This document shows positions 1-64,000 of a stretch of 64,000 nt of DNA, one piece after another. The stretch comes from Haloglomus litoreum (GTDB lineage: Archaea > Halobacteriota > Halobacteria > Halobacteriales > Haloarculaceae): positions 2,914,001-2,978,000 of the forward strand of contig NZ_CP119988.1 of NCBI RefSeq assembly GCF_029338515.1, written 5' to 3'. Numbering within the stretch: position 1 is the first letter of the stretch; each line of letters opens with the position of its first letter. The notes beneath the pieces were generated by a model. The model searched no databases, was not told the origin of the DNA, and saw only the letters and a list, made by a program, of their open reading frames with translations. Made by a program: the position numbers and the translations under genes.

Positions 1-501
1 AGGGTCGTATCCGACGATCCGCCCACCACCCATACTTCGGTCGATCTGTACAGGGCGATAGACGATTGGATAGGGTCGCGGAACAGCATCCCCACATTGA
101 ACGTCGATAGGATAGAGCTCATCTGGAGTCCGGACGGGGAGGAGCCGGTGTTCATCCCCGCCAGTGCCGAAACGATCAGCAAGGACGTCGCTCGGGACGT
201 GGGGACGTGGTTCGACGAAAGCTACCGAAGTATCCACACCGACCACAATATCACGCAGCTGGACGTTACTTTACCTGCTAAAGGCGCATACCATGTGTTG
301 ACCTGGTCAGAGGAGGGGGCTGGGGCACTGAAGATCCGTTTCGAGCGGGGCGAGCCAGTCGTCGGACCCGAGAACGGCAATCGCTCCGGGAGCAGTCACC
401 CGTTCCTGGAAGACGACTGGTGGAGCGGTCGAAAACGGCTCATCGTCCCGACACCGGAGCCGTATGAGACGGATGATCTGGAGCTGTCCTGGGCGCGGTA
501 G
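1..501 (+). CDS. hypothetical protein, 5' end cut by window edge
   Basis: The frame is open from base 1 to the TAG at 499-501 with no stop, so the gene very likely begins before the window. An internal TTG at 97 is the only weak start inside it. The visible product of about 166 residues is acidic and has no membrane segment or motif I recognise. It contains several Trp residues and a WSPDGEEP stretch near the middle of the visible part. Base composition is less GC-rich than most of the window. Function unknown; the reading frame itself is fairly secure because of its length and acidic composition. Confidence 0.5.
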   Translation, partial: RVVSDDPPTTHTSVDLYRAIDDWIGSRNSIPTLNVDRIELIWSPDGEEPVFIPASAETISKDVARDVGTWFDESYRSIHTDHNITQLDVTLPAKGAYHVLTWSEEGAGALKIRFERGEPVVGPENGNRSGSSHPFLEDDWWSGRKRLIVPTPEPYETDDLELSWAR

Positions 502-631
502 GCGGAAGATCCGAACGCGGTCTACATGCTGAGTTCGTCCTATGAGTCGGTGACGCCGATAGCATCAGCTACCGGAGGTTCCAGCAACGTCATGACACAC
601 CGCGTGGGCGTAGCGAGCGCGGTTTCAGTTC

Positions 632-867
632 CGTCGGAGCACGCTCCGACGACGTTCGGGCTGTCACCCTCATCGCTGGCGACCGCTGGGACCCAGCGGC
701 ATTGGTCTGAACGTTTTTTGCGACGAGCGATTTCTGGGCGGAGCCGAGAAATGTATCGCTGGCGCTCACGAGAGGAAGGTTCTCGCGCAGCCCATCAGAA
801 CACGAAGCGTTCTGCGGGCGGCAACGCCGCCAGCCGGCACCCGCCGTGGTGCCGGCCGAAGGCCGGC
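632..867. repeat. palindrome-rich intergenic region (gap 502-890)
   Basis: No convincing gene is present between 502 and 890. The stretch contains perfect hairpins: arms CGTCGGAGC/GCTCCGACG at 632-651 with a 2-nt loop, arms CCGCTGG/CCAGCGG at 683-699 with a 3-nt loop, and arms GCCGGCC/GGCCGGC at 851-867 with loop gaa. The first is almost identical to a hairpin at 34275-34294. Open frames here on both strands are Arg/Ser-rich shadows without haloarchaeal acidic composition. Confidence 0.6.
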
Positions 868-890
868 CCGCGAGCGGTACCCGAGTCGTC

Positions 891-896
891 AAAAAA
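891..896 (-). terminator. U-tract terminator after the 902-1354 gene
   Basis: Six consecutive T on the minus strand begin 6 nt beyond the stop codon of the 902-1354 gene. Oligo-T is the usual archaeal termination signal. The position directly behind the stop supports the call. Confidence 0.5.
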
Positions 897-901
897 GCTC
901 G

Positions 902-1354
902 CTAGAGTTCGACGCCGCTCGGAATCAGCGACCGGCCGCGCAGCAGTTCCCCGTCGGGATCGTAGACGAGGAAGACGTTCATCTCGTGGTCCAGCAGCTC
1001 CTCGCCGTCGACGGTGACGCGGACGCGGTAGCGGAACTCCCGGTCGGTCTCCTGTCCGAACTCGCGGGCGGCGTCGATGAAGCGGAACACGTCGTCGGCG
1101 TCGACGTTGAGCTCGAGGACGTACGCGCCGGTCACCCGGTTGGTCACGGCGACGACGCCGCTCGCGTCCTCGGCGTCGGCCGGGGTCTGGAGTCGCAGGG
1201 CGACATCGAGCTCCTCGGGCGGAAGTGGCTCGTCGTCGTCGCCGGTGAGGCGATCGACGAGCTGGTCGGCGGGGCCATCGAACTCGATGTGGGCCGTCGG
1301 TGGCCCGTCCGCGTCCATGTTGCGGACGTCCAGCGTGAAGTAATCGCGCCTCAT
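902..1354 (-). CDS. haloarchaeal conserved protein (DUF5793-like)
   Basis: The 150-aa acidic soluble protein opens MRRDYFTLDVRN and has alternating short hydrophobic strands, suggesting a beta-rich fold. The opening and overall pattern match a small haloarchaeal family that I remember as DUF5793; this is from memory, not a search. No catalytic motif, signal peptide or membrane segment is visible. The gene stands alone, with a T6 tract right behind its stop. Biochemical function unknown. Confidence 0.7.
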   Translation of the reverse strand: MRRDYFTLDVRNMDADGPPTAHIEFDGPADQLVDRLTGDDDEPLPPEELDVALRLQTPADAEDASGVVAVTNRVTGAYVLELNVDADDVFRFIDAAREFGQETDREFRYRVRVTVDGEELLDHEMNVFLVYDPDGELLRGRSLIPSGVEL

Positions 1355-1468
1355 CTAGTGGCAGCACCTTGTACGTCGGCGGACAAGAACGTGACGCCCC
1401 AGGGTCGCGAGTCCGCGCGGCCCGCCCCCCATCGGTAGGTTTTCGGCGGCGGGCGGCGCCCGCCCGGT

Positions 1469-1972
1469 ATGGTGTCGCTCCGGACGAAGTACGCGGGCGA
1501 GCTCGCCGTGCTGTCGACGTGGGCGAGCGCGCTGTTGCCGTGGTCGATGTCGTTCGCCTCGCAGGGGGGCATCTCGCTGGTCGTCGTCCGATGGCAGGTG
1601 TTCCTGTTCCAGTTCATCTTCGGGGCCTCGCTCCCCGGCGAGGCGCCGTTCCAGTTGCTCCCGACCGCCATCGCTCGCGAGTCCGGGGGCGTCGAGCAGG
1701 CATACCTCGTCTGGGCCGCCGGGGCGGTCCCGTTCCTCCTCGCGTTCCTCCTCAGCGTGGCCTACTACGCCCGCGAGGAGCGCGTCGAGGACCGACTTCC
1801 GGTCGACCCCGTCCGCGTGCTGGGGGGGCTGTTGCTCCTGAGTGGCGTCGTCCTCGGCGCGGCGACGGCGTTGCTGGTCCAGCGGTACCCGGGCGGAGCG
1901 GTCCCCGTCGGGGTGCTGTTCCTCCTCGTCTTCGGCGCCATCCTGCTCCGGGTCGAGCGCGTCGAGGGCTGA
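1469..1972 (+). CDS. haloarchaeal multi-pass membrane protein
   Basis: The 167-aa protein has about four hydrophobic spans (roughly residues 12-32, 45-62, 75-100, 115-160 with a break) and a short charged C-terminus. ATG start at 1469. It lies 144 nt upstream of the pilus-type ATPase gene but has no pilin signature or conserved motif I can name. Cytoplasmic-membrane location is inferred from hydrophobicity; function unknown. Confidence 0.65.
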   Translation: MVSLRTKYAGELAVLSTWASALLPWSMSFASQGGISLVVVRWQVFLFQFIFGASLPGEAPFQLLPTAIARESGGVEQAYLVWAAGAVPFLLAFLLSVAYYAREERVEDRLPVDPVRVLGGLLLLSGVVLGAATALLVQRYPGGAVPVGVLFLLVFGAILLRVERVEG

Positions 1973-2054
1973 CCCCACGTTCAGCCAGAACCCCACGCCG
2001 ACCGGCGGTACGCGGGAGATACGTCGGGGGCGGGCGGCTGCGTGACCAGCATGG

Positions 2055-2062
2055 ATTTATAT
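2055..2062 (+). promoter_or_regulatory. TATA box for first pilus-type operon
   Basis: TTTATAT at 2056-2062 lies about 60 bp before the ATG at 2118. Archaeal transcription starts about 25 bp downstream of the TATA centre, so the transcript would begin near 2083. An ATG inside the box (2061) is therefore unlikely to be the start and 2118 is preferred. Confidence 0.55.
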
Positions 2063-2117
2063 GCGCCTGGCCCCACGACTCGACAACCAACGGGGGCGAC
2101 CTGGTCACCCGGTCATC

Positions 2118-3785
2118 ATGTCCGATACGAACGACTCACAGCGGGGCCAGCGGAAGGGGGCGCTGGAGAACGTCATGGAGCAGCTCTCCAGGACGGTGGA
2201 GATGTTCCGCGGGTCCCGCATCGATATCGAGCACTGGTCGCCGACCGAACACGGTCGGCTGGTGGACTTCGGCGGCCGCGAGGGCTACGAGGAGGTGGAT
2301 CGCTACTGGCTGAACGCACCGTTCTCCTACGCCTCGATCAACTACGACGCTGAGGAGAACCAGTACCTCTACCACGTCGTCGAGCCCACCCTGGACGGGT
2401 TCGAGGCGGAGCTGCTGGACGCCCTCTACGAGGACGTCCGGAACCCGCTGCTGTACGGCCCGGAGACCGACGCGGAGGACGACGAGGGCGCCGAGCGGGT
2501 CCTGATGGAGGAGCTCCGGGACCGGCTGGAGGAGTACGGCGTCGACGTTGACATGGCCGGCTTCTACCGCCTCTTCTACTACCTCTGGCGCCGGTTCCGT
2601 GGCTACGGGAAGATCGACGCGCTGATGCACGACCCCAACATCGAGGACATCTCCTGTGACGGCTACGGTCTGCCGCTGTACGCCTACCACGAGGACTACC
2701 AGGACGTCGAGACCAACGTCTCGTTCGGCGAGGAGGAACTCGACTCGTTCGTCATCCAGCTGGCCCAGCAGTCCGGCCGCCACATCTCCGTCGGCAATCC
2801 CGTGGTCGAGACCACGCTGGAGGACGGCTCGCGTGCGGAACTCGCCCTCGGCCAGGAGGTCACGCCCCGGGGATCGGCGTTCACCATCCGGAAGTACAGC
2901 GAGGAGCCGTTCACGCCCATCGACCTGCTCCGGTTCGGGACGTACAACCTGGACCAGATGGCCTACCTCTGGATGGCCATCGAGCACAACAAGAACGTCA
3001 TCTTCGCCGGCGGGACGGCGGCCGGGAAGACGACATCGCTGAACGCCATCTCGATGTTCATCCCGCCGCGCTCGAAGCTCATCACCATCGAGGACACCCG
3101 CGAGCTGGCGCTGTACCACGACAACTGGCTCTCCAGCGTCACGCGCGAGCGGCTCGACGAGGCCGCCAACATCACGATGTACGACCTGCTGCGGTCGTCG
3201 CTCCGGCACCGGCCGGAGTACATCATCGTCGGCGAGGTGCGTGGCGAGGAGGCCATCACGCTGTTCCAGGCGATGAACACGGGCCACACGACGCTGTCGA
3301 CGATGCACGCCGACTCGGTGCAGACGGCGATCAACCGCCTCGAGAACGAGCCCATCAACGTGCCGCGCCCGATGGTCCAGTCGCTGGACGTGCTGGTCGT
3401 GCAGACGCTGGCCCGGTTCGGCGGCGAACGGGTGCGGCGTGCCTCCGACATCGCCGAGATCGAGGGCATCGACCAGCGGACCGGCGAGCTGGACTACGCG
3501 GGCGCGTACGACTGGGATGCGACGGACGACACGTTCCGAGAGGGTAATCGCAACCTGATGGACGAGATCCGCGAGGAGCGGGGGTGGTCCCAGCGCGACC
3601 TGCTCAGCGAGATGCGTCGTCGCCGCCGCTTCCTGAAGTACCTCTGGGACGAGGAGGTCACGAACTACCAGGCGTTCACGACGATGGTGAACCGCTACTA
3701 CGCCGACCCGGACCGGGTGATGGACCGCATCGATGCCCCCGAACTCGACACGGGTAGCGGGGCCGAGGCGAGCGCGGACGACTGA
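2118..3785 (+). CDS. type II/IV secretion or pilus assembly ATPase (PilB/TadA type)
   Basis: Hexameric VirB11/PilB-like ATPase that powers assembly of type IV pilus-like filaments at the cytoplasmic membrane. The 555-aa form starts at ATG 2118, chosen over an in-frame ATG at 2061 that overlaps the TATA box. Visible features: an N-terminal domain to about residue 200, a Walker A GGTAAGKTT near residue 298, and a Walker B region IIVGEVRGEEA near residue 370. An Arg-rich C-terminal extension is typical of haloarchaeal PilB proteins. The next gene, encoding the membrane platform, starts 1 nt after the stop, so the two form an operon. A second ATPase/platform pair lies at 7778-11616. Which one corresponds to PilB3 cannot be decided here. 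Confidence 0.9.
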   Translation: MSDTNDSQRGQRKGALENVMEQLSRTVEMFRGSRIDIEHWSPTEHGRLVDFGGREGYEEVDRYWLNAPFSYASINYDAEENQYLYHVVEPTLDGFEAELLDALYEDVRNPLLYGPETDAEDDEGAERVLMEELRDRLEEYGVDVDMAGFYRLFYYLWRRFRGYGKIDALMHDPNIEDISCDGYGLPLYAYHEDYQDVETNVSFGEEELDSFVIQLAQQSGRHISVGNPVVETTLEDGSRAELALGQEVTPRGSAFTIRKYSEEPFTPIDLLRFGTYNLDQMAYLWMAIEHNKNVIFAGGTAAGKTTSLNAISMFIPPRSKLITIEDTRELALYHDNWLSSVTRERLDEAANITMYDLLRSSLRHRPEYIIVGEVRGEEAITLFQAMNTGHTTLSTMHADSVQTAINRLENEPINVPRPMVQSLDVLVVQTLARFGGERVRRASDIAEIEGIDQRTGELDYAGAYDWDATDDTFREGNRNLMDEIREERGWSQRDLLSEMRRRRRFLKYLWDEEVTNYQAFTTMVNRYYADPDRVMDRIDAPELDTGSGAEASADD

Positions 3786-3786
3786 T

Positions 3787-5994
3787 ATGGCGGTCACGAC
3801 CTACATCCCGCTGATCGTCGTCGTCGTGACGCTGCTGGTACTGGCGCTGGCGCCGTTCAGCCGGACGCTCGAACGCGACACCAAACGGCTGGCGTTCACC
3901 GCCTTCGGCGGCCGGAACATCCCGCACGACGAGCAGCGCGAGCGGACCCTTCGCTCGGCGGGCATCGGGACGCCCTACCGGGTGTACGTCACGCAGACGT
4001 ACCTCTACACGGCGGTTGCGGCGTTCAGTGGGGCCGTCCTCGGGGTGTACCTCGGCGGATTCATCGTCGATCTGCTCGAACTCCGGACGCTGACCGCACC
4101 CAGCCCGATCATCAGCGACGTGACCTCCTCGCTGCCGGAGTTCCTGCTGGCGTTCAACGCGAAACTGTTCGCGCTGCTCGTCGGGACCAGCATCCTGCTC
4201 GGCACCATCGCGGCGACCATCGTCTACGCTATCCGGTGGGCCATCCCCTCGGTGCGGGCGACCACGCGCGAGCGCCAGATCGACGCCTCGCTCCCCCGGA
4301 TGGTCGCGTTCATCTACGCCCAGTCCCGCGGCGGGATGGCGTTCCCGGACGTGATGCGGTCGCTGTCGAACAACCGGGGGGTCTTCGGCGCCGGCGCCGA
4401 CGAGATGGCCGTCGGCGTCCGCAACATCGACCTGTTCGGGCAGGACCTCGTCAACGCCGTCCGTGACCTCTCGCGGCGCACGCCGTCCCAGCAGTTCCAG
4501 AAGTTCATGGAGAACCTGACGAGCGTGCTCCAGTCAGGGCGGAACCTCTCGGAGTTCCTCGCCGACGAGTACGAGCGATACCGCGAGCAGGCCGAGGAAC
4601 AGCAGGAGGAGATCCTCGAACTCCTCGCCACCACGGCGGAGGTGTACGTCACGTCGGTCGTCGCGGGGATGCTGTTCCTCATCACCATCCTGCTCGTCAT
4701 CGGGCTCACGAGCGGTGACACGCTGGTCCTCGTCCAGCTCATCACCTACGTCGTCCTGCCGGCGACGAACGTCCTGTTCATCGCCTACCTCTCGGAGATC
4801 ACCCAGCCCCTTCGGGCGAGCCGCGACGACAGCGATATCGAGCGCGACGAGCTGAACACCCTGAACCAGCGGCTGCCGCGAGAGGCCGGTGAGGGCAGCC
4901 CCGAGACCGCGCCGGATGGTGGCGAGTCCGTCGGCCGGACCTCGTCGGGCCTGGCCGACGGTGGGGAGGTGGAGTACGGCTGGGCCGAGAGCCCCCGGAC
5001 GAAGGCCAACCGGGACCGGCTCCGGGCGTACAAGCGCGTCAGACGGATTCGGGAGGGACTCACCAGCCCCATCGACTCGCTGTTCGACCAGCCGGAGCTC
5101 ATCCTCTTCGTGACCGTCCCCATCGCGCTGGGGTTCGTCCTGGCACAGCTGCCGGCCGCGCTGGCCAGCGGCACGTTCGACGCCCGCGCGTTCGACGACG
5201 CCCTCATCCAGGCCGCCCTGTTCGTGATGGCGACGTTCGCGGTCGTCTACGAGGTGTCGCAGGCCCGCCTCCAGCGCCTCGAGAGCGCCATCCCGGACAT
5301 GCTCGAACGGCTCGCCAGCCTCAACGAGGCCGGCGTCGCGGTCGTCTCCTCCTTCGACCGGGTGCGCCGGAGCGACCTCGGCGAGCTGAACGCGGAGGTC
5401 GACCGCATCTGGCGCGACATCAAGTGGGGCGCCACCGTCGAGCAAGCGCTGGACCGCTTCGAGCGCCGGGTCCAGACCCCCTCGGTCACGCGGACGGTGA
5501 CCCTGCTGACGAACTCGATGCGGGCCTCGAACGAGATCGGCCCCGTCCTCCGCATCGCCTCCGAGCAGGCCCGCGCCGACCAGCGCCTCAAGCGCAAGCG
5601 CAAGCAGGAGATGTTCACCTACATCATCGTCATCTACGTCTCCTTCCTGGTCTTCCTGGTCGTCATCGGGGCCATCGACCGCGTCCTCATCCCGAACCTG
5701 CCGACGCAGGACGCGCTCACCGGCGGGGGCAGTGCCGTCCAGGCCGCCCCGTCGTTCCTCCAGATCAACTCGGAGAAGGTCGACCAGTACCGCCTCACCT
5801 TCTTCCACGCGGGCCTCATCCAGGCCACCCTCTCCGGGCTGGTCGGCGGGCAGATGGGTGGCGGCTCCATCAAGGACGGAGTCAAGCACGCCACCATCAT
5901 GCTGACCATCACCTACCTGGCGTTCGTCTTCCTGCCCCAGCCGGACGTCGGCAGCGGGACGGCGGCGATGATCGCCCCGCTGCTCCCGTTCTGA
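3787..5994 (+). CDS. type II secretion F family membrane platform (PilC/TadC type), double domain
   Basis: Integral-membrane platform that works with the ATPase encoded just upstream. The 735-aa protein carries two T2SSF-like halves. Each has a helical cytoplasmic part followed by hydrophobic spans, and an acidic linker (about residues 355-420) separates them. Start ATG 3787 is 1 nt after the ATPase stop; an upstream in-frame start would lie inside the ATPase gene. The length fits haloarchaeal PilC proteins, which fuse two F domains. No pilin gene follows directly: the next gene encodes a methyltransferase. Confidence 0.88.
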   Translation: MAVTTYIPLIVVVVTLLVLALAPFSRTLERDTKRLAFTAFGGRNIPHDEQRERTLRSAGIGTPYRVYVTQTYLYTAVAAFSGAVLGVYLGGFIVDLLELRTLTAPSPIISDVTSSLPEFLLAFNAKLFALLVGTSILLGTIAATIVYAIRWAIPSVRATTRERQIDASLPRMVAFIYAQSRGGMAFPDVMRSLSNNRGVFGAGADEMAVGVRNIDLFGQDLVNAVRDLSRRTPSQQFQKFMENLTSVLQSGRNLSEFLADEYERYREQAEEQQEEILELLATTAEVYVTSVVAGMLFLITILLVIGLTSGDTLVLVQLITYVVLPATNVLFIAYLSEITQPLRASRDDSDIERDELNTLNQRLPREAGEGSPETAPDGGESVGRTSSGLADGGEVEYGWAESPRTKANRDRLRAYKRVRRIREGLTSPIDSLFDQPELILFVTVPIALGFVLAQLPAALASGTFDARAFDDALIQAALFVMATFAVVYEVSQARLQRLESAIPDMLERLASLNEAGVAVVSSFDRVRRSDLGELNAEVDRIWRDIKWGATVEQALDRFERRVQTPSVTRTVTLLTNSMRASNEIGPVLRIASEQARADQRLKRKRKQEMFTYIIVIYVSFLVFLVVIGAIDRVLIPNLPTQDALTGGGSAVQAAPSFLQINSEKVDQYRLTFFHAGLIQATLSGLVGGQMGGGSIKDGVKHATIMLTITYLAFVFLPQPDVGSGTAAMIAPLLPF

Positions 5995-5995
5995 C

Positions 5996-6697
5996 GTGCC
6001 GGGGGACGATCCGGCCCCGGACGCCGACTCCGCCGCCGTCGACGCCGCCCGGGACCGCCGGACGGTCCGCGAGACGTACGACCGCATCGCCGGCCACTTC
6101 GCCGAGACCCGCGCGCACCCGTGGCCCGAGGTGGTCGACTTCCTCGACGGGCGCACGGGGACGACGGGACTCGACCTCGGTGCGGGGAACGGGCGGCACG
6201 TCGAGCCGCTCGCGGCCCGCACGGAGCGGGTCCTCGCCGTCGACGCAAGCGCCCAGCTCCTCCGTGCTGGCCGAGCGCGCGCGACCGAGCGTGGGTACGC
6301 GGACCGCTACCGACCGGTCGTGGCCGACGCCGCCCGGCTCCCGCTCGTGGCCGGCTCGGTGGACCTCGCCGTCTACGTCGCGACGCTGCACCACCTGCCG
6401 GACCGGGAGACACGGGTCACGTCGCTCTCGGAACTCGCCCGCATCCTCGCCCCGGGCGCCCGGGCGCTCGTGAGTGCGTGGAGTACCGCCCACGACCGCT
6501 TCGACGCGCCGGCCGATGCCGAGGAGGGGTTCGACACGACCGTCGACTGGACGCTCCCCGGAGGGGAGACGGTTCCCCGGTTCTACCACATCTACGCGCC
6601 GGCGGAGTTCGACCGTGACCTCGCGGCGAGCGACCTCACCGTCGTCGAGTCGTTCCGGTCGAGCGGGAACTGCTACGCCGTCGTCGGACCCGACTGA
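5996..6697 (+). CDS. Trm9-like class I SAM-dependent tRNA methyltransferase
   Basis: Predicted SAM-dependent methyltransferase of 233 aa. SAM motif I (LDLGAGNGRH) is at residues 59-68, preceded by YDRIAGHFAETR (28-39) and HPWPEVVDFL, which is characteristic of the Trm9/ABH8 group. Eukaryotic Trm9 methylates carboxymethyluridine at wobble U34 of tRNA; an equivalent archaeal role is inferred. GTG start at 5996 lies 1 nt after the preceding TGA, implying co-transcription with the pilus genes, although no functional tie is known. Elp3, which makes the cm5U precursor in other organisms, is encoded at 32285-33958. A generic methyltransferase is the alternative. Confidence 0.7.
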   Translation: MPGDDPAPDADSAAVDAARDRRTVRETYDRIAGHFAETRAHPWPEVVDFLDGRTGTTGLDLGAGNGRHVEPLAARTERVLAVDASAQLLRAGRARATERGYADRYRPVVADAARLPLVAGSVDLAVYVATLHHLPDRETRVTSLSELARILAPGARALVSAWSTAHDRFDAPADAEEGFDTTVDWTLPGGETVPRFYHIYAPAEFDRDLAASDLTVVESFRSSGNCYAVVGPD

Positions 6698-6700
6698 CCC

Positions 6701-7059
6701 TCAGAACCCGTCGTTCCCGCTCAGCGAGTTCCGGCCGCTCGGCGGTGTGTCGTCACCGTCATCGTCGTCCTGACTCCACGCCCGGTGGTGGCTGCCACCC
6801 TCCCGATTCCCGCTGTGGCCTTTACGCTCGAGCAGGATGTACAGCAGCAGCGCGAGGATGCCCCCGAAGAAGGCGACCAGCGCCCACAGGCCCGCGCTCT
6901 GTGGGCTGTTCTCCTTCGCGCCCGAGTACACTCAGAGCATGATGCCGATGAGGAAGAACAGCAGGGCCAGGCCAACGGCTCCGCTCGTGCGTTCGCGTGG
7001 CGGTCGGCAGGATGAATGGCTTCGTGGACGGCGGACTGTTCGAGCCAATCGAGAGTCAT
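6701..7059 (-). pseudogene. decayed small haloarchaeal membrane protein gene
   Basis: The minus-strand frame ending at 6701 encodes SGAKENSPQSAGLWALVAFF and a transmembrane segment. Read upstream, the same frame continues into a second hydrophobic segment (ending LFFLIGIML) but is broken by TGA at 6932-6934, immediately before a GTG at 6929-6931. Further upstream the only ATG near the AT-rich promoter-like region (about 7060-7080) is in another frame. One nonsense codon plus a frame change suggest a pseudogene. A 76-aa protein starting at GTG 6931 remains possible. Confidence 0.45.
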
Positions 7060-7242
7060 TCCACCATTATGCAAAATTTATAACCTATATGCGGCAACTA
7101 ATTACTCTACCAACCATGTACAGATATAATGACTTGATCCGTCCAGAAATCTCCGCTATTGATCACGAATGTATCCCGCGATTTGGACCGGTACGCACTT
7201 GTGCGCCCCACGACCAGACGGTGATGCGAGCGCCGGTGGTGA

Positions 7243-7290
7243 GCGCGCGGAGCGCGCGAGCCTCGGTGCGCGAGCGGTGCGAGCGCACCG
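7243..7290. repeat. hairpins upstream of tRNA-Gly (gap 7060-7337)
   Basis: Two perfect hairpins: arms GCGCGC/GCGCGC with loop gga at 7243-7257, and arms CGGTGCG/CGCACCG with loop ag at 7275-7290. The preceding part (about 7060-7130) is unusually AT-rich and includes TATA-like sequence serving the minus-strand pseudogene. No gene is seen in this gap. Confidence 0.5.
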
Positions 7291-7337
7291 GTAGTGACTG
7301 TCGACGGCAGGAACTGCGGGGCTCGAACGAAGTGAGC

Positions 7338-7408
7338 GCGCCGGTGGTCTAGTGGTAGGACCTCAGCCTTCCAAGCTGATGGCCCGGGTTCAAATCCCGG
7401 CCGGCGCA
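7338..7408 (+). tRNA. tRNA-Gly (anticodon TCC)
   Basis: The cloverleaf folds fully: acceptor arms GCGCCGG/CCGGCGC, D arm with AGTGGTAGG, anticodon stem TCAGC/GCTGA enclosing loop CTTCCAA (anticodon TCC), T stem CCGGG/CCCGG with TTCAAAT loop, discriminator A at 7408. No intron. CCA is not encoded, as usual in archaea. It reads GGA and probably GGG. Confidence 0.95.
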
Positions 7409-7777
7409 TCCCGTTCATGCACTCGCTCCGTCGCGGAGTGGAGACATCGCTCGTACTGCGTTCTCTTCGACAGCGACCACCCATCGACCCGCTGGGCGGC
7501 GGACCACGAACTCGGTTCGCGACTGGGTTGACCCTCGCAGCAGCCACAGGAGCGCACTGAGCGGTGCCTTTAACAATGCGGACCCGGACGTTCGCTCAAG
7601 TGTACCGTACCACATCCGTCGACGGCGAGCGGAGGGTCCCGGGCATAGGATAAACCCCCGGGCACCACCGGTACAACCCTGATGTACGTCAAGGCGGATG
7701 GACAGGCAGAACCGACCTGAACGCCCGGACAGGTGTGGCGTCCGGGAGGGGGCGGTGAACAGCGTGAGTGTGTGACC
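7409..7777. other. intergenic region before second pilus-type operon
   Basis: 369 nt without a credible gene. It contains a weak TATA-like AGGATAAA near 7648 and a GGAGG tract at 7745-7749, about 22-28 nt before the candidate GTG starts of the following ATPase gene. Nothing else was recognised. Confidence 0.4.
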
Positions 7778-9601
7778 GTGAGCAGCGAAACAGACCCGAA
7801 CGAGCCGACACCGACCGAGGAGCGTAGTGAGACTGGGCCGGAGGACGGCGGCTTCCAGTTCGACAGTGACGAGGACGCCGACGGAGCAGGGGGGACGGCT
7901 CCGGGGGCCGGTCGCGCCGGCACGAGCCAGCGCATCGTGGCCGACCACCCCATCAAGGGTGAGATCCTCCAGGAGGTCCAGGAGTGGTTCCAGGAGGCGG
8001 ATCTCGACGAGTCGTTCGCCCAGCCGCCGGAAACGGAGTTCATCAAGAACAGGTTCTTCGACTTCTCCTACCTCGACGACCACGAGGAGATCGAGCGCGT
8101 CTGGGTGAACAGACCCTACGCGTACGTCTCCATCCTCCAGCGCCACGGCGAGGAGAAACTCCGATACCACATCCACGAGCCCGAACTGACGGAGTTCGAG
8201 GACTACGTCAAGGAGGACCTGGAGAAGATCCTCCGGAACTCCCTGATGTACCAGGACCTCGACGACGAGCAGGACCGCGAGGCCGTCTTCGAGCGGAAGG
8301 CCAAGGAGATCATCACCGACCACGCGGCCGCGACGGTCTCGGACGGGACGCTCCTGAAGCTGAAGTACTACCTGCTGCGGGACTTCGTCCATCTGGGTCC
8401 GATCGACCCCATCATGCGGGACCCCGCCATCGAGGACATCTCGTGTGACGGCATCGGCATCCCGGTGTACGTCTACCACACGGAGCACCGGGACCTCCGC
8501 TCGAACATCACGTTCGACGGGAACGAGCTCTCCTCGTTCGCGCTGCGGCTGGCCCAGCGAGCTGGCGAGCAGATCAGCGTGAGCGAACCGCTGATGGACG
8601 GCACGCTACCGGACGGCTCGCGCGTGCAGTTGACCTTCGGGTCGGACGTCTCGACCCGCGGGTCGAACTTCACCATCCGGAAGTTCGCGAACGTGCCGCT
8701 GACGCCGGTCGACCTCATCGAGTCGGGCACCTTCAGCGTCGAGCAGATGGCGTACTTCTGGCTCGCCATCGAGAACAACCGCTCGCTCATCTTCTCCGGC
8801 GGGACCGGCTCGGGGAAGACCACCTCGATGAACGCGGTGTCGATGTTCATCCCGGAGGACTCGAAGGTGGTCTCCATCGAGGACACCCGCGAGATCACGC
8901 TCCCGCACGACAACTGGATCCAGTCGCTGACCCGCGACTCCATCACCTCGGAGGGCCGCGGTGAGGTGACGATGTACCAGCTCCTCCAGGCCGCGCTCCG
9001 CCAGCGCCCGGAGTACCTGCTCGTCGGTGAGATCCGGACCGAGCAGGACGTGGCGTTCACCTTCTTCCAGGCCATCGGCACGGGCCACACCGCCTACACG
9101 ACCATCCACGCCGAGTCCGTCGAGGGCGTCCTCAACCGCCTCGAGAACGACCCGCTCGCGGTGCCGGTCCAGATGGTGCTGGAACTCGACATCGTCAGCA
9201 TCCAGAAGCAGACCTTCAAGGACGGCGACCGGGTGCGACGGAACGACGGCGTCACCGAGATCCGCTCCGGCGACGACGCCGGCGAGTCGGTCCGGGCGAT
9301 CGACGTGTTCCAGCGCGACGCGGACACGGACACCCACCGGAAGGTCAACAAGTCCGCGGTGCTGCAGGACATCGCCGACGACCGTGGCTGGGGCGCCCGC
9401 GAGCTGGCCGAGGCGCTCAACGATCGCGAGGAGTTCCTCCAGTACCTCGTCGACGAGGGCATCGACGACTACCAGCAGGTCACGGCGGCCATCCACGCCT
9501 TCGGGAACGACCGCGAGGAACTGATGCAACAGGTCCAGCAGGGGACCCTCTCGCCGGACGACCTGAACGTCGAGGAGGAGGCCGAAGAGCTCTACCGATG
9601 A
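7778..9601 (+). CDS. type II/IV secretion or pilus assembly ATPase (PilB/TadA type), second copy
   Basis: Second filament-assembly ATPase in the window, about 607 aa. Walker A GGTGSGKTT lies near residue 341 and the Walker B region YLLVGEIRTEQD near residue 412. The first 80 residues are acidic and disordered-looking. GTG at 7778 (product begins SSETDPNEPT) is my choice; GTG at 7772 is also in frame. It differs clearly from the 2118-3785 ATPase (Walker A GSGK rather than AAGK, different C-terminus), so this is an old paralogue, not a recent duplication. The stop overlaps the start of the platform gene (ATGA at 9598). Confidence 0.9.
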   Translation: MSSETDPNEPTPTEERSETGPEDGGFQFDSDEDADGAGGTAPGAGRAGTSQRIVADHPIKGEILQEVQEWFQEADLDESFAQPPETEFIKNRFFDFSYLDDHEEIERVWVNRPYAYVSILQRHGEEKLRYHIHEPELTEFEDYVKEDLEKILRNSLMYQDLDDEQDREAVFERKAKEIITDHAAATVSDGTLLKLKYYLLRDFVHLGPIDPIMRDPAIEDISCDGIGIPVYVYHTEHRDLRSNITFDGNELSSFALRLAQRAGEQISVSEPLMDGTLPDGSRVQLTFGSDVSTRGSNFTIRKFANVPLTPVDLIESGTFSVEQMAYFWLAIENNRSLIFSGGTGSGKTTSMNAVSMFIPEDSKVVSIEDTREITLPHDNWIQSLTRDSITSEGRGEVTMYQLLQAALRQRPEYLLVGEIRTEQDVAFTFFQAIGTGHTAYTTIHAESVEGVLNRLENDPLAVPVQMVLELDIVSIQKQTFKDGDRVRRNDGVTEIRSGDDAGESVRAIDVFQRDADTDTHRKVNKSAVLQDIADDRGWGARELAEALNDREEFLQYLVDEGIDDYQQVTAAIHAFGNDREELMQQVQQGTLSPDDLNVEEEAEELYR

Positions 9602-11616
9602 GTTCGCCAGGCATCGACGACCAGCCGATCGTCCCGGAGTACGAGCTGGAGCAGTACTTCCCGGAGCGGTCGGAACTGAGCGAGGAGGAGCGCGCGAAGC
9701 TCCGCGAACAGCACGGCTACTTCCGGACGTACTTCCGCGAGCAGCCGGACCGCTTCCGGAAGCTCCAGCGCTGGCTCAACCAGGCCCGCTTCGGCCTCAC
9801 CTACGACGTCTACCTGGCCGCGACGGCCCGCTACGCCATCGGCGCGGCGGTCGTCGGGCTCGTCCTGGGAGTGGCGCTCTCGGTCCAGCTGATGGCGATG
9901 GGCGCCTTCGCCCCGGTCACGGACCTGCCGGCCGTCGGCGGGGTCCTGGAGCCGGTGCTGGCCCCGCTGGCCGGCTTCGTGTTCGGCCTGCTCGGGCTCG
10001 CCGTCTTCGGCGGTGGCACCGCCGCGGCGCGCTACTACTACCCCCGGACGGTGGTCAACCAGCGCCGGCGCAACATCGACGTGTTGCTCCCGCACGCCAT
10101 CGTCTACATGTACGCACTCAGCCACGGCGGGATGAACACCTTCGAGGTCATCAAGGAGGTCGCGCAGGCCGAGGACGTCTACGGCGAGGTCGCCCGCGAG
10201 TGCGACATGATCGTCCGCGACGTGGAGCTGTTCGGGAACGACCTGTTCACCGCAATCCGGGACGCCCGGAACCTCACGCCCAGCGACAACCTCGAACAGT
10301 TCTTCGACGACACGCTCTCCGTGCTCGACTCGGGCAGCGACTTCAGCACCTTCCTCTCCGACGAGTCCGAGACCTACATGACCGAGGCCAAGCAGGAGCA
10401 GGAGAACTTCCTGGAGACGCTGTCGATCCTCTCGGAGATCTTCGTCGTGATGTTCGTCGCGGCGCCGCTCTTCCTCATCGTGACGCTGATGGTCATCAGC
10501 CTGCTGGGCGGTGACTCGCTGAACCAGACGAAGGCGCTGGTCTACCTGTTCCTCCCGGCCGGGATGCTGGTGTTCATCGTCCTCATCGACCTGCTGTCGA
10601 AGCCGTACGCCCAGCACGAGCACGACGTCGACCTGAGCCAGGAGGAGGCGGTCGACCCGAGCGACGCGGCCGAGTCGGACCCGCACTTCGAGGAGTACGA
10701 GAAGCGCAAGCGCCGGGACGAGCTGCTCGAACTCGTGACGAACCCCATCTCGGAGATCCGCAAGCGCGACCCGCTGCTGTCGCTCGCCATCTCCGTCCCG
10801 GCCGCGCTGGTGACGGTCGGGGCACTGGTGGCCACGGGGCAGCTCCAGACGAGTCTCGCCGGGATGGGCCGCACGCCGATCAAGCACACCGTCGGCTACG
10901 GCGTCGTCCCGTTCCTCGTGACGACGGTCCCGCTGACGCTGTTCTACGAGGCCGAGCGCCGTCGGGAGCAGCGCATCTCCAGTCGCTTCCCGGACACGCT
11001 GAACATCCTCTCGTCGGCCAACCAGATGGGCATCCGGCTCGTCGACGCGCTGGACCTCGTCTCGCGCTGGTCCGAGGGGACGCTGGCCGACGAACTCCGG
11101 AAGGTCCGCAACGACATCACGTGGAACCACGACGTCGAGGGCGCCCTGCTGTCGTTCGCCGACCGCCTGCGCGTCCCGCAGGTGACCCGGACGATGAAGC
11201 TCATCGCGAAGGGGTCGCGGTCGTCCTCGGACCTCTCGGAGATCATCTCCATCGCCGCCGAGGACACGCGCAACCGCTACCAGATCGAGCAGAACCGGCG
11301 CCAGGAGATGTCCGCGTACACCGCCATCGTCGCCATCGGCTTCCTGGTCTACCTGGCGGTCATCGTGCTGCTGGACACCTCGTACCTCCAGCCCATCGGC
11401 CAGATGGCGACCGACGCGGGCGGCAACAGCGACCTGCTGACCGTCTCGACGGTCCCGGTCGACCAGTACCGGACCATCTTCTTCCACTCGGCGCTCATCC
11501 AGGGCGCCGGAAGCGGGCTGCTCGCCGGCAAACTCGCCGAGAACGACATCCTCGCGGGGCTGAAGTACAGCATCGTCCTCGTGGCGATCGCGCTCGCGGT
11601 CTTCATCTTCATCTGA
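9598..11616 (+). CDS. type II secretion F family membrane platform (PilC/TadC type), second copy
   Basis: Membrane platform partner of the preceding ATPase, 672 aa, with two T2SSF-like halves. The first membrane spans are near residues 80-102 and 116-140. A central acidic linker contains SQEEAVDPSDAAESDP, and several spans occur in the C-terminal half. The ATGA overlap with the ATPase gene indicates translational coupling, and the next gene starts 4 nt later. Together the three genes form an ATPase, platform and secreted-subunit operon. Confidence 0.88.
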   Translation: MSSPGIDDQPIVPEYELEQYFPERSELSEEERAKLREQHGYFRTYFREQPDRFRKLQRWLNQARFGLTYDVYLAATARYAIGAAVVGLVLGVALSVQLMAMGAFAPVTDLPAVGGVLEPVLAPLAGFVFGLLGLAVFGGGTAAARYYYPRTVVNQRRRNIDVLLPHAIVYMYALSHGGMNTFEVIKEVAQAEDVYGEVARECDMIVRDVELFGNDLFTAIRDARNLTPSDNLEQFFDDTLSVLDSGSDFSTFLSDESETYMTEAKQEQENFLETLSILSEIFVVMFVAAPLFLIVTLMVISLLGGDSLNQTKALVYLFLPAGMLVFIVLIDLLSKPYAQHEHDVDLSQEEAVDPSDAAESDPHFEEYEKRKRRDELLELVTNPISEIRKRDPLLSLAISVPAALVTVGALVATGQLQTSLAGMGRTPIKHTVGYGVVPFLVTTVPLTLFYEAERRREQRISSRFPDTLNILSSANQMGIRLVDALDLVSRWSEGTLADELRKVRNDITWNHDVEGALLSFADRLRVPQVTRTMKLIAKGSRSSSDLSEIISIAAEDTRNRYQIEQNRRQEMSAYTAIVAIGFLVYLAVIVLLDTSYLQPIGQMATDAGGNSDLLTVSTVPVDQYRTIFFHSALIQGAGSGLLAGKLAENDILAGLKYSIVLVAIALAVFIFI

Positions 11617-11619
11617 ACC

Positions 11620-13560
11620 ATGGCAGACACACGAACCGAATGGCGAGCGGAACGGGGCGACGAACGGGCGAGCGGTCCGGACGGCCCGGTTGCGGGCTGG
11701 CTCGACGACCGCGGTGTGAGCGAGGTCATCGGCTCCATCCTCGTGTTCGGCCTGCTCGTCTCGCTGCTGGCCATCGTCCAGACGCAGGCGGTGCCCGACG
11801 CGAACAACGAGGTCGAGGTGAAACACAGCGACGACGTGCAGGGCGACATGGCGAACCTGCAGGCCGCCATCACCCGGACCTCGGCGTTCGGCGGCACCGA
11901 GTCGACCGTCGTCGAGACGGGGATGACGTATCCGCCGCGGCTGGTGCTGTACAACCCACCGGCCGTGCAGGGGACGTTGCGGACGAGCGACTCCCCCAGC
12001 GACAACGTGGAGGTGAACCAGTTCGGGTACGACATCGACGCCGACGGCGACGCGATCCCGGTCGCGCCGACCGACGACAACGTGGGGTACAAGTTCATCT
12101 TCGACCGCGAGTTCTCGACCAACCTCGTCTCCTACGAGGCCGACTACAACCGGTACCAGGAGTCGCCGACCATCCGGTACGAGCACGGGACGCTGGTCAG
12201 CGACTTCGGCGACGAGACGACCGTGCAGGCCGAGGGGAACCTCGTCAACGGCCGACGCATCAGCCTGACCTACCTCGACGGGGGGCTCCAGGAGTCACAG
12301 GTCCGCCCGGCCTCGATCACCACCTACCCGGTGAGCGCACCCGGGCAGACCATCGACGTGCCGGCCGGGAGCCAGCCCGGGGAACTCGTCCTGCCGACCA
12401 GCATCGACGAGTCGGTCTGGGTGAGCGAGGTCCTCCGGGACCAGATCGACACGAACGCGCTCCCGGGAGGTGACCTCTCGGCGTGTAGTGACCTCGAGAC
12501 AATCGACAGTAGCAACCCGGCGAGCGACACCGACGGCCGGTACATCATCGACTGCTCGTACGACGACAGCACCAGCCCGGCCGAGCTGACCCTGACCTTC
12601 CAGTCCGACACCACCTACGAGATGCAGATGTCGAAGGTGGCGTTCCAGGCCCAGTCCGACGAGGTGGCGCCGGCGTACGTCACGGCGGACAACGCCCTGG
12701 CCAACTCGGTGAGCGAGGTCACGCTGGAGTTCCGGGACCGGTTCAACAACCCTGTCAGCACCGGGACCATCTCCATCGCGGACTACGACACCGGTTCGAA
12801 CACGGTTCAGACGCCGCCTGACGAATCGGGCGTCGAGATCCCCACCGACGGCGAACTCACGGTGGACAAGCCCTCGGGTGTGAAGGCGTACTACATCGAC
12901 AGCGGGCCGAACGCGTTCACGCCCGGGAGCGGGGTGACCTGCTTCCAGTCGCCGGCCTGCATCCTCAGCTCGAACTTCCCGACATCCGGCTCCACCTCGC
13001 CGGTCCGACTGAGCGACGCGACCATCGTCGCGGACGACCAGGTACGGCTGACGCTCCAGAACTTCGGCCCGGAGCGGAGCGTGGAGACGGTGAAAACGAA
13101 CTACGTCACCGTCCACGAGCAGAAGAAGGTGGTCGAATCCGCCGACCTGGTCACGACGACGAGCGATACCCTCGCGGCACTCGCACAGGTCGTGACCGAT
13201 GCCGACGTGAACGTCGGCAAGACCAACGCCACCGACACCATCGACGGGCCGAACGCGCTCACCGATATCGCGGTCGACCCGAGTAGCGGGACCTCCGTGA
13301 GTGGGACGTTCGGAACGGCTCCCGTCGAGAACGGGCCCGCGGTCAACGCGCCGGATCTCACGCCGATTCCGGCGACCAGCAACGGGAACGAGGTGACGCT
13401 CACGTTCGACGAGTCCATCGAGGCGGACATGGGGAACGAGTTCGGCGACAGCGAGACGCCGAGCGATATGCTGGAGGTGAGCGTGACCGTCACGTACAGC
13501 GACGGGTACCGGACGACCTACACCACCCAGCTCCACGCCCCGGAGGACGACGGTAGATAA
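11620..13560 (+). CDS. large secreted protein with prepilin-like N-terminus
   Basis: 646-aa protein whose residues 29-54 (DDRGVSEVIGSILVFGLLVS...) look like a haloarchaeal class III signal peptide: a charged leader, a probable PibD cleavage site after RG (31-32), then a hydrophobic core. Most haloarchaeal pilins are 130-200 aa, so the remaining ~590 residues form an unusually large extracellular part. That part is rich in Ser/Thr/Asp and has two Cys pairs and an Ig-like stretch (VTLEFRDRFNNPVS). It lies 4 nt after the platform gene, so it is probably the substrate or tip adhesin of this machine. The exact fold is not recognised. Confidence 0.75.
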   Translation: MADTRTEWRAERGDERASGPDGPVAGWLDDRGVSEVIGSILVFGLLVSLLAIVQTQAVPDANNEVEVKHSDDVQGDMANLQAAITRTSAFGGTESTVVETGMTYPPRLVLYNPPAVQGTLRTSDSPSDNVEVNQFGYDIDADGDAIPVAPTDDNVGYKFIFDREFSTNLVSYEADYNRYQESPTIRYEHGTLVSDFGDETTVQAEGNLVNGRRISLTYLDGGLQESQVRPASITTYPVSAPGQTIDVPAGSQPGELVLPTSIDESVWVSEVLRDQIDTNALPGGDLSACSDLETIDSSNPASDTDGRYIIDCSYDDSTSPAELTLTFQSDTTYEMQMSKVAFQAQSDEVAPAYVTADNALANSVSEVTLEFRDRFNNPVSTGTISIADYDTGSNTVQTPPDESGVEIPTDGELTVDKPSGVKAYYIDSGPNAFTPGSGVTCFQSPACILSSNFPTSGSTSPVRLSDATIVADDQVRLTLQNFGPERSVETVKTNYVTVHEQKKVVESADLVTTTSDTLAALAQVVTDADVNVGKTNATDTIDGPNALTDIAVDPSSGTSVSGTFGTAPVENGPAVNAPDLTPIPATSNGNEVTLTFDESIEADMGNEFGDSETPSDMLEVSVTVTYSDGYRTTYTTQLHAPEDDGR

Positions 13561-13599
13561 CCCTGGGGACGCTGCTTTCTACACGCTCGCCCAGCGGAA

Positions 13600-13607
13600 T
13601 TACTATA
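13600..13607 (+). promoter_or_regulatory. TATA-like box for HalX regulator gene
   Basis: TTACTATA centred near 13604 lies about 33 bp before the ATG at 13638, leaving a leader of only a few nt. It marks a transcription unit separate from the pilus operon ending at 13560. Confidence 0.45.
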
Positions 13608-13637
13608 CACCATCCCGCGGAAGGGACAGAGAGACAG

Positions 13638-14315
13638 ATGGGCTCAGAGCAACCGACGGTACTGGTGGTGGAAGACGAGCCCCCGCTCATCGAGATCTAC
13701 GCCCGGTGGCTGGAGGCGGACTACGAGGTACGGACGGCCCAGAACGGCTCCGAGGCGCTCGAACAGGTCGACGACGACGTCGACGTGGCGCTGCTGGACC
13801 GCCTGATGCCCGGGATGTCGGGGGACGAGGTGCTGGCCGAGATCCGCGAGCGGGCGCCGGGATGCAGGGTGGCGATGGTCACCGCCGTCGAGCCCGACTT
13901 CGACATCATCACGATGGGCTTCGACGACTACCTCACGAAGCCCGTCGAGAAGGAGCTGCTGCTGGAGACCGTCGAGCGGCTGCTCGATCGGTCGAACTAC
14001 GAGGGGCTGGAGCAGGAGCTGTACGCGCTGGTGTCGAAGCGGTCGGCGCTGCAGTCCGCGAAGTCGGCCCAGGAGATCGCGGCCTCCGAGGAGTACGACG
14101 AGCTGGAGCGTCGCATCAAGGAGCTGCAGGCCGAGATCGACGAGGCGATGCCGGATCTGGAGGGCGGGGAGTTCGTCGCGATGGTGCGTGACATCGAGGC
14201 GAGTGCCGACGACGACATCGAGCCACCGGACGGGGACGTCGGGGACCCGTTCGCCGAGGAGGACGGCGACGGGGCGGAGGATGACTCCAGTGCCCCGGAG
14301 GGTGGTGGCCGATGA
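13638..14315 (+). CDS. HalX-domain response regulator
   Basis: Receiver domain over residues 6-118 with all expected residues: acidic pocket E12/D13, phosphoacceptor D54 in LLDRLMPGMSG, T82 and K101. A coiled, charged C-terminal segment (about 120-185) matches the haloarchaeal HalX domain, followed by a disordered acidic tail. There is no classical DNA-binding domain, so output is probably by protein interaction. The stop overlaps the next gene's start (ATGA at 14312), linking it with the RecA-like protein. A cognate sensor kinase is not adjacent. Confidence 0.88.
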   Translation: MGSEQPTVLVVEDEPPLIEIYARWLEADYEVRTAQNGSEALEQVDDDVDVALLDRLMPGMSGDEVLAEIRERAPGCRVAMVTAVEPDFDIITMGFDDYLTKPVEKELLLETVERLLDRSNYEGLEQELYALVSKRSALQSAKSAQEIAASEEYDELERRIKELQAEIDEAMPDLEGGEFVAMVRDIEASADDDIEPPDGDVGDPFAEEDGDGAEDDSSAPEGGGR

Positions 14316-14932
14316 GCTACGAGACGACCGCGCTCGCCGACGGAACGGTGGCGTTCGACGAGGGGACGAGCCTCCTCGTCTCGGGGTCGTCGATGGACAT
14401 CCAGGAGCGGCTCTACGACGTGCTCTCTGAGGCCGCCGACGGCGGAGAGACGGCGGTCCTCATCTCCACGGACCGGGGCGCCTCCGAGGTCGTCCGGGCG
14501 TTCCGGCAGCGCGACGCGTTCGACCCCGGGCGTATGGGGTTCATCGACTGCACGGGACGCGAGGGCCCCGAGGAGGTCGACGGGGCGCCGGTGCGGCGGC
14601 TGGGCTCGCCGGGCGACCTGACGGGGATGAGCCTGGAGTTCGCCAAGCTCGTCGACCGGTTCGACGACGCCGGCGCGGGCGACCGCGTGCGTGTCGGCCT
14701 CGCCTCCATCTCGACACTGCTGATGTACACCGACGTACGGACCGCGTTCCGGTTCCTGCACGTCTTCACCTCCCGGATCCGGTCGGGTGGGCTGTTCGGC
14801 GTGTTCGCGATGGATCCCGGGATGCACGACCAGCAGACGGTCAACACGGTCCGGGCGGTGTTCGACTGCGAGGCCCGCATCGCCGACGATGGCGGGGTGG
14901 ACCTGCGGGGATCCGGCTTCGTCCAGGAGTAA
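14312..14932 (+). CDS. RecA/KaiC-like haloarchaeal protein (DUF7504-like)
   Basis: 206-aa protein, ATGA-overlapping the HalX regulator gene. It has the alternating strand/helix layout of a RecA-superfamily core (LLVSGSSMDIQERLYDVL near residue 22, then VLISTDRG, a FIDCTG segment and the terminal strand region GLFGVFAMDPG). However, it lacks a canonical GxxxxGK[ST] P-loop, so ATP binding is doubtful. Similar proteins in haloarchaea often sit next to signalling genes; I recall the family as DUF7504. Role inferred: partner of the regulator. Confidence 0.6.
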   Translation: MSYETTALADGTVAFDEGTSLLVSGSSMDIQERLYDVLSEAADGGETAVLISTDRGASEVVRAFRQRDAFDPGRMGFIDCTGREGPEEVDGAPVRRLGSPGDLTGMSLEFAKLVDRFDDAGAGDRVRVGLASISTLLMYTDVRTAFRFLHVFTSRIRSGGLFGVFAMDPGMHDQQTVNTVRAVFDCEARIADDGGVDLRGSGFVQE

Positions 14933-14959
14933 CGCCGATTTCCGGAGGCTCGACGACCC

Positions 14960-15832
14960 TCAGAGCTCGATCCGTTCGATGAGCGTGCCCTCGCCGTCCC
15001 CGTCGCCGCCGGCGTCCGTGTGGACGGCGACGATGCGGATGTCCCCCTCCAGGCCCGAGTCCTCCAGCTTCGACTTGAGCAGTTCGTCGACCTGGTAGAC
15101 GCCGGCGGCGTCGGTCATCTCGATCTCGACGAGGACGGGCCGGTCGTCGCCGTCGTGGAGCGAAACGCGCTTGATCGCCTGGCTGGAGATGGTATCGATG
15201 CCGCGGCCACCCTTCTCGTAGGGAATCCGCGAGCGGCCCCGCTCCATGTCCAGCGCGTCCGCCACCCGGACGACGCCGGCCTCGAGGGTGAGCGGGTCCT
15301 CCTCGGTGTGGTGACAGAGGATGGCGTGGAGCACCTCGCCCTTGAGACGGACGGCCTCCGGAATCTCGTAGCCGAGTTCGGGCAGGAGCCGGTCGAGCAG
15401 GTCCGCCGCGAGCGGGATGGAGTAGTAGGGATGCTCGTCGCGGTGGACGACGTGGCCGATGTCGTGCAACGTCGCGGCGAGCGCGATGACGACGGCCTCG
15501 TCGGCCTCGTCGAGCCCCTGGCCGGTCGCCCCGTTGAACGCGACCCCGCCGGCCTTCAACAGGTCGTAGAGGCAGAGCGCGCGGTTCCGCACGATGTCGA
15601 TGTGCTTCGTACCGTGGTCGTTGTACCCCTTGCGCGCGACGGGGTTGACGTTCTGTGCCTCCAGATAGGCGGCGATCTCCTCGTCGTCCTCGACGACCTC
15701 GAGGACGCGGTTGACCCGCTCGTCCGGGAAGCTGTGGTCGGCCGCCGGGTTGTACTCCCGGCCCCCGTTGCCCCGATCTGCCTCCCGAAGATCCTCCGCG
15801 TCGATGGTTCCGTCGGGTGAGTCGCTGTCCAT
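14960..15832 (-). CDS. HD-domain phosphohydrolase-like protein
   Basis: 290-aa predicted metal-dependent phosphohydrolase. HD-superfamily signatures are visible: an early His region (DHGTKHIDIVRNRA), LAATLHDIGHVVHRDEH containing the HD dyad, and HAILCHHTEED further on. The C-terminal third contains strands typical of a nucleotide/ligand domain. ATG at 15832 was chosen over an upstream TTG (15859). Transcribed convergently with the HalX/DUF7504-like pair. The substrate cannot be assigned. Confidence 0.8.
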   Translation of the reverse strand: MDSDSPDGTIDAEDLREADRGNGGREYNPAADHSFPDERVNRVLEVVEDDEEIAAYLEAQNVNPVARKGYNDHGTKHIDIVRNRALCLYDLLKAGGVAFNGATGQGLDEADEAVVIALAATLHDIGHVVHRDEHPYYSIPLAADLLDRLLPELGYEIPEAVRLKGEVLHAILCHHTEEDPLTLEAGVVRVADALDMERGRSRIPYEKGGRGIDTISSQAIKRVSLHDGDDRPVLVEIEMTDAAGVYQVDELLKSKLEDSGLEGDIRIVAVHTDAGGDGDGEGTLIERIEL

Positions 15833-15940
15833 GGCCGGGGCGATGGGAGCCGAGGACAAAAGCGAACGGGCGGCACGAGGGGGAGCGACCGCTCGCGGCC
15901 CACCGCCGAGGCCGGGACGGAGTGAACCCGAGGGAAAGGC

Positions 15941-15948
15941 CTATAATT
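15941..15948 (+). promoter_or_regulatory. TATA-like box for tatA
   Basis: CTATAATT lies about 28 bp before the ATG at 15973, predicting a leaderless or near-leaderless transcript. Confidence 0.5.
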
Positions 15949-15972
15949 CGATGAGCGCAAAACCGGCTATAG

Positions 15973-16293
15973 ATGCTCGATACATTCGTACCGCTGTTCG
16001 GCGGGCTGCCGGGTGGGCCGGAGCTCATCGTCATCCTGCTCATCATCGTGCTGCTGTTCGGCGCGCAGAAGCTGCCGAAGCTCGCGCGCTCGACGGGGGA
16101 GGCGATGGGCGAGTTCCAGAAGGGTCGCGAGGAGGTCGAACAGGAGCTCCAGGAGATGCGCGAGGGCAAGAAGCGCGAGGAGGGTCTCGACGAGGCGCCG
16201 CCGCCGTCCGAGGAGACCGACAGCGAGACCGTCATCGGCGAGGCCGAGTCCGACACGACCACCGACACCGAGACCGACACCGAGAGGAACTGA
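15973..16293 (+). CDS. tatA: twin-arginine translocase TatA/E family subunit
   Basis: 106-aa TatA-type protein that forms the pore of the Tat pathway for folded proteins, the main secretion route in haloarchaea. It shows a short extracellular N-terminus, one transmembrane helix (about residues 17-34), the FGAQKLPKLARS hinge and an amphipathic helix (40-70). An acidic Thr/Asp/Glu tail ends in TDTETDTE. Likely clients in the window are the Tat lipoproteins at 17385 and 25506-26288. TatC is not present in this window. Confidence 0.93.
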   Translation: MLDTFVPLFGGLPGGPELIVILLIIVLLFGAQKLPKLARSTGEAMGEFQKGREEVEQELQEMREGKKREEGLDEAPPPSEETDSETVIGEAESDTTTDTETDTERN

Positions 16294-16332
16294 CGGACAC
16301 CCTTTTCTCGCCGCCCCGCTCACGCCCGGGCA

Positions 16333-16405
16333 GGACACGTGGCCTAGTGGACAGGGCGAGGGGTTCCTAACCCCTCGATCGCGGGTTCGAATCCCGCCGT
16401 GTCCG
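16333..16405 (+). tRNA. tRNA-Arg (anticodon CCT)
   Basis: Complete cloverleaf: acceptor arms GGACACG/CGTGTCC, D arm with CTAGTGGACAGG, anticodon stem AGGGG/CCCCT with loop TTCCTAA (anticodon CCT), T stem GCGGG/CCCGC with TTCGAAT, discriminator G at 16405. No intron. It reads AGG codons. Confidence 0.95.
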
Positions 16406-16449
16406 CTCGTTCGTCACCGCGTGTTTCACTTGCAGCCACGGCGTAGTTC

Positions 16450-16468
16450 GCGAACGCTGCGCGTTCGC
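16450..16468. repeat. hairpin downstream of tRNA-Arg
   Basis: Perfect hairpin with arms GCGAACGC/GCGTTCGC and loop tgc. It belongs to the same short-loop hairpin class seen elsewhere in the window. Confidence 0.5.
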
Positions 16469-16646
16469 TCGGTCCCGCCGCGTCCGTGCAGCGACCGAGG
16501 TGAGCAGCGACCGGAGGAACGGACCCGAACCCCGGCAGTCGCCACACGACCCCGTTTCCTGACAACCTGTGTCACTGCCGACGAGTATAAGCACCTCTGC
16601 ACGTAATCCGGTCACTGATGAACCGGAGCAACAGGGTGAGCGTGAC

Positions 16647-17300
16647 GTGAGCCGGAAGGGGGATGACGACGAGCCGACCGACCGCGTGACGGATGCCCTG
16701 TTGCACGGATCGGCGTACGAGCGGCTGCGGTTCCGCCGTCACGGGTTCTTCCAGCAGCCCATCCCGCAGAAGATCCGGGCGGGGAGCGGGCTGCTGTTCG
16801 CCCTCGCCGGGGTACTGCCGCTCATGGCCGCGTTCCCGGTCGGTGTGCGCGAGACGGTGGGGCCGGTCCCGATGGCCTCGCCGAAGATCATCGTCCTCGG
16901 GCTCATCGGTGGGACCGTCGTCTTCGTCTGTGGACTGGGGCTGGCGACGCTCGGGGCCGCACGGCTCCGACTCGAGGGCCGGATGACCGAGGAGCGGGCG
17001 CACACGCTGTTGTCGCTTGAGGAGGTCGCCTCCCTGCTCGGGCTCGGCACCGGTGGCCTCGCCATCCTCCTCACGCTGGGGTTCGTCCTGCTTGGGCACG
17101 GCGGGATGCGCGCGGTCGAGACCTACATCCGGCTGGCCGGGCGGAGCCCATACGCCGCCAGCGGCGTGCCCATCACGGTCGCCGAGGTGGCGACGAGCGC
17201 CTTCGTCGCCGCCGTGGCGCTGTACGTCCTCGCGCAGGCCATCCACCTCCAGTTCCGTCTCAGGCTCGACGCGTCCGGGGCCGACCCCATCCGGGGGTGA
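16647..17300 (+). CDS. haloarchaeal four-span membrane protein
   Basis: 217-aa protein with an acidic N-terminus followed by a segment FRRHGFFQQPIPQKIRAG, then hydrophobic spans near residues 45-65, 80-105, 130-150 and 180-200. GTG 16647 was chosen because a TATA-like TATAA at 16586-16590 places the transcript start near 16612. That is downstream of the alternative GTG at 16569. Function unknown; no transporter or enzyme motif seen. Confidence 0.55.
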   Translation: MSRKGDDDEPTDRVTDALLHGSAYERLRFRRHGFFQQPIPQKIRAGSGLLFALAGVLPLMAAFPVGVRETVGPVPMASPKIIVLGLIGGTVVFVCGLGLATLGAARLRLEGRMTEERAHTLLSLEEVASLLGLGTGGLAILLTLGFVLLGHGGMRAVETYIRLAGRSPYAASGVPITVAEVATSAFVAAVALYVLAQAIHLQFRLRLDASGADPIRG

Positions 17301-17384
17301 CGGCCCGACCCCGGTAGTGTAGGGGGCATCGCGACCCGGTGACGGAGGCGAAGGCAGAAGTGGGTCCCCGGAGTGCGTGCGGGT

Positions 17385-18653
17385 ATGACCGACCGACGGG
17401 TCGCGCCCTCCCGCCGCGGCTTCCTCCGACTCGGGGCCGGCGCGGCCGCAGCCGCCGGCCTCGCCGGCTGTACGACGCTCGCCGACCCCGCCAGCTCCGA
17501 CTTCGAGACGGCCGCGACCGCACAGTTCCGTGGCGGCCTCGAGCGGCACGGCTACCAGACGGACGGGACCGTCCCCGACGACGTCGAGGTGGCGTGGTCC
17601 CACCCCGTCAACACGGGCGACCACACCGCGGCGAAGGCCAGCTTCGTCCACGCCCCTGCCGACGCCGTGCGGGCGGCGACCGGCGACGAGGACGCGGGCG
17701 ACCGCCTCGTCGTCCCGGGCGACGACGGGACGGTGCGAGCCTTCACACCCGACGGCGAGTTGCTGTGGGCCTCGGCCATCCAGCCCGCGAGCCGTGGCAT
17801 CCACGGGACGCCCGCCGTCGCCGGGGGGCTGGTCTACATCGGCGGCTACGACGGTGGGCTGTACGCGTTCGACCTCGGGAGCGGCGAACGGGTCTGGCGC
17901 CGGAAGCTCGGCGACGCCATCGGCTCCTCGCCGGCCTACCACGACGGCGACGTCTACATCGCCGTCGAGTACTACACCCCCAGCGGGGGCGTGTTCGGGG
18001 TGGACGCGGCCACCGGTGGCGGGCGCTGGGGTGACCGCCGGGTGACCGACCACCCCCACTCCACCATCGCCATCGACCGCGACGCGGGGCGGCTCGTCGT
18101 CGGGTCGAACGACGGCTACCTCTACGCCTGGAGCTACCCGGAACTGGAGTTCCAGTGGCGCTTCGAGACGGGCGACGCCATCAAGGGCCCCGTCGCCACC
18201 TACGACGGGGGAGCCTTCTTCGGGTCGTGGGACCGGAACGTCTACCGCGTCGACCTGGCGGACGGGACCGAGGACTGGGCGTTCGGGACGAACGGGCTCG
18301 TGATGAGCGGTCCCGCCATCGACGTCGGGCGGGGGGTCTGCTACGTCGGCAGTCACGATGGCAACCTCTACGCGCTCGACGCCGACGAGGGAACCGAGCT
18401 GTGGCGGTTCGGCACGGGCGGGCGGGTCGTCGGCTGCCCGGTGACGACCGGGACCCGCGTCGTCTGCGGGTCGAAGGACCGCTCGGTCTACGCCCTCGAC
18501 ACCAGCGACGGGACTGAGGTGTGGTCACTGGAACTCGACGGCTGGGTGACGAGTACGCCGCTCGTGACCGGCCGTGGCATCTACGTCGCCGAGCGCGCAC
18601 CCGAGGGCGCCGACGGCCCGCCCGGCCACGCGTACGCGCTCCGCCCGGCGTAG
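17385..18653 (+). CDS. Tat lipoprotein with PQQ-type beta-propeller repeats
   Basis: 422-aa exported protein. The N-terminus SRRGFLRLGAG followed by a hydrophobic run and the lipobox LAGC (Cys29) marks a Tat-exported, lipid-anchored protein. The mature part has six or seven repeats of the form YALDxxxGxxxWxxxxG (for example YAFDLGSGERVWRRKLGD and YALDADEGTELWRFGTGG), typical of PQQ-like or BamB-like propellers. No quinoprotein active-site residues can be identified, so a binding or scaffold role is more likely than dehydrogenase activity. ATG 17385 starts just before the RR motif. Confidence 0.85.
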   Translation: MTDRRVAPSRRGFLRLGAGAAAAAGLAGCTTLADPASSDFETAATAQFRGGLERHGYQTDGTVPDDVEVAWSHPVNTGDHTAAKASFVHAPADAVRAATGDEDAGDRLVVPGDDGTVRAFTPDGELLWASAIQPASRGIHGTPAVAGGLVYIGGYDGGLYAFDLGSGERVWRRKLGDAIGSSPAYHDGDVYIAVEYYTPSGGVFGVDAATGGGRWGDRRVTDHPHSTIAIDRDAGRLVVGSNDGYLYAWSYPELEFQWRFETGDAIKGPVATYDGGAFFGSWDRNVYRVDLADGTEDWAFGTNGLVMSGPAIDVGRGVCYVGSHDGNLYALDADEGTELWRFGTGGRVVGCPVTTGTRVVCGSKDRSVYALDTSDGTEVWSLELDGWVTSTPLVTGRGIYVAERAPEGADGPPGHAYALRPA

Positions 18654-18840
18654 GCGCCCCGTGAGCGTTCCGGGACGACCCTCCCGTGGGCGTCCCGGGA
18701 CGACCCCGCGAAACAGGGACCGGCGGGGACGAGGCGTAATCGACGACCCCGACAACAACCTCGCTTGAATCAGGACAAACAGGCACGAGGAGCGCCTGAA
18801 CCTCCGTTAGAGTCAAACGCCACCCGCACGCAGGGGGGGT

Positions 18841-19263
18841 ATGAGCACGGAGCAGGAACCCGAGCAGCGGACCATCCGGTGTCTGGTAGCGAAAGTCGGC
18901 CTCGACGGCCACGACCGCGGCGCACACGTCATCGCGCGGGCGTTCCGCGACGCCGGCTTCGAAGTCATCTACTCCGGCCTGCACAAGGCACCCGACGAGA
19001 TCGTACAGGCCGCCGTCCAGGAGGACGTCGACGTGCTGGGCATCTCCATCCTCTCGGGCGCGCACAACACGCTCGTCCCGAAGATCGTCGAGGGGCTCAA
19101 GGAGTACGGCGCCTTCGAGGACACCCTCATCATCGTCGGCGGCATCATCCCCGAGGACGACCGCCCGGGGCTCAGAGAGGCCGGCGTCGCCGAGATCTTC
19201 GGTCCCGGCGCCTCCATGCAGGAGACCATCGACTTCGTCCGCGAGAACGCGCGCGAGCGGTAG
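18841..19263 (+). CDS. mcmA2: methylmalonyl-CoA mutase, B12-binding subunit
   Basis: Small cobalamin-binding subunit of methylmalonyl-CoA mutase, which interconverts methylmalonyl-CoA and succinyl-CoA. The 140-aa protein carries the DxHxxG signature (D22, H24, G27 in LDGHDRGAH) whose His ligates cobalt. It also has the downstream SILSGAHNT and VGGIIPEDD segments of the Rossmann-like B12 domain. A G-rich tract precedes the ATG at 18841. The catalytic large subunit is not in the window. It forms an operon with the MeaB gene 3 nt downstream. Confidence 0.92.
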   Translation: MSTEQEPEQRTIRCLVAKVGLDGHDRGAHVIARAFRDAGFEVIYSGLHKAPDEIVQAAVQEDVDVLGISILSGAHNTLVPKIVEGLKEYGAFEDTLIIVGGIIPEDDRPGLREAGVAEIFGPGASMQETIDFVRENARER

Positions 19264-19266
19264 TCC

Positions 19267-20418
19267 ATGGGAGAGGAACTGATCGACGACCTGCTCGACG
19301 GCCAGCACCGCGCCCTCGCGCGGGTCATCACGAAGATCGAGAACCGCTCGCCCGGCTACCGGGACCTCGTCCGAGAGCTGCACCAGCACACCGGCGACGC
19401 CGAGGTGGTCGGCGTCACCGGGTCCCCGGGCGCGGGGAAGTCGACCCTGGTCGACAAGATGGCCGCCGAGTACCGCGAGCGCGGGCTCACGGTCGGCGTC
19501 ATCGCCATCGACCCGTCCTCGCCGTTCACCGGCGGCGCCGTCCTGGGCGACCGCATCCGGATGGCCTCCAACGTCGGGGACATGGACGTGTTCTTCCGGT
19601 CGATGTCCGCCCGCGGCCAGCTCGGTGGCGTCTCCACGGCGACGACGGACGCCGTGAAGGCGCTGGACGCCTTCGGCAAGGACCGCATCATCGTCGAGAC
19701 GGTCGGCGCCGGACAGAACGAGATCGACATCGTGCGCACCGCCGACACGGTGGCGGTCCTCGTTCCGCCGTCGTCGGGCGACGACGTACAGATGCTGAAG
19801 GCCGGCATCCTCGAGATCGGCGACGTGTTCGTCGTCAACAAGGCCGACCTCGACGGCGCCGACCGGACCGTCTCCGAACTGAAGGAGATGATCATGATGC
19901 GCGACGCCTCGCCCGCCGCGGGCACCGGCGGCTACCACGGCGCCGGCACGGACGCGAGCGGCCACCACGGCCCCGACGAGGGCGGCACGGCGGAGTCCGA
20001 GCCCGACCCGACCGCCGAGGTCACCGGCCCCGGCTCCGCCGGGACCCCGGGCTCGCCGACCGACCAGGGCGGCCCCGTCGACACCGACGAGGGCGAGGCG
20101 TGGGTCCCGCCGGTCGTCCAGACCGTCGCCAACACGGGCGAGGGCGTCGAGAACTTCCTCGGGACGCTCGCGGACCACCGGTCCTTCCTCGAACGGTCCG
20201 GGCAGCTGGAGGTCAAGGCCCGCAAGCGCTACGCGGAGGAGATCCGCCGCCTCCTCCGCGAGGACACCCGCGCCCTGCTGGAGCGCGAACTCGAGGCCCA
20301 GGGGGGCATCGAGAGCTTCGTCGAGGAGGTGATGGGCCGCGAGAGCGACCCGTACACGGTCGCCGACGAGGTCGTCCAGCCGCTCCGGGACTGCCTGGAC
20401 GACCCGGACGACGAGTAG
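19267..20418 (+). CDS. meaB: methylmalonyl-CoA mutase-associated GTPase MeaB, with large insert
   Basis: G3E-family GTPase chaperone that protects and reloads methylmalonyl-CoA mutase. The 383-aa protein has P-loop GSPGAGKST (residues 52-60), IDPSSPFTGGAVLGDR, VETVGAGQ and the NKAD specificity motif (191-194). Between MIMMR (about 212) and WVPPVVQTVA (from 279) there is an insert of about 65 residues. It is rich in Gly, His, Asp, Glu and Pro and is absent from ordinary MeaB, where this loop is a few residues. Codon use in the insert matches the rest of the gene. The start lies 3 nt after the stop of the B12 subunit gene. Confidence 0.92.
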   Translation: MGEELIDDLLDGQHRALARVITKIENRSPGYRDLVRELHQHTGDAEVVGVTGSPGAGKSTLVDKMAAEYRERGLTVGVIAIDPSSPFTGGAVLGDRIRMASNVGDMDVFFRSMSARGQLGGVSTATTDAVKALDAFGKDRIIVETVGAGQNEIDIVRTADTVAVLVPPSSGDDVQMLKAGILEIGDVFVVNKADLDGADRTVSELKEMIMMRDASPAAGTGGYHGAGTDASGHHGPDEGGTAESEPDPTAEVTGPGSAGTPGSPTDQGGPVDTDEGEAWVPPVVQTVANTGEGVENFLGTLADHRSFLERSGQLEVKARKRYAEEIRRLLREDTRALLERELEAQGGIESFVEEVMGRESDPYTVADEVVQPLRDCLDDPDDE

Positions 20419-20650
20419 CCGGCGGCTCCCCCGGCCGTCGAACCGGTGAGCGGATGCCGGCGAAAGAATCGATTTCACACCGGATGACGGCCATATCTGA
20501 GGGATATCCCGTTTCATCGCAGAGTTCCAGAGATCGATACCCCGTACGCGACTGTCGAGGAGGTTCCCGTCCGGCTCGCCACCCTCGCACGACCCACCTG
20601 TCACCGGTCCGATATTGACCCCGCCGAGCCACTACACCGAGGAGTTACGT

Positions 20651-22396
20651 GTGGTGCCGGCCAACAGCCGCCCGATGGACGACGGCTCGGAGCCGGTGGA
20701 GGTGCTCTACGCCGACAGCGACGGGTCGTACGCGGCATCGCTCGGTGATGCCCTCCGGACCCACGAAGAACTCTCGGTCGAACACGTCGCGGACGCGGAG
20801 ACGGCCCTCTCGCGGCTCCGGGCGGGGGCGTTCGACTGCGTACTGGCCCAGCGCGACCTCGGCGCGACCGACGCGATGACGCTGATGCACCGCGCCCGGG
20901 AGGCGAGTCCCGGCATCCCGTTCGTCCTCCTGGTCCCGGACGGGGCGGCCGATGTCGCCGCCGCGTCCCGGCGCGCGGGTGCCAACGACTATCTCGTCCG
21001 GCGGGACCCGGAGCGGACCGCGGCCGTGGCCGCCGACCGGCTCGCGGTGGCTGCGGACCATCAGTCCCCGGGTGTCGACTACCAGCAGGTGTTCGAGGAG
21101 GCGACGGTCGGTATCGTCGTCCACCATCCCGAGACGGGCGAGATAATCGACATCAACCCGTGGATGTCGGAGCTGCTGGGCTACGATCGCTCGGAGCTAC
21201 TGACCATGACCGTCGGCGAGTTCAGCGCCGGCGAGGAGCCCTACACGCAGGACCAGGCCGAGCGGAACATCCGGCGGGCGGCGACCGAGGGACCACAGCG
21301 GTTCGAGTGGCTCGACGAGCGGGCCGACGGGGAGCCCGTCCCGGTCGAGGTGAGCCTCCGGCGGACCGTCATCGGCGGTCACGACCGCGTGCTGGCCATC
21401 GTCCAGGACATCACCGAGCGCAAGGAGCGGGAGGCGTCGCTCCGGCGCCAGAGCCGGCGGATGGAGGAGTTCGCGGGCGTCGTGAGCCACGACATCCGGA
21501 GCCCGCTGACGGTGGCCGAGGGCTGGGTCGACTACGCCCTCGGCGACGACGAGGGCATCGACGAGGAGGCGGCGCTGGAGCGCATCCTGCAGGCCATCGA
21601 GCGGATGGACGAGATGATCGACGACTCGCTGACGCTGGTGCGCGGCGGCGGCGAGGTGGATGCGACCGAGCCGGTTCCGATGGCCGAGGAGGCCCCGGAG
21701 TGGTGGGAGGTCGCCGCCACCGCCGACGCCGAGCTCGTCGTTGACACGCCCTTCACGGTCGAGGCGGACCCGAACCGGCTCCGGCACCTGTTCGAGAACC
21801 TGTTCCGGAACAGTGTCGAACATGGTTCGACGAGCAGCCGGACGGAGTCCGGCGACAGCGTGGAGCACGGCTCCACGGGCAGTCGGCCACCGGCCGACGA
21901 CAGTGTCGAACATGGTTCGACGAGCAGCCGGACGCAGTCCGGCGACAGCGTGGAGCACGACTCCACGGGCAGTCGGCCACCGGCCGACGACAGTGTCGAA
22001 CACGGCGGGACCGCCGACGGGGACCACCCGAGAGCGGGCGTGACGGTCCGGACGGGCCCCCTCACCGTCGACGACCCGGTCGAGCCGACGGTCGGCTCGC
22101 TCCCCGACGAGGGGTCCGTCGAGGGGTTCTACGTGGAGGACGACGGCCCCGGCATCCCGCCCGACGAGCACGACCGGGTGTTCGAGGCCGGACACACGAC
22201 CGACGCGAACGGGACGGGGCTCGGCCTCGCCATCGTCAGGCGGGTGGCCGACGCCCACGGCTGGGCCATCCGGCTCGGCGAGAGCGACTCCGGCGGCGCC
22301 CGCTTCGAGTTCCTCGGCGCCACGCTCCGGGCGAACGGCGAGGACGACAGCGCCGGCGAGCACGACGGCGCCGGCGAGGACGGGTCGGCGGTGTGA
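20651..22396 (+). CDS. receiver-like plus PAS sensor histidine kinase with repeated N-box
   Basis: 581-aa soluble sensor kinase. Residues 1-125 resemble a receiver domain without a clear phosphoacceptor Asp (CVLAQRDLG). A PAS domain (about 145-265) precedes the H-box [11 protein letters not shown] (His280). The N-box Asn (387, [12 protein letters not shown]) is followed directly by a 15-residue unit starting SVEHGST repeated four times plus a partial fifth. Then comes the ATP-lid G1 box ([12 protein letters not shown]) and G2 (GTGLGLAIV). GTG 20651 was chosen because GGAG at 20641-20644 lies 6 nt upstream; ATG 20675 is the alternative. The signal sensed is unknown. Confidence 0.85.
21811..22005 (+). 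repeat. in-frame hairpin repeat array inside kinase gene
   Basis: A 90-bp unit occurs at 21811-21900 and again, almost identical, at 21901-21990, then begins a third time. Each unit holds four hairpins with 3-nt loops: arms TCGAAC/GTTCGA (21816-21830), CCGGAC/GTCCGG (21838-21852), GTGGAGC/GCTCCAC (21860-21876) and GTCGGCC/GGCCGAC (21882-21898). Their centres are 22-23 nt apart. The array encodes repeats of the kinase N-box sequence. Confidence 0.85.
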
Positions 22397-22447
22397 CCCG
22401 ACCGGTCGACGCCGCGACCGAGGGGCCACCGGCCCCAGGTCGACAGG

Positions 22448-22454
22448 ATTTACC
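22448..22454 (+). promoter_or_regulatory. TATA-like box for alpha/beta hydrolase gene
   Basis: ATTTACC lies about 28 bp before the ATG at 22479, predicting a leaderless transcript. Confidence 0.4.
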
Positions 22455-22478
22455 CTGCCGGCGGCCGTTCGTACTGGT

Positions 22479-23510
22479 ATGAGACTCCGGAACGCCCTGC
22501 TGGGAGCCGCCGGTGCCGTCGGCGCGGTCGCCGGGGGGAACGCGCTCCTCCGTGGCGATGCCGACGACCTGGAACCGCCCCTCGGCCGGCCGCTCTCGAC
22601 GTACCGCTGGCGTGGCTTCGACGTGGCCTACACGGAGGCCGGCGACCCCGACGACCCGACGCTCGTCCTGCTGCACGGCGTCAACGCCGCCGGCTCCAGC
22701 CACGAGTTCCGCTACGTCGTCGACGACCTCGCCGAGGAGTACCACGTCCTCGCGCCGGACCTGCCCGGCTTCGGCCACTCCGACCGCCCGCCGCTGCTGT
22801 ACTCGGCGACGCTGTACGTCACCTTCGTCGCCGACTTCCTGCGGGACGTGGCCGACGGGACGCTCGTCGACCCCGACCGTGACGCGGCGACCGGGGGCGA
22901 CAGGGACGGCGAGCGCGAGCCGCCGGCGGTGGTGGCCTCCTCGCTCGTCGGTGCGTACACGGCCGCCGCCGTCGCCGAGAAGGCCGCGCCGGCCCGGCAG
23001 CTGTTCCTCGTCTGCCCGACGGCATCGGCCTTCCCGGGCCGGTCGCCCGCCATCCGCTCGCTCGTCCGGGCGCCGCTGGTGGGCGAGGCGGTCCACAACC
23101 TCATCAGCTCCGAGGCGTCCATCCGCTACTTCCTCGGCGACCACGGGTTCTCCTCCGCGGCGGCCGTCCCCGAGGAGTGGGTCGCGTACGACTACGCCAC
23201 CACCCACGTCCCGGGCGCCCGCTACGCACCGGCGTCGTTCCTGAGCGGCTACCTCAACCTCGATGCGGACCTCGCGGCGCTGCTCTCGGAGATCCGCGAG
23301 GCCGGGACCCCGGTCACGGTCTGCTGGGGCGGCGTCTCGGAGGTCACGCCCGTCTCGCAGGGGCGCGAGCTGGCCGAGGCGGCGGACGTGAAGCTCGTCG
23401 TGCTGGAGGAGGCAGACCTGCTCCCACACGGGGAGTTCCCCGAGACGTTCCTGTCGGTGCTCCGTGAGGAGCTGGCCGGCGAGCAGCGGGCGCCCGACGC
23501 GAGCGCCTGA
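22479..23510 (+). CDS. alpha/beta hydrolase
   Basis: 343-aa alpha/beta-hydrolase-fold protein. The N-terminal hydrophobic segment (about 5-24) could anchor it to the membrane. The oxyanion region [11 protein letters not shown] and strand [13 protein letters not shown] are typical. The nucleophile elbow reads [10 protein letters not shown] instead of a strict GxSxG, with the second Ser as probable nucleophile. The catalytic His is likely in [11 protein letters not shown]. Substrate unknown; such proteins act as esterases, lipases or haloalkane-type hydrolases. Its ATG lies 82 nt after the kinase stop, with its own promoter. Confidence 0.8.
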
Positions 23511-23516
23511 GCCCGG

Positions 23517-24794
23517 TCAGCCCCCGGACTCCAGCCCCGAATCGGTTGCGGAGTCGGGGCCGGCGTCCGACCCGGACTCCGAGCCGTCGTCGGACCACTC
23601 CTCGACGAGGGTCGCGACCGGCGCGGTCCCCTCCTCGGCGTGGCCGGTCATCTCGGACGCCGGCCAGATGCCCTCGTCGGTCTCCACCTCGACACGGAGG
23701 CCGCCGTCGGCGCTCAGGCCGGCCGTGACCGTCCAGTCGTGCGCGGCGGCGATGCGTTCGATGCTGTCGAGCCCGACCGAGTCCCCGGCCGGGCGGTCAC
23801 CGCTCTCGCCGGGGAAGCCCGTGCCGTCGTCGGCGACGTAGAAGCCCGGGCGGTCGCCCAGCGAGCCCACAGTGACCTCGAGTGCGTCGTCGCCGGTCTC
23901 CAGACAGAACCGGAACGTCTCCGCCAGCAGCCGCTTCAGCAGCGACTCGTCCGCCGGGACCCGGACGCCGGGCTCGGTCGTCAGCCGGGCCATCGTGTCG
24001 TCCGTTGTCACCTCGGCCCAGGCGTGTTCGGCCACGGCACGGACGTCCACCGGACCGGCGCCGCCCGCGCGCTCGGAGTCGCTCCCGAGCCGGAGCAGGT
24101 CGGCCACCAGCCGCTCGGTGCGGGAGAGGGCGGTCACGGTCGCCTCGGTGTGTGGGGTCACCTCGGCGGCGTCGGCCTCGGTCGCAGCCTCGTGTGCCAG
24201 CTGTGCGTGGCCGCGCGCGGTCGAGAGGGGCTCCCGGATGTCGTGGTCGATCATGGCGGTGAAGCCGTCGAGCCGGTCGCTCTCCGAGGCCAGCGCCAGC
24301 TTCCGTGCCCGCGCGGTGAGCCCGTCGCTCATCCAGGCCGCCAGCGAGCCCACCAGTTCCCGCTCCCAGTCGGCGAACGCCTCCCGGGGCTCCCGGTCGG
24401 CGAAACAGCAGGTGCCGTACACCCGCTCGTCGACGGTGACCGGCGCGCCGACGTAGCAGGAGAAGCCGTCCGTCGTGTGGGCCGCGCGGTCACCCACCCC
24501 CGGCGGCCCGTCATCCGGGTGGCCGAACCCCACCGTCTCGCGGTCCGTGACCGGTAGCTCGCAGAAGGTCTCACCGAGGGGTCGACTGTCACCGGGCGCG
24601 CCCGGCGCGTCGCCGCGCGTGGCGACCGCGAGGACGGTGTGCTCCCCGCCGTCGGCGCGAGCGAGCGCGCCGTACTCGACGCCGAGCGCCACACAGCCCA
24701 GCTCCAGTCCCTCCCGGACGCGGTCGACGAACGGCCGCTCCCGGTCCCGGACCAGCGTCGCCAGCTCCCGGAACGCCCGCTCCCGTCGCTCCAT
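23517..24794 (-). CDS. GAF-domain sensor histidine kinase with atypical N-box
   Basis: 425-aa kinase-like protein. Residues about 20-160 form a GAF domain (several Cys, GFSCYVGAPVTVDERVYGTCCFAD). H-box MIDHDIREPLS carries His184. The expected N-box Asn is not seen (LLKRLLAETFRFCLETGDD), although the G1-type box YVADDGTGFPGE is present. Its ATPase activity may therefore be altered. ATG 24794 is preferred to longer forms that run into low-quality upstream sequence. The C-terminus is a Ser/Asp/Gly-rich tail. Convergent with the alpha/beta hydrolase gene. Confidence 0.8.
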   Translation of the reverse strand: MERRERAFRELATLVRDRERPFVDRVREGLELGCVALGVEYGALARADGGEHTVLAVATRGDAPGAPGDSRPLGETFCELPVTDRETVGFGHPDDGPPGVGDRAAHTTDGFSCYVGAPVTVDERVYGTCCFADREPREAFADWERELVGSLAAWMSDGLTARARKLALASESDRLDGFTAMIDHDIREPLSTARGHAQLAHEAATEADAAEVTPHTEATVTALSRTERLVADLLRLGSDSERAGGAGPVDVRAVAEHAWAEVTTDDTMARLTTEPGVRVPADESLLKRLLAETFRFCLETGDDALEVTVGSLGDRPGFYVADDGTGFPGESGDRPAGDSVGLDSIERIAAAHDWTVTAGLSADGGLRVEVETDEGIWPASEMTGHAEEGTAPVATLVEEWSDDGSESGSDAGPDSATDSGLESGG

Positions 24795-24897
24795 ATCCGG
24801 CCACGGGGTCGGTCGGGGAAAAATCCCGCGACCGGACCGGTGCTGGAGGGCACGGCCGGCCGATGGACCAGCGTGGCCGTCGCCCGGCACCGAGCGG

Positions 24898-25506
24898 CTA
24901 CAGGTCGACCGGGCAGCCGCGGATCTCGCCGCCGCGCATCCCGTCGGCCAGCCAGAAGATCGACAGCAGGACCGCCACCAGCCCGAGGATGGCGAACTCC
25001 AGGCCGTCGAGGGGCAGGATCGTCAGCGACCCGATGCCGAGCAGGGAGAGGAGCCCGGCCAGCACGGCCGAGCCGCAGGCCGCACAACCCGCGCCGAGCG
25101 TCCCGAGGATCACCCCGACGAGGCCGCTCCCGCTCGCGGCCGAGAGGTCGTGCTCGCGGACGTGGTAGACGGCCATCGACACGTCGACGCCGACCAGCGC
25201 GGCGACGACGAGGAGCAGGAGTCCCTGCACGACGCCGAACGCCGGCCCGACGAACGGGTACAGCTCGACCAGCAGCGTCAGGCGGTCCGCGAGGGGGAGG
25301 CCGGGCGAGAGCGCGAACCCGACCAGGGGGAGATTGAGCGAGAAGACGAACAGCGAGAGCGCGAGGACCCCCGTGACCAGCGCGAGGACCGCGTAGCCCG
25401 GCCCGCCGAGGACGAGTCGCGCGGTCCGGCCCATCAGTCGCCAGTCGTCGCGTCTGGTCGGGAGCCGCGGAAGCCACCGGGGCCCCGAGATGGTGCGTCC
25501 CGCCAT
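24898..25506 (-). CDS. membrane protein with intramembrane CxxC, partner of thioredoxin-fold lipoprotein
   Basis: 202-aa protein with about five or six hydrophobic spans. It carries a CAAC motif (Cys141, Cys144) at the start of a membrane span (TLGAGCAACGSAVLAG). Its ATG overlaps the stop of the upstream Dsb-like gene by 1 nt (TGATG at 25504-25508), indicating translational coupling. A CxxC in a membrane helix beside an extracytoplasmic thiol oxidoreductase suggests electron exchange, as in DsbB/VKOR or CcdA systems. It matches none of those folds by eye, so this role is inferred. Confidence 0.65.
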   Translation of the reverse strand: MAGRTISGPRWLPRLPTRRDDWRLMGRTARLVLGGPGYAVLALVTGVLALSLFVFSLNLPLVGFALSPGLPLADRLTLLVELYPFVGPAFGVVQGLLLLVVAALVGVDVSMAVYHVREHDLSAASGSGLVGVILGTLGAGCAACGSAVLAGLLSLLGIGSLTILPLDGLEFAILGLVAVLLSIFWLADGMRGGEIRGCPVDL

Positions 25507-26288
25507 CAGAACCCCAGTGCCGTGGCGAAGACGTTGTAGCTCTGTGCGCCCCGGATGGTCGTCTCGAACTCGCCGTCGCGGAAGAGGAAGAACGTCGGCG
25601 TCGCGCTCACGCCGGCCTCGTTCCCGGCCGCGAGGTCGGCCTGGACGGCGTCGTCGTGGCGCTTCTCGCGGGCGGCCGCCACGACGGCTTCGGCGTCGAG
25701 GTCCGTCTCGCTGGCGAGGTACGCCTCCGTCTCCGCGAGGGTGTCACCCGAGGCGAACCGGTCGCGCTCGGCGTAGTAGGCGTCCTTGAGGCCCCAGAAC
25801 GCCGGTGCGTCGCGGCCCTGCCCGGCCTCGCGGGCGAACGCGTACGTGGACTCCAGTGCCTGGGTCGCCGGCTTCCCCCACGGGTAGGTGATGGGCATCA
25901 CCCGGTAGACGAAGCTGACCTTGCCGGTGGCGACGAGTTCGGACTCCAGCTCCGGCCACGTGTTCCGCTCGAACCGCTGGCAGATGGTGCACGAGGGGTC
26001 CTCGAACGCCACCACGAGTCCCGGGGCCTCGCCCGGGGGCGGCCCGAGCACGGGCTGGCCATCCAGCCCCGTCAGCGAGTCGTGGTCGGGGAGGGTCCAC
26101 GGCGTCCCTGCAGGCGTCGGCGTGGCATCGCCGCCTCCGCCGTCACCGCCGCCCGAGCCGTCGCCCGGGCCGGCGCCGCCACCGCCACCACCGCCGTCGG
26201 CCCCGTCCCCCGTACAGCCCGCGAGCCCCGTGACACCGGCGGCCCCGAGCGCGCCCAGGAACTGTCGCCGGCGCAACTGTCGTCGCAT
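25506..26288 (-). CDS. Tat lipoprotein thioredoxin-fold (DsbA-like) protein
   Basis: 260-aa exported protein. The leader MRRQLRRRQFLGALG with lipobox LAGC (Cys25) indicates Tat export and lipid anchoring. A Gly/Asp-rich linker runs to about residue 65. The mature domain has the active-site motif CTIC (Cys100, Cys103), a helical insertion and the cis-Pro region VSATPTFFLF, all typical of DsbA/DsbG-like proteins. Predicted role: thiol-disulfide exchange at the outer face of the membrane, coupled to the CxxC membrane protein encoded by the overlapping next gene. Confidence 0.85.
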   Translation of the reverse strand: MRRQLRRRQFLGALGAAGVTGLAGCTGDGADGGGGGGGAGPGDGSGGGDGGGGDATPTPAGTPWTLPDHDSLTGLDGQPVLGPPPGEAPGLVVAFEDPSCTICQRFERNTWPELESELVATGKVSFVYRVMPITYPWGKPATQALESTYAFAREAGQGRDAPAFWGLKDAYYAERDRFASGDTLAETEAYLASETDLDAEAVVAAAREKRHDDAVQADLAAGNEAGVSATPTFFLFRDGEFETTIRGAQSYNVFATALGF

Positions 26289-26432
26289 GGGTCCAGAGAG
26301 ACCGCCCGCCCTCAAAGCGGTTCTGCGGTGAGGCGGCACACGCGAACGACCGCCGCCGCGGCGGAACCGGCACCCACCGGGCCCCCGGAGCCGAGCACCG
26401 GGGCCGACACGCGTCGGACGGACCTGCCGGGG

Positions 26433-26439
26433 TTTATAT
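26433..26439 (+). promoter_or_regulatory. TATA box, leaderless RDD gene
   Basis: TTTATAT centred 27 bp before the ATG at 26463 predicts transcription starting at or next to the start codon. Confidence 0.6.
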
Positions 26440-26462
26440 CGGGTCGTCACGCACGCCGCCAC

Positions 26463-26903
26463 ATGGCGCTGTTCGAGCGACCGAAGCCGCAGATGGGAAC
26501 GCAGGACGAGGTGGTGTTGCGCCGCGTCGGCGCGTTCGTCGTCGATGCGATCCTCGTCGCCGTCCTCGGTGGGCTCCTGGCGGGCGCGTTCGGCCTCCCG
26601 ACCGAGTTCGGAGGCGGCCTGACGGGGCTCCTCCTCCTCATCTACTTCATCGTCTTCGAGGGGACGTACGGGAAGACGGTGGGCAAGCATCTGCTGGGGC
26701 TGGTCGTGGTCACCGAGCGGGGTGAACCGTGCGAGTACACCGACGCGGCCATCCGGAACGTCCTCCGGCTGGTCGACGTCCTGCCCGTGTTCTACATCGT
26801 CGGGCTCGTCGCCATCTACCTCACCGACGAGCAACAGCGGCTCGGGGACCTGGCGGCCGACACGGTCGTCGTCCGGGCGGCCGACCGCGGGGAGCGACTG
26901 TAG
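26463..26903 (+). CDS. RDD family membrane protein
   Basis: 146-aa protein with the RDD signature: RRVGAFVVDAILVAVLGG in the first span (Arg and Asp conserved), a second span TGLLLLIYFIVFEGTYGKTVGKHLLGLVV, and a third near residues 105-120 ending in LTDEQQRLGDLAADTVVV. RDD proteins are small membrane proteins, some linked to Na+/H+ exchange or protein quality; the role here is unknown. Monocistronic with a strong TATA box. Confidence 0.88.
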   Translation: MALFERPKPQMGTQDEVVLRRVGAFVVDAILVAVLGGLLAGAFGLPTEFGGGLTGLLLLIYFIVFEGTYGKTVGKHLLGLVVVTERGEPCEYTDAAIRNVLRLVDVLPVFYIVGLVAIYLTDEQQRLGDLAADTVVVRAADRGERL

Positions 26904-26992
26904 CGGAGCGCCGGAGGTGGGATGACGGGAGCGTTTTCACGCTGTGATAACACCCGCTCCGGTTTTACCCGGGGAATATCGTATCTCAGACG

Positions 26993-28006
26993 ATGAAGGG
27001 GGCCCACCGGGTCGTGAGCGCGTCGCTCCTGTCGGTGCTGGGCATCATCGGGATGCTCGTCATCTGGAGCGCCTACGACCCGACGGAGAGCTGGCTGACC
27101 GTCACGCTGGGGACGGTCCTCCCCTCGTTCCTCGCCGTCGGCCTCGTCGTCGCCGGCATCTGGGTGGCGTTCACGGACGACCTCGACGACGGCACCGCGA
27201 CCCGGATGCTGGAGTGGAGCGTCGCCGGGATGGCCGGCATCGGGTCGCTCGGGGGGCTGGCGCTGTTCCTCCAGCGCGAGGGCTACGTCATCGACCAGCC
27301 GGTGTTCGTCATCACGAGCACCGTCGTCAGCGGGGCGCTGGCCGGGTTCGGCATCGGCTTCTACGAGATCTGGGCGGACCGGAAGAAGCGCGAACTGGAG
27401 CGCGAGCGCGAGAAGCTCGACCACCTCAACCGCCTCCTCCGCCACCACCTCCTCAACGGGATGAACGTCCTCCTGGCGAAGGTCGACCTCGCACGCGAGC
27501 AGACCCAGGAGCCCGGGGTCGCCGCCGACCTCGAGGACGCGCACGTCCGCGGCCAGGAGATCGTGACGCTCGTCGAGCAGGTCAGCACCATCGCGGGTCC
27601 CGACGACGACCCACCCGGCGAGGTCGACCTCCCGCGGCTCCTCCGCGGCGAGGTCGAGCGGATCCGCGCGACCCGCAGCGACGACGCGGTGTCCCTGGCC
27701 GAGCCACTCCCCGAGGTCAGCGTCCGCTCGTCCCCGGCCCTGGGCGAGGCCATCAGCGTGCTGTTGAACGACGCGCTCACCTCCGGGGGCCGGGCGACCG
27801 TCTCGGCGGCGCTCGACGAGGGAGGCGTCGTGGTCAACATCACGGCGCCCGGGGAGGCGTCGACCGACGGCGGCGACCAGTTGCTCGGCGGCCCGGGCAG
27901 CGACGTCGGGCTCTCGGTCGCGGACGTGCTCGTCGAGCGTGCCGGCGGCGAGCTCGAGTCGGGGAACACCGAGGGGTCGGTCAGGATCCACCTCGAGACC
28001 GTCTGA
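26993..28006 (+). CDS. membrane histidine-kinase-like protein with degenerate ATPase domain
   Basis: 337-aa protein with four hydrophobic spans in residues 8-115, a charged coiled linker (DRKKRELEREREKLD) and an H-box-like segment LNRLLRHHLLNGMN similar to haloarchaeal kinases with the RHxLxN motif. The ATPase part keeps only traces: VLLND for the N-box and GSDVGLSVADVL for the G2 region. No G1 DxGxG is seen. It may have lost kinase activity and act as a sensor or phosphotransfer partner. A TATA-like TTTTA at 26963 predicts a leaderless transcript. Confidence 0.65.
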   Translation: MKGAHRVVSASLLSVLGIIGMLVIWSAYDPTESWLTVTLGTVLPSFLAVGLVVAGIWVAFTDDLDDGTATRMLEWSVAGMAGIGSLGGLALFLQREGYVIDQPVFVITSTVVSGALAGFGIGFYEIWADRKKRELEREREKLDHLNRLLRHHLLNGMNVLLAKVDLAREQTQEPGVAADLEDAHVRGQEIVTLVEQVSTIAGPDDDPPGEVDLPRLLRGEVERIRATRSDDAVSLAEPLPEVSVRSSPALGEAISVLLNDALTSGGRATVSAALDEGGVVVNITAPGEASTDGGDQLLGGPGSDVGLSVADVLVERAGGELESGNTEGSVRIHLETV

Positions 28007-28163
28007 ACGGATACCGCCCATCACCGCCGGACGGTGGTCGGGCCCCGGGACTCGGCCGGTACCCCCTGCCCCCCGACCGACACCGATTAGTCGCTCTCCC
28101 TGCACCGGTCCGTATGCGACGCGCTACCACGACCGAACGGGGAGACGGCAGGAGGACCGGCTG

Positions 28164-29846
28164 ATGTCGGCCGACGCCACCGACGGCGCCGCGACCCGGA
28201 CGGAGGACGGGGCCACCGATGCCGATGAGTCGGGCACGGTCGAGGTCCAGGCGGAGGACCTGCCGTTCGTGGCCGAGGCCGCCGAGTGGGCGGCCACCCT
28301 CCGGTTCGGGCGCATCCCGGCGCCCGTGCGGCGGGCAGCGGGCGCACAGTTGACCAGCACCGTCGGCGCCGCGGTCTGGACGCTCGACCACCCCATCGGC
28401 GACCGGATTCTCGACACCGTGCGCGCCGAGTTCCCCGAGGACTGGGGGCCGTCGGCGACGCTCCCCGGTGCCGGGCCGATGCCGGTCCGGGGGGCGTGTT
28501 ACGGCACGGCCGCGCTGGCGATGGCGATGGACTTCGACGACACCGTCCTCGGCGGCCACACCGGCCACAGCGCCGCGCTGGTGCCGTACCTGTTCGCGGA
28601 GGCCAACGCGGCGGACCTCGACTACCCGGGCCGGCGGGCGCTGCGGGGCCACGTCGCGGCCAACGAGATCGCGGCGCGCATCGCGAGCGCGGCCGCCGTC
28701 GGCCCGTTCCGCGGGCAGCAGACCGCCTACGTCCACAGCGTGGGCGCCGCCGTCGCGCGCGGCGTGGTCGAGGGCGACGACGCCGAGACGCTGGCCGACG
28801 CCATCGCCATCGCGCTGGGCCAGCCGCCGTGGCCGCTCGTCCCCGACTTCCTCGGGTCGGACGCGAAGGTGCTCTCCGCGGCGGAGCCGACGCTCGCCGG
28901 GCTGTCGGCCGTCTCCGCGGCACGGAACGGGCTGACGGGGAACGAGGACGTCGTGACGGCCGAGGACGGATTCCTCGACGAGTTCTCGGACCTCCCGCTC
29001 CCGGAGTTCCTCGGCGGACTGGGCGAGCGCTGGCACACCCGCGCCGTGACGGTGAAGCCGTACCCAGGGTGTGCGTACGTCACCGCGCCGGTCCACGCGG
29101 CGTTGCGGGTCCGAAAACGGGTCCGGGAGGCGGTCGCGGCGACCGCGACGGACACGGCGGCACCGCTCACCGCACAGGTCACGGGTATCCGCGTCGATGG
29201 CTCGCTGTTCAGCCACGAGGTCGACAGCCTGGCGAGCCGGTACACCGACCGGACGGAGAGCCCGCTCGCCTCGCTCAACTTCTCCATCCCGTACAACGTG
29301 GCCGTCGCGCTCCGTGACGGCGAACACACGCCGCGCCAGCTACGCCCGGAGCGGGTGGGTGACGAGGCCGTCTGGGAGCTGGCCGATCGCGTGTCCATCG
29401 AGCACGACCCCGCGTTCACGATGCGTGCCCTGGAGTCCGAGGTGCCGCTGGGGGCGATGCTCCGGCGCGTCGGCTGGAAGGTCATCCCGTACGCGGCGAA
29501 GAGCGTCGGGCCCGTGACGACGCTGAAGAACCTGCCGACCCTCCTGCGGTTCGTCCGGAAGCGCCCGCTCCCCGAGGACCTCTCGGGCGCGGACAAGGCC
29601 ATGGGGGCCCGCGTCACCGTCCGGCTGGCCGACGGCCGCGAGTTCAGTGAGACGGTCGAGCACCCGCCCGGGTTCGCCGGTCGCGCGCTCGACGAGACCC
29701 GCGCCATCGCCCGCCGGAAGCTCTCCGAGGCGATGCTGGCCCGCGGCGCCGCCCGCGACGACGCCGAGCGCGTCGCCCGCGAGGTGCGCGACGTCCACGA
29801 GACCGACGCCACGCTGGCCGACGTGGACGCGGTGCTGGGGCCATGA
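28164..29846 (+). CDS. MmgE/PrpD family protein
   Basis: 560-aa member of the MmgE/PrpD (2-methylcitrate dehydratase-like) family. Characteristic segments include MAMDFDDTVLGGHTGHSAALVPYLFA (residues about 118-143), HVAANEIAARIASA, and the later KPYPGCAYVTAPVHAAL. GGAGG at 28151-28155, 8 nt before the ATG at 28164, fixes the start. Family members dehydrate tricarboxylic acids or perform decarboxylation; the substrate here is unknown. The lipid-kinase-like gene follows 22 nt downstream, suggesting an operon. Confidence 0.85.
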   Translation: MSADATDGAATRTEDGATDADESGTVEVQAEDLPFVAEAAEWAATLRFGRIPAPVRRAAGAQLTSTVGAAVWTLDHPIGDRILDTVRAEFPEDWGPSATLPGAGPMPVRGACYGTAALAMAMDFDDTVLGGHTGHSAALVPYLFAEANAADLDYPGRRALRGHVAANEIAARIASAAAVGPFRGQQTAYVHSVGAAVARGVVEGDDAETLADAIAIALGQPPWPLVPDFLGSDAKVLSAAEPTLAGLSAVSAARNGLTGNEDVVTAEDGFLDEFSDLPLPEFLGGLGERWHTRAVTVKPYPGCAYVTAPVHAALRVRKRVREAVAATATDTAAPLTAQVTGIRVDGSLFSHEVDSLASRYTDRTESPLASLNFSIPYNVAVALRDGEHTPRQLRPERVGDEAVWELADRVSIEHDPAFTMRALESEVPLGAMLRRVGWKVIPYAAKSVGPVTTLKNLPTLLRFVRKRPLPEDLSGADKAMGARVTVRLADGREFSETVEHPPGFAGRALDETRAIARRKLSEAMLARGAARDDAERVAREVRDVHETDATLADVDAVLGP

Positions 29847-29868
29847 CCGGCGACGGGGAACCGGCGCC

Positions 29869-30873
29869 ATGACGGACAAGGCCGACGCGGTCGCGCGGGC
29901 CGGCGACGTGCCGACCGCCCCCGAGCAGGTCGGCGCGGTCGTCAATCCGACCTCGGGCGACGGCGAGGGGCGCACCCTCGCACGGACCTTCGCGGCGCGC
30001 TACGGCGACGGGGTCGACGAGGAGGTGACCCGAGGGCCGGACGACGTGCCCCGGGCGACCCGGGCGCTCGCGGGTGAGGTGGACCTGCTCGTCAGCGTCG
30101 GCGGCGACGGCACGCTCCGGGAGGTCGCGAGCGCGCTGTACGCGTGGCGCGAGGAGACCGGTCGGGAGCCGCCGCCGCTGTTCGTCGTGCCCGCCGGCCG
30201 TGGCAACAGCGTCTACCGACACCTGTACGGCGAGGCGGACTGGCGGGCACTCGCGGCACGACTGGGCGAGGGCGTCGTCACGCGGCCGCTCGAACTGACG
30301 CGGGTGGAGACCGAGCCGCCGACCGACGCGCGGTACTCCGTGCTGGGCGTGACGGTCGGGCTGTTCCGGCACGCGCTCGACGGCGCGGAGCGGTTCCGCG
30401 CGCTGCCGGGGCCGTTGGCGTACCTGCTCGGGACCGCGACGGCGACGCTGTTCGCCGACCCCGTCGCCGTCCGGGTGGGCCGTTCGGACGAGCGGCTGTT
30501 CGCCGGCGACGCGCGGCTCGTCGCCGTCGGCGGCGGCCGCTACCGCGGCGGCACGACGCGGCTGTTGCCGGACTCGCGCCCGGGCGACGGGTGCCTGCAC
30601 GCGCTCGTCCTCGAGCCCGTGGGCGGGCGCGAGGCGCTCGCAATCGCCCGGGCCGCCCGCGAGGGGAACCACCTCGACCACCCAGCGGTCCACTACTTCA
30701 CCGGAGAGACGTTCGACGTGCGCGCGGGCGCCGGGACCGGGTCGCCGGACGGGACGCTCCCCGCCGAGATCGACGGCACGCCGCTCCCGGACCTGACGGA
30801 CCTCCACTGCGAGGTCGTCCCCGGGGCGCTGTCGGTGGCGTATCCGGCGTCGGTGGCGCAGGGCGGCCGGTAA
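29869..30873 (+). CDS. diacylglycerol/lipid kinase family protein
   Basis: 334-aa protein with the DAGK catalytic-domain signatures: GAVVNPTSGDGEGR near the N-terminus, SVGGDGTLREV (nucleotide-binding GGDGT) and VPAGRGNSVYRH. The C-terminal beta domain (from about residue 150) is complete. Predicted to phosphorylate a lipid or related alcohol with ATP at the membrane face. ATG 29869 is the first start after the MmgE stop. The substrate is uncertain because archaeal lipids lack diacylglycerol. Confidence 0.85.
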   Translation: MTDKADAVARAGDVPTAPEQVGAVVNPTSGDGEGRTLARTFAARYGDGVDEEVTRGPDDVPRATRALAGEVDLLVSVGGDGTLREVASALYAWREETGREPPPLFVVPAGRGNSVYRHLYGEADWRALAARLGEGVVTRPLELTRVETEPPTDARYSVLGVTVGLFRHALDGAERFRALPGPLAYLLGTATATLFADPVAVRVGRSDERLFAGDARLVAVGGGRYRGGTTRLLPDSRPGDGCLHALVLEPVGGREALAIARAAREGNHLDHPAVHYFTGETFDVRAGAGTGSPDGTLPAEIDGTPLPDLTDLHCEVVPGALSVAYPASVAQGGR

Positions 30874-30877
30874 CGCG

Positions 30878-31612
30878 TCAGTCCTCCTCGTCCGCGTGCT
30901 CGCCGTCACCAGGTGTGCCGACCGCCACGTCCGCGCCGGAGAGACTGGTCTCGATGCGTGCGTCCTCGCCGGTCTCCAAGCCGCGCCTGACCCCCGCGAC
31001 CAGGTCCTCGACCTGCTCGGCGTCGAGGTCCACGGAGAGTTCGAGGCCGACGCGAAGCGTCTCGTCGGCGGCGCCGGTCCTCGCACCGCCCACGACGCCG
31101 CCCTCGACGCGTCCGGGCAGGTACAGGCCGTCGTCGGTCCGGTCGATGGCGCCGGCCCAGGTCCACAGGTCCAGCAGCGTCCGCAGCCCGACGCGGTCGC
31201 GCGAGGCATCGAGGTCGGCGTCCGTGAACGCCGCGAGGCGCGGAAGCAGTTCGTCCTCGGCGAGGGGGTCGCCGCGCAGGAGGTCGCGAGCACGGACCGT
31301 GAGTGGCCAGCCCGCGAGCAGGCCGTAGGCGCGTTCCCGTGCGAGTTCGTCCTCGCCATCGGCGAGTGCAGCCGCGAGGGGTGTCCCGCGCTCGGTGAGG
31401 CGGTGTCGCTGGTCGTCGCCCGGTTCGAGCGCGCCGATGGCCTCGAAGAACCTCGTCTGCCGGGCCGTCGCGTCCGGGTGACCCGTGCGCTCGGCCACCG
31501 TGCCCGTGTGGACCGGTTCCTCGGCGGCGCCCGCCCCGTACCAGCCGGCGAGGATATCCAGGAGCGTCTCGCGACTCACGCCCTGCGGGATGGGTTCGTC
31601 CTCGGTGGTCAT
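30878..31612 (-). CDS. haloarchaeal hypothetical protein, possible winged-helix
   Basis: 244-aa acidic soluble protein. Residues about 36-80 (TVAERTGHPDATARQTRFFEAIG followed by HRLTERG) resemble a winged helix-turn-helix with a short wing. The C-terminal half is beta-rich without known motif and ends in an Asp/Glu tail. ATG 31612. It is convergent with the lipid-kinase-like gene, the stops being only 4 nt apart. DNA binding is a guess from the pattern; no family recognised. Confidence 0.55.
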   Translation of the reverse strand: MTTEDEPIPQGVSRETLLDILAGWYGAGAAEEPVHTGTVAERTGHPDATARQTRFFEAIGALEPGDDQRHRLTERGTPLAAALADGEDELARERAYGLLAGWPLTVRARDLLRGDPLAEDELLPRLAAFTDADLDASRDRVGLRTLLDLWTWAGAIDRTDDGLYLPGRVEGGVVGGARTGAADETLRVGLELSVDLDAEQVEDLVAGVRRGLETGEDARIETSLSGADVAVGTPGDGEHADEED

Positions 31613-31679
31613 GGCCCGACGCTCGTCCGCCGGGTGCAAAAATCGGCTGGGAGCCGTCCGATGTGCCGCCCCGCGGCGT

Positions 31680-32189
31680 TCAGTCCAGGAACCGCCGGAT
31701 GTCGGCCACCGCGTCACCGTGGTCGTGGTACGCGTCCTCGGGGACGGTGTCGAACCAGGCCACGGTCAGGTTCTCCCAGGGGTCGAACGTCGGGTCCTCG
31801 GCCACCGGCCTGCCGGGGACCGGGCCGGCGCCGACGACCACGTCGAGGGTGACCGTCTCCCGGCCCTCGTCGTCGGCGTGTTCGCGGACGTGTCGCGTCA
31901 CGCGCTCGACCCCGCCCGCATCGACCGATTCGCCGGTCAGCTGCCTGGCGATACGGCGTGTGGCCGCCAGCCAGTCCGCCCCGGCCTCGACGGGGCCGTA
32001 CGGGAGGCGCCAGCCGTGCGGGCTCTCCATCAGCAGCACCGCGCCATCGTGGCTCGTGACGCCCACCGCGAGCATCCCGGCCAGCGACTCGTAGTACGCG
32101 AAGTCGTCGGGGTCGTCGACCGTCCGCTCCTCGTCGAACGCCACACCGGGGGTGTCGAGGAGCGTCTGCGGGTCGTGGAGGGACTCCAT
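31680..32189 (-). CDS. Nudix-fold protein with degenerate catalytic box
   Basis: 169-aa protein with a Nudix-like layout (GMLAVGVTSHDGAVLLMES, then GPVEAGADWLAATRRIARQL). Compared with the Nudix box GX5EX7REUXEEXGU, the REUXEE core reads RRIARQ, so the metal-binding Glu residues are missing. Hydrolase activity is therefore unlikely, and a binding or regulatory role is more probable. Start ATG 32189. Divergently transcribed from elp3, 95 nt apart. Confidence 0.7.
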   Translation of the reverse strand: MESLHDPQTLLDTPGVAFDEERTVDDPDDFAYYESLAGMLAVGVTSHDGAVLLMESPHGWRLPYGPVEAGADWLAATRRIARQLTGESVDAGGVERVTRHVREHADDEGRETVTLDVVVGAGPVPGRPVAEDPTFDPWENLTVAWFDTVPEDAYHDHGDAVADIRRFLD

Positions 32190-32284
32190 GGCGGACGGTC
32201 CGGCGCCGGCTACTTAGTGGCGAGGTCCCCGAGGACCGGAAGGCGTTTGCCCGGCCGCGACCCAGCACGACCAACCAGCGACCG

Positions 32285-33958
32285 ATGAGTACGGATACCG
32301 ACGACGACGTGCCCCCGGAGGAGACCGAGGCGTTCCAGCGCGTCGTCGAGGAACTCGCCGAGCGCGTCCTCGCGGGCGATCTCGAACGCGACGCGGTCGA
32401 GAGCGCCAAGCTCGACGCCTGCTCGCGTCACGGCGCGCCGAAGGTCCCCCGGAACAGCGACATCATGGACGCCATCCCGGAGCGCCGCGAGGAACTGGAG
32501 CAGGTGCTCCGGCGCAAGCCCGTCCGGACCGCCTCGGGTGTCTCGCCGGTGGCGGTGATGACGGCCCCCCACAACTGCCCGCACGGGCAGTGTCTCTACT
32601 GCCCCGGTGGGCCGGACTCGGAGTTCTCCAGCGCACAGAGCTACACCGGCGACGAGCCCGCCGCGGCGCGGGGCCAGCAGAACGACTACGACCCGTACGG
32701 GCAGGTCACCCTGCGGCTGAACCAGCTCCGGAAGATCGGCCACCCGGTCGACAAGGTCGAACTCATCGTGATGGGCGGGACGATGACCGCCCGCTCGCAC
32801 GACTACCAGGAGTGGTTCGTCAAGCGCGCGCTCGAGGCGATGAACGAGTTCGACCCCGAGGCGGAGGCCACGCCCTCGGAGTCCGAGAGCTTCGCGCCCG
32901 ACGGGGTGCCGGAGTTCCGCTACCTGGAGGACGTCATCGCCGAGAACGAGACGGGCGACGTGCGCTGCATCGGGGTGACGTTCGAGACGAAGCCCGACTG
33001 GTGTGACCCGGAGCAGGTCAACCGGATGCTCGCCCTCGGCGGAACGAAGGTCGAGGTCGGAGTGCAGACCACCTTCGAGCGCGTCAACCGCGAGATGCAC
33101 CGCGGCCACGGCGTCCAGGCCTCGATGGACGCCAACCGCCGCCTGCGCGATGCGGCGTTCAAGGTCGGCTTCCACACGATGCCCGGCCAGCCCGGCATGA
33201 GCGAGCGGATGGTCGTCGAGGACTTCCGGCAGCTGTTCAGCGATCCGGCCTGGCGCCCGGACTACCTGAAGATCTACCCGACGCTCGTCGTCGACGACAC
33301 CGTCACGTACGATATGTGGCGCCGCGGCGAGTTCGAGCCGCTCTCCAGCGAGCGCGCCGCGGAACTCGTCGCCGAGGTGATGCACGAGTTGCCGCGCTAC
33401 GTCCGTCTCCAGCGCGTCCAGCGCGACATCCCCGCCGGCCACATCGAGGCCGGGGTCCAGAAGTCCAACCTCCGGCAGCTGGCGTGGCAGGTCATGGACG
33501 AGCGCGGCTGGGAGTGCAACTGCATCCGCTGTCGCGAGGTCGGGATGAACGAGGAGACCCCCGAGAACGTGACCCGGGACACCATCGAGTACGAGGCCGC
33601 CGGCGGCACGGAGCAGTTCATCAGCTACGAGGACTTCGAGCAGGACCTGCTGGTGGGGTTCTGCCGGTTGCGGTTCCCGGATTCACCGGTTCGGCGGGAG
33701 CTACAGGGCGCCGCGCTGGTCCGGGAGCTGCACGTCTACGGCAACGAGGTCGGCGTCGGGCAGGCCGGCGATGGTGGCGACGGCTCGCACCAGCACCAGG
33801 GCTACGGCCGGAAGCTGCTGCGCGAGGCCGAGCAGCGTGCCCGTGATGCCGGCTACTCGAAGCTCTCGGTCATCTCGGGGATCGGCGTCCGAGAGTACTA
33901 CCGCGAGAAACTGGGCTACTTCCAGGACGGCCCGTACGTCTCGACGTATCTGGACTGA
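32285..33958 (+). CDS. elp3: tRNA uridine(34) acetyltransferase Elp3
   Basis: 557-aa archaeal Elp3, which uses acetyl-CoA and S-adenosylmethionine to begin carboxymethyl-type modification of wobble U34 in tRNA. The radical SAM cluster Cys are visible in CPHGQCLYC (98, 103, 106). Further hallmarks are the SYTGDEP segment, the LYCPGG loop and a C-terminal GNAT domain (HQHQGYGRKLL and VISGIGVREYYREKLGY). Length matches the family. A Trm9-like methyltransferase that could act on the product is encoded at 5996-6697. Confidence 0.95.
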   Translation: MSTDTDDDVPPEETEAFQRVVEELAERVLAGDLERDAVESAKLDACSRHGAPKVPRNSDIMDAIPERREELEQVLRRKPVRTASGVSPVAVMTAPHNCPHGQCLYCPGGPDSEFSSAQSYTGDEPAAARGQQNDYDPYGQVTLRLNQLRKIGHPVDKVELIVMGGTMTARSHDYQEWFVKRALEAMNEFDPEAEATPSESESFAPDGVPEFRYLEDVIAENETGDVRCIGVTFETKPDWCDPEQVNRMLALGGTKVEVGVQTTFERVNREMHRGHGVQASMDANRRLRDAAFKVGFHTMPGQPGMSERMVVEDFRQLFSDPAWRPDYLKIYPTLVVDDTVTYDMWRRGEFEPLSSERAAELVAEVMHELPRYVRLQRVQRDIPAGHIEAGVQKSNLRQLAWQVMDERGWECNCIRCREVGMNEETPENVTRDTIEYEAAGGTEQFISYEDFEQDLLVGFCRLRFPDSPVRRELQGAALVRELHVYGNEVGVGQAGDGGDGSHQHQGYGRKLLREAEQRARDAGYSKLSVISGIGVREYYREKLGYFQDGPYVSTYLD

Positions 33959-34950
33959 AGCACTGGATTCTGGTGGGGTTTCCGATTTCACCTCGACTCT
34001 TCGGTCGTTGGTAGATCCTCTTTCGAGCCGCTCGCTCCCTGCGACCTCATCTGCGACAGCGACGACGGAACCATGGAGAAAGCCCCCGCCCGCTCGACCT
34101 CCCGCGACTCGCTGCGGTCCTCGGTCGCGTGGCTCCCTGCGGTCCTTGCTTCGTCGGGGGAGGGTCGAGGCGGGCGGCCCCTTTCAGTCCCGTCCTGTTG
34201 CCTGTGGCATCGAGCATTCGCTCATGGTGGTTCCAGCGGAGCGCTAGCGGCCCCAAACCTCCCCGCGCTCGCGCCGTCGGAGCAAGCTCCGACGAGATCT
34301 CGTTCGCTTTGCTCACGAGACCGCCGGGGCGACTCACCACGCTCCCTTCGGTCGCGGGTTCGCCGGAGGGGCGCGAGCGCGCTTCCTGTTCTCGGAACCA
34401 GTCAGGCGACCCAGCTGCTCGACAGGTGCGTGGCAGCCCTGTCAGTCGGACCGGCGCGCGCTGGTGGTCGGCACCCGCCACCCGCGAGCAGCGGGGGACT
34501 CCGTCCCCCGAGCGAACGGCGCGTAGCGCCGTGAACGGCTTCAGGCCGCGAGCACCAACGGCGGGTGCCGACCATCTCTAAGCGCGCGAGGTCCTCGTGA
34601 GCGGAGCGAACGAGGTGGTTCGAGACGGCAGCGACGTCTCGTCATGCCGAAAATCTCCGATTTTCGGCGACAACAGAGTGAGCACCGCAGGCGGCTGGGG
34701 AGGCGTGAGGCCCACGGACCAGACTGACCCACGTGCGGTCCTGGTGGACTTCCGAAGATGAGCCGAGCGAAGCGAGGCGAACGCCGGAAGACGGAGTCTT
34801 CCGGAAGGCGAGGCCGCTACATCCGTCCCGGACCCGGCAAGCACCACAGCGAGCGAGGAGCACAGCCGTCGCCGCAGGCGACGCGAGGCCGAAGGCCGAG
34901 CGGGTCCCGGACGGTGCAGCGGCCGAGGGGTTCGGGAGATAACCCACCCT
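33959..34950. other. long non-coding region between elp3 and hisF
   Basis: About 1.2 kb separates elp3 from hisF. All open frames here are Arg/Ser/Pro-rich, lack acidic composition and overlap each other, so I see no gene. The sequence is dominated by short hairpins (described for 34275-34804). I looked for RNase P RNA and SRP RNA landmarks on both strands and found none. It may be an unrecognised RNA locus or a repeat-rich desert. Confidence 0.5.
34275..34804. repeat. cluster of short-loop perfect hairpins
   Basis: Hairpins seen: arms CGTCGGAGC/GCTCCGACG with a 2-nt loop (34275-34294), CGGGGGAC/GTCCCCCG with loop tcc (34492-34510), CGGCGC/GCGCCG with loop gta (34517-34531), CGGC/GCCG (34536-34548), GCCGAAAATC/GATTTTCGGC with loop tcc (34646-34668) and CCGGAAGAC/GTCTTCCGG with loop gga (34784-34804). 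Centres at 34501, 34524 and 34542 form a small array with 18-23 nt spacing. The stems are unrelated in sequence but share the architecture. Confidence 0.75.
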
Positions 34951-34959
34951 TTCCAGTTC

Positions 34960-35040
34960 ATCTTACATTATAATATTATAACCAAATCCATATTACAATA
35001 ATATAGGAAATATATCGAATGTTCTGATGGTTTTCAGATG
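34960..35040 (+). promoter_or_regulatory. AT-rich promoter region of hisF
   Basis: An abrupt AT island inside GC-rich sequence contains several TATA-like runs (TTATAATATTATAA, AATAATATAGG). The last lies about 100 nt before the hisF ATG at 35134. It is the only candidate promoter for hisF. Confidence 0.4.
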
Positions 35041-35133
35041 ATTTACTGTCTGCCTGCCTCCCCTCCTTCCTACCCCAACCGTCACCGTCAAACCGCCTGC
35101 CCGACACCCTCCAGACACGAGCAATCGAATCCG

Positions 35134-35949
35134 ATGACCCTCACCAAGCGCATCATCCCCTGTATCGACGTGGACCTGGACGAGAACGGCGACGCGAAGG
35201 TGTACACGGGGGTCAACTTCGAGGACCTGCAGTACACGGGCGACCCGGTGGAGATGGCCCGGGCGTACAACCGTGCGGGCGCCGACGAGTTCGTCTTCCT
35301 CGACATCACCGCCTCCGCCGACGGCCGCGAGACGATGCTGGACACCGTCTCCGCGGTCGCGGACGAGGTGTTCATCCCGCTCACCGTCGGCGGCGGCATC
35401 CGCACCAAAGCGGACATCGTGGAGACGCTCCGCGCGGGCGCCGACAAGGTGTCCATCAACACGGGTGCCCTCGAACGGCCGGAACTCATCACCGAGGGTG
35501 CAGACTCGGTGGGCAGCCAGGCCGTCGTCATCAGCGTCGACGCCCGACGTCGCTTCGACGAGCAGGGCGAGCACTACGTCCAGGTCGACGGCGAGTCCTG
35601 CTGGTTCGAGTGCACCGTCAAGGGTGGCCGCGAGGGGACCGGCATCGACGTGGTCTCGTGGAGCGAAGAGGCCGAGGACCGCGGCGCCGGCGAGCTGTTC
35701 GTCAACTCCATCGACGCCGACGGGACGAAGGACGGCTACGACATCCCACTCACCCGCGCCGTGTGCGACGCCGTCTCGACGCCGGTCATCGCCTCCTCGG
35801 GCTGTGGCGGCCCGGAGGACGCCTACGAGGTCTTCACCGAGGCCGGCGCCGATGCGGCGCTGGCGGCCAGCATCTTCCACTTCGACGAGTTCTCCATCGA
35901 CGAGGTCAAGCGCTACCTCGACGAGCGCGGCGTCCCCGTCCGGCTCTGA
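35134..35949 (+). CDS. hisF: imidazole glycerol phosphate synthase cyclase subunit HisF
   Basis: 271-aa TIM-barrel enzyme that, with HisH, converts PRFAR and ammonia to imidazole glycerol phosphate and AICAR in histidine biosynthesis. Conserved segments: [14 protein letters not shown] with the catalytic Asp, [12 protein letters not shown] phosphate loop, [19 protein letters not shown] and [13 protein letters not shown]. Start ATG 35134 matches the usual haloarchaeal N-terminus. It stands alone; other his genes are not in the window, as is common in haloarchaea. Confidence 0.96.
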
Positions 35950-36247
35950 GGCCGCGGGGGGCGGCATCCGGGACCCCCCGATCCGGGCCGCCCGGAACCG
36001 CCCGGCAGCGCCCGCCCGCCGTTTCCACTCCAGTCGACGGCGGAAGTGTCCGTAAGAGCCCCGAGGCGTCCGTTTCCGGGAGCGACAGCGACCCGATTTT
36101 CACTTCCACTCCGCACTCGGCGCCCGCTTATGTCCGTCGGGTTCCGAGCCTAGCTGTCGTCGCGGCGTCACCGACGTCGGCGGCGTCAGTACCGCCCACC
36201 GAACGCCCGAACACCCGGTTCGAGTCACTCCGAACACACCAGACTCG

Positions 36248-36550
36248 ATGGACGCACGCATCCCGCCCGTACGAGCGGGCCCGCACGAGGAGCATCGCCG
36301 CGACGCCGTGTCGCGAGCCGCCGACGATCACGACGCCGAACCCGCCGCGCCGCGGGAGGGACCGGCGCGCGACCCGGCGGTCTCCGGCCCACACGCCGGC
36401 CACGACCGCTACGGCCGCTTCGACTACCGCTACTGGCGGTGCGAGGCCTGTGGCCTCGAGACCACACAGGACATCAGCGACGGCTGTCCGCGCTGTGCGC
36501 GGCTCGCCCGCCGCACCGCGGAGGGAGACGAGGAGCCCGACGATGCCTGA
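36248..36550 (+). CDS. small zinc-ribbon protein
   Basis: 100-aa protein with a His/Asp-rich N-terminal half and a C-terminal zinc ribbon: CEAC and CPRC pairs spaced by about 13 residues (WRCEACGLETTQDISDGCPRC). ATG 36248. The ribbon aromatic context (DYRYWRCEACG) suggests nucleic-acid or protein binding. The upstream gap 35950-36247 shows no gene. Function unknown. Confidence 0.5.
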   Translation: MDARIPPVRAGPHEEHRRDAVSRAADDHDAEPAAPREGPARDPAVSGPHAGHDRYGRFDYRYWRCEACGLETTQDISDGCPRCARLARRTAEGDEEPDDA

Positions 36551-36648
36551 GGCCGGCACCTCCCCGAGCGGTGGCTGGCGGCTGGTGTACCGGGAGATGA
36601 ACGCCGAGACGTCGGCAGAAACGGAGCCCGAAGGGCGGGATCCGGTGT

Positions 36649-36933
36649 CTACGCGGCGGCCTCGAACGCCTCGCGGAAGGAGGCGGTCTTGTCCTTGACG
36701 TTCCTCGCGGCGGCCTCCAGTGCGTCCAGCGGGGCGGTCCCACCCTCGGTCTTGATCGTGAGGATGGGGTCCGTCTGACCACCGGACTGCTCGGGGTTCA
36801 TGTCGTAGGTCGCAGCGGCGACCCCGTCGGTCTCCAGCAGGGCCTCCTTGAGGACGTTCATGAAGGTGTGGTCCTCGCCGGCGATCTCGATGGAGAGTTC
36901 GGTCTCCTCGTTCTCAATGACGCGCAGGTCCAT
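36649..36933 (-). CDS. rpoL: DNA-directed RNA polymerase subunit L (Rpo11)
   Basis: 94-aa Rpo11/RpoL subunit of archaeal RNA polymerase. It pairs with subunit D to form the assembly platform equivalent to the bacterial alpha dimer. Recognised by [32 protein letters not shown] (the dimerisation helix, here with HTFMN) and the terminal helix [15 protein letters not shown] 36933, length normal for the family. Confidence 0.95.
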
Positions 36934-37002
36934 GGCTCCGGCTAGCCGATAGCCGGCAATAGAACTTGCGAAGACGGCGCTCCCGGAGCGAGGTGTCGGT
37001 GA

Positions 37003-37404
37003 TTACAGGTCGGCGCCGGGGTGGATGCTCACGTCGGCGTGGAGACCCTCACGCAGCGCGGCGTGGACGTGACAGATGTCGTCAGCCAGCCCCTTCAGCT
37101 CGTCCTGTTCGTCCTCGTCGAGATCGGCCTCGACGTGGATGTCGAAGCTGATGGACTCCAGGTCGTCCTCGTCGTCGAGGTCGGCGGAGGCGTCCGTCTG
37201 GATCTTGCCGAGGTCGTCGTAGTCGTTTCGCTGGGCACCGGCGCGGAAGGCGAACGTGTAGCAGGAGGCGTAGTCCGCGACGAGGACCTCGTTCGGGGAG
37301 GGACCCTCCTCGGTGGTCGCGTCGATACTCAGCTCGAAGTCGCCGACACGGCTCAGGGCGTGGAAGCCCGAGTCGTTCGTCGTGGTGGACTCGATATCTG
37401 CCAT
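37003..37404 (-). CDS. OsmC family protein
   Basis: 133-aa OsmC/Ohr-like protein. Family members are dimeric thiol peroxidases with two redox Cys. The first is seen in DYASCYTFAFRAGA and the second in LADDICHVHAALR. Predicted role: reduction of organic hydroperoxides. ATG 37404. It lies 70 nt upstream of rpoL in the same orientation, so co-transcription is possible. Confidence 0.85.
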   Translation of the reverse strand: MADIESTTTNDSGFHALSRVGDFELSIDATTEEGPSPNEVLVADYASCYTFAFRAGAQRNDYDDLGKIQTDASADLDDEDDLESISFDIHVEADLDEDEQDELKGLADDICHVHAALREGLHADVSIHPGADL

Positions 37405-37607
37405 AGCAGCCGGAGGAACACGCGACTGCGCCGTAAACGTTGCCCAAGGGACGCCCGGACCGGACGCGACGGCGGCCCTCCAGGGCCACCGACCGGACCC
37501 CCCGTTCCCCGACGGTGCCAGCCGGATGCCCCCCGTTCCAAACCGGGGGGCGGGTGGTCGGGCATTCCTCCGCAACGGTTTTTCCCCCGCCCGCGGGAGT
37601 GGGTGGT

Positions 37608-38009
37608 ATGGACGAGTCGCCGGATGGGGACGGGACGGATGCCAGCAGCCCCGAGGCGACCGACGAGGGCGTCGAGACGGCTGTCGAGGGAGCCGAGTCG
37701 GCCGACACCCAGGAAGGGGACGAGGGGCCGGGGACGCTCCCGGACGAGATCCTCAACGCCCCCGCGAGCGCCGAGGAGGGCGGCCACACGTTGCTCGAGG
37801 AGTACGAACGGGAGAACGAGTCCCGGTGGCGGTCGCTGGCCCGGCAGGGGGCGTTCTGGGTCGTCGCGACCGGGGCCGCCGTGGCCGTGACCCTGACCGC
37901 GGTGGTCTCGCTCCGCCAGAGCGGGCTCTCGGACGGCCTGGCGTTCATCCTCGCAAGCGTCGGGATGGCGCTCATGGTCGGCCTCGTCTTCCTCTCGCTG
38001 CGGCGGTAG
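37608..38009 (+). CDS. small two-span membrane protein with acidic N-terminus
   Basis: 133-aa protein: residues 1-70 are highly acidic and low in complexity, then a basic patch (ESRWRSLARQ) and two hydrophobic spans (about 82-102 and 110-130). ATG 37608 follows a T-rich box TTTTT at 37577-37583 about 28 bp upstream. No family recognised; membrane location inferred. Confidence 0.6.
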   Translation: MDESPDGDGTDASSPEATDEGVETAVEGAESADTQEGDEGPGTLPDEILNAPASAEEGGHTLLEEYERENESRWRSLARQGAFWVVATGAAVAVTLTAVVSLRQSGLSDGLAFILASVGMALMVGLVFLSLRR

Positions 38010-38057
38010 GGCCACCCGCACGGACAGGCGAGCCCCGCGCTCGTGCCTCTCGGTGGG

Positions 38058-38063
38058 TTTATC
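38058..38063 (+). promoter_or_regulatory. TATA-like box for the aIF2-alpha gene
   Basis: TTTATC lies 27 bp before the ATG at 38088, predicting a leaderless transcript for the translation-factor operon. Confidence 0.5.
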
Positions 38064-38087
38064 CCCGCCTGTGGGCTAGCCACGCGT

Positions 38088-38888
38088 ATGCAATTCAGCG
38101 GCTATCCCGAACCCGGGGAACTCGTCGTCGGCCGGGTCGACGAGATCGAGGATTTCGGCGTGTTCGTCGACCTCGAGGAGTACGAGGACAAGCGCGGGCT
38201 CGTCCACGTCAGCGAGGTCGCCTCCGGCTGGATCAAGAACGTCCGCGACCACGTCGGCGTCGACGAGCGCGTCGTCTGCAAGGTGCTCGAGGTCGACGAG
38301 GACGCCCAGCAGATCGACCTCTCCATCAAGGACGTCAACGACCACCAGCGGAGCGACAAGATCCAGGAGTGGAAGTCCGAGCAGAAGGCCGAGAAGTGGA
38401 TGGAGCTGGCCTTCGGCGAGGACATGAGCGACGAGCAGTACTCCACGGTGGCGAACGCACTGTTCGCCGAGTTCGGCTCGCTGTACGACGGCTTCGAGCA
38501 GGCCGCCATCCACGGCCACGAGGCGCTCGAATCGACGGACCTCTCGGAGGAGGACGCCGACGCCATCGTCGATACCGCCCGCGAGAACGTCTCGGTGCCG
38601 TACGTGCAGGTGACGGGCTACGTCGACCTGCGCGCGCCGGGTCCGGCCGGCGTCGAGACCGTCCGGCAGGCGCTCCAGGCCGCCGAGGGCAACGGCGAGG
38701 TCCCCGACGAGATCGACCTCGAGGTGACCTACGTCGGCGCACCCGAGTACCGCATCCGTGTCCAGGCGCCGAACTACAAGACCGCCGAGGCACAGCTCGA
38801 GGAGGCCGCCGGTCGGGCCCGCGAGGCCATCGAGAGCGCCGGCGGGACCGGTGATTTCCACCGCGAACGCCGCACCGACGACGAGTAA
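38088..38888 (+). CDS. eif2a: translation initiation factor aIF2 subunit alpha
   Basis: 266-aa alpha subunit of the heterotrimeric aIF2 that delivers initiator tRNA to the ribosome. The N-terminal S1 domain ([23 protein letters not shown] to about residue 85), the helical middle domain and the C-terminal alpha/beta domain ([33 protein letters not shown]) are all present. Start ATG 38088 is supported by the TATA spacing. Followed by nop10, a pairing conserved in many archaea. Confidence 0.96.
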
Positions 38889-38962
38889 CACTGCTCGTTC
38901 TTCGATAGACTCGTCGATATGCATCGAATCCCGAATATTGCGTTCGAAACACGACGATTCGC

Positions 38963-39160
38963 GTGAAATCCGACATCCACGTCTGCTCCGACTGGCGCGA
39001 GGTCCACGACCGGCCGGTGTACACGCTCGGCGACGAGTGTCCCGAGTGCGGTGCCGAGGCGGTCAACTCCGCCCCCGCGCCGTTCAGCCCCGAGGACCCG
39101 AACGGGGAGTACCGCCGGCGCGCGAAGCGACGGCGCGGCACGTTACCCGAGGGCGAGTGA
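38963..39160 (+). CDS. nop10: H/ACA ribonucleoprotein subunit Nop10
   Basis: 65-aa zinc-ribbon protein of the H/ACA RNP that guides pseudouridylation of rRNA and tRNA; Nop10 bridges Cbf5 and L7Ae. The first Cys of the ribbon is near residue 8, a pair CPEC follows at about 27-30, then the basic proline-rich tail PAPFSPEDPNGEYRRRAKRR typical of the family. GTG start at 38963. Archaeal Nop10 often keeps only part of the zinc site, as here. The Pac2-like gene often found downstream is absent. Confidence 0.9.
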   Translation: MKSDIHVCSDWREVHDRPVYTLGDECPECGAEAVNSAPAPFSPEDPNGEYRRRAKRRRGTLPEGE

Positions 39161-39204
39161 CCGCTGTGGGGAGAGCCGTCCCGCCCGTTCCCGCGACGTT
39201 CCCG

Positions 39205-40500
39205 TCAGTCGGCTCCTGCGTGGTCTCTCTCGGCCTCCGTCGGCCGGAGGACGTACTCTCTGGCCGTCCGCACGAGGTCGACCACCGCCCGGCGCCGGAC
39301 GGCCAGGATTCCGACTCCCAGGACGATGTAGACGCCACTGAACAGTAACAGTCCCTCGTAGGTCCCGAAGAAGGGGATGAACTGGAGGCCGAACAGCGCG
39401 AGCAGGGCCAGCGCCTCGCCGACCGTGATCTCGAAGTCGACGAGCAGTGTGATGGCGAAGAAACTCTGGGCCGCGGTGAGCCAGATCTCGCCCGCCTGCT
39501 TCTGGTTGAACTCGAGCACGCCGTAGTAGCCGAGCGAGATGCTGTAGACGACGACGAGCGTCCCGATGAGCAGCGTCCACTGGTTCAGCTTCGAGGAGAT
39601 GAGCGCGTTGAACGCCGCGGTGGTCCGGGCCTTGTTGACGAGGTAGGCAGTGGCGATGAACTCCGGGCTCTCACTGGCCAGCGGCGCGACCCACTGGATC
39701 ATGAAGAACGACGAGAGGCCCAGCCGTGGCCCCAGCACCTCCAGCCCCTTCGCGAAGGGCTTCACCGCGAGGAGGATGACCGCCGCCGAGAAGGCGAACA
39801 TGAGGAGGATGGCGGCGATACGGCGTGCCCTGGGGAGTCCCTGCAGGTAGGCAGGTACGCCCAGTTGTGGCTCGTGGGTCGTCTCGCTCCGGAGGACGAC
39901 GACCACGTACGCGGCGTAGAGGCCGACGAGGAATATCGCGTCGACGGCTCCGATACCGCCGTTAAGCGGGATGAAGAAGGCGTAGACGGTCGCCACGCCC
40001 AGGAACACTACCTCGACGCTGACGCGCCGTTCGAGGCTGACGGCGGTCGAGAGCAGTCCCTCGCGCCTGGTGACTTCGCGCCCGCCGGTGCCGGCCCGGT
40101 ACACCGCGTAGAGCGCGATGAGCGACCAGCCGAGACCGACGAGGATGCGGTTCGCACCCGTCATGTTCGCCACCGCGAGGTTCGCGGCGTTCTCGGAGGC
40201 TGCGGTCCCCGGTGCGGCCCCCGCTTCGAACGCGTACAGCGCGTCGACGGCGTACTCGGGGGCGACGGCGATGATGGCTAGCACCGCGAGCGCGAACGAG
40301 CGCGGGACGTCCATCTCCGCCGTCTCCGCGCCCCACGTCAGGACGAACGCGGCCCCGATGACCGCGACGCCGCTGGTCGCGATGACGGCGAGCGTCGGGA
40401 GCGACGCGACGAATCCGAGGCCTCGGAGGAGGAGCCAGGGCACCGTCAGGAGTACGACCGCGAACAGCACCAGCAGTGGGTGGAGGCGCCGTTGGGACAT
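39205..40500 (-). CDS. sodium/calcium exchanger family membrane protein
   Basis: 431-aa polytopic protein with ten or so hydrophobic spans arranged as two inverted halves. The two alpha-repeat-like motifs are ATSGVAVIGAAFVLTWGAE... with APEYAVDALYAF and NMTGANR in the first half, and APLASESPEFIATAYLVNK with NALISSKLNQW in the second. This is the CaCA arrangement in which acidic residues of each repeat bind cation. Predicted to exchange Ca2+ or another cation for Na+ or H+. ATG 40500 is preferred to a longer form. Confidence 0.85.
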   Translation of the reverse strand: MSQRRLHPLLVLFAVVLLTVPWLLLRGLGFVASLPTLAVIATSGVAVIGAAFVLTWGAETAEMDVPRSFALAVLAIIAVAPEYAVDALYAFEAGAAPGTAASENAANLAVANMTGANRILVGLGWSLIALYAVYRAGTGGREVTRREGLLSTAVSLERRVSVEVVFLGVATVYAFFIPLNGGIGAVDAIFLVGLYAAYVVVVLRSETTHEPQLGVPAYLQGLPRARRIAAILLMFAFSAAVILLAVKPFAKGLEVLGPRLGLSSFFMIQWVAPLASESPEFIATAYLVNKARTTAAFNALISSKLNQWTLLIGTLVVVYSISLGYYGVLEFNQKQAGEIWLTAAQSFFAITLLVDFEITVGEALALLALFGLQFIPFFGTYEGLLLFSGVYIVLGVGILAVRRRAVVDLVRTAREYVLRPTEAERDHAGAD

Positions 40501-40570
40501 CTGTTCCACCGAACGTCGGGGCGCGAATAATCGTTGGGGTCGGCCCCCCACACCGTCGTCGAAGACGGAA

Positions 40571-41821
40571 TCAGCCGCTCGCTGCGTCCTCGGCCGGGAG
40601 TCGTGCGAGCGCCCGTCGCAGGAGGGGTGGCGTCATCACCGACGTGAGGACCGCGACCAGGACCACGACGGCGTAGATGGTCGGGGTGAGGACGCCGATG
40701 GCGAGGCCGAGCGCCGCGACGACGATCTCCATCGCCCCGCGAGCGTTGAGCCCGATGGCGACACAGAGCCGCTCCGCCCGCGAGAGGTCGGTGAACGCCG
40801 CACCGAGCGCGACGCCGAGGCCCTTCCCGACGACCGCGACGGCGAAGACGAGCGCGGTGACGGCGAGCGCATCCGGAGTGAGCAGGCCACCGAGGTCCGC
40901 CCGCAGGCCCGCCGTCGCGAAGAAGAGGGGTGCGAACAGCCCGAGCGTCACCAGCTGGAACACCCGCTCGGTCTCGCCGTCCAGCGGGTTCCGCAGGAGG
41001 ATCCCGGCCAGGAACGCCCCGAGGACGGCCTCCAGCCCCAGCGCCAGCGACGCGCCCGAGAGCGCGATACCGGACACGACCACGACCGAGAACCCCGTCA
41101 GGACCGGCGACCGGGCCCGGGTGGCGATGCCGAGCAGGGCCTCGACCACGCGCGGGCCGACGACCACGACGACGGCGACGAACCCCGCGATCACGAGCAG
41201 CGTCCGGCCGACGCCGAGCGGGTCGGGCTGACCGCCGCGGGCGAGGTCGGCGACGAGCGTGAGCGCGACCCAGCCCGCGGCGTCGATGAGCACCGCGGCG
41301 GTGACGGTGAGCTGCCCGACCCGACGGTCCATCGCGTCGAGGTCGACGAGGACCCGGACCGCGACCGGAACCGCGGAGATGCTCAGCGCGGTGCCGAGGA
41401 ACAGGGCGAAGACGGGTCGCCCTGCGGGGTCGACGAGGTACGTCGCCGGGAGCAGCCACCCCAGCCCGACCCCCAGCGCGAAGGGGACGACCGAACCACC
41501 GACGGCGAGCGCGACCGTCGGGGGGAGGTTCCCACGGAGCGCCCCCGTGTCGACCTCCATGCCCGCCAGGACGAGCAGGAAGACGAGGCCGACCGACGCG
41601 AACGCCTCCAGCGGCGCGCTGACGGGCACGACGACCGCCGTGACCCGCGGTGCCACCGCGCCGAGCACCGCCGGGCCCAGCACCAGCCCCGTGAGGAGTT
41701 CGCCCACGACGGGCGCGAACCCGAGCCGGTCGGCGACCGTCCCCAGCGCGTGCGCCGTGGCTAGCAACAGCGCGAGCCCGGACAGCAACGCGAGCAGGGG
41801 GCCCGGCGCGCCGGCGACCAT
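40571..41821 (-). CDS. CPA2-type cation:proton antiporter (Kef/NapA-like)
   Basis: 416-aa membrane domain with about twelve spans and no cytosolic RCK domain. Signatures: GFAPVVGELLTGLVLGPAVLG near the N-terminus, FLLVLAGMEVD, ALSISAVPVAVRVLVDLD, LIDAAGWVALTL (unwound-helix region) and LNARGAMEIVVAALG near the C-terminus. Typical of Na+/H+ or K+/H+ exchangers. ATG 41821 was chosen; GTG 41854 would add 11 residues. Same orientation as the CaCA gene, 70 nt apart; both may serve ion homeostasis. Confidence 0.88.
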   Translation of the reverse strand: MVAGAPGPLLALLSGLALLLATAHALGTVADRLGFAPVVGELLTGLVLGPAVLGAVAPRVTAVVVPVSAPLEAFASVGLVFLLVLAGMEVDTGALRGNLPPTVALAVGGSVVPFALGVGLGWLLPATYLVDPAGRPVFALFLGTALSISAVPVAVRVLVDLDAMDRRVGQLTVTAAVLIDAAGWVALTLVADLARGGQPDPLGVGRTLLVIAGFVAVVVVVGPRVVEALLGIATRARSPVLTGFSVVVVSGIALSGASLALGLEAVLGAFLAGILLRNPLDGETERVFQLVTLGLFAPLFFATAGLRADLGGLLTPDALAVTALVFAVAVVGKGLGVALGAAFTDLSRAERLCVAIGLNARGAMEIVVAALGLAIGVLTPTIYAVVVLVAVLTSVMTPPLLRRALARLPAEDAASG

Positions 41822-41952
41822 GCGGGTGGCGACAGCCCGGGCCCCCTTGAACACCCCGGCAGCAGTCCGACGGCGTTCCGGCCGTGTTCCGACGGGTCGT
41901 CACCCTGGCCAGGGGGCGGCGAGGTTTTCTCGGTCGGTAGCCTAGACGAGGG

Positions 41953-42402
41953 ATGGTATCCGAGCGTGAGGTCATCGCGCGAACCGTCGAGCGGCTCATC
42001 GAGGAGGTCGGGAGCTGGGAGGGCATCACCGTGGCCGAACACCGCTTCGGCGGGACGGAGTTCCGGGTCGGACCCCGGGAGATCGGCCACGTCCACGCGT
42101 GGGGGATGCTCGACATCGCCTACCTCCGCAAGCTCCGCGACGTGCTCATCGACGAGGGCGAGACCGGCGTCCACCACCTCCTCGCGGAGTCGGGCTGGAC
42201 GACCTACTACATCGAGTCCCCGGACGACTACGACCACGCCCGGTGGCTGCTCCGGCTCTCGTACCTCTACCACGTGAAGATCGCGAAGAAGACGCCCGCG
42301 GGCGCCGAGGAACTGGCCGGCGTCGACGTCGAGGCTGAGGTAGAGGGGCTCGGACTCAGCGAGCCGGTCCGTGCGGCGTTCGAACGACGGGGCGCGGCCT
42401 GA
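41953..42402 (+). CDS. luciferase-domain-like (DUF5519-type) protein
   Basis: 149-aa soluble protein with GGTEFRVGPREIGHVHAWG, a following Arg-rich stretch and HHLLAESGWTTYYIESPDDYDHARWLLRLSYLYH. That order (HxHxWG, then SGWxxYxI, then LLRLSYLxxxxK) recalls the small DUF5519 proteins annotated as luciferase-domain proteins. The name does not imply light emission. Function unknown. It lies 113 nt before the enolase-superfamily gene. Confidence 0.6.
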   Translation: MVSEREVIARTVERLIEEVGSWEGITVAEHRFGGTEFRVGPREIGHVHAWGMLDIAYLRKLRDVLIDEGETGVHHLLAESGWTTYYIESPDDYDHARWLLRLSYLYHVKIAKKTPAGAEELAGVDVEAEVEGLGLSEPVRAAFERRGAA

Positions 42403-42514
42403 AACCGGTCACGACCACGCCCCCGTCCATCCGGGCCGGGCGACCACCCGCCGGGGGAGGAACTATGACCCCGCTCCGAGTGAGGTGGCCTGTTCCCGAC
42501 CGGAATCGACACAC

Positions 42515-43615
42515 ATGGAGATCACCGACCTGGACCCGATACCCGTCAGCGTTCCCTACAGTGTCGACTTCGCCATCTCCGGGGGCGAGGTGTCGGCCGC
42601 GAACCACGTCCTCCTCCGACTCCACACCGACGCGGGAGTCGTCGGCCTCGGGGAGGCCTGCCCCGACCCGTACTTCGCACCGGAGACGATGGGCAGTGTC
42701 GTCGCGGCGATCGAGGACCATATCTCGCCGGCGATCCGTGGCGAGGACCCCTCGAACCGCGGGCGCATCCACCGGGCGATGGACGAGGCCATCAGGGGGA
42801 ACCCGTTCGCGAAGGCCGCAGTCGACATCGCGTGCTTCGACGCGACCGGCAAGCACCTCGGCATCCCCGTGTCGACACTGCTGGGCGGACGCCTCCGCGA
42901 CCGGATCGAGGTGGGGCAGTCGATCGGCATCGGGCCGACCGACCGCGCGGTCGAGCGGGCACGCGCCTGGGTCGACGACGGGTTCTCCTCGATCAAGGTC
43001 AAGGTCGGCACCGACCCGGAGACCGACATCGAGCGGGCAACCGCGGTCGCCGAGGCCGTCGGCGACCGGGCCTCAATCCGGGTCGACGCAAACCAGGGGT
43101 ACCGTGCGGACCAGGCCGTCCGCGTGTTCTCGGCGCTGGAGTCCGAGTGCGACCTCCTGCTCGTCGAGCAGCCCGTCGCGGCCGACGACCTCGCGGGCAT
43201 GGCACGCGTCACTGCGGCCCTGGAGACGCCCGTTCTCGCCGACGAGTCGGTGTTCTCCCCCCACGACGCGATCGACATCGTCGACCGCGGCGCCGCGGAC
43301 GCACTCAGCGTCAAACTCGTCAAGGCCGGCGGGCTGTACCGCTCGCGGCAGATCGCCGCCGTCGCGGCCGCCGCTCACCTCCCCCTCGTCGTCGGGAGCA
43401 TGGTGGAGCTGGGTGTCGGAACCGCTGCCGGTGCCCACTTCGCGGCGACGCTCCCTGCAGCCTACCCGTCGGACGTGAAGGGGCCGACGCTCCACGAGGC
43501 GTCCGTCCTGGCGGACCCGATCCGCATCGAGGAGGGACACACCGTCGTCCCCGAGGGCCCGGGTCTCGGGGTGGAACTCGACGACCGGACCGTCGAGGCC
43601 TACCGGGTGGAGTGA
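42515..43615 (+). CDS. mandelate racemase/muconate lactonizing enzyme family protein
   Basis: 366-aa enolase-superfamily enzyme with an intact active site: catalytic KxK (Lys161, Lys163 in SSIKVKVG), metal ligands Asp191, Glu218 and Asp243, and second-side Lys267 (SVKLVKAGG). The Lys/Lys pair and short capping loops fit the muconate-lactonizing or dipeptide-epimerase subgroup. The reaction would be proton abstraction alpha to a carboxylate. ATG 42515. It is the last intact chromosomal gene before the mutY island. Confidence 0.88.
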   Translation: MEITDLDPIPVSVPYSVDFAISGGEVSAANHVLLRLHTDAGVVGLGEACPDPYFAPETMGSVVAAIEDHISPAIRGEDPSNRGRIHRAMDEAIRGNPFAKAAVDIACFDATGKHLGIPVSTLLGGRLRDRIEVGQSIGIGPTDRAVERARAWVDDGFSSIKVKVGTDPETDIERATAVAEAVGDRASIRVDANQGYRADQAVRVFSALESECDLLLVEQPVAADDLAGMARVTAALETPVLADESVFSPHDAIDIVDRGAADALSVKLVKAGGLYRSRQIAAVAAAAHLPLVVGSMVELGVGTAAGAHFAATLPAAYPSDVKGPTLHEASVLADPIRIEEGHTVVPEGPGLGVELDDRTVEAYRVE

Positions 43616-43639
43616 ACCGGACCGGCGGGGGCCGTCCGA

Positions 43640-44091
43640 CTACCGGCGGAGGCGGGCGACGGTCCCGTCCTCGCGGGGTTCAACCGCGACAAGCCCGTCA
43701 TCGGAGAGGCCCGACAGGAGATCTCGGAGCCATTCACGGCCGTGCTCACCGTCGGGTGTGTAGTCCACTCGTATCCGGTGCCCCAGCGTGTCCAGGTCCA
43801 TCTCGTCGTGTTCGCCGAGGAGTCGAACGATCCGCCCGCGGAACTGCCGACGGCTCCCTTCGAAGCTCGGCTGTGTGGGGACGTCCGGTGCGGTGAAGTC
43901 ACCGGTCTGGTACGCGTGGCACCACTCCCGCCACGGGCAGTCCGCCTCGTCGCACTTCGGGGCCTTCCCGCAGGCCACCCCGCCGAGTTCCATGATGGCG
44001 TTGTTCCAGACGCGGGACTCGCCGGCGGGCATGAGCGCGCGGGCGACCCGCTCGAACGCCGCGTCGTCGTCCGGCGTGTCGAACGCGCGGT
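43640..44091 (-). pseudogene. displaced native 3' end of mutY (copy 1)
   Basis: Minus-strand fragment encoding the C-terminal ~150 residues of a MutY-type glycosylase, from RAFDTPDDD through ALMPAGESRVWNNAIMELGG, the four-Cys iron-sulfur loop, to ...TVARLRR and a stop. Mismatches to the intact gene at 50115-51125 are spread over the whole length (DTPDDDAAFERVA versus AEIHNADDPDYETVA). GC content and codon use match the surrounding chromosome, so this is probably the original 3' end. Similarity to mutY stops at 44091 and the sequence then runs into a SnoaL-like fragment. It has no start of its own. Confidence 0.85.
44082..44091. repeat. mutY junction core, copy 1 (left end of island)
   Basis: AACGCGCGGT, the last bases of mutY homology in copy 1; the sequence beyond it (44092 onward) is not mutY. 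The same 10 bp ends mutY homology at 48504-48513 and lies inside the intact gene at 50563-50572. It encodes the RAF residues on the minus strand. Confidence 0.7.
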
Positions 44092-44107
44092 AAAAGACGT
44101 TCTCGAC

Positions 44108-44853
44108 GGCACTGTCTAGTTAGCGCAGATTGAGGAACGAGCAGGTCGTTGAGTGTCTTGCCTAGAGATGCTCGCAGACCTGCTCGAGAACGATTACAAC
44201 GGCGACTTAGATGAATATTGGGAGCGTGAGCGGACGGCGACGCCCGTCAGGGCGTTCGCCGTCCGGCTTCACGCGACCGGTTGTTCACTCAGAGAAACAG
44301 AAGCGATTCTTGCGTCTCTCGGCGTGGAGCGTTCGCATCAGGCGATCTTTCAGTGGGTACATCGGCTGACTGACAGCAGTCCAGACCCGCCGACGGCTTC
44401 GCCGTCGCGGGTCGCGGTTGACGAGACTGCTGTCCGGATCAATGGCGACCTGTGTTGGGTGTACGCTGCAATCGACCTTGATACAAAGCTGATTCTGGAT
44501 GCCCAGATTTTCAAGCGTCACGGCACCGATCCAGCGGCTGCGTTCCTCCACCGACTCCGTGAAAATCACGACTGCGCGAATACCACGTTTTTGACTGACT
44601 CGTTCGGCTATCGGACTGCCCTCAATCGATTAGGGCTGAGCGGTCGGGTGGACTACACCGACCGAAACCTCATCGAAAAGTGGTTTCACACCCTCAAGCA
44701 GCGCATCGACCGCTTCCATCACTCGTGGGTCGGCAGTCGGCGGAGCGTCCGCCGTTGGATTTCTCACTACGTGCAATACTACAACGAACAACGACCGCAC
44801 CAATCGCTCGACGGACGAACGCCAGCTGAGGAGGTGCTAAACTAGACAGTGCC
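44108..44853 (+). mobile_element. IS6-family insertion sequence with intact ends and target duplication
   Basis: The 746-bp element has perfect 14-bp inverted ends (GGCACTGTCTAGTT at 44108-44121, its complement at 44840-44853). It is flanked by identical 8-bp direct repeats TTCTCGAC at 44100-44107 and 44854-44861. Size, 8-bp duplication and the single DDE transposase gene fit haloarchaeal IS6-family elements. The intact ends, duplication and reading frame suggest it is recent and possibly active. It sits inside a SnoaL-like pseudogene, 16 nt from the end of the mutY fragment. Confidence 0.95.
44153..44845 (+). CDS. IS6-family transposase
   Basis: 230-aa DDE transposase. An N-terminal helix-turn-helix (LRETEAILASLGVERSHQAIFQWV, about 46-70) is followed by catalytic Asp90 (VAVDETAVRING), Asp149 (FLTDSFGYR) and Glu175 (RNLIEKWFHTLK). 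GTG start 44153; the stop lies inside the right inverted repeat. Between the HTH and the catalytic domain a hairpin with arms CGACGGC/GCCGTCG and loop ttc (44391-44407) encodes TASPS. A larger inverted repeat lies at about 44232-44266 within the coding sequence. Confidence 0.95.
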   Translation: MSCLEMLADLLENDYNGDLDEYWERERTATPVRAFAVRLHATGCSLRETEAILASLGVERSHQAIFQWVHRLTDSSPDPPTASPSRVAVDETAVRINGDLCWVYAAIDLDTKLILDAQIFKRHGTDPAAAFLHRLRENHDCANTTFLTDSFGYRTALNRLGLSGRVDYTDRNLIEKWFHTLKQRIDRFHHSWVGSRRSVRRWISHYVQYYNEQRPHQSLDGRTPAEEVLN

Positions 44854-45030
44854 TTCTCGACGATTTCGTCGGATTCGTGAAACGTCCCGCCGCCGGCGAT
44901 TCCCCCCGGCATGTGTAACTCGGCTTCGGGACCCGTGATGTCTCGTATGGCCTCGATATCGCCCTCCGCGAACCGTCTCGCAGTAGCGCACGTGATACTC
45001 GCCACTGTCGCGCTGACAACACTCGTTCGA
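44854..45030 (-). pseudogene. SnoaL-like (NTF2-fold) gene fragment
   Basis: The minus strand encodes RRFAEGDIEAIRDITGPEAE followed by LHMPGGIAGGGTF and SDEIVE, then continues across the IS as NVF before meeting mutY copy 1. This resembles the first half of SnoaL-like polyketide-cyclase/NTF2-fold proteins. The expected N-terminal part (YHVRYCETV) lies in a different frame, so there is a frameshift. The C-terminal half is missing, cut at the mutY junction. Not functional. Confidence 0.65.
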
Positions 45031-45103
45031 CTCGGCCACCGTTACAGCACTCGTCACTCACGGCTCTGTCACCTGCTACCGACCCGGATTCCCTCGCAGT
45101 TGG

Positions 45104-45289
45104 TCACTCCGACTGCTCGTTCTTTTCGACTTCAGTGACGATCACGTCCCAGTCGGGATGTTCGACTCCGTTCCGACACTCGAATCCGCCTTCAACGTCG
45201 ATTCCATTCTCGTAGGCCCTCACGAGGAGCGCTTTTAGCTCCGCGTTCAATTCCGCATTCGAGGTGAGCTGGGTCTCCTCGGACGTCAT
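45104..45289 (-). CDS. small conserved haloarchaeal protein
   Basis: 61-aa acidic protein (SNAELNAELKALLVRAYENG, then a CRNGVEHPDWDVIVTEVEK segment). This pattern is familiar from many short haloarchaeal proteins next to HalOD1 genes. Its start overlaps the stop of the upstream HalOD1 gene by 4 nt, so the two are translationally coupled. No motif assigns a function. Confidence 0.65.
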   Translation of the reverse strand: MTSEETQLTSNAELNAELKALLVRAYENGIDVEGGFECRNGVEHPDWDVIVTEVEKNEQSE

Positions 45290-45636
45290 CTTTCCGCGTC
45301 CTTCCCGTATTTTTCCGCTGGTGATTTGTCTCCCTGGGAGATAGTGACCACACCGTAGCTGGACACGGTTATCTCGTGGTCCTCGTGCGTGAATGAAACG
45401 TGGATATCTCCGGTCGTTCCGGTGCCGACCCGGACGAATTTATCCAGCGCGTCAGGATCAACCGTAGAGTGAAGCGGGTCCAGTTCGACCGGATCAGCGT
45501 CCATCACTTCTGCCAGCGTTGCGATAACGGTCATGCTTGCGGACGTCTTCTCCTGATCAAACTGGGTGCGAACAGCCGCAGCGTCCTGATGATACTCGAC
45601 CGATTCTACGCTGACCCCAGACACTACTGCGTCCAT
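45286..45636 (-). CDS. HalOD1 output-domain protein
   Basis: 116-aa protein matching the haloarchaeal HalOD1 output domain: VIATLAEVMDADPVELDPLHSTVDPDALDKFV followed by a beta-rich part ending in ITVSSYGVVTIS. HalOD1 is found as the output module of haloarchaeal signalling proteins and as free-standing small proteins. Role probably regulatory. ATG 45636; 4-nt overlap with the 61-aa gene downstream. Lower GC than the flanking chromosome, consistent with the island. Confidence 0.85.
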   Translation of the reverse strand: MDAVVSGVSVESVEYHQDAAAVRTQFDQEKTSASMTVIATLAEVMDADPVELDPLHSTVDPDALDKFVRVGTGTTGDIHVSFTHEDHEITVSSYGVVTISQGDKSPAEKYGKDAER

Positions 45637-45714
45637 ATCTACCTATTCTACCGGCCTGAATCGGTTTAGTAGAGGTACTGATTATACAGAGGGTTTAAGA
45701 GAACGCCCGCCCGA

Positions 45715-46359
45715 TCACGGCGAAGTGACGAGCGTCGCGCCAATGAGACGTCGATGCCCGCGGCGGAGTCGTGACGAAAGCGACTGCTGCGTGATGCCGA
45801 GTTCGTCTGCGAGCTCTTCGAGCGACACCTCACGTGGCGTGTCGAAGTAGCCACGCTCGTAGGCCAGTACCAGCGCCTCGCGCTGGGTTTCGGTCAGCTC
45901 GTACCCCTCTCCCTGGATTGGGAGCATGGCGTGGACAGCGGTGATCTCTATCGGGATGTCGTGTTCCTGGCAGTACTCTCGAAACTCAGCGATTGCATCC
46001 TGACTCTCGCTGCGCACCTCGAATCGCCACTCGTCTTTCGTTCCGATTCCGGAGAGTACGACGACGTTGGCCTTGGCCAGGGCGCTCAGGACGCCCAAGT
46101 ACGATTGCTTCCACTCGGCACGCATGAGATACTCGTCCTCGACGCTATCGATCAGTCGGATGTTCGTCACGCCCGCGTGTGGGTCGAACGCGTCTTCGAT
46201 GTCCGCGGTTTCAACGCCACGCACCCAGAAGTACGGGATGATCAGCGTCTGGTGTGGAATCAGTCGCTCCAGTTCGACTGTCACTCCCGGCAAGTTCTCG
46301 AAGACACTTCCCAGCGGAAATTCCGCTGTCGGACTCGTAAACTCCATCACGGTCGCCAT
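45715..46359 (-). CDS. Bat-type helix-turn-helix regulator
   Basis: 214-aa haloarchaeal regulator of the bacterio-opsin-activator type. An N-terminal sensor-like domain (1-150) precedes the HTH_10 DNA-binding domain, recognised by LTETQREALVLAYERGYFDTPREVSLEELADELGITQQSLSSRLRRG. ATG 46359. It is divergent from a second regulator of the same type (46549-47205), the pair sharing a 189-nt control region. Target genes unknown, plausibly the adjacent island genes. Confidence 0.88.
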   Translation of the reverse strand: MATVMEFTSPTAEFPLGSVFENLPGVTVELERLIPHQTLIIPYFWVRGVETADIEDAFDPHAGVTNIRLIDSVEDEYLMRAEWKQSYLGVLSALAKANVVVLSGIGTKDEWRFEVRSESQDAIAEFREYCQEHDIPIEITAVHAMLPIQGEGYELTETQREALVLAYERGYFDTPREVSLEELADELGITQQSLSSRLRRGHRRLIGATLVTSP

Positions 46360-46548
46360 GGTGGAATCTTCGTCCGACAGGCCGATAACTGGCGTGGGTG
46401 GTGTATCATGGCTTCGAGACAGGCCAGAGCACGGTCAGTAGATAGAATCGCGTACTCCGTGAACAGGGAGGGCTGATCGAATGCTGGCGGACATGGTACA
46501 CCATGCCACTCCCTTTTGTACGAACCTGAACAACCTATTTCCGAGAGA

Positions 46549-47205
46549 ATGAGTGTAATCGCGGAGGTTCGAATTTCACCCGACGACTTCGAACTCGGGC
46601 AGATACTGGATCTCGATGAGGCGTCGGCTATCGAACTCGAAACGCTCGTCCCGAGTGGGGACGTTACCGTGCCGCTCTTCTGGGTTTACGAACCGGTCGA
46701 AAACCAGTTTCTCGATACCGTCCGACGCTATCCGACTGTCAACAGCGTAACGGAGGTGGACGTGTTCGACGACAGAACCCTATTCAGGCTCGATTGGGAT
46801 GCGAGCCAGGATCATCTCTTTCGGTGCATTCTGGACAACGAGGGACAAATTTTGGGTGCGACAGGGACAGCTGAAGGGTGGGATTTCGAGATTCGGTTCT
46901 CTCACCGCGAGGCATTGAGTCAGTATTGGACGTGTTGTGAGGACGCACACATATCGCTGGAGATGATCAGTGTATACAATCCCACGGATCCCGGGGCCGG
47001 CCCGTGGTACGGCTTGAGCAAGCCCCAACGAGAAGCGCTCACGCTTGCCGTTCGGATGGGTTACTACGACATTCCCCGAGGCTGCACGACCGAAGAACTC
47101 GCGGACGAACTCGGAATTTCTGATCAAGCAGTGACGGAGCGTCTGCGTCGTGCCATCGGTACGTTCGTTCGACATGCACTCCTCACCCCCGAGACAGACG
47201 CGTAA
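46549..47205 (+). CDS. Bat-type helix-turn-helix regulator, second
   Basis: 218-aa protein of the same architecture as the divergent neighbour, only moderately similar. The HTH_10 part reads LSKPQREALTLAVRMGYYDIPRGCTTEELADELGISDQAVTERLRRA. ATG 46549 was preferred over an in-frame TTG 33 nt upstream. Codon use is clearly less GC-rich than chromosomal genes in the window. The divergent arrangement suggests auto- or cross-regulation. Confidence 0.88.
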   Translation: MSVIAEVRISPDDFELGQILDLDEASAIELETLVPSGDVTVPLFWVYEPVENQFLDTVRRYPTVNSVTEVDVFDDRTLFRLDWDASQDHLFRCILDNEGQILGATGTAEGWDFEIRFSHREALSQYWTCCEDAHISLEMISVYNPTDPGAGPWYGLSKPQREALTLAVRMGYYDIPRGCTTEELADELGISDQAVTERLRRAIGTFVRHALLTPETDA

Positions 47206-47266
47206 GTGAATCGACTGGTACCATTGTGTACCAAGGAATAGAAGCAGGCAGTTGTGGCTCTGCTAT

Positions 47267-47680
47267 ATGGGTATGGATGAGAACGCAGAGCGAGAGGCAG
47301 ATGATCTACAGAATATCGGCGGTCCCTCCGAGTCTGCGAAACGAGCGCGACCGATTTCCCCCGATAGGATTCTGTCGGCAGTAGCGAACGAACACCGACG
47401 CGCTATCCTTAATTCACTGGACAACGCTCCCGGTAAGGCATTGGAGTACGATGCGCTCGTAGACTGCGTTGCAGACAGGGTTCGAGACGAAGACGCAGAG
47501 CGAGCATCCCACGAACACCGACAACGCGTCCGGATCGCACTTCACCATATTCATCTTCCGAAACTGGATGCGGCTGGGATAGTCGACTACGAAACTGAAG
47601 CGGGGAACGTCCAGTTTGTCGGCGGCGAACTGGAACGAGATCTCCTGACACTGGTCGGGTCACACGATGTCAATGTGTGA
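47267..47680 (+). CDS. winged-helix DUF7344-type protein
   Basis: 137-aa protein with ILSAVANEHRRAILNSLDN, an ERASHEHRQRVRIALHHIHLPKLDAAGIVDYE segment and a terminal wing-like strand. This is the haloarchaeal DUF7344 winged-helix pattern, often found beside HalOD1 and Bat-type genes. ATG 47267; ATG 47273 equally possible. Likely DNA-binding. It follows the second Bat-type gene by 61 nt on the same strand. Confidence 0.75.
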   Translation: MGMDENAEREADDLQNIGGPSESAKRARPISPDRILSAVANEHRRAILNSLDNAPGKALEYDALVDCVADRVRDEDAERASHEHRQRVRIALHHIHLPKLDAAGIVDYETEAGNVQFVGGELERDLLTLVGSHDVNV

Positions 47681-47737
47681 ACGAAGTGCAGTATCGAGGA
47701 CGAGTAGCTCGTGGGTCGAACGTATCCTGTCTGTCTA

Positions 47738-47875
47738 GCGGGATGATGTTCTACAACGAGTGAAGCAGAGTGGGGACAGTCAGCGGGTCGCCGCGACGCA
47801 GGAAGGCTGGGAATTCGTTGTCGTATTTTCTGACTGTGAAACAGTTGGTGAATTTTTCGAATATCTCCTAGACTA
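47738..47875 (+). pseudogene. possible remnant of a Bat-type regulator (gap 47681-48058)
   Basis: A 45-codon open stretch without a start encodes ATQEGWEFVVVFSDCETVGE and then FFEYL. This resembles the end of the sensor domain of Bat-type regulators (compare the EGWDFEIRFSHREAL stretch in the intact gene 46549-47205). The HTH part is missing. The rest of the 378-nt gap shows no gene. Confidence 0.3.
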
Positions 47876-48058
47876 GCGTGTCGATTTCGATGTCCGCTGG
47901 ATGGTAACAGATCAAACCCATTCGACGAGTCGCAATAGATCTCACAAGCCCGATCTAATGGCTTGGAACAATGGAAGCCAACACGCCGAATCCATACGCT
48001 ACGTTCAGCACGGCGTTCCCGTCACGTTCTACTGATTTCAACGGAGCCAGTATACTCA

Positions 48059-48513
48059 CTACCCCAGGCGAGTGATCGTTTCATCGCCTGTTTCCTCGAC
48101 CTCGATTAGCCCATCGTCAGCCAAATCGGAGAGAAGGTCTCGAAGCCATTCGCGTCCGTGTTGACCGTCTGGTGTATAATCCACGCGAATCCTGTGTCCG
48201 AGGCTATCGAGACTCATCTCGTCGTGGTTACTGAGGACACGAACGATACGACCCCGGAACTGTCGCCGACTCCCATCGAAGCTCGGTTGAGTCGGAACGT
48301 CGGGCGCGGTGAAGTCACCGGTCTGGTACGCGTGACACCACTCGCGCCACGGACAGCCCGCCTCGTCACAGCGGGGTGTCTTCCCACAGGCGACGCCACC
48401 GAGTTCCATGATCGCGTTGTTCCAGATTCGGGACTCTCCGGGCGGCATGAGCACGTTAGCAAGGGTTTCGTAGTCCGGATCGTCCGCATTATGGATTTCT
48501 GCAAACGCGCGGT
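48059..48513 (-). pseudogene. detached 3' end of mutY (copy 2)
   Basis: Minus-strand fragment encoding RAFAEIHNADDPDYETLANVL through the iron-sulfur Cys loop to ...ETITRLG and a stop. It is close to the 3' part of the intact mutY (AEIHNADDPDYETVANAL), sharing even silent positions around ATTATGGATTTCTGCAAACG, and less close to copy 1. Homology ends at 48513, directly after the same 10-bp core as in copy 1. Its lower GC marks a foreign allele. There is no start codon context and an in-frame stop lies just upstream, so it is non-functional. Confidence 0.85.
48504..48513. repeat. mutY junction core, copy 2 (middle junction)
   Basis: AACGCGCGGT at the end of mutY homology in copy 2. Sequence to its right (48514 onward) is AT-richer, non-mutY and leads, after a 288-nt gene-free stretch, to the hydrolase-like gene at 48802. 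Confidence 0.7.
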
Positions 48514-48801
48514 CAGAAACAGACTATACAACGACAGTCAAATACGCTGGACAACTGTCTTTGTGTTGGACCGGGAGACTGTCTATTTCGCGGACGAGAC
48601 GAATCCCAAGTGTCCATCCATCGGCCAACACCCTTGTTCCAGTCGGTGTCGCCGTGTGAACCGAAACCGAACGACGGCTGAAACGACCTCACGGAGACTG
48701 CTGACTCACAGCCACTGACTCGAACCGCGTCTCAGATATTATGTCCTGATATCTATTTTTGATAGAAAGTGGTACAAACGTCACTAGTATCGATATAAAA
48801 T

Positions 48802-49932
48802 ATGGCCATTAATCAATGTTCCTCGACTCGGCGTGAGCTGCTTAGCGCCACTGTCTTAGGAGCGTTACCAGTAACTGAGCTCTCGGAAAACACCGAATCG
48901 CGGGTGACAATGATTTCACCTGGCGACAGTGACTCGTTCAACTATCCATACTTCCTGTACACCCCATCGACCGATACGACTACAGAACGCCCGTTGCTGG
49001 TGCAGCCGAACAATACGGGTGCCACCACCGACGACTTTGCGAAACACCGAGCCGAAGCGCGAAAAGATGTAGAAGAAGGATTTGCTCGATTGATTAGCGA
49101 CGAATTGGGTGTTCCTTTACTGATGCCAGTGTTTCCCCGTCCGGAGTCTGAGCCGGTAGACTGGCGGCACTACGTTCATCAACTTGATACGGAGACGATG
49201 CAAATCTCCGCCGGTCCGCTTGAACGCGTTGATCTTCAGTTAGTCGGGATGATAGAAGATGCGCAGAACCGGATTTCGTCGGATATTCCGCTCACTGAGC
49301 AGGTCATACTGAATGGCTTCTCCGCGTCGGGAAACTTCGTGAATAGGTTCGCAGTTCTCCACCCCGAGCTGGTAACATCCGTGACGGCAGGCGGAGTCAA
49401 TGGAATGGTGACGCTTCCGATTAGGGAGGCGAAAGGGCATACGCTGAACTACCAGATCGGTGTCGCCGATGTCGAGGGGCTCACAGGAAAGCAATTCGAT
49501 ATCGCGGAGTTCGGTGACGTCAATCAGTACATCTACATGGGCGCGAAAGATCAAAACGACACACTCCAGGCTGGAGACGCATGGAGTGACGAGCAGCGTG
49601 AGATCGCCCGCGAAGTGTACGGAGAGGACATGATAGATGACCGCTTCCCGTATTGCGAGTCAGTGTACGATGATGTTGACGCGTCGGCAGAGTTCGAATT
49701 GTACGAAGGCGTCGGACACGCGGTTACGGAAGCCATGGTACGTGATATAACGAACTTCCACCGCGAACACGCAGAGATTCCGGACCGTGCTGTTGAATCC
49801 GGAAAGTCAGACCGTGACGTGAGTATACTGGATGTACTTGAATTGCTTGGAATCCCGGTTGAGGCCGCGATCGCAGGCTTAACCACGGTTCTCGCCGGCA
49901 TGGCCTATCTGTTGCGTCAGGTAGAAAAGTGA
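48802..49932 (+). CDS. exported alpha/beta-hydrolase-fold protein (island cargo)
   Basis: 376-aa protein. The N-terminus STRRELLSATVLGALPV resembles a Tat signal without a lipobox Cys. The middle has an esterase-like nucleophile elbow GFSASG (in VILNGFSASGNFVNRFAVLH) and a likely catalytic His in EGVGHAVTEAM. The C-terminus has a hydrophobic segment (AAIAGLTTVLAGMAYLL) that could anchor it. This combination recalls PHB-depolymerase-like esterases but the substrate is unknown. It is the only gene between mutY copies 2 and 3, with lower GC than the chromosome. Confidence 0.7.
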   Translation: MAINQCSSTRRELLSATVLGALPVTELSENTESRVTMISPGDSDSFNYPYFLYTPSTDTTTERPLLVQPNNTGATTDDFAKHRAEARKDVEEGFARLISDELGVPLLMPVFPRPESEPVDWRHYVHQLDTETMQISAGPLERVDLQLVGMIEDAQNRISSDIPLTEQVILNGFSASGNFVNRFAVLHPELVTSVTAGGVNGMVTLPIREAKGHTLNYQIGVADVEGLTGKQFDIAEFGDVNQYIYMGAKDQNDTLQAGDAWSDEQREIAREVYGEDMIDDRFPYCESVYDDVDASAEFELYEGVGHAVTEAMVRDITNFHREHAEIPDRAVESGKSDRDVSILDVLELLGIPVEAAIAGLTTVLAGMAYLLRQVEK

Positions 49933-50114
49933 TGTACTGCACTGGCAGCGGTGAGATGGTGTGTCAGTAGCAAGCCCAGATTGACCGGGCGGAATCTGCC
50001 GACCGATTCCTCGGATGGTGCCAGCTGATTCAGCTGTGGCGAAGACCGGTTATCGTATTGGACCTCAGCAGAGCAGCTGATACTCTGAGACCGGACTTCG
50101 CGGAAACGCAACGA

Positions 50115-51125
50115 CTACCTCTGAAGACGAGCCACCGTCTCATCTTTAGTCTCTTCAACTTCGACTAACCCATCATCAGCCAGATCCGAGAGCAGTTCTC
50201 GAAGCCAGTCTCGACCGTGGTCGCCGTCTGGTGAATAGTCCACGCGGATTCGATGACCGAGGGTATCGAGAGTCATCTCGTCATAGTTACCGAGGAGTTT
50301 GATGATTCGCCCGCGGAACTGCCGGCGACTCCCCTCGAAGCTCGGTTGTGTGGGTACGTCGGGCGCGGTGAAGTCACCGGTCTGGTAGGCGTGACACCAT
50401 TCGCGCCAGGGACACCCAGCCTCGTCACATCGTGGTTTCTTCCCGCAGGCAACACCGCCGAGTTCCATAATCGCGTTGTTCCAGATTCGGGACTCTCCAG
50501 CTGGCATAAGGGCGTTCGCAACGGTTTCGTAGTCTGGATCGTCCGCATTATGGATTTCTGCAAACGCGCGGTGGAGCACGCGCTTGACGTTCGTATCGAC
50601 CACGGCATCGCCCTGGTTGAACGCGAAGGAGGCGACCGCGTTCGCAGTGTACGGGCCGACACCCATCAGCTCCTGCAGGCGCTCGGGCGTCCGGGGGAAC
50701 GCGCCCGCCTCGACCCCCTCGACCTCGCCCTCGACGACCTGCCGGGCGGCCTCGTGGAGGTACTTCGCGCGGTTGTTGTAGCCCAGCGAGTGGTCCGTCC
50801 AGAAGCCGACCACGTCGGCGCGGTCGGCGGCCGCGAGGGTCTCGACGGTGGGCCACTCGTCGAGGAAGTCGTGCCAGGCCTCGACGACACGGTCGAGCTG
50901 GGTCTGCTGGCTCATCACCTCCGAGACGAGGATCTCGTACGGGTCCTCGGTCTCCCGCCACGGGAACGAGCGGTGGTCGGCCTCGTACCACGCGACGAGC
51001 GCCTCGCGGACCCGCTCGACCGCTTCCGGGTCGTCGGGGAGCGCGGGGGCGTCGCCGTCCTCGCGGGCAGCGCCCGCTGTGGTGCCATCGGGGAGTTCCT
51101 CGGACGCTGGCCCGGCGTCTGTCAT
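50115..51125 (-). CDS. mutY: A/G-specific adenine glycosylase MutY-type, chimeric 3' end
   Basis: 336-aa base-excision-repair glycosylase that removes adenine mispaired with oxidised or normal guanine. Catalytic Glu69 (SEVMSQQTQ), HhH-GPD motif LMGVGPYTANAVASFAF with Asp177 (VVDTNVKR), and the iron-sulfur Cys (227, 233, 238, 244) are all present. The C-terminal domain is short. From about 50573 to 51125 the DNA is GC-rich like the chromosome; from 50115 to 50572 it is lower in GC and close to copy 2. The gene is thus a chimera joined at residues RAF (186-188). Full length, so probably functional. Confidence 0.92.
   Translation of the reverse strand: MTDAGPASEELPDGTTAGAAREDGDAPALPDDPEAVERVREALVAWYEADHRSFPWRETEDPYEILVSEVMSQQTQLDRVVEAWHDFLDEWPTVETLAAADRADVVGFWTDHSLGYNNRAKYLHEAARQVVEGEVEGVEAGAFPRTPERLQELMGVGPYTANAVASFAFNQGDAVVDTNVKRVLHRAFAEIHNADDPDYETVANALMPAGESRIWNNAIMELGGVACGKKPRCDEAGCPWREWCHAYQTGDFTAPDVPTQPSFEGSRRQFRGRIIKLLGNYDEMTLDTLGHRIRVDYSPDGDHGRDWLRELLSDLADDGLVEVEETKDETVARLQR
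50563..50572. repeat. mutY junction core, copy 3 (inside intact gene)
   Basis: AACGCGCGGT at the point where base composition of mutY changes from island-like (left) to chromosomal (right). Confidence 0.65.
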
Positions 51126-51237
51126 CGTCGGGACTCCGCGTGGACGGTACTTTCCGGTGGCGGTTCCGGGCGGTCGTCACCTGACCCGTGACCCGTCGAG
51201 GCGAAAAGCTCAGGCGGCCGGCCACCCGGGAACGACC

Positions 51238-51429
51238 ATGCACACGACCGGTCGGCTCCTCGTCCTGGCAGTCGCCTGCCTCGTGGTGGCCTGGCTCGCG
51301 GGCCGGTTCGTCGGCGTCACCGCCGGGATGGCGCTCACCGTGCTCGGACTCCTGTTCGTCGTGGCCGCCATCGCCAACTCCTACCTGGCCGATGTCCGCG
51401 AGGGCTACCGCTCGGGGCGAGAGGAGTGA
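51238..51429 (+). CDS. small two-span membrane protein
   Basis: 63-aa protein with two hydrophobic spans (about residues 6-24 and 28-47) and a charged end DVREGYRSGREE. ATG 51238. Divergent from mutY, 112 nt apart. No family recognised; membrane location inferred. Confidence 0.55.
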   Translation: MHTTGRLLVLAVACLVVAWLAGRFVGVTAGMALTVLGLLFVVAAIANSYLADVREGYRSGREE

Positions 51430-51511
51430 ACGGCAGGAGGGCCGACGCTACGCGTCGTGGGTGTCGAAAGCGAGAAACGCAGGAGAGATCCGCGGAAGAA
51501 CTCCTACCGGG

Positions 51512-52093
51512 TCAGCCCAGCAGCAGGCGGAGCCAGCGGTTGTTCTGGACGAACTCGGTCTTCTCGAGGTAGGCGTCCAGGCCGAGGATGCGGCCCGAGC
51601 CGACCGCGCCGAGACCGAACAGGAGGGCCGCGTAGACGAGGTGGTCGTCGACGACCCAGCCGTGCGCGACCGGGAGTCCGGCCATGATGCCGCCCGTCAG
51701 GCTGGCGAGCCAGAAGAACATCATCATGACGGCGCCCCAGAACGCGTTCCAGCGCACCGCCGCGCCGATGATGAGGCCGAAGCCGGTCAGGGTCAGGCCC
51801 CACATGACGAGGATGTCGATGAGCGGCATTCCCGCCATGCTCGCGAAGAACCCGGTCAGCGGGTTCCCCTCGGGGATGGCGTTGAGCAGGAAGCCCGACG
51901 CGGTCCAGTTGTTCTCCGGGTTCGCGTCGAGGTACGTGACGAGCTTGGTGAGTCCGCCCTGGAGGAGGACCCAGCCCATGACGACCCGCATCGAGACCAG
52001 CGCGTAGCCGATCCAGTGTTCGCTGTACTCGAAGTGCGCCTCACGGCCGAATATCTCCGTGTCGACCTGCCGGGTTGTGTTCTTGGTTGACAT
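51512..52093 (-). CDS. DoxX family membrane protein
   Basis: 193-aa protein with four hydrophobic spans. The DoxX pattern is visible: ALVSMRVVMGWVLLQGGLTKL near residue 32, a GxxxxxGAAVRWNAFWGAVMM stretch in the middle and VVDDHLVYAALLFGLGAVGSGRILGLD at the end. Related proteins are subunits of quinol oxidases or thiosulfate:quinone oxidoreductases, but free-standing DoxX proteins are mostly unassigned. ATG 52093. Confidence 0.85.
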   Translation of the reverse strand: MSTKNTTRQVDTEIFGREAHFEYSEHWIGYALVSMRVVMGWVLLQGGLTKLVTYLDANPENNWTASGFLLNAIPEGNPLTGFFASMAGMPLIDILVMWGLTLTGFGLIIGAAVRWNAFWGAVMMMFFWLASLTGGIMAGLPVAHGWVVDDHLVYAALLFGLGAVGSGRILGLDAYLEKTEFVQNNRWLRLLLG

Positions 52094-52322
52094 CGTGGTT
52101 CACCTTACGGATAGGTGTAGGACGGATACCCATATCACCCTGAATGATGATTCCAAATACCTGAGAATTGCACCACAGCGTGGCGATTCCGCCCTACTCG
52201 CCCCTGGGCGCTCCGCGAGCGGAACGCTGGTCGACCGACCGAGCCATCGGTAGGACGAGATTGCCGCACTGATAACTGGATAATACCATAAGGTAATAGT
52301 CCGGTGGCACCGGGAGGTCGGC

Positions 52323-52986
52323 ATGGGCTTCACGGACGAACTCGAGCCGCTCCACGACGAGGTCGTCACCGGCATCGTCGACCATCCGATGGTCGCGGGC
52401 ATCGGGGACGGGACGCTCGAGCCGGAACCGTTCCGGCGGTGGGTGCGACAGGACTACGTCTACCTGGTCGAGTACAACCGCGTGTTCGCCCTCGGCGCGG
52501 CGAAGGCCCGACCTCGACCGGATGCGGACCTTCGCCGAGCTCCTGCACGAGACGCTACACACGGAGATGGACCTCCACCGGTCGTACGCCGCCGAGTTCG
52601 ACATCTCCGAGGCCGAGCTGGAGGCCACCGACCCGGCGCCGACCACGCGCGGGTACACGGACTTCCTCGTCCGGGTGGCCGCGCTGGGCTCGTTCGGGGA
52701 CCTGGTCGCGGCCCTGCTGCCGTGCATGTGGGGGTTCAACGAGACGGCCGAGCGGCTCGCGGCCGACGGCCTCCCGGACGAGGAGCGGTACGCGGCATGG
52801 ATCCGCACGTACCGGGACGACGAGTTCGCCGAGCTGGCCGACTGGTGCCGGGCGCTGCTGGACGAGGTCGCCGCGGGCGCGCCCGACCGGACCCGCGAGC
52901 GGTACCGGGACCTGTTCTACACCTCCGCGCGGTACGAGTACCGGTTCTGGGACGCCGCGTACCGCGACGAGCGGTGGGGTGTCTGA
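52323..52986 (+). pseudogene. TenA family (thiaminase II-like) gene, frameshifted
   Basis: The first frame from ATG 52323 encodes a TenA N-terminus (MGFTDELEPLHDEVVTGIVD, then WVRQDYVYLVEYNRVFALGAAKA). From about 52510 the homology continues in another frame (DLDRMRTFAELLHETLHTEM to FWDAAYRDERWGV, stop at 52986). Restoring two bases near GCCCGACC (probably a lost CG of CGCG) would rejoin the frames. TenA proteins salvage thiamine pyrimidine or act as aminohydrolases. It is either a recent pseudogene or a sequencing error in a GC-rich run. Confidence 0.8.
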
Positions 52987-53055
52987 ACGACGACGGCCGC
53001 CCCCTCGCCCGCGGACAGCACAGGCCTCAAGCCCGTCGGCGGCGTCGGCCCGGGT

Positions 53056-53391
53056 ATGAGTCTCGACGAGCTGTCCACCGATATCGAGTCGACCTACGCC
53101 GACCTCGGCGACGAACTGGACGTGTCGCTGGACCGGGAGACCCGCAACGAGCTGGCGCTGCTGGCGGCGGCCTACGACCCGGACGACATGGACGAACTCG
53201 TCCGGCGGGGCATCCATATGCTGTTCCAGTCGGCCGTCGACACCGGGAACGTGGACTTCCACCTCCGCTCGGCGTACGACGTCACCTACGACGAGTACCT
53301 TTCGGGGATGACCTACGAGGAGATGACCGGCGGTGCCGGTGGCGTCGGTGGGCCACCCGAGCGAGACGATACGCGGCGCTACCAGCAGTGA
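53056..53391 (+). CDS. haloarchaeal conserved hypothetical protein
   Basis: 111-aa acidic protein, mostly helical by composition (ETRNELALLAAAYDPDDMDE, then a LVRRGIHMLFQSAVDTG segment) with a Gly-rich tail. ATG 53056. No membrane span or known motif. The pattern of an N-terminal dimerising helix followed by YDVTYDEYLSGMTYEEM is not one I can name. Confidence 0.6.
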   Translation: MSLDELSTDIESTYADLGDELDVSLDRETRNELALLAAAYDPDDMDELVRRGIHMLFQSAVDTGNVDFHLRSAYDVTYDEYLSGMTYEEMTGGAGGVGGPPERDDTRRYQQ

Positions 53392-53447
53392 GGACCCTCG
53401 AAAACGCTCTCCCACGGCTCGTGTCCGGGCAGTCGGTCGTCGGGCGT

Positions 53448-54263
53448 TCAGGCCGCCGCCAGTGAGGACTGCGCGGCGGCGACCAGTTCGTCGATATCGA
53501 GCTCCTGGAGCTCCTCGTCGTGGAGCAGGAGGCGGAGGCGCGGGCGCCCGACGTCGATGGGGACCTTCTCCGTGTCGATGAGGTCGACCTCCTCGAGCCG
53601 CGTCTTCGTTCGCGAGAACGTCGCCTTCGACGCGATGCCGATGTCCTCGCCCCACTTGCTGACATCGTACAGCAGTTCGCGGTTCCTGGCCGCGACGAGC
53701 AGGCTGATGGTCACCTCGTCGAGCCCCTCACCGTCGCCACGCGCCGTCTCAAGCGTCGCGAGCATGGCGTCGAAGTCGTCGGCCGCCTCGGGGCCGAGCG
53801 ACTCGCGCAGCGTCTCGCGGACCCGGGAGATGGCCGGCGTCCGGAGGTTGTACGGCTCGGCGCTCTCCCAGGCGCCGGCGTACTCGTCGTAGGCGCCGTC
53901 GACGAACTCGTCGTCCTCCGTCGGGATGGCGGCCGCACGGCCGCCCGCCGTCACGAGCGCGGCCACGGCGTCCGCGGTCACCAGCAGCGTGTTGTCACCG
54001 TTCTGGTAGGTCCGGAGCTCGAGCCGGCCGGCCTCGATGAGGTCGGCGGCGTTGCTTCCCACGATGAAGTCGTCCATGACGTCCTTCAGGACCGCCCCGT
54101 CGGCCAGCAGTCGGACCGTCGGCCCACCGTCGGGAGAGAGGACCTCGACCAGTTCCTCGACGGTCTCCGGGGCCGGATTCACCACGAAGACGGTCTCGTC
54201 TACGCCGACGAGTGCCTCGGTGAGCACGTCGGCGATACTGTTCTCGAGTAGATTGGCGTCCAT
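53448..54263 (-). CDS. tbsP: transcriptional regulator TbsP
   Basis: 271-aa haloarchaeal regulator (family formerly DUF5821). The first ~150 residues form an alpha/beta domain (MDANLLENSIADVLTEAL, RLLADGAVLKDVMDDFIVG). The C-terminal part has the highly conserved segments LDEVTISLLVAARNRELLYD and GEDIGIASKATFSRTKTRLEE with the HTH, ending VPIDVGRPRLRLLL. TbsP is known from Haloferax volcanii as a regulator of glycolytic/gluconeogenic enzyme genes; the same role here is inferred. ATG 54263. Confidence 0.88.
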   Translation of the reverse strand: MDANLLENSIADVLTEALVGVDETVFVVNPAPETVEELVEVLSPDGGPTVRLLADGAVLKDVMDDFIVGSNAADLIEAGRLELRTYQNGDNTLLVTADAVAALVTAGGRAAAIPTEDDEFVDGAYDEYAGAWESAEPYNLRTPAISRVRETLRESLGPEAADDFDAMLATLETARGDGEGLDEVTISLLVAARNRELLYDVSKWGEDIGIASKATFSRTKTRLEEVDLIDTEKVPIDVGRPRLRLLLHDEELQELDIDELVAAAQSSLAAA

Positions 54264-54457
54264 GATAGCTGGGTCTATCTACGAGGTGAACTCTATATTA
54301 ATTTATTGGATAATTGTAAGGAACGGGGCGTTCGTGGTCAGAGGGCCGTATAGACGGCGGAGTGGGGAGGTCTCGCCGGACGGGAGGTGGACGAGCGTAG
54401 CTCGAGGCGGCAGAAGAAACCCCCGACATATCCGGGAGAACCCGGACACGCGAGCGG

Positions 54458-56815
54458 TCAGTCGCACCGGCTCGAGAGCTCCGCCGCGAGTTCGGTCGAC
54501 CAGCGGAGGTCGCCGTCGTAGTAGGCCGGGACGGACCGCTCGCTGAGCAGGTCGATGGCTGCGTCGTGGCCCAGTTCCGTCCGTGCCGGCCGCCCGTGCA
54601 GGCGGTCGTTGTCGTCGAACGGTGAGCGGTGGCTCCTGCCCGGGGCGTCCGCCGAGAGGACCTCCTGGACGATCTCGAAGCCCGCGTCGGTCTCGGAGAC
54701 CTGCAGCACGGCGGGCGCTGCGGCCGGGACCAGCGCGTACGTCCCGTCGCCGACGACGGCGTAGTCGCTCCCCATCAGGATCTGCTGGCGGGCGAGCGAG
54801 AGCGCCCGCTCGAACCCGACGCCGTGGATGAGCAATCGGGCGAACGCCGTCCCGACCGTCGCGGCGTGCCGGTCCAGCACCGTCGTCAGCGTCACCGCTC
54901 CCGCGACGCTCCCACGCTCGACGAGACGCTGTCCCTGCTGGTAGGAGCCACACGCGTTCAGGAAGAACGTCCGCGCCCGGACCGTCTCCACGTCGGCCAC
55001 GTCGAGGTAGCCGTCGCGACAGCGCAGCCCGTCGCGCTCGCAGTGGCCGATGTAGTGGACGAAGTCGCGGGGCTCGCCGAGGAGGTCCGCCAGGGACCGT
55101 CGGTCCAGCGAGCCGTGGACGGTCACGTCGACCGGGAGGTCGGCCGCCCGCTCCCGGTAGATGTCGGCGACGGCCTGCTCGCCCGTCAGGTCGGCATCGT
55201 TGCAGACCACGGCGATGTCGAGCGTTCCCGGCCGGTCACGGCGGGCGGCCAGCCGGTTCCGGTACGCCTCGGGATTGGATTTGAACGCCTCGATGGGGGT
55301 CCCATCGGCGAGCCAGCCGTGGAGCCGCGCGTCCCGGAGCTCCGGCGCGAGCCGGTCGGCGGTCGCCACGTCGCCGGCCGAGCGGGTCATCCCACCACCG
55401 GCCGGTCGGTCCCCCGCCACGTCGCCGGCCGAGCGGGTCATCCCACCACCGGCCGGTCGGTCCCCCGCCACGTCGCCATCCGTCGGGTCACCCGGACGCC
55501 CAGTCGGGTCGCCGGACGCCCGTCCGGAGACGGGCGCCGGACCCACACCGGGGCCACGGTAGAACCCGTCGAGCGCCCGTCGGAGCAGCGATCCGCCGTC
55601 GAGTTCCGACGCGGCCGCCGGGTAGACGAGACTCAACCGATCGAGCAGGTAGGGGAGACAGCGGGCCGTCCGCGTCCCGCCGTCCACGTAGGTCGCCAGC
55701 GGCCAGGCGGGGAACTCGCTCTCGATGGGGGCGAACGGGGCGTCCAGATACGCGGCTAGTCGCCCGGCCGGCGACAGCGACCGTGCGGTCGCCGCCTCGA
55801 TACCGACCCGGTCCAGCAGGTCGGCGCCCGCGAGCCGCTCGCCCGGCCGGTCGCGGGTCAGACAGTCGAGGACGAACACGCGGCGGAGCAGTCCCCCAAC
55901 CTCGTCGGCGAACGGTCCCTCGGCGGCCGGGAGCGGCCGGTCGATGCCCGCGTCGGCCGCGACGAGCCGTGGCCGGTTCCGGCCCTCGTCGACCGTCACC
56001 CGGGCACCCAGGTAGAACGCCAGCGGTGCCGCGAGACAGCACGTCGACATCGCCGCCGGGAGCCGGAGTTCGATACCCGTCTCCGGCGTGGCCTCCCGCA
56101 CCGCCGTAGGCACGTCCAGGTCGCCGAAGGCCACGAGCGGCGGGTGGCCGCGGCGTCCCGGATGCGACCGCCCGGGACCCATCGTCCCGAGTGCCGACGA
56201 GGCGTGCGTGAGCGCGGTCGCGACACCGGCCGGCGTGGCCGGGACGGTCACCGTCGGCGGGTCCGGAGCGGCCTCGCGGAACCCGACCGTGACGAGCGTG
56301 GGGTCGTCGAAGGCGACCGTTACCCGCGGCTCTTCGGCCGTGGCGGGCGCGGCACCGCCCGCTCGCCGGCCGCCCCCCTCGCCACGCCAGCCAGCCGCGT
56401 CCCGCCCGCCCCCTCCGACCCCCACGTCGCGCCCGCTCCCGGCTCCCGCGCCGCTCCCGTCGGGGAGCGCGGGGGGGCGCACGTCGGCCTCGCCGTCGAA
56501 CCGAATGATCGTCTCGACCGCACCGTCCGTCGCGACCAGCGCCTCGCCGTCGCCGAGCGAGACCCGGTCGCCAGCCGCCCGGGTGCGTGCCGGACACCGG
56601 ACCGAGACGGTCGCCGCGGGGAGCGTGAGGCGGGCCACCCGGCCACCGAGCCGCGCGTCGACCGGGAACGGGAGCGGCGGCGGCGCGTCCGGCGGGGCCC
56701 GCTGCCAGCCGTCGGTCTCGAGGTGGACCGACCCCTGGCGGCCGTGTGCGGCTATCCACCCCCCTGACGTGGCACACCACACCATCTGTAGAGCGTCTCT
56801 CGGGTGGCCGACCAT
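54458..56815 (-). CDS. CHAT-domain (caspase-like) protein
   Basis: 785-aa protein whose last third (about 500-720) is a CHAT peptidase-like domain: the catalytic His591 in HYIGHCERDG and Cys622 in FFLNACGSYQQG occur at the expected spacing and context, followed by the substrate-pocket helix AVTLTTVLDRHAATVGTAFARLL. The N-terminal 450 residues are unknown. A low-complexity region holds two exact 17-residue repeats (GDVAGDRPAGGGMTRSA). CHAT proteases act in bacterial defence or signalling pathways; haloarchaeal roles are unassigned. ATG 56815, divergent from glyA. Confidence 0.8.
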   Translation of the reverse strand: MVGHPRDALQMVWCATSGGWIAAHGRQGSVHLETDGWQRAPPDAPPPLPFPVDARLGGRVARLTLPAATVSVRCPARTRAAGDRVSLGDGEALVATDGAVETIIRFDGEADVRPPALPDGSGAGAGSGRDVGVGGGGRDAAGWRGEGGGRRAGGAAPATAEEPRVTVAFDDPTLVTVGFREAAPDPPTVTVPATPAGVATALTHASSALGTMGPGRSHPGRRGHPPLVAFGDLDVPTAVREATPETGIELRLPAAMSTCCLAAPLAFYLGARVTVDEGRNRPRLVAADAGIDRPLPAAEGPFADEVGGLLRRVFVLDCLTRDRPGERLAGADLLDRVGIEAATARSLSPAGRLAAYLDAPFAPIESEFPAWPLATYVDGGTRTARCLPYLLDRLSLVYPAAASELDGGSLLRRALDGFYRGPGVGPAPVSGRASGDPTGRPGDPTDGDVAGDRPAGGGMTRSAGDVAGDRPAGGGMTRSAGDVATADRLAPELRDARLHGWLADGTPIEAFKSNPEAYRNRLAARRDRPGTLDIAVVCNDADLTGEQAVADIYRERAADLPVDVTVHGSLDRRSLADLLGEPRDFVHYIGHCERDGLRCRDGYLDVADVETVRARTFFLNACGSYQQGQRLVERGSVAGAVTLTTVLDRHAATVGTAFARLLIHGVGFERALSLARQQILMGSDYAVVGDGTYALVPAAAPAVLQVSETDAGFEIVQEVLSADAPGRSHRSPFDDNDRLHGRPARTELGHDAAIDLLSERSVPAYYDGDLRWSTELAAELSSRCD
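55365..55477. repeat. 51-bp tandem repeat in the CHAT gene
   Basis: A 51-bp unit starting GCCACGTCGCC occurs at 55365, 55416 and, partially, 55467. It encodes the 17-residue repeat in frame, so copy-number change would not break the gene. Confidence 0.9.
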
Positions 56816-56922
56816 AGAACTACCGCCACGAACTGCCGGGGCTTTTTACCCGCTCCGTGGCTCTCCCGTCCGGATTGCCGCAGACGGGAAGCTACTTCCG
56901 CCACCACTCCCGACGTTGCTGT

Positions 56923-58176
56923 ATGTACGACCGCGTCCGCGAGACCGACCCGGCGGTGGCCGACGCCCTCGCCGGCGAGGTGGACCGCCAGCGCGAGACC
57001 CTCGCGATGATCGCCTCCGAGAACCACGTCTCCCCCGCGGTGCTGGAGGCGCAGGGGTCGGCGCTCACCAACAAGTACGCCGAGGGCTACCCCGGCGAGC
57101 GCTACTACGCCGGCTGTGAGTTCGCCGACACGGTGGAGGAACTTGCCATCGAGCGCGCGACGGAGCTCTGGGGCGCAGAGCACGTCAACGTCCAGCCCCA
57201 CTCCGGCACGCAGGCGAACATGGGCGTCTACCTCGCGATGCTCTCGCCCGGCGACAAGATCCTCAGCCTCGACCTGAACCACGGTGGCCACCTCTCGCAC
57301 GGCCACCCCGCGAACTTCACCGGCCAGACCTACGAGGTCGAGCAGTACGAGGTCGACCCCGAGACGGGCTACATCGACTACGACGCGCTCCGCGAGCACG
57401 CCGAGCGGTTCGACCCGGACATCGTCGTCTCGGGCTACTCCGCGTACCCACGTGAGGTCGAGTTCGAGCGCGTCCAGGCGGCCGCGGACGCCGTCGACGC
57501 CTACCACCTCGCCGACATCGCCCACATCACCGGGCTCGTCGCCGCCGGCGAGCACCAGTCACCGGTCGGCGTCGCGGACTTCGTCACCGGCTCGACGCAC
57601 AAGACCATCCGCGCCGGTCGCGGCGGCATCATCATGACCGACGAGGAGTACGCGAGCGACATCGACCCCGCCGTCTTCCCCGGCGGCCAGGGCGGCCCCC
57701 TGATGCACAACATCGCCGGCAAGGCCGTCGGCTTCAAGGAGGCGCTCCAGCCCGAGTTCGATGAGTACGCCGCGCAGGTCGTCGACAACGCGGAGGCGAT
57801 GGCCGAGGTGTTCGCCGACCACGGCCTGAAGGTCGTCTCCGGCGGCACGGACACCCACCTCGTCCTCGTCGACCTCCGGGAGTCGCACCCGGACCTCTCG
57901 GGCGGCACCGCGGAGGAGGCGATGGAGGAGTGCGGCCTCGTGCTGAACGCCAACACCGTCCCGGACGAGAGCCGCTCGCCGTTCGACCCCTCGGGTATCC
58001 GCGTCGGGACGCCCGCGCTCACCACGCGCGGCATGGGCGAGGACGCCGTCCAGGAGGTCGCACACCTCATCTGCGACGTGCTCGACGACCACGACAGCCA
58101 GGACACCCTGGACGCCGTTGCCGAGCAGGTCGACGCGCTCTGTGCGGACTACCCGCTGTACGAGGACCTGGAGTAG
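56923..58176 (+). CDS. glyA: serine hydroxymethyltransferase
   Basis: 417-aa PLP enzyme interconverting serine and glycine with a pterin C1 carrier. Segments: IASENHVSPAVLEAQGSALTNKYAEGYPG, NVQPHSGTQANMGVY, DLNHGGHLSHG, and the PLP lysine Lys227 in TGSTHKTIRAGRGG. Length and order are normal. ATG 56923 was chosen; longer forms run into the intergenic region shared with the divergent CHAT gene, where CTTTTTAC at about 56842-56849 is a TATA-like candidate. Confidence 0.96.
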   Translation: MYDRVRETDPAVADALAGEVDRQRETLAMIASENHVSPAVLEAQGSALTNKYAEGYPGERYYAGCEFADTVEELAIERATELWGAEHVNVQPHSGTQANMGVYLAMLSPGDKILSLDLNHGGHLSHGHPANFTGQTYEVEQYEVDPETGYIDYDALREHAERFDPDIVVSGYSAYPREVEFERVQAAADAVDAYHLADIAHITGLVAAGEHQSPVGVADFVTGSTHKTIRAGRGGIIMTDEEYASDIDPAVFPGGQGGPLMHNIAGKAVGFKEALQPEFDEYAAQVVDNAEAMAEVFADHGLKVVSGGTDTHLVLVDLRESHPDLSGGTAEEAMEECGLVLNANTVPDESRSPFDPSGIRVGTPALTTRGMGEDAVQEVAHLICDVLDDHDSQDTLDAVAEQVDALCADYPLYEDLE

Positions 58177-58484
58177 TCCCGCGTCCCGCGAAGGGATTCC
58201 CGTTCGGAGTGTCCGACTGGTTGGAAACGACCAGAACACAGAGCCTAGTAATCCAACAACTCCACTACCACACACATCATCTTCGAAGATATTATACAAA
58301 TCTATAAATTCTCTAATTATCCTCTAACGATAGCAGGAGGGCCCCGGCCAGCCAGCACGGCACCGGGCGCACCAGCCGGCACCGGTACCGACGGCGCCAC
58401 GGGCCGGTCGGTCGGCATCGTCCGGACCGTGACCGAGAGTGGTCGTCATCGAACTTTTCCGTCCGAAGAGGGAATCGTCGTTCG
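58177..58484. other. AT-rich intergenic region after glyA
   Basis: 308 nt without a gene. An AT island (about 58230-58330) contains a perfect palindrome ATCTTCGAAGAT (58279-58290) and several TATA-like runs. It may terminate glyA transcripts or serve the kinase gene at 58485, although the best box lies far upstream of that start. Confidence 0.4.
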
Positions 58485-59876
58485 ATGAGTCGGTCCCCGT
58501 CCCTCGGCGTTCTCCTCGACCACACCCGCGACATGGTCATCCTGGTCGACGAGGCGGGGACGATCACCTACGCCAACGGGGCCGTCGAGGACATCCTCGG
58601 GCGGTCCCCCGAGGACTTCGAGGGGCGGACCGTCTTCGACGAGATCCATCCCGACGACATCGGGGGGGCCCGCGCCGCGTTCGAGGAGACCATCGAGAGC
58701 GAGTCCTTCGTCGAGACGACCTGCGAGTACCGCTGTCGGGCGGCGGACGGCTCCTGGGTCTGGCTCGAGAGCCGGATGTCGAACCTGACCGACGACGAAC
58801 TCGACGGCTACGTCTGCTCCTCGCGCGACATCACGGACCGTGTCGAGGCCCAGCAAGACCGGGAGGCGATGACCAGACGGCTCCAGGAACTGTCGGCCAC
58901 CACGGGCGACGTGCTCTGGATGTTCACCGCCGACTTCTCGGAGCTCCTGTTCGTCAACCCCGCGTACGAGGACGTGTACGGGGGAAGTATCGAGGCGCTG
59001 GAGGCCGACCCACAGCGGTTCCTGGACACCATCCATCCCGACGACGTCGAGGCCGTCAGGGAGGCGATGGCGTGTCTCGACGCGGGGAACCCCATCGACA
59101 TGGAGTACCGGGTGAACCCGGACCGGGACTACCGCACCTGGGTCTGGGTCCAGGCCGAGCCCATCGTCGAGGACGGAGAGGTCGCCCGCATCACCGGCTT
59201 CACGCGCGACATCACCGACCGATACCGGCGCGAGCGACATCTCTACGTCATGGACAACCTCCTGCGGCACAACATCCGCAACGACGTCAACACCATCTCC
59301 GGCACCGCCGAACTGATCAAGCAGGACGCCCCGGAGGTTGCCGAGCAGGCCGCGGTCATCCGGAAGACCGGCGACGACCTCCTCCGGAGCGCGGAGAAGG
59401 AGCGCGACATCATCGAACTGCTGACCGGGCCGGTCACCGCGGAGCGGGTCGACGTGGTTGTGGCGGTCGAGCGGGCCATCGAGACCATCAGTGACCGTGG
59501 CCTCGCGGCCGACGTCACCGTCTCGGCGCCCGAGACGGCCGATGCCCAGGCCCTGCCGGAGCTTCATCTCGCCATCGCGGAGCTCATCGAGAACGCCATC
59601 CTCCACAGCGACGCCGACGCGCCGCCCGTCCCGGTCACCGTCGAGGTCGACGCGGAGCGGATCGGGGTTCTGGTCGAAAGCGAGACGCCACCCATCCCCG
59701 AGATGGAGGTGGCGGTCCTCCGGGGCGACCACGAGATGGACGGCCTCTACCACAGTACCGGGCTCGGGCTCTGGCTCGTCTACTGGGTCGTCGAACTCTC
59801 GGACGGCCGTATCGAGGTGAGCCGCCACGACAGCCTGAACCGCATCCGGATCGAACTGCCCCGTCGGGGGAGGTGA
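58485..59876 (+). CDS. double-PAS sensor histidine kinase
   Basis: 463-aa soluble kinase with two PAS domains (about residues 5-125 and 140-250, each ending in RDITDR), then an H-box-like motif MDNLLRHNIRNDVNTISG characteristic of haloarchaeal kinases. The N-box is AIAELIENAILHSD. The G1 box is weak (VESETPPIPEME) but a G2-like GLGLWLVYWVV is present. Likely senses a cytoplasmic redox or small-molecule signal. No response regulator adjacent. Confidence 0.87.
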   Translation: MSRSPSLGVLLDHTRDMVILVDEAGTITYANGAVEDILGRSPEDFEGRTVFDEIHPDDIGGARAAFEETIESESFVETTCEYRCRAADGSWVWLESRMSNLTDDELDGYVCSSRDITDRVEAQQDREAMTRRLQELSATTGDVLWMFTADFSELLFVNPAYEDVYGGSIEALEADPQRFLDTIHPDDVEAVREAMACLDAGNPIDMEYRVNPDRDYRTWVWVQAEPIVEDGEVARITGFTRDITDRYRRERHLYVMDNLLRHNIRNDVNTISGTAELIKQDAPEVAEQAAVIRKTGDDLLRSAEKERDIIELLTGPVTAERVDVVVAVERAIETISDRGLAADVTVSAPETADAQALPELHLAIAELIENAILHSDADAPPVPVTVEVDAERIGVLVESETPPIPEMEVAVLRGDHEMDGLYHSTGLGLWLVYWVVELSDGRIEVSRHDSLNRIRIELPRRGR

Positions 59877-59990
59877 CGGGCCCCGGCAACGGCCGACCCC
59901 ACCGGTCGGACGGCCAGCGGCAATCGGACGACAGGCGACGGACCGAGGGCGACCCGCCCCTGTGCAGCCCCCGTACCCGGCTCCACCGCT

Positions 59991-60833
59991 TCATCCCTCG
60001 CGCGCGACCAGCAGGAGCAGCAGCCCGAACAGCCCACACAGTGCCGCGACGTACCAGCCCACCCCAGCGCCGATGGTCGCGACGGCGGCGGCCCCGATAC
60101 CCAGGAACAGCAGCGCCAGGGCGCCGGCGGCCAGCTGTACCTGCGGGTTCGGGTCCCGACCCGTTTCCGGGGCCGCCTCAGCGACGATGGCGTCCAGCGC
60201 CGCTGTGACGTCGTCCAGCCGGTCGGTCGGGACCAGCAGGCGGGTCGTGCTCCGGCCGAGCCGCCCGGGGCGAGCCGGGATCGACAGCGTGACCAGCGTC
60301 AGCGGCCCGAGCGGGCGCACCCGGTAGCCAGTCACGCGGTCGAGGTCGAACACCCGGGCGCCCGCGTCGAGGACGGCGCGTTCCGGGTCGATGGTCCCCC
60401 GGGTCGTCGCGACGGCGTACGTCACCCCGGCGAGGACGCCGCCCACGGCGACGAGTCCCGTCAGCCGGGGGTCGAGCAGCCAGGGCCCCGCGAGCGCCGC
60501 GGCGCCCAGCAGTCCGAGCGCGACCCGTTGGCGCAGGGAGAGCGCCAGTCCCACGGTCATCTCCTCGGGGTAGAACCGCGGTCGCTGGTCGGGGTCGCGG
60601 AGCATCGGGAGCAGGTAGAGTACGGAGGCGGGGCCACCGACCAGTACGAGGACGACGACCAGCAGCCGGACCGCCGTGTTCCCGGTCAGGAGCGCCAGTC
60701 CGACGACGGCCAGGAGTGCCGCGGCCGCCAGCCCGAACACGCCGTGGAGGAGCGCGGCGCCGACCAGATACAGCCCCCGGAGCCACCGCTCGGTGGTCGC
60801 GTCGTGGCGCCACGTGACGCTGGTGGCCATCAT
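59991..60833 (-). CDS. multi-pass membrane protein, possible PH-like domain
   Basis: 280-aa protein with hydrophobic spans near residues 20-50, 58-75, 105-145 and 230-275. Between them is a soluble section (about 145-220, ERAVLDAGARVFDLDRVTGYRVRPLGPLTLVTLSI) whose strand pattern recalls bacterial PH-like membrane proteins. ATG-ATG start at 60833. Function unknown. Confidence 0.6.
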   Translation of the reverse strand: MMATSVTWRHDATTERWLRGLYLVGAALLHGVFGLAAAALLAVVGLALLTGNTAVRLLVVVLVLVGGPASVLYLLPMLRDPDQRPRFYPEEMTVGLALSLRQRVALGLLGAAALAGPWLLDPRLTGLVAVGGVLAGVTYAVATTRGTIDPERAVLDAGARVFDLDRVTGYRVRPLGPLTLVTLSIPARPGRLGRSTTRLLVPTDRLDDVTAALDAIVAEAAPETGRDPNPQVQLAAGALALLFLGIGAAAVATIGAGVGWYVAALCGLFGLLLLLVAREG

Positions 60834-61123
60834 CCGACCCTGCGCCGGTTGCGGGCAAAGGCGTATCGGCGGCTGGTCGGGTGTTGGCCAGGCGGTGTTC
60901 GAATCGGAACCGGCGGCGACGGGGGGTGTGCAGCGATTCGTGTGCTGACGACGACAGCGACGGGACCCTGCTGCGAGGAGCCGTGCGGCGGGTTGTCGCG
61001 GGTGGCTCCTCGCCGGGCCCGCCCCGTGCGTTGCGCCGTGGCACGGATGCTGGTACTGCCACCCGGTCCCTGCGCCCGACAGGAGCAGCCACCCAGAGCA
61101 CGGCTGGACGGCAGGGACGGAGG

Positions 61124-61128
61124 TTTAT
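61124..61128 (+). promoter_or_regulatory. TATA-like box for the AI-2E family gene (gap 60834-61152)
   Basis: TTTAT 27 bp before the ATG at 61153 predicts a leaderless transcript. The rest of the 319-nt gap holds no recognisable gene. Confidence 0.5.
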
Positions 61129-61152
61129 GGTCGCGCCTGTGAACAATCCGGT

Positions 61153-62367
61153 ATGAAGGTTCCCGTCTCGAAGTCCCGCGGCGCGTGGTGGGTGATCGGG
61201 GCCGCACTCGCCGGATTCCTCCTCTTCGTGGCGTACTCGTTCGTGGGAACGTTCGTGCTGGCGCTGTTCGTCTACTACGGGACGCGACCGTTCTACACCC
61301 GGTTGCGGCGCCGGTTACCCTCGTCGTCGCTCGCCGCGGCCCTGGCGCTCCTGGCGCTCGCGCTGCCGGTGCTCATCCTCGTGACCTACGCGCTGGCCAT
61401 CGGTCTGCAGGAGTTCCAGCGGTTCCGCCAGACCGCCGACCTCGGGCCGCTGGAGGAGGCCGTGGCGCCGTACCTCAACGTGTCCGACGCCGTCGGTGAC
61501 CCGGCGACGCTGCTGTCGGACCCCAGCGCCCGCCGCGCGCTCGAGGGCGCCATCGGTCCGGCACTGGACTCGCTGGGGTTCGTCGGGAACGGCCTGCTCC
61601 ACCTGTTCATCGTCTTCGCGGCCGCCTTCTACATGCTCCGGGACGGCCCCCGTCTCACCCGGTGGGCGGTCCGCCGGTTCGGCAACGAGAGCGGCGTCCT
61701 CGACTCGTTCCTCGAGAGCGTCGACACCGACCTCCACAGCGTCTACACCGGGAACCTCCTGAACGCGGTCTTCACCGCCGGCATCGGTGCCGTCGTCTAC
61801 TCCCTGCTGAACTTCGTCTCGCCGGCCGGGAGCGCAATCCCGTACCCCGCACTCGTGGGGCTGCTGGCGGGCGCCGCGAGCCTCGTCCCCGTCGTCGGGA
61901 TGAAGCTGGTGTACGTTCCCGTCGGCATCTACCTGTTCGTCGTCGCCGGCGCAACCGGGGCGCCGCTCTGGTTCCCCGTCGCGTTCGCCGCCCTCTCGTT
62001 CGTCGTCGTCGACACCATCCCGGACCTCCTGCTCCGGCCGTACGTCTCCGGGCGCAACCTCCACGTCGGGCTGATCATGTTCGCCTACATCTTCGGGCCG
62101 CTGCTGTTCGGCTGGTACGGCATCTTCCTCGGGCCGTTCCTGCTGGTGGTGCTCTACCACTTCGCCTACCTCGTCCTGCCGGAGCTGGTCGACGGCGCCC
62201 CCATCCAGCCGGCCGCGGTCGACCCCGGAACGAGCCCGTACGGCCCCGGAGCCGACGCCGCCGAGGGACTGGCGGACGAGCCCAGCGACGACCTGGAGGG
62301 GGCCGAATCGAGCGGACGGCACGACGGCGACCCGGCACCGAGTCCGGACGGCGGGACCGAGGAGTGA
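61153..62367 (+). CDS. AI-2E family transporter-like membrane protein
   Basis: 404-aa protein of the AI-2E/PerM family. Hydrophobic spans near 10-40, 60-85, 145-165 and a C-terminal bundle (200-345) contain the family hallmarks: YTGNLLNAVFTAGIGAVVYSLL, LLAGAASLVPVVGMKLVYVPVG and a terminal FGPLLFGWYGIFLGPFLLVVLYH. The last ~55 residues form an acidic disordered tail. Despite the family name, members can act as Na+/H+ antiporters; the substrate here is unknown. Confidence 0.88.
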   Translation: MKVPVSKSRGAWWVIGAALAGFLLFVAYSFVGTFVLALFVYYGTRPFYTRLRRRLPSSSLAAALALLALALPVLILVTYALAIGLQEFQRFRQTADLGPLEEAVAPYLNVSDAVGDPATLLSDPSARRALEGAIGPALDSLGFVGNGLLHLFIVFAAAFYMLRDGPRLTRWAVRRFGNESGVLDSFLESVDTDLHSVYTGNLLNAVFTAGIGAVVYSLLNFVSPAGSAIPYPALVGLLAGAASLVPVVGMKLVYVPVGIYLFVVAGATGAPLWFPVAFAALSFVVVDTIPDLLLRPYVSGRNLHVGLIMFAYIFGPLLFGWYGIFLGPFLLVVLYHFAYLVLPELVDGAPIQPAAVDPGTSPYGPGADAAEGLADEPSDDLEGAESSGRHDGDPAPSPDGGTEE

Positions 62368-62401
62368 GCCGGCGGGGACTGACCACGGCTGCCCCGGGCC
62401 G

Positions 62402-62647
62402 CTACTCCAGACGGGTGCCGTCCCGGGGACAGTACTCGTGGTCGATCGCACGCGTCCGGTAGCCGCATTCGGGGCAGCTCCGGACCGGCGGCTCGTCGCC
62501 GTCGTCGCCACCACGGAAGAGGAACGGGACGAACGGGAGGAGGAGGAACACGAGCAGCGTGTCGAGGTAGACGTACGCGACGACGCTCACCAGCAGGCTC
62601 GCGAGGAGACCGACGGCCGCGGTGAGCAGGCGGGAACGCGAGGGCAC
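62402..62647 (-). CDS. small membrane protein with zinc ribbon
   Basis: 81-aa protein: a hydrophobic hairpin (about residues 8-45) followed by a short acidic linker and a C-terminal zinc ribbon CPECGYRTRAIDHEYCPRDG. GTG 62647 was chosen, since earlier in-frame sequence is a low-quality Ser/Thr-rich extension reading into the intergenic region. Probably faces the cytoplasm with the ribbon; function unknown. Confidence 0.55.
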   Translation of the reverse strand: MPSRSRLLTAAVGLLASLLVSVVAYVYLDTLLVFLLLPFVPFLFRGGDDGDEPPVRSCPECGYRTRAIDHEYCPRDGTRLE

Positions 62648-62723
62648 GGTCGGCAGGAGGGGCCGAACCCCGGAAACGGTTGCGCTCGCCGGGGGCGGTC
62701 CGGTGGCGGCCGGGGCCGCCCAG

Positions 62724-63449
62724 CTATCGCGTCCCGATCTCGTCCTCGTCCTTGATGACGCGGACGTCGGCCTCGCCGCTGGAGACCTCGTTACAGAGCT
62801 CGTAGAACTCGTTCTGGAGTCCGGCGGGGAACTCCAGCACCCCGACCCACCCGCCGTCGGACTGCCACTCCTCGCGCTGCAGGTCACCGAACTCGCGGAC
62901 CCGCGCCTGCCCGGACCCGGCGTGGTCGGCGGGCAGCCTGACGGCCATCACGACCTCGTCGAACCGGATGGGGATGACCGGGCGGAGCGCCTCCAGCGCG
63001 TCGTCGACCTGGTTCTCGACGGGCTCCATGGGGTCCACCTTGAACCCGGCCTGCTCGAGCGCGCGCTCGATGCGCTCCGGGGGGTGCGGCGTGTCGTCCT
63101 GCTGGGGGTTGACCGCGTTCCGGACGATGGTGTTGACCAGTTGCTTGTGCTTCTGCTCCTGCATCTCCCGGCGCTGTTCGGCCGTGATCTGGATCTCCCC
63201 GCGCCGGATGACCTCCGGGATGATCTCCAGCGGGTCGGTCGTCCCGAACACCTCCTCCAGCGAGTCCTCCGGCGGGCGGTCACCCCGGGAGGCGTCCTCG
63301 AAGACGTCCTCGGCGGCGATGACGTCGTCCAGCTCGCCCTCGAACTCCTCGCGCTTGATGGCGAGCGCGGCGTCCGGGTCCACCAGCACCTCGAAGCGCT
63401 GGCCGTGTGATTCCAGCCGGGCCGTCACGGCCTCGTCGAGTGATATCAT
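62724..63449 (-). CDS. sdo1: ribosome maturation protein SBDS
   Basis: 241-aa archaeal SBDS, which with EF-2-type GTPases promotes release of anti-association factors from the large ribosomal subunit. The N-terminal FYSH domain (GQRFEVLVDPDAALAIKREEF to VFEDASRGDRPPE), the helical middle domain (EIIPEVIRRGEIQITAEQRREM, then HKQLVNTIVRNAVNP) and the C-terminal ferredoxin-like domain are present. ATG 63449; a TATA-like CTTTTAACC lies about 28 bp upstream on the minus strand. Confidence 0.95.
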   Translation of the reverse strand: MISLDEAVTARLESHGQRFEVLVDPDAALAIKREEFEGELDDVIAAEDVFEDASRGDRPPEDSLEEVFGTTDPLEIIPEVIRRGEIQITAEQRREMQEQKHKQLVNTIVRNAVNPQQDDTPHPPERIERALEQAGFKVDPMEPVENQVDDALEALRPVIPIRFDEVVMAVRLPADHAGSGQARVREFGDLQREEWQSDGGWVGVLEFPAGLQNEFYELCNEVSSGEADVRVIKDEDEIGTR

Positions 63450-63584
63450 ACCGCCGGCTACGTGGGCGGATGGTTAAAAGGTGTGTCCCCTGTGGCAGCC
63501 GCATCGCGCCCGACCGGAGAGCGGCCGCTACCGGGGAGAGAACGATGGAGGAGTGGGTGGGGACGGGCGGGGACGCGACGGGCG

Positions 63585-64000
63585 TTACAGCGACCCGGTC
63601 GTGTCGTCGACGGTCCCGGTCGTGTCGTCGACGGTCCCGGTCGTGTCGTCGACGGCGTCGCCGATAGGGTCGGTCGAGTCGTCCGTCGAGTCACCGTCGT
63701 CGGAGGTGGTGTCCGAGGAGCCGTCCGACCCGTCGGGCAGCGGGTCGTCGTCACCGCTCAGGGTGTCGTCGCCACCGCTCAGTGGGTCGTCACCGCTGGT
63801 GCTGCCACTGCCCGACGAGGGGGCCCCGCCGACGACGATGTTGCGCGGGTCGCTCCCGCCGAACGTGGTCTCCTCGCTGCGGTACTCGTCGGTGCCGTCG
63901 TCGTCGACGTCCGCATCGGCGATGGCGACACGGGCCGGACCGAAGGTGTAGGAGCCGCTCGACGACGGCGCGTTGGCCGCGTAGTTCCGAGTCACCGGCA
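63585..64000 (-). CDS. acidic repetitive protein, 5' end beyond window
   Basis: The frame is open from the window edge to the stop at 63585; an internal GTG (63995) is unlikely to be the start. The visible 138 residues begin with a folded-looking stretch (FGPARVAIADADVDDDGTDE) and continue as Asp/Ser/Gly/Thr-rich low complexity ending in repeats of DDTTGTV. Such tails occur in haloarchaeal cell-surface and secreted proteins, but no signal or anchor is visible here. The gap 63452-63584 shows no gene. Confidence 0.5.
   Translation of the reverse strand, partial: PVTRNYAANAPSSSGSYTFGPARVAIADADVDDDGTDEYRSEETTFGGSDPRNIVVGGAPSSGSGSTSGDDPLSGGDDTLSGDDDPLPDGSDGSSDTTSDDGDSTDDSTDPIGDAVDDTTGTVDDTTGTVDDTTGSL
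63595..63657. repeat. 21-bp tandem repeat
   Basis: A 21-bp unit starting CCGGTCGTGTCGTCGACGGT occurs three times in a row and encodes the heptapeptide DDTTGTV on the minus strand. Confidence 0.85.

Follow-up and report, generated by a model that had tools for sequence, protein, structure and literature searches.

Stacked 3' ends at a haloarchaeal mutY gene point to mobile elements that probably integrate site-specifically and replace the end of the gene

The mutY locus of Haloglomus litoreum raises the question of how one DNA-repair gene comes to be followed by two further copies of its own 3' end. We analysed it within a window of 64 kb, the whole stretch of DNA under study, whose first letter is position 1 in all coordinates below. 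The best explanation, which we consider very probable, is site-specific integration with replacement of the gene end, in which a family of mobile elements of haloarchaea uses mutY as its attachment site.

Three mutY 3' ends at a common core

Open reading frames and alignments place three mutY 3' ends in the window, all in one orientation and with the boundaries given by an initial annotation of the locus (Table 1). Copy 3 is joined in frame to the mutY 5' part, forming an ORF of 336 aa, while the detached copies 1 and 2 are both open from the junction to the stop codon, over about 150 codons. The sequence AACGCGCGGT occurs in the window exactly three times, at the three junctions where the annotation had placed it, and is absent from the opposite strand. 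The annotation's statement that mutY similarity stops at the same base holds precisely for copy 2 and roughly for copy 1, where a weak mutY-like reading continues for about 30 bp beyond the core (V-E-N-V-F-Y-R vs V-K-R-V-L-H-R).

As also described there, copy 1 is GC-rich like the chromosome (0.701, with 0.716 in the mutY 5' part), and copies 2 and 3 are related and of lower GC (0.593 and 0.572). Copies 2 and 3 are 83% identical over 448 bp; copies 1 and 3 are 78.5% identical over 363 bp. Within the hybrid gene the GC content steps from about 0.56-0.65 to about 0.70-0.79 near position 50572. The four Cys of the presumed Fe-S cluster lie in the replaced part, which makes up 149 of the 336 codons (44% of the gene).

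Table 1. Features of the mutY locus, in window coordinates
Feature	Position	Strand	Evidence
Detached mutY 3' end 1 (copy 1), host type, 66-nt spacer, GC 0.70	43640..44091	-	
Core at left junction of A	44082..44091	+	AACGCGCGGT match
Element A with its own mutY end (48059-48513), core-to-core length 4,422 bp	44092..48513		
DDE (IS240-type) transposase near left end of A	44153..44845	+	1.7e-11
Cargo of A: HalOD1 protein	45286..45636	-	1.8e-22
Cargo of A: second regulator-like ORF, likeness by eye	45715..46359	-	ORF
Cargo of A: BAT / HTH_10 regulator	46516..47205	+	HTH_10 4.7e-18
Cargo of A: DUF7344 protein	47252..47680	+	2.4e-18
Detached mutY 3' end 2 (copy 2), element type, 72-nt spacer	48059..48513	-	
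Core at B/A junction	48504..48513	+	AACGCGCGGT match
Element B with its own mutY end (50115-50572), core-to-core length 2,059 bp	48514..50572		
Cargo gene of B, 376-aa enzyme-like protein	48802..49932	+	
Hybrid mutY of 336 aa, with the 5' part from the host (50573-51125) and the 3' part (copy 3) from the element (50115-50572)	50115..51125	-	ORF, alignments, GC step, HhH-GPD Pfam match, MutY structures
GATTTCTGCAAA, putative recombinase arm in element-borne mutY end, codons F-A-E-I	50553..50564	+	Compared as an inverted repeat with the left ends of elements that bear the integrase
Core AACGCGCGGT within intact mutY, right-hand junction of B	50563..50572	+	Detached ends of 16 other species begin at these codons

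The empty site and the origin of the three ends

Genomes of the same genus hold a single, uninterrupted mutY whose end matches copy 1 (bit scores against the congener G391 are 319, 220 and 182 for copies 1, 2 and 3), and they have neither the extra mutY ends nor their cargo. Joined in silico to copy 1, the mutY 5' part aligns without interruption to the mutY of island-free congeners. Both comparisons had been proposed in the initial annotation and came out as it predicted. Because the congeners' mutY end matches copy 1, copies 2 and 3 were probably imported.

The tree that the annotation called for agrees in its topology: mutY 5' parts cluster by species and the imported 3' ends cluster across families. 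Forcing copy 2 or copy 3 into the genus clade gave p = 0.07 and 0.10 in AU tests, so the argument for a foreign origin is made by other evidence, namely the empty site, the DNA comparison and the longer-spacer type that the two copies share. We also considered whether copy 1 itself is foreign, its protein being closest to a detached end in another genome (G219, 88%); the genus clade is not rejected and scores higher, and we treat copy 1 as native.

Could tandem duplication and gene conversion within the genome have produced the stack? One other genome, G240, carries two nearly identical 3' ends 1.25 kb apart, as such a history would leave. In the window, however, the host end is of another length type than copies 2 and 3, and these two cluster with other families and enclose unrelated cargo; relatives lack the whole stack, and no congener stack with host-type ends throughout was seen. 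We find an origin by duplication scarcely credible.

The same junction recurs across haloarchaea

The search of other haloarchaeal mutY loci suggested by the annotation revealed extra detached ends at the same junction. Detached mutY ends that begin with the same codons (Y/H-R-A-F) are present in 15 other genomes among the 391 sampled and, in addition, in Salinibaculum litoreum. Stacked events at a repair gene had been thought unusual; they are not, since the junction is found in at least 16 other species and G285 contains as many as three mutY 3' ends. Wherever both ends share one contig, the detached end lies downstream on the same strand. Detached ends start at the core in 19 of 23 instances, the remaining ones being shorter and none clearly longer. 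The intact gene is of element type after the core and the displaced end is of host type, both in the window and in the remaining element-type cases; this is the outcome expected of site-specific exchange at the core. The short elements of G240, G241 and G111 have an end of host type, not element type. Together, the empty site and this recurrence support the proposal that elements enter mutY at one core carrying a replacement 3' end.

In homologous recombination, foreign DNA, circular or linear, that carries a mutY 3' end would enter by a RecA/RadA-type crossover in the shared end of the gene, with no site-specific recombinase. Some 450 bp of homology are on offer, and haloarchaea exchange DNA readily. 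A crossover within the 3' end nevertheless predicts host-type sequence after the core and an element-type detached end, the reverse of what is found. Homology is almost nil to the left of the core, yet the break falls at the same codons in 16 other species, and the breakpoints are not scattered. This route is highly unlikely.

Site-specific integration, the reading we prefer, would extend to small elements. Like A and B, 10 of the 16 other cases measure no more than 1.2-4.6 kb; their cargo includes AbiEi/AbiEii, a PIN protein or one enzyme-like gene. A 2,335-bp AbiE cassette occurs in two families, equal in length end to end and with sharp identity steps at both cores: 89-93% inside, compared with 66% in the mutY 5' part, 74% in the displaced end and 46-50% in the flanks. 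The excess of the internal identity over that of the mutY 5' part demonstrates that this short cassette moved as a unit. The elements of G111 and G285 (96-97%) and those of G260 and G177 (about 90%) likewise recur with shared ends.

An integrase clade linked to mutY, and a sister at mutL

In 6 of the 16 other cases, a tyrosine integrase of one clade lies 0.2-4.2 kb from the detached mutY end. All five sampled genomes with this clade have a detached end (overall, 16 of 391 genomes do), and S. litoreum, found by the integrase alone, is the sixth integrase-clade case. The integrases, 65-98% identical in the five genomes, match PF00589 (1.3e-9) and PF02899 above the cut-offs. Their conserved motifs (G-L-R-A-S-E, S-H-Y-G-R-H and a C-terminal S-Y-I-H-A-x-Y) contain, with residue roles read from the family pattern, the R...H-x-x-R...Y signature that accompanies the PF00589 domain in tyrosine recombinases.

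The six islands that encode this site-specific integrase span about 16-111 kb, and in several cases two small accessory genes precede it; A, B and most short elements do not encode it. The left ends of the integrase-bearing elements mirror the coding right arm at a fixed spacing, with 7-10 of 12 positions matching; the left ends of A and B match at 4-6 of 12 positions, which is the chance level. Signs of nucleotide conservation beyond coding needs in the element-type end were not convincing.

A sister integrase (64% identical) is encoded in an element lying between an intact and a detached mutL end, where about 378 codons (~1.2 kb) are replaced. For 19 integrases of greater distance (up to ~52% identity), genes duplicated within 20 kb were sought, and no clear case of a replaced 3' end emerged. 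Duplicated N-terminal parts accompany two of these distant integrases (G336 and G300), and at two others (G288 and G214) the duplicates may be mere kinase paralogues.

Phage, plasmid and viral-contig collections contained neither a free attP nor an integrase of the mutY clade, and no free circular form appeared in phage, plasmid and viral collections. The sole haloarchaeal plasmid match to a mutY end proved to be a mutY gene of normal length.

Elements A and B

The mutY-linked integrase clade is absent from the ORFs of A and B, and its nearest relative in the H. litoreum genome is 47% identical and far away. The 376-aa protein of B has no match in Pfam or PADLOC; its closest relative (76%) is encoded directly downstream of mutY in another genus. 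The DDE transposase of A is either a later passenger or cargo.

That transposase gene, and the tandem insertion of casposons in the 3' part of an archaeal gene (PMC6563490), would fit casposon-like or transposase-driven insertion into a preferred gene. Transposition, however, duplicates a short target and brings no divergent, homologous gene end of 450 bp. The element ends carry the core of mutY instead of inverted repeats with target-site duplications, B is one gene without transposase features, and neither a Cas1 endonuclease nor a DNA polymerase B is found among the ORFs of A and B. The probability of such an insertion is close to negligible.

A more substantial alternative is that A, B and the other short elements are decayed remnants of integrase-bearing elements, with the interior deleted, one end kept by selection on mutY and no mobilisation in trans. 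The missing integrase, the left ends without the arm motif, the core shared with large integrase-bearing islands and the transposase in A all suit this idea. It accounts poorly for the AbiE cassette, equal in length across two families with sharp steps at both cores, for the two other pairs of elements with shared ends, and for the equal shortness of 10 of the 16 other cases. We take decay seriously, although it seems to us somewhat less likely than not.

A model of integration with gene-end replacement

Under site-specific integration, the attP of each element would consist of the core ACCGCGCGTT and, behind it, the element's own in-frame version of the last ~149 mutY codons. Recombination with the host core would create an open mutY, a hybrid of host 5' part and element 3' part, and leave the old 3' end detached on the far side of the element. 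Autonomous members would carry the mutY-linked tyrosine integrase, the probable catalyst of the exchange. Short members, A and B included, would carry one to few cargo genes and no clade integrase, and are most likely mobilised in trans. A and B may have been moved by the same recombinase as the integrase-bearing elements, and the hybrid MutY is presumably functional.

Several observations count against this model: A and B have no clade integrase or left arm motif, no free circle was found, some short elements have host-type ends, and the AU tests are nonsignificant. The layout does not record the order of arrival, as the initial annotation had supposed it would, because insertion of A at the left junction of a B already in place yields an identical final structure.

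We further propose, as a tentative idea held at somewhat less than even confidence, that mutY (and mutL) serve as cassette-loading sites. Non-autonomous cassettes of one to a few genes would gain entry by bringing along a spare repair-enzyme C terminus, be moved in trans by the recombinase module of larger elements and pile up downstream, repeatedly swapping the Fe-S and mismatch-recognition part of MutY.

Discussion

Among the closest parallels is the prophage e14, whose integration in icd of Escherichia coli leaves an old end of 163 bp detached (PMC6379469). Like e14 (and phage 21), the mutY elements combine a replacement 3' end with an old end displaced to the far side, in a housekeeping gene entered site-specifically, and they use the same core in independent insertions. 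They differ in the length exchanged, about 450 bp (149 codons) in mutY and ~1.2 kb in mutL vs ~163 bp in icd; short integrase-less cassettes and stacks are not described for e14/icd.

Among archaea, 14 of 68 thaumarchaeal elements lie in the 3'-distal part of protein genes (PMC6563490). They too involve a tyrosine recombinase or casposon, form tandem arrays at one site and restore the frame; in contrast, their targets are other genes, and the detailed example swaps 8 nucleotides with the stop codon, with no exchange of a whole domain (PMC6563490). The tyrosine integrases at tRNA genes of haloarchaea and other archaea share a short core, a target kept whole by element-borne sequence and reuse of the site, but they target a tRNA rather than a protein-coding repair gene, and the review describing them is silent on mutY (PMC8371274). 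In the mutY elements the att anatomy is a gene-internal core. SpyCI of Streptococcus pyogenes is also a mobile island in a mismatch-repair gene, mutL; unlike the mutY elements it enters the 5' end, switches expression with a mutator phenotype and leaves the coding 3' part unreplaced (PMC3430984). Integron cassettes resemble the short elements in how they work, as small recombinase-less cargo units accumulating at one locus, whereas no integron integrase or attC-type site was seen in the mutY elements, each of which carries a host-gene part. In the open literature, a scope outside which most subscription journals fall, we found no paper on mutY as a haloarchaeal integration site.

If the integration model holds, mobile elements swap close to half of a core repair enzyme in place, in frame and across genera, which would open a direct way to replace domains within a housekeeping gene. 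The detached old ends would form a partial record of earlier insertions, and an integrase lineage with different repair-gene targets could yield site-specific tools for haloarchaeal genetics. Short integrase-less cassettes, some with defence or toxin-antitoxin cargo, point to possible cassette loading in archaea. The hybrid genes would be a natural source of MutY (and MutL) chimeras that lend themselves to the measurement of mutation rates.

Three mutY 3′ ends in the window and an empty site in the same genus

Elements A (4,422 bp core to core) and B (2,059 bp) interrupt mutY in the Haloglomus litoreum genome (G000, a single haloarchaeal contig of 4.70 Mb; window G000:C1:2914001-2978000). The 10-mer AACGCGCGGT, here called the core, is common to the junctions of all three mutY 3′ ends and was found nowhere else on either strand of the whole window. 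Copies 2 (detached) and 3 (joined to the mutY 5′ part) are of the longer, element type, with 72 nt from the core to the GES codons, FAEIHNADDPDYE, and are lower in GC. Copy 1 (detached) is of the shorter, host type (66 nt, FDTPDDDAAFE) and GC-rich. The initial annotation had mutY similarity ending at the same base in both detached copies; this holds exactly for copy 2, which changes abruptly at the core, and approximately for copy 1, where a weak mutY-like reading runs about 10 codons further.

Each of three congeneric genomes has one full mutY with a shorter-type end. Joining the window's 5′ part to copy 1 in silico gives a sequence that aligns unbroken to the mutY of one of them, G391 (962 bases, 84%). 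Of the window's three 3′ ends, copy 1 also matches each of the congeners best. On these sequence comparisons, with mutY uninterrupted and its end copy 1-like in the congeners, A and B are inserted DNA.

The direct neighbour of mutY in G391 and G392 is nop10, with the eIF2-alpha gene next (both named by eye); G389 has about 3.3 kb between mutY and this pair. The window has four chromosome-like genes between copy 1 and nop10 (by eye two transporters, a small protein and an enolase-superfamily-like enzyme), a further difference from G391 and G392, and in Halogeometricum limi the detached mutY end is immediately followed by a 71% relative of the antiporter among them. This block may be a third, older event or an ancestral arrangement.

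In phylogenetic trees, the window mutY 5′ part clusters with its genus (support 100/99), and 21 element-type 3′ ends form one supported clade (96/84) that spans at least three families and Salinibaculum litoreum. The displaced host-type ends of the sister genomes G006 and G177 are still sisters (100/96); their intact 3′ ends are not. Copy 1 fell beside an end from another family in the initial protein tree, with modest support; forcing it with its genus gave a higher score and was not rejected (AU p 0.59). Constraining copy 2 or copy 3 to the genus clade cost 36-37 log units, with a non-significant AU test (p 0.07-0.10).

Coordinates of features at the mutY and mutL loci
Feature	Location	Position	Basis
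Complete mutY	window 50115-51125	-	ORF and alignment
Additional mutY 3′ end (copy 2)	window 48059-48513	same strand as mutY, downstream	alignment
Additional mutY 3′ end (copy 1)	window 43640-44091	same strand as mutY, downstream	alignment
Four chromosome-like genes	window 39205-43615		by eye
nop10 and eIF2-alpha gene	window ~38043-39159		names by eye
Intact mutL, G169	L097 9504-11582		naming from sequence
Sister-integrase element and mutL region, G169	L097 4330-11582
MutY-like glycosylase gene, G331	L078 6925-7542
222-aa recombinase gene, G285	L073 3608-4276
Extra 59-bp copy, G219	L069, element position 3198-3256

Recurrence at the same codons

A search of 391 Halobacteria genomes with the 149 C-terminal residues of MutY gave at least two matches in 20 genomes besides the window's. 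Because this query begins just past the core, the loci were searched again with full-length MutY, and in 15 genomes (G006, G019, G029, G111, G158, G177, G180, G187, G219, G240, G241, G260, G285, G315 and G331) the start of a detached end falls at the same Y/H-R-A-F codons, and G285 has two such ends. G102, G108, G124 and G149 have a shorter detached part; G094 fits neither group clearly. S. litoreum (CP046866), reached via its integrase, is another case, with about 111 kb between intact mutY and detached end. Wherever both share a contig, the detached end lies downstream on the same strand. G036, G133, G225, G320, G343 and G366 have an element-type end and no detached copy within the few kb examined.

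Tyrosine integrases that share 65-98% identity with the one in G158 (H. limi) occur in the islands of G158 (25.8 kb), G331 (20.5 kb), G019 (15.8 kb), G006 (58 kb), G180 (Halovenus rubra, across contigs) and S. litoreum (~111 kb), 0.2-4.2 kb from the detached mutY end and on the same strand. A core-starting detached end is present in 5/5 sampled genomes with this clade versus 16/391 overall. The G331 island also contains a second, distant (30%) MutY-like DNA glycosylase gene. In G285 a different tyrosine recombinase gene directly follows intact mutY and may represent another recombinase at this site.

Integrase-bearing elements, and those in G029, G240, G285 and G111, have at their left ends an ATTTCYGCAAT-like sequence that mirrors, as its reverse complement, the element-borne right arm TTTGCAGAAATC (codons F-A-E-I). 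It matches at 7-10 of 12 positions at one fixed spacing; random stretches with free spacing reach 9/12 in 0.17% and 10/12 in 0.015%. The core thus looks to be flanked by two inverted putative recombinase arms, the right one coding sequence. Left ends of A, B and the G219, G260, G177 and G241 elements gave only chance-level scores for the motif, so any recombinase assigned to these elements is putative. Near its left end the G219 element repeats, over 59 bp, the beginning of the element-type mutY end; this repeat may be a scar left by another event.

A second repair gene

The integrase of G169 is sister to the mutY clade (64% identical), and its element has intact mutL on one side and a detached 3′ part of mutL on the other (residues 315-690; 55% identity to the intact one), with the junction in the conserved NVHPRKMEVR coding region. 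In this single case, with both genes named from sequence, the sister integrase's element thus appears to have replaced about 378 mutL codons, as the clade does at mutY.

A ~180-aa gene, weakly like an integrase core-binding domain (PF02899, below cut-off), precedes the integrase in G158, G169 and S. litoreum, and a small ribbon-helix-helix-like gene also lies ahead of it in the latter two. A similar arrangement of small accessory genes stands upstream of many more distant integrases (~40-52% identical; loci L114-L133, in many genomes), which suggests that the recombination module is conserved and serves other targets. In G336 (L119/L152) and G300 (L121/L139), the first ~90-105 residues of a gene downstream of the integrase are duplicated on the other side, a hint of 5′-end duplication at another target gene.

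Proposed mechanism and short cassettes

An attP comprising element left end, core and mutY end would recombine with attB, the core inside mutY. The predicted product, in the order host 5′ part, core, element mutY end, cargo, element left end, core and old mutY end, has the layout observed. Homologous recombination within the shared mutY 3′ end would instead leave the intact gene with host-type sequence beyond the core, the opposite of what is found. Each junction still contains the core, so a site used by this recombination would be reusable and stacking possible; for the same reason the order of detached ends does not record the arrival of A and B, as had been proposed, since A could have entered at B's left junction.

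Short elements span 1.2-4.6 kb. Their cargo includes AbiEi/AbiEii (G187, G315, G241), a 282-aa protein of no assigned family (G260, G029), joined in G177 by a Schlafen AlbA_2 protein, a PIN protein (G240) and, by eye, TnpB-like and amidohydrolase-like genes (G111, G285) and sensor proteins (G219). Element A carries regulators and a transposase. Element B carries one enzyme-like gene, whose closest relative (76%) lies directly downstream of a mutY with a host-type end in another genus. The AbiE cassette has the same length, 2,335 bp, in G187 and G315, two genomes of different families. Identity is 89% in the mutY end and 93% in the cargo, versus 66% in the mutY 5′ part, 74% in the displaced end and 46-50% in the flanks; by this switch at the cores on both sides, the cassette is a unit transferred as one. 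For A and B, mobilisation in trans by a mutY-clade integrase is our leading reading, and decay of larger elements its main rival.

Relation to known systems

The e14 element in icd separates 163 bp (PMC6379469), SpyCI enters at the 5′ end of mutL (PMC3430984), and Thaumarchaeal elements target 3′-distal parts of protein genes, form tandem arrays and exchange 8 nt in the detailed example (PMC6563490). mutY goes unmentioned in a review of archaeal tyrosine recombinases (PMC8371274). Set against these systems, the mutY/mutL case is a variant that is unusual in the large coding part exchanged, in the two repair genes targeted by one integrase lineage and, at mutY, in short cassettes that lack an integrase.
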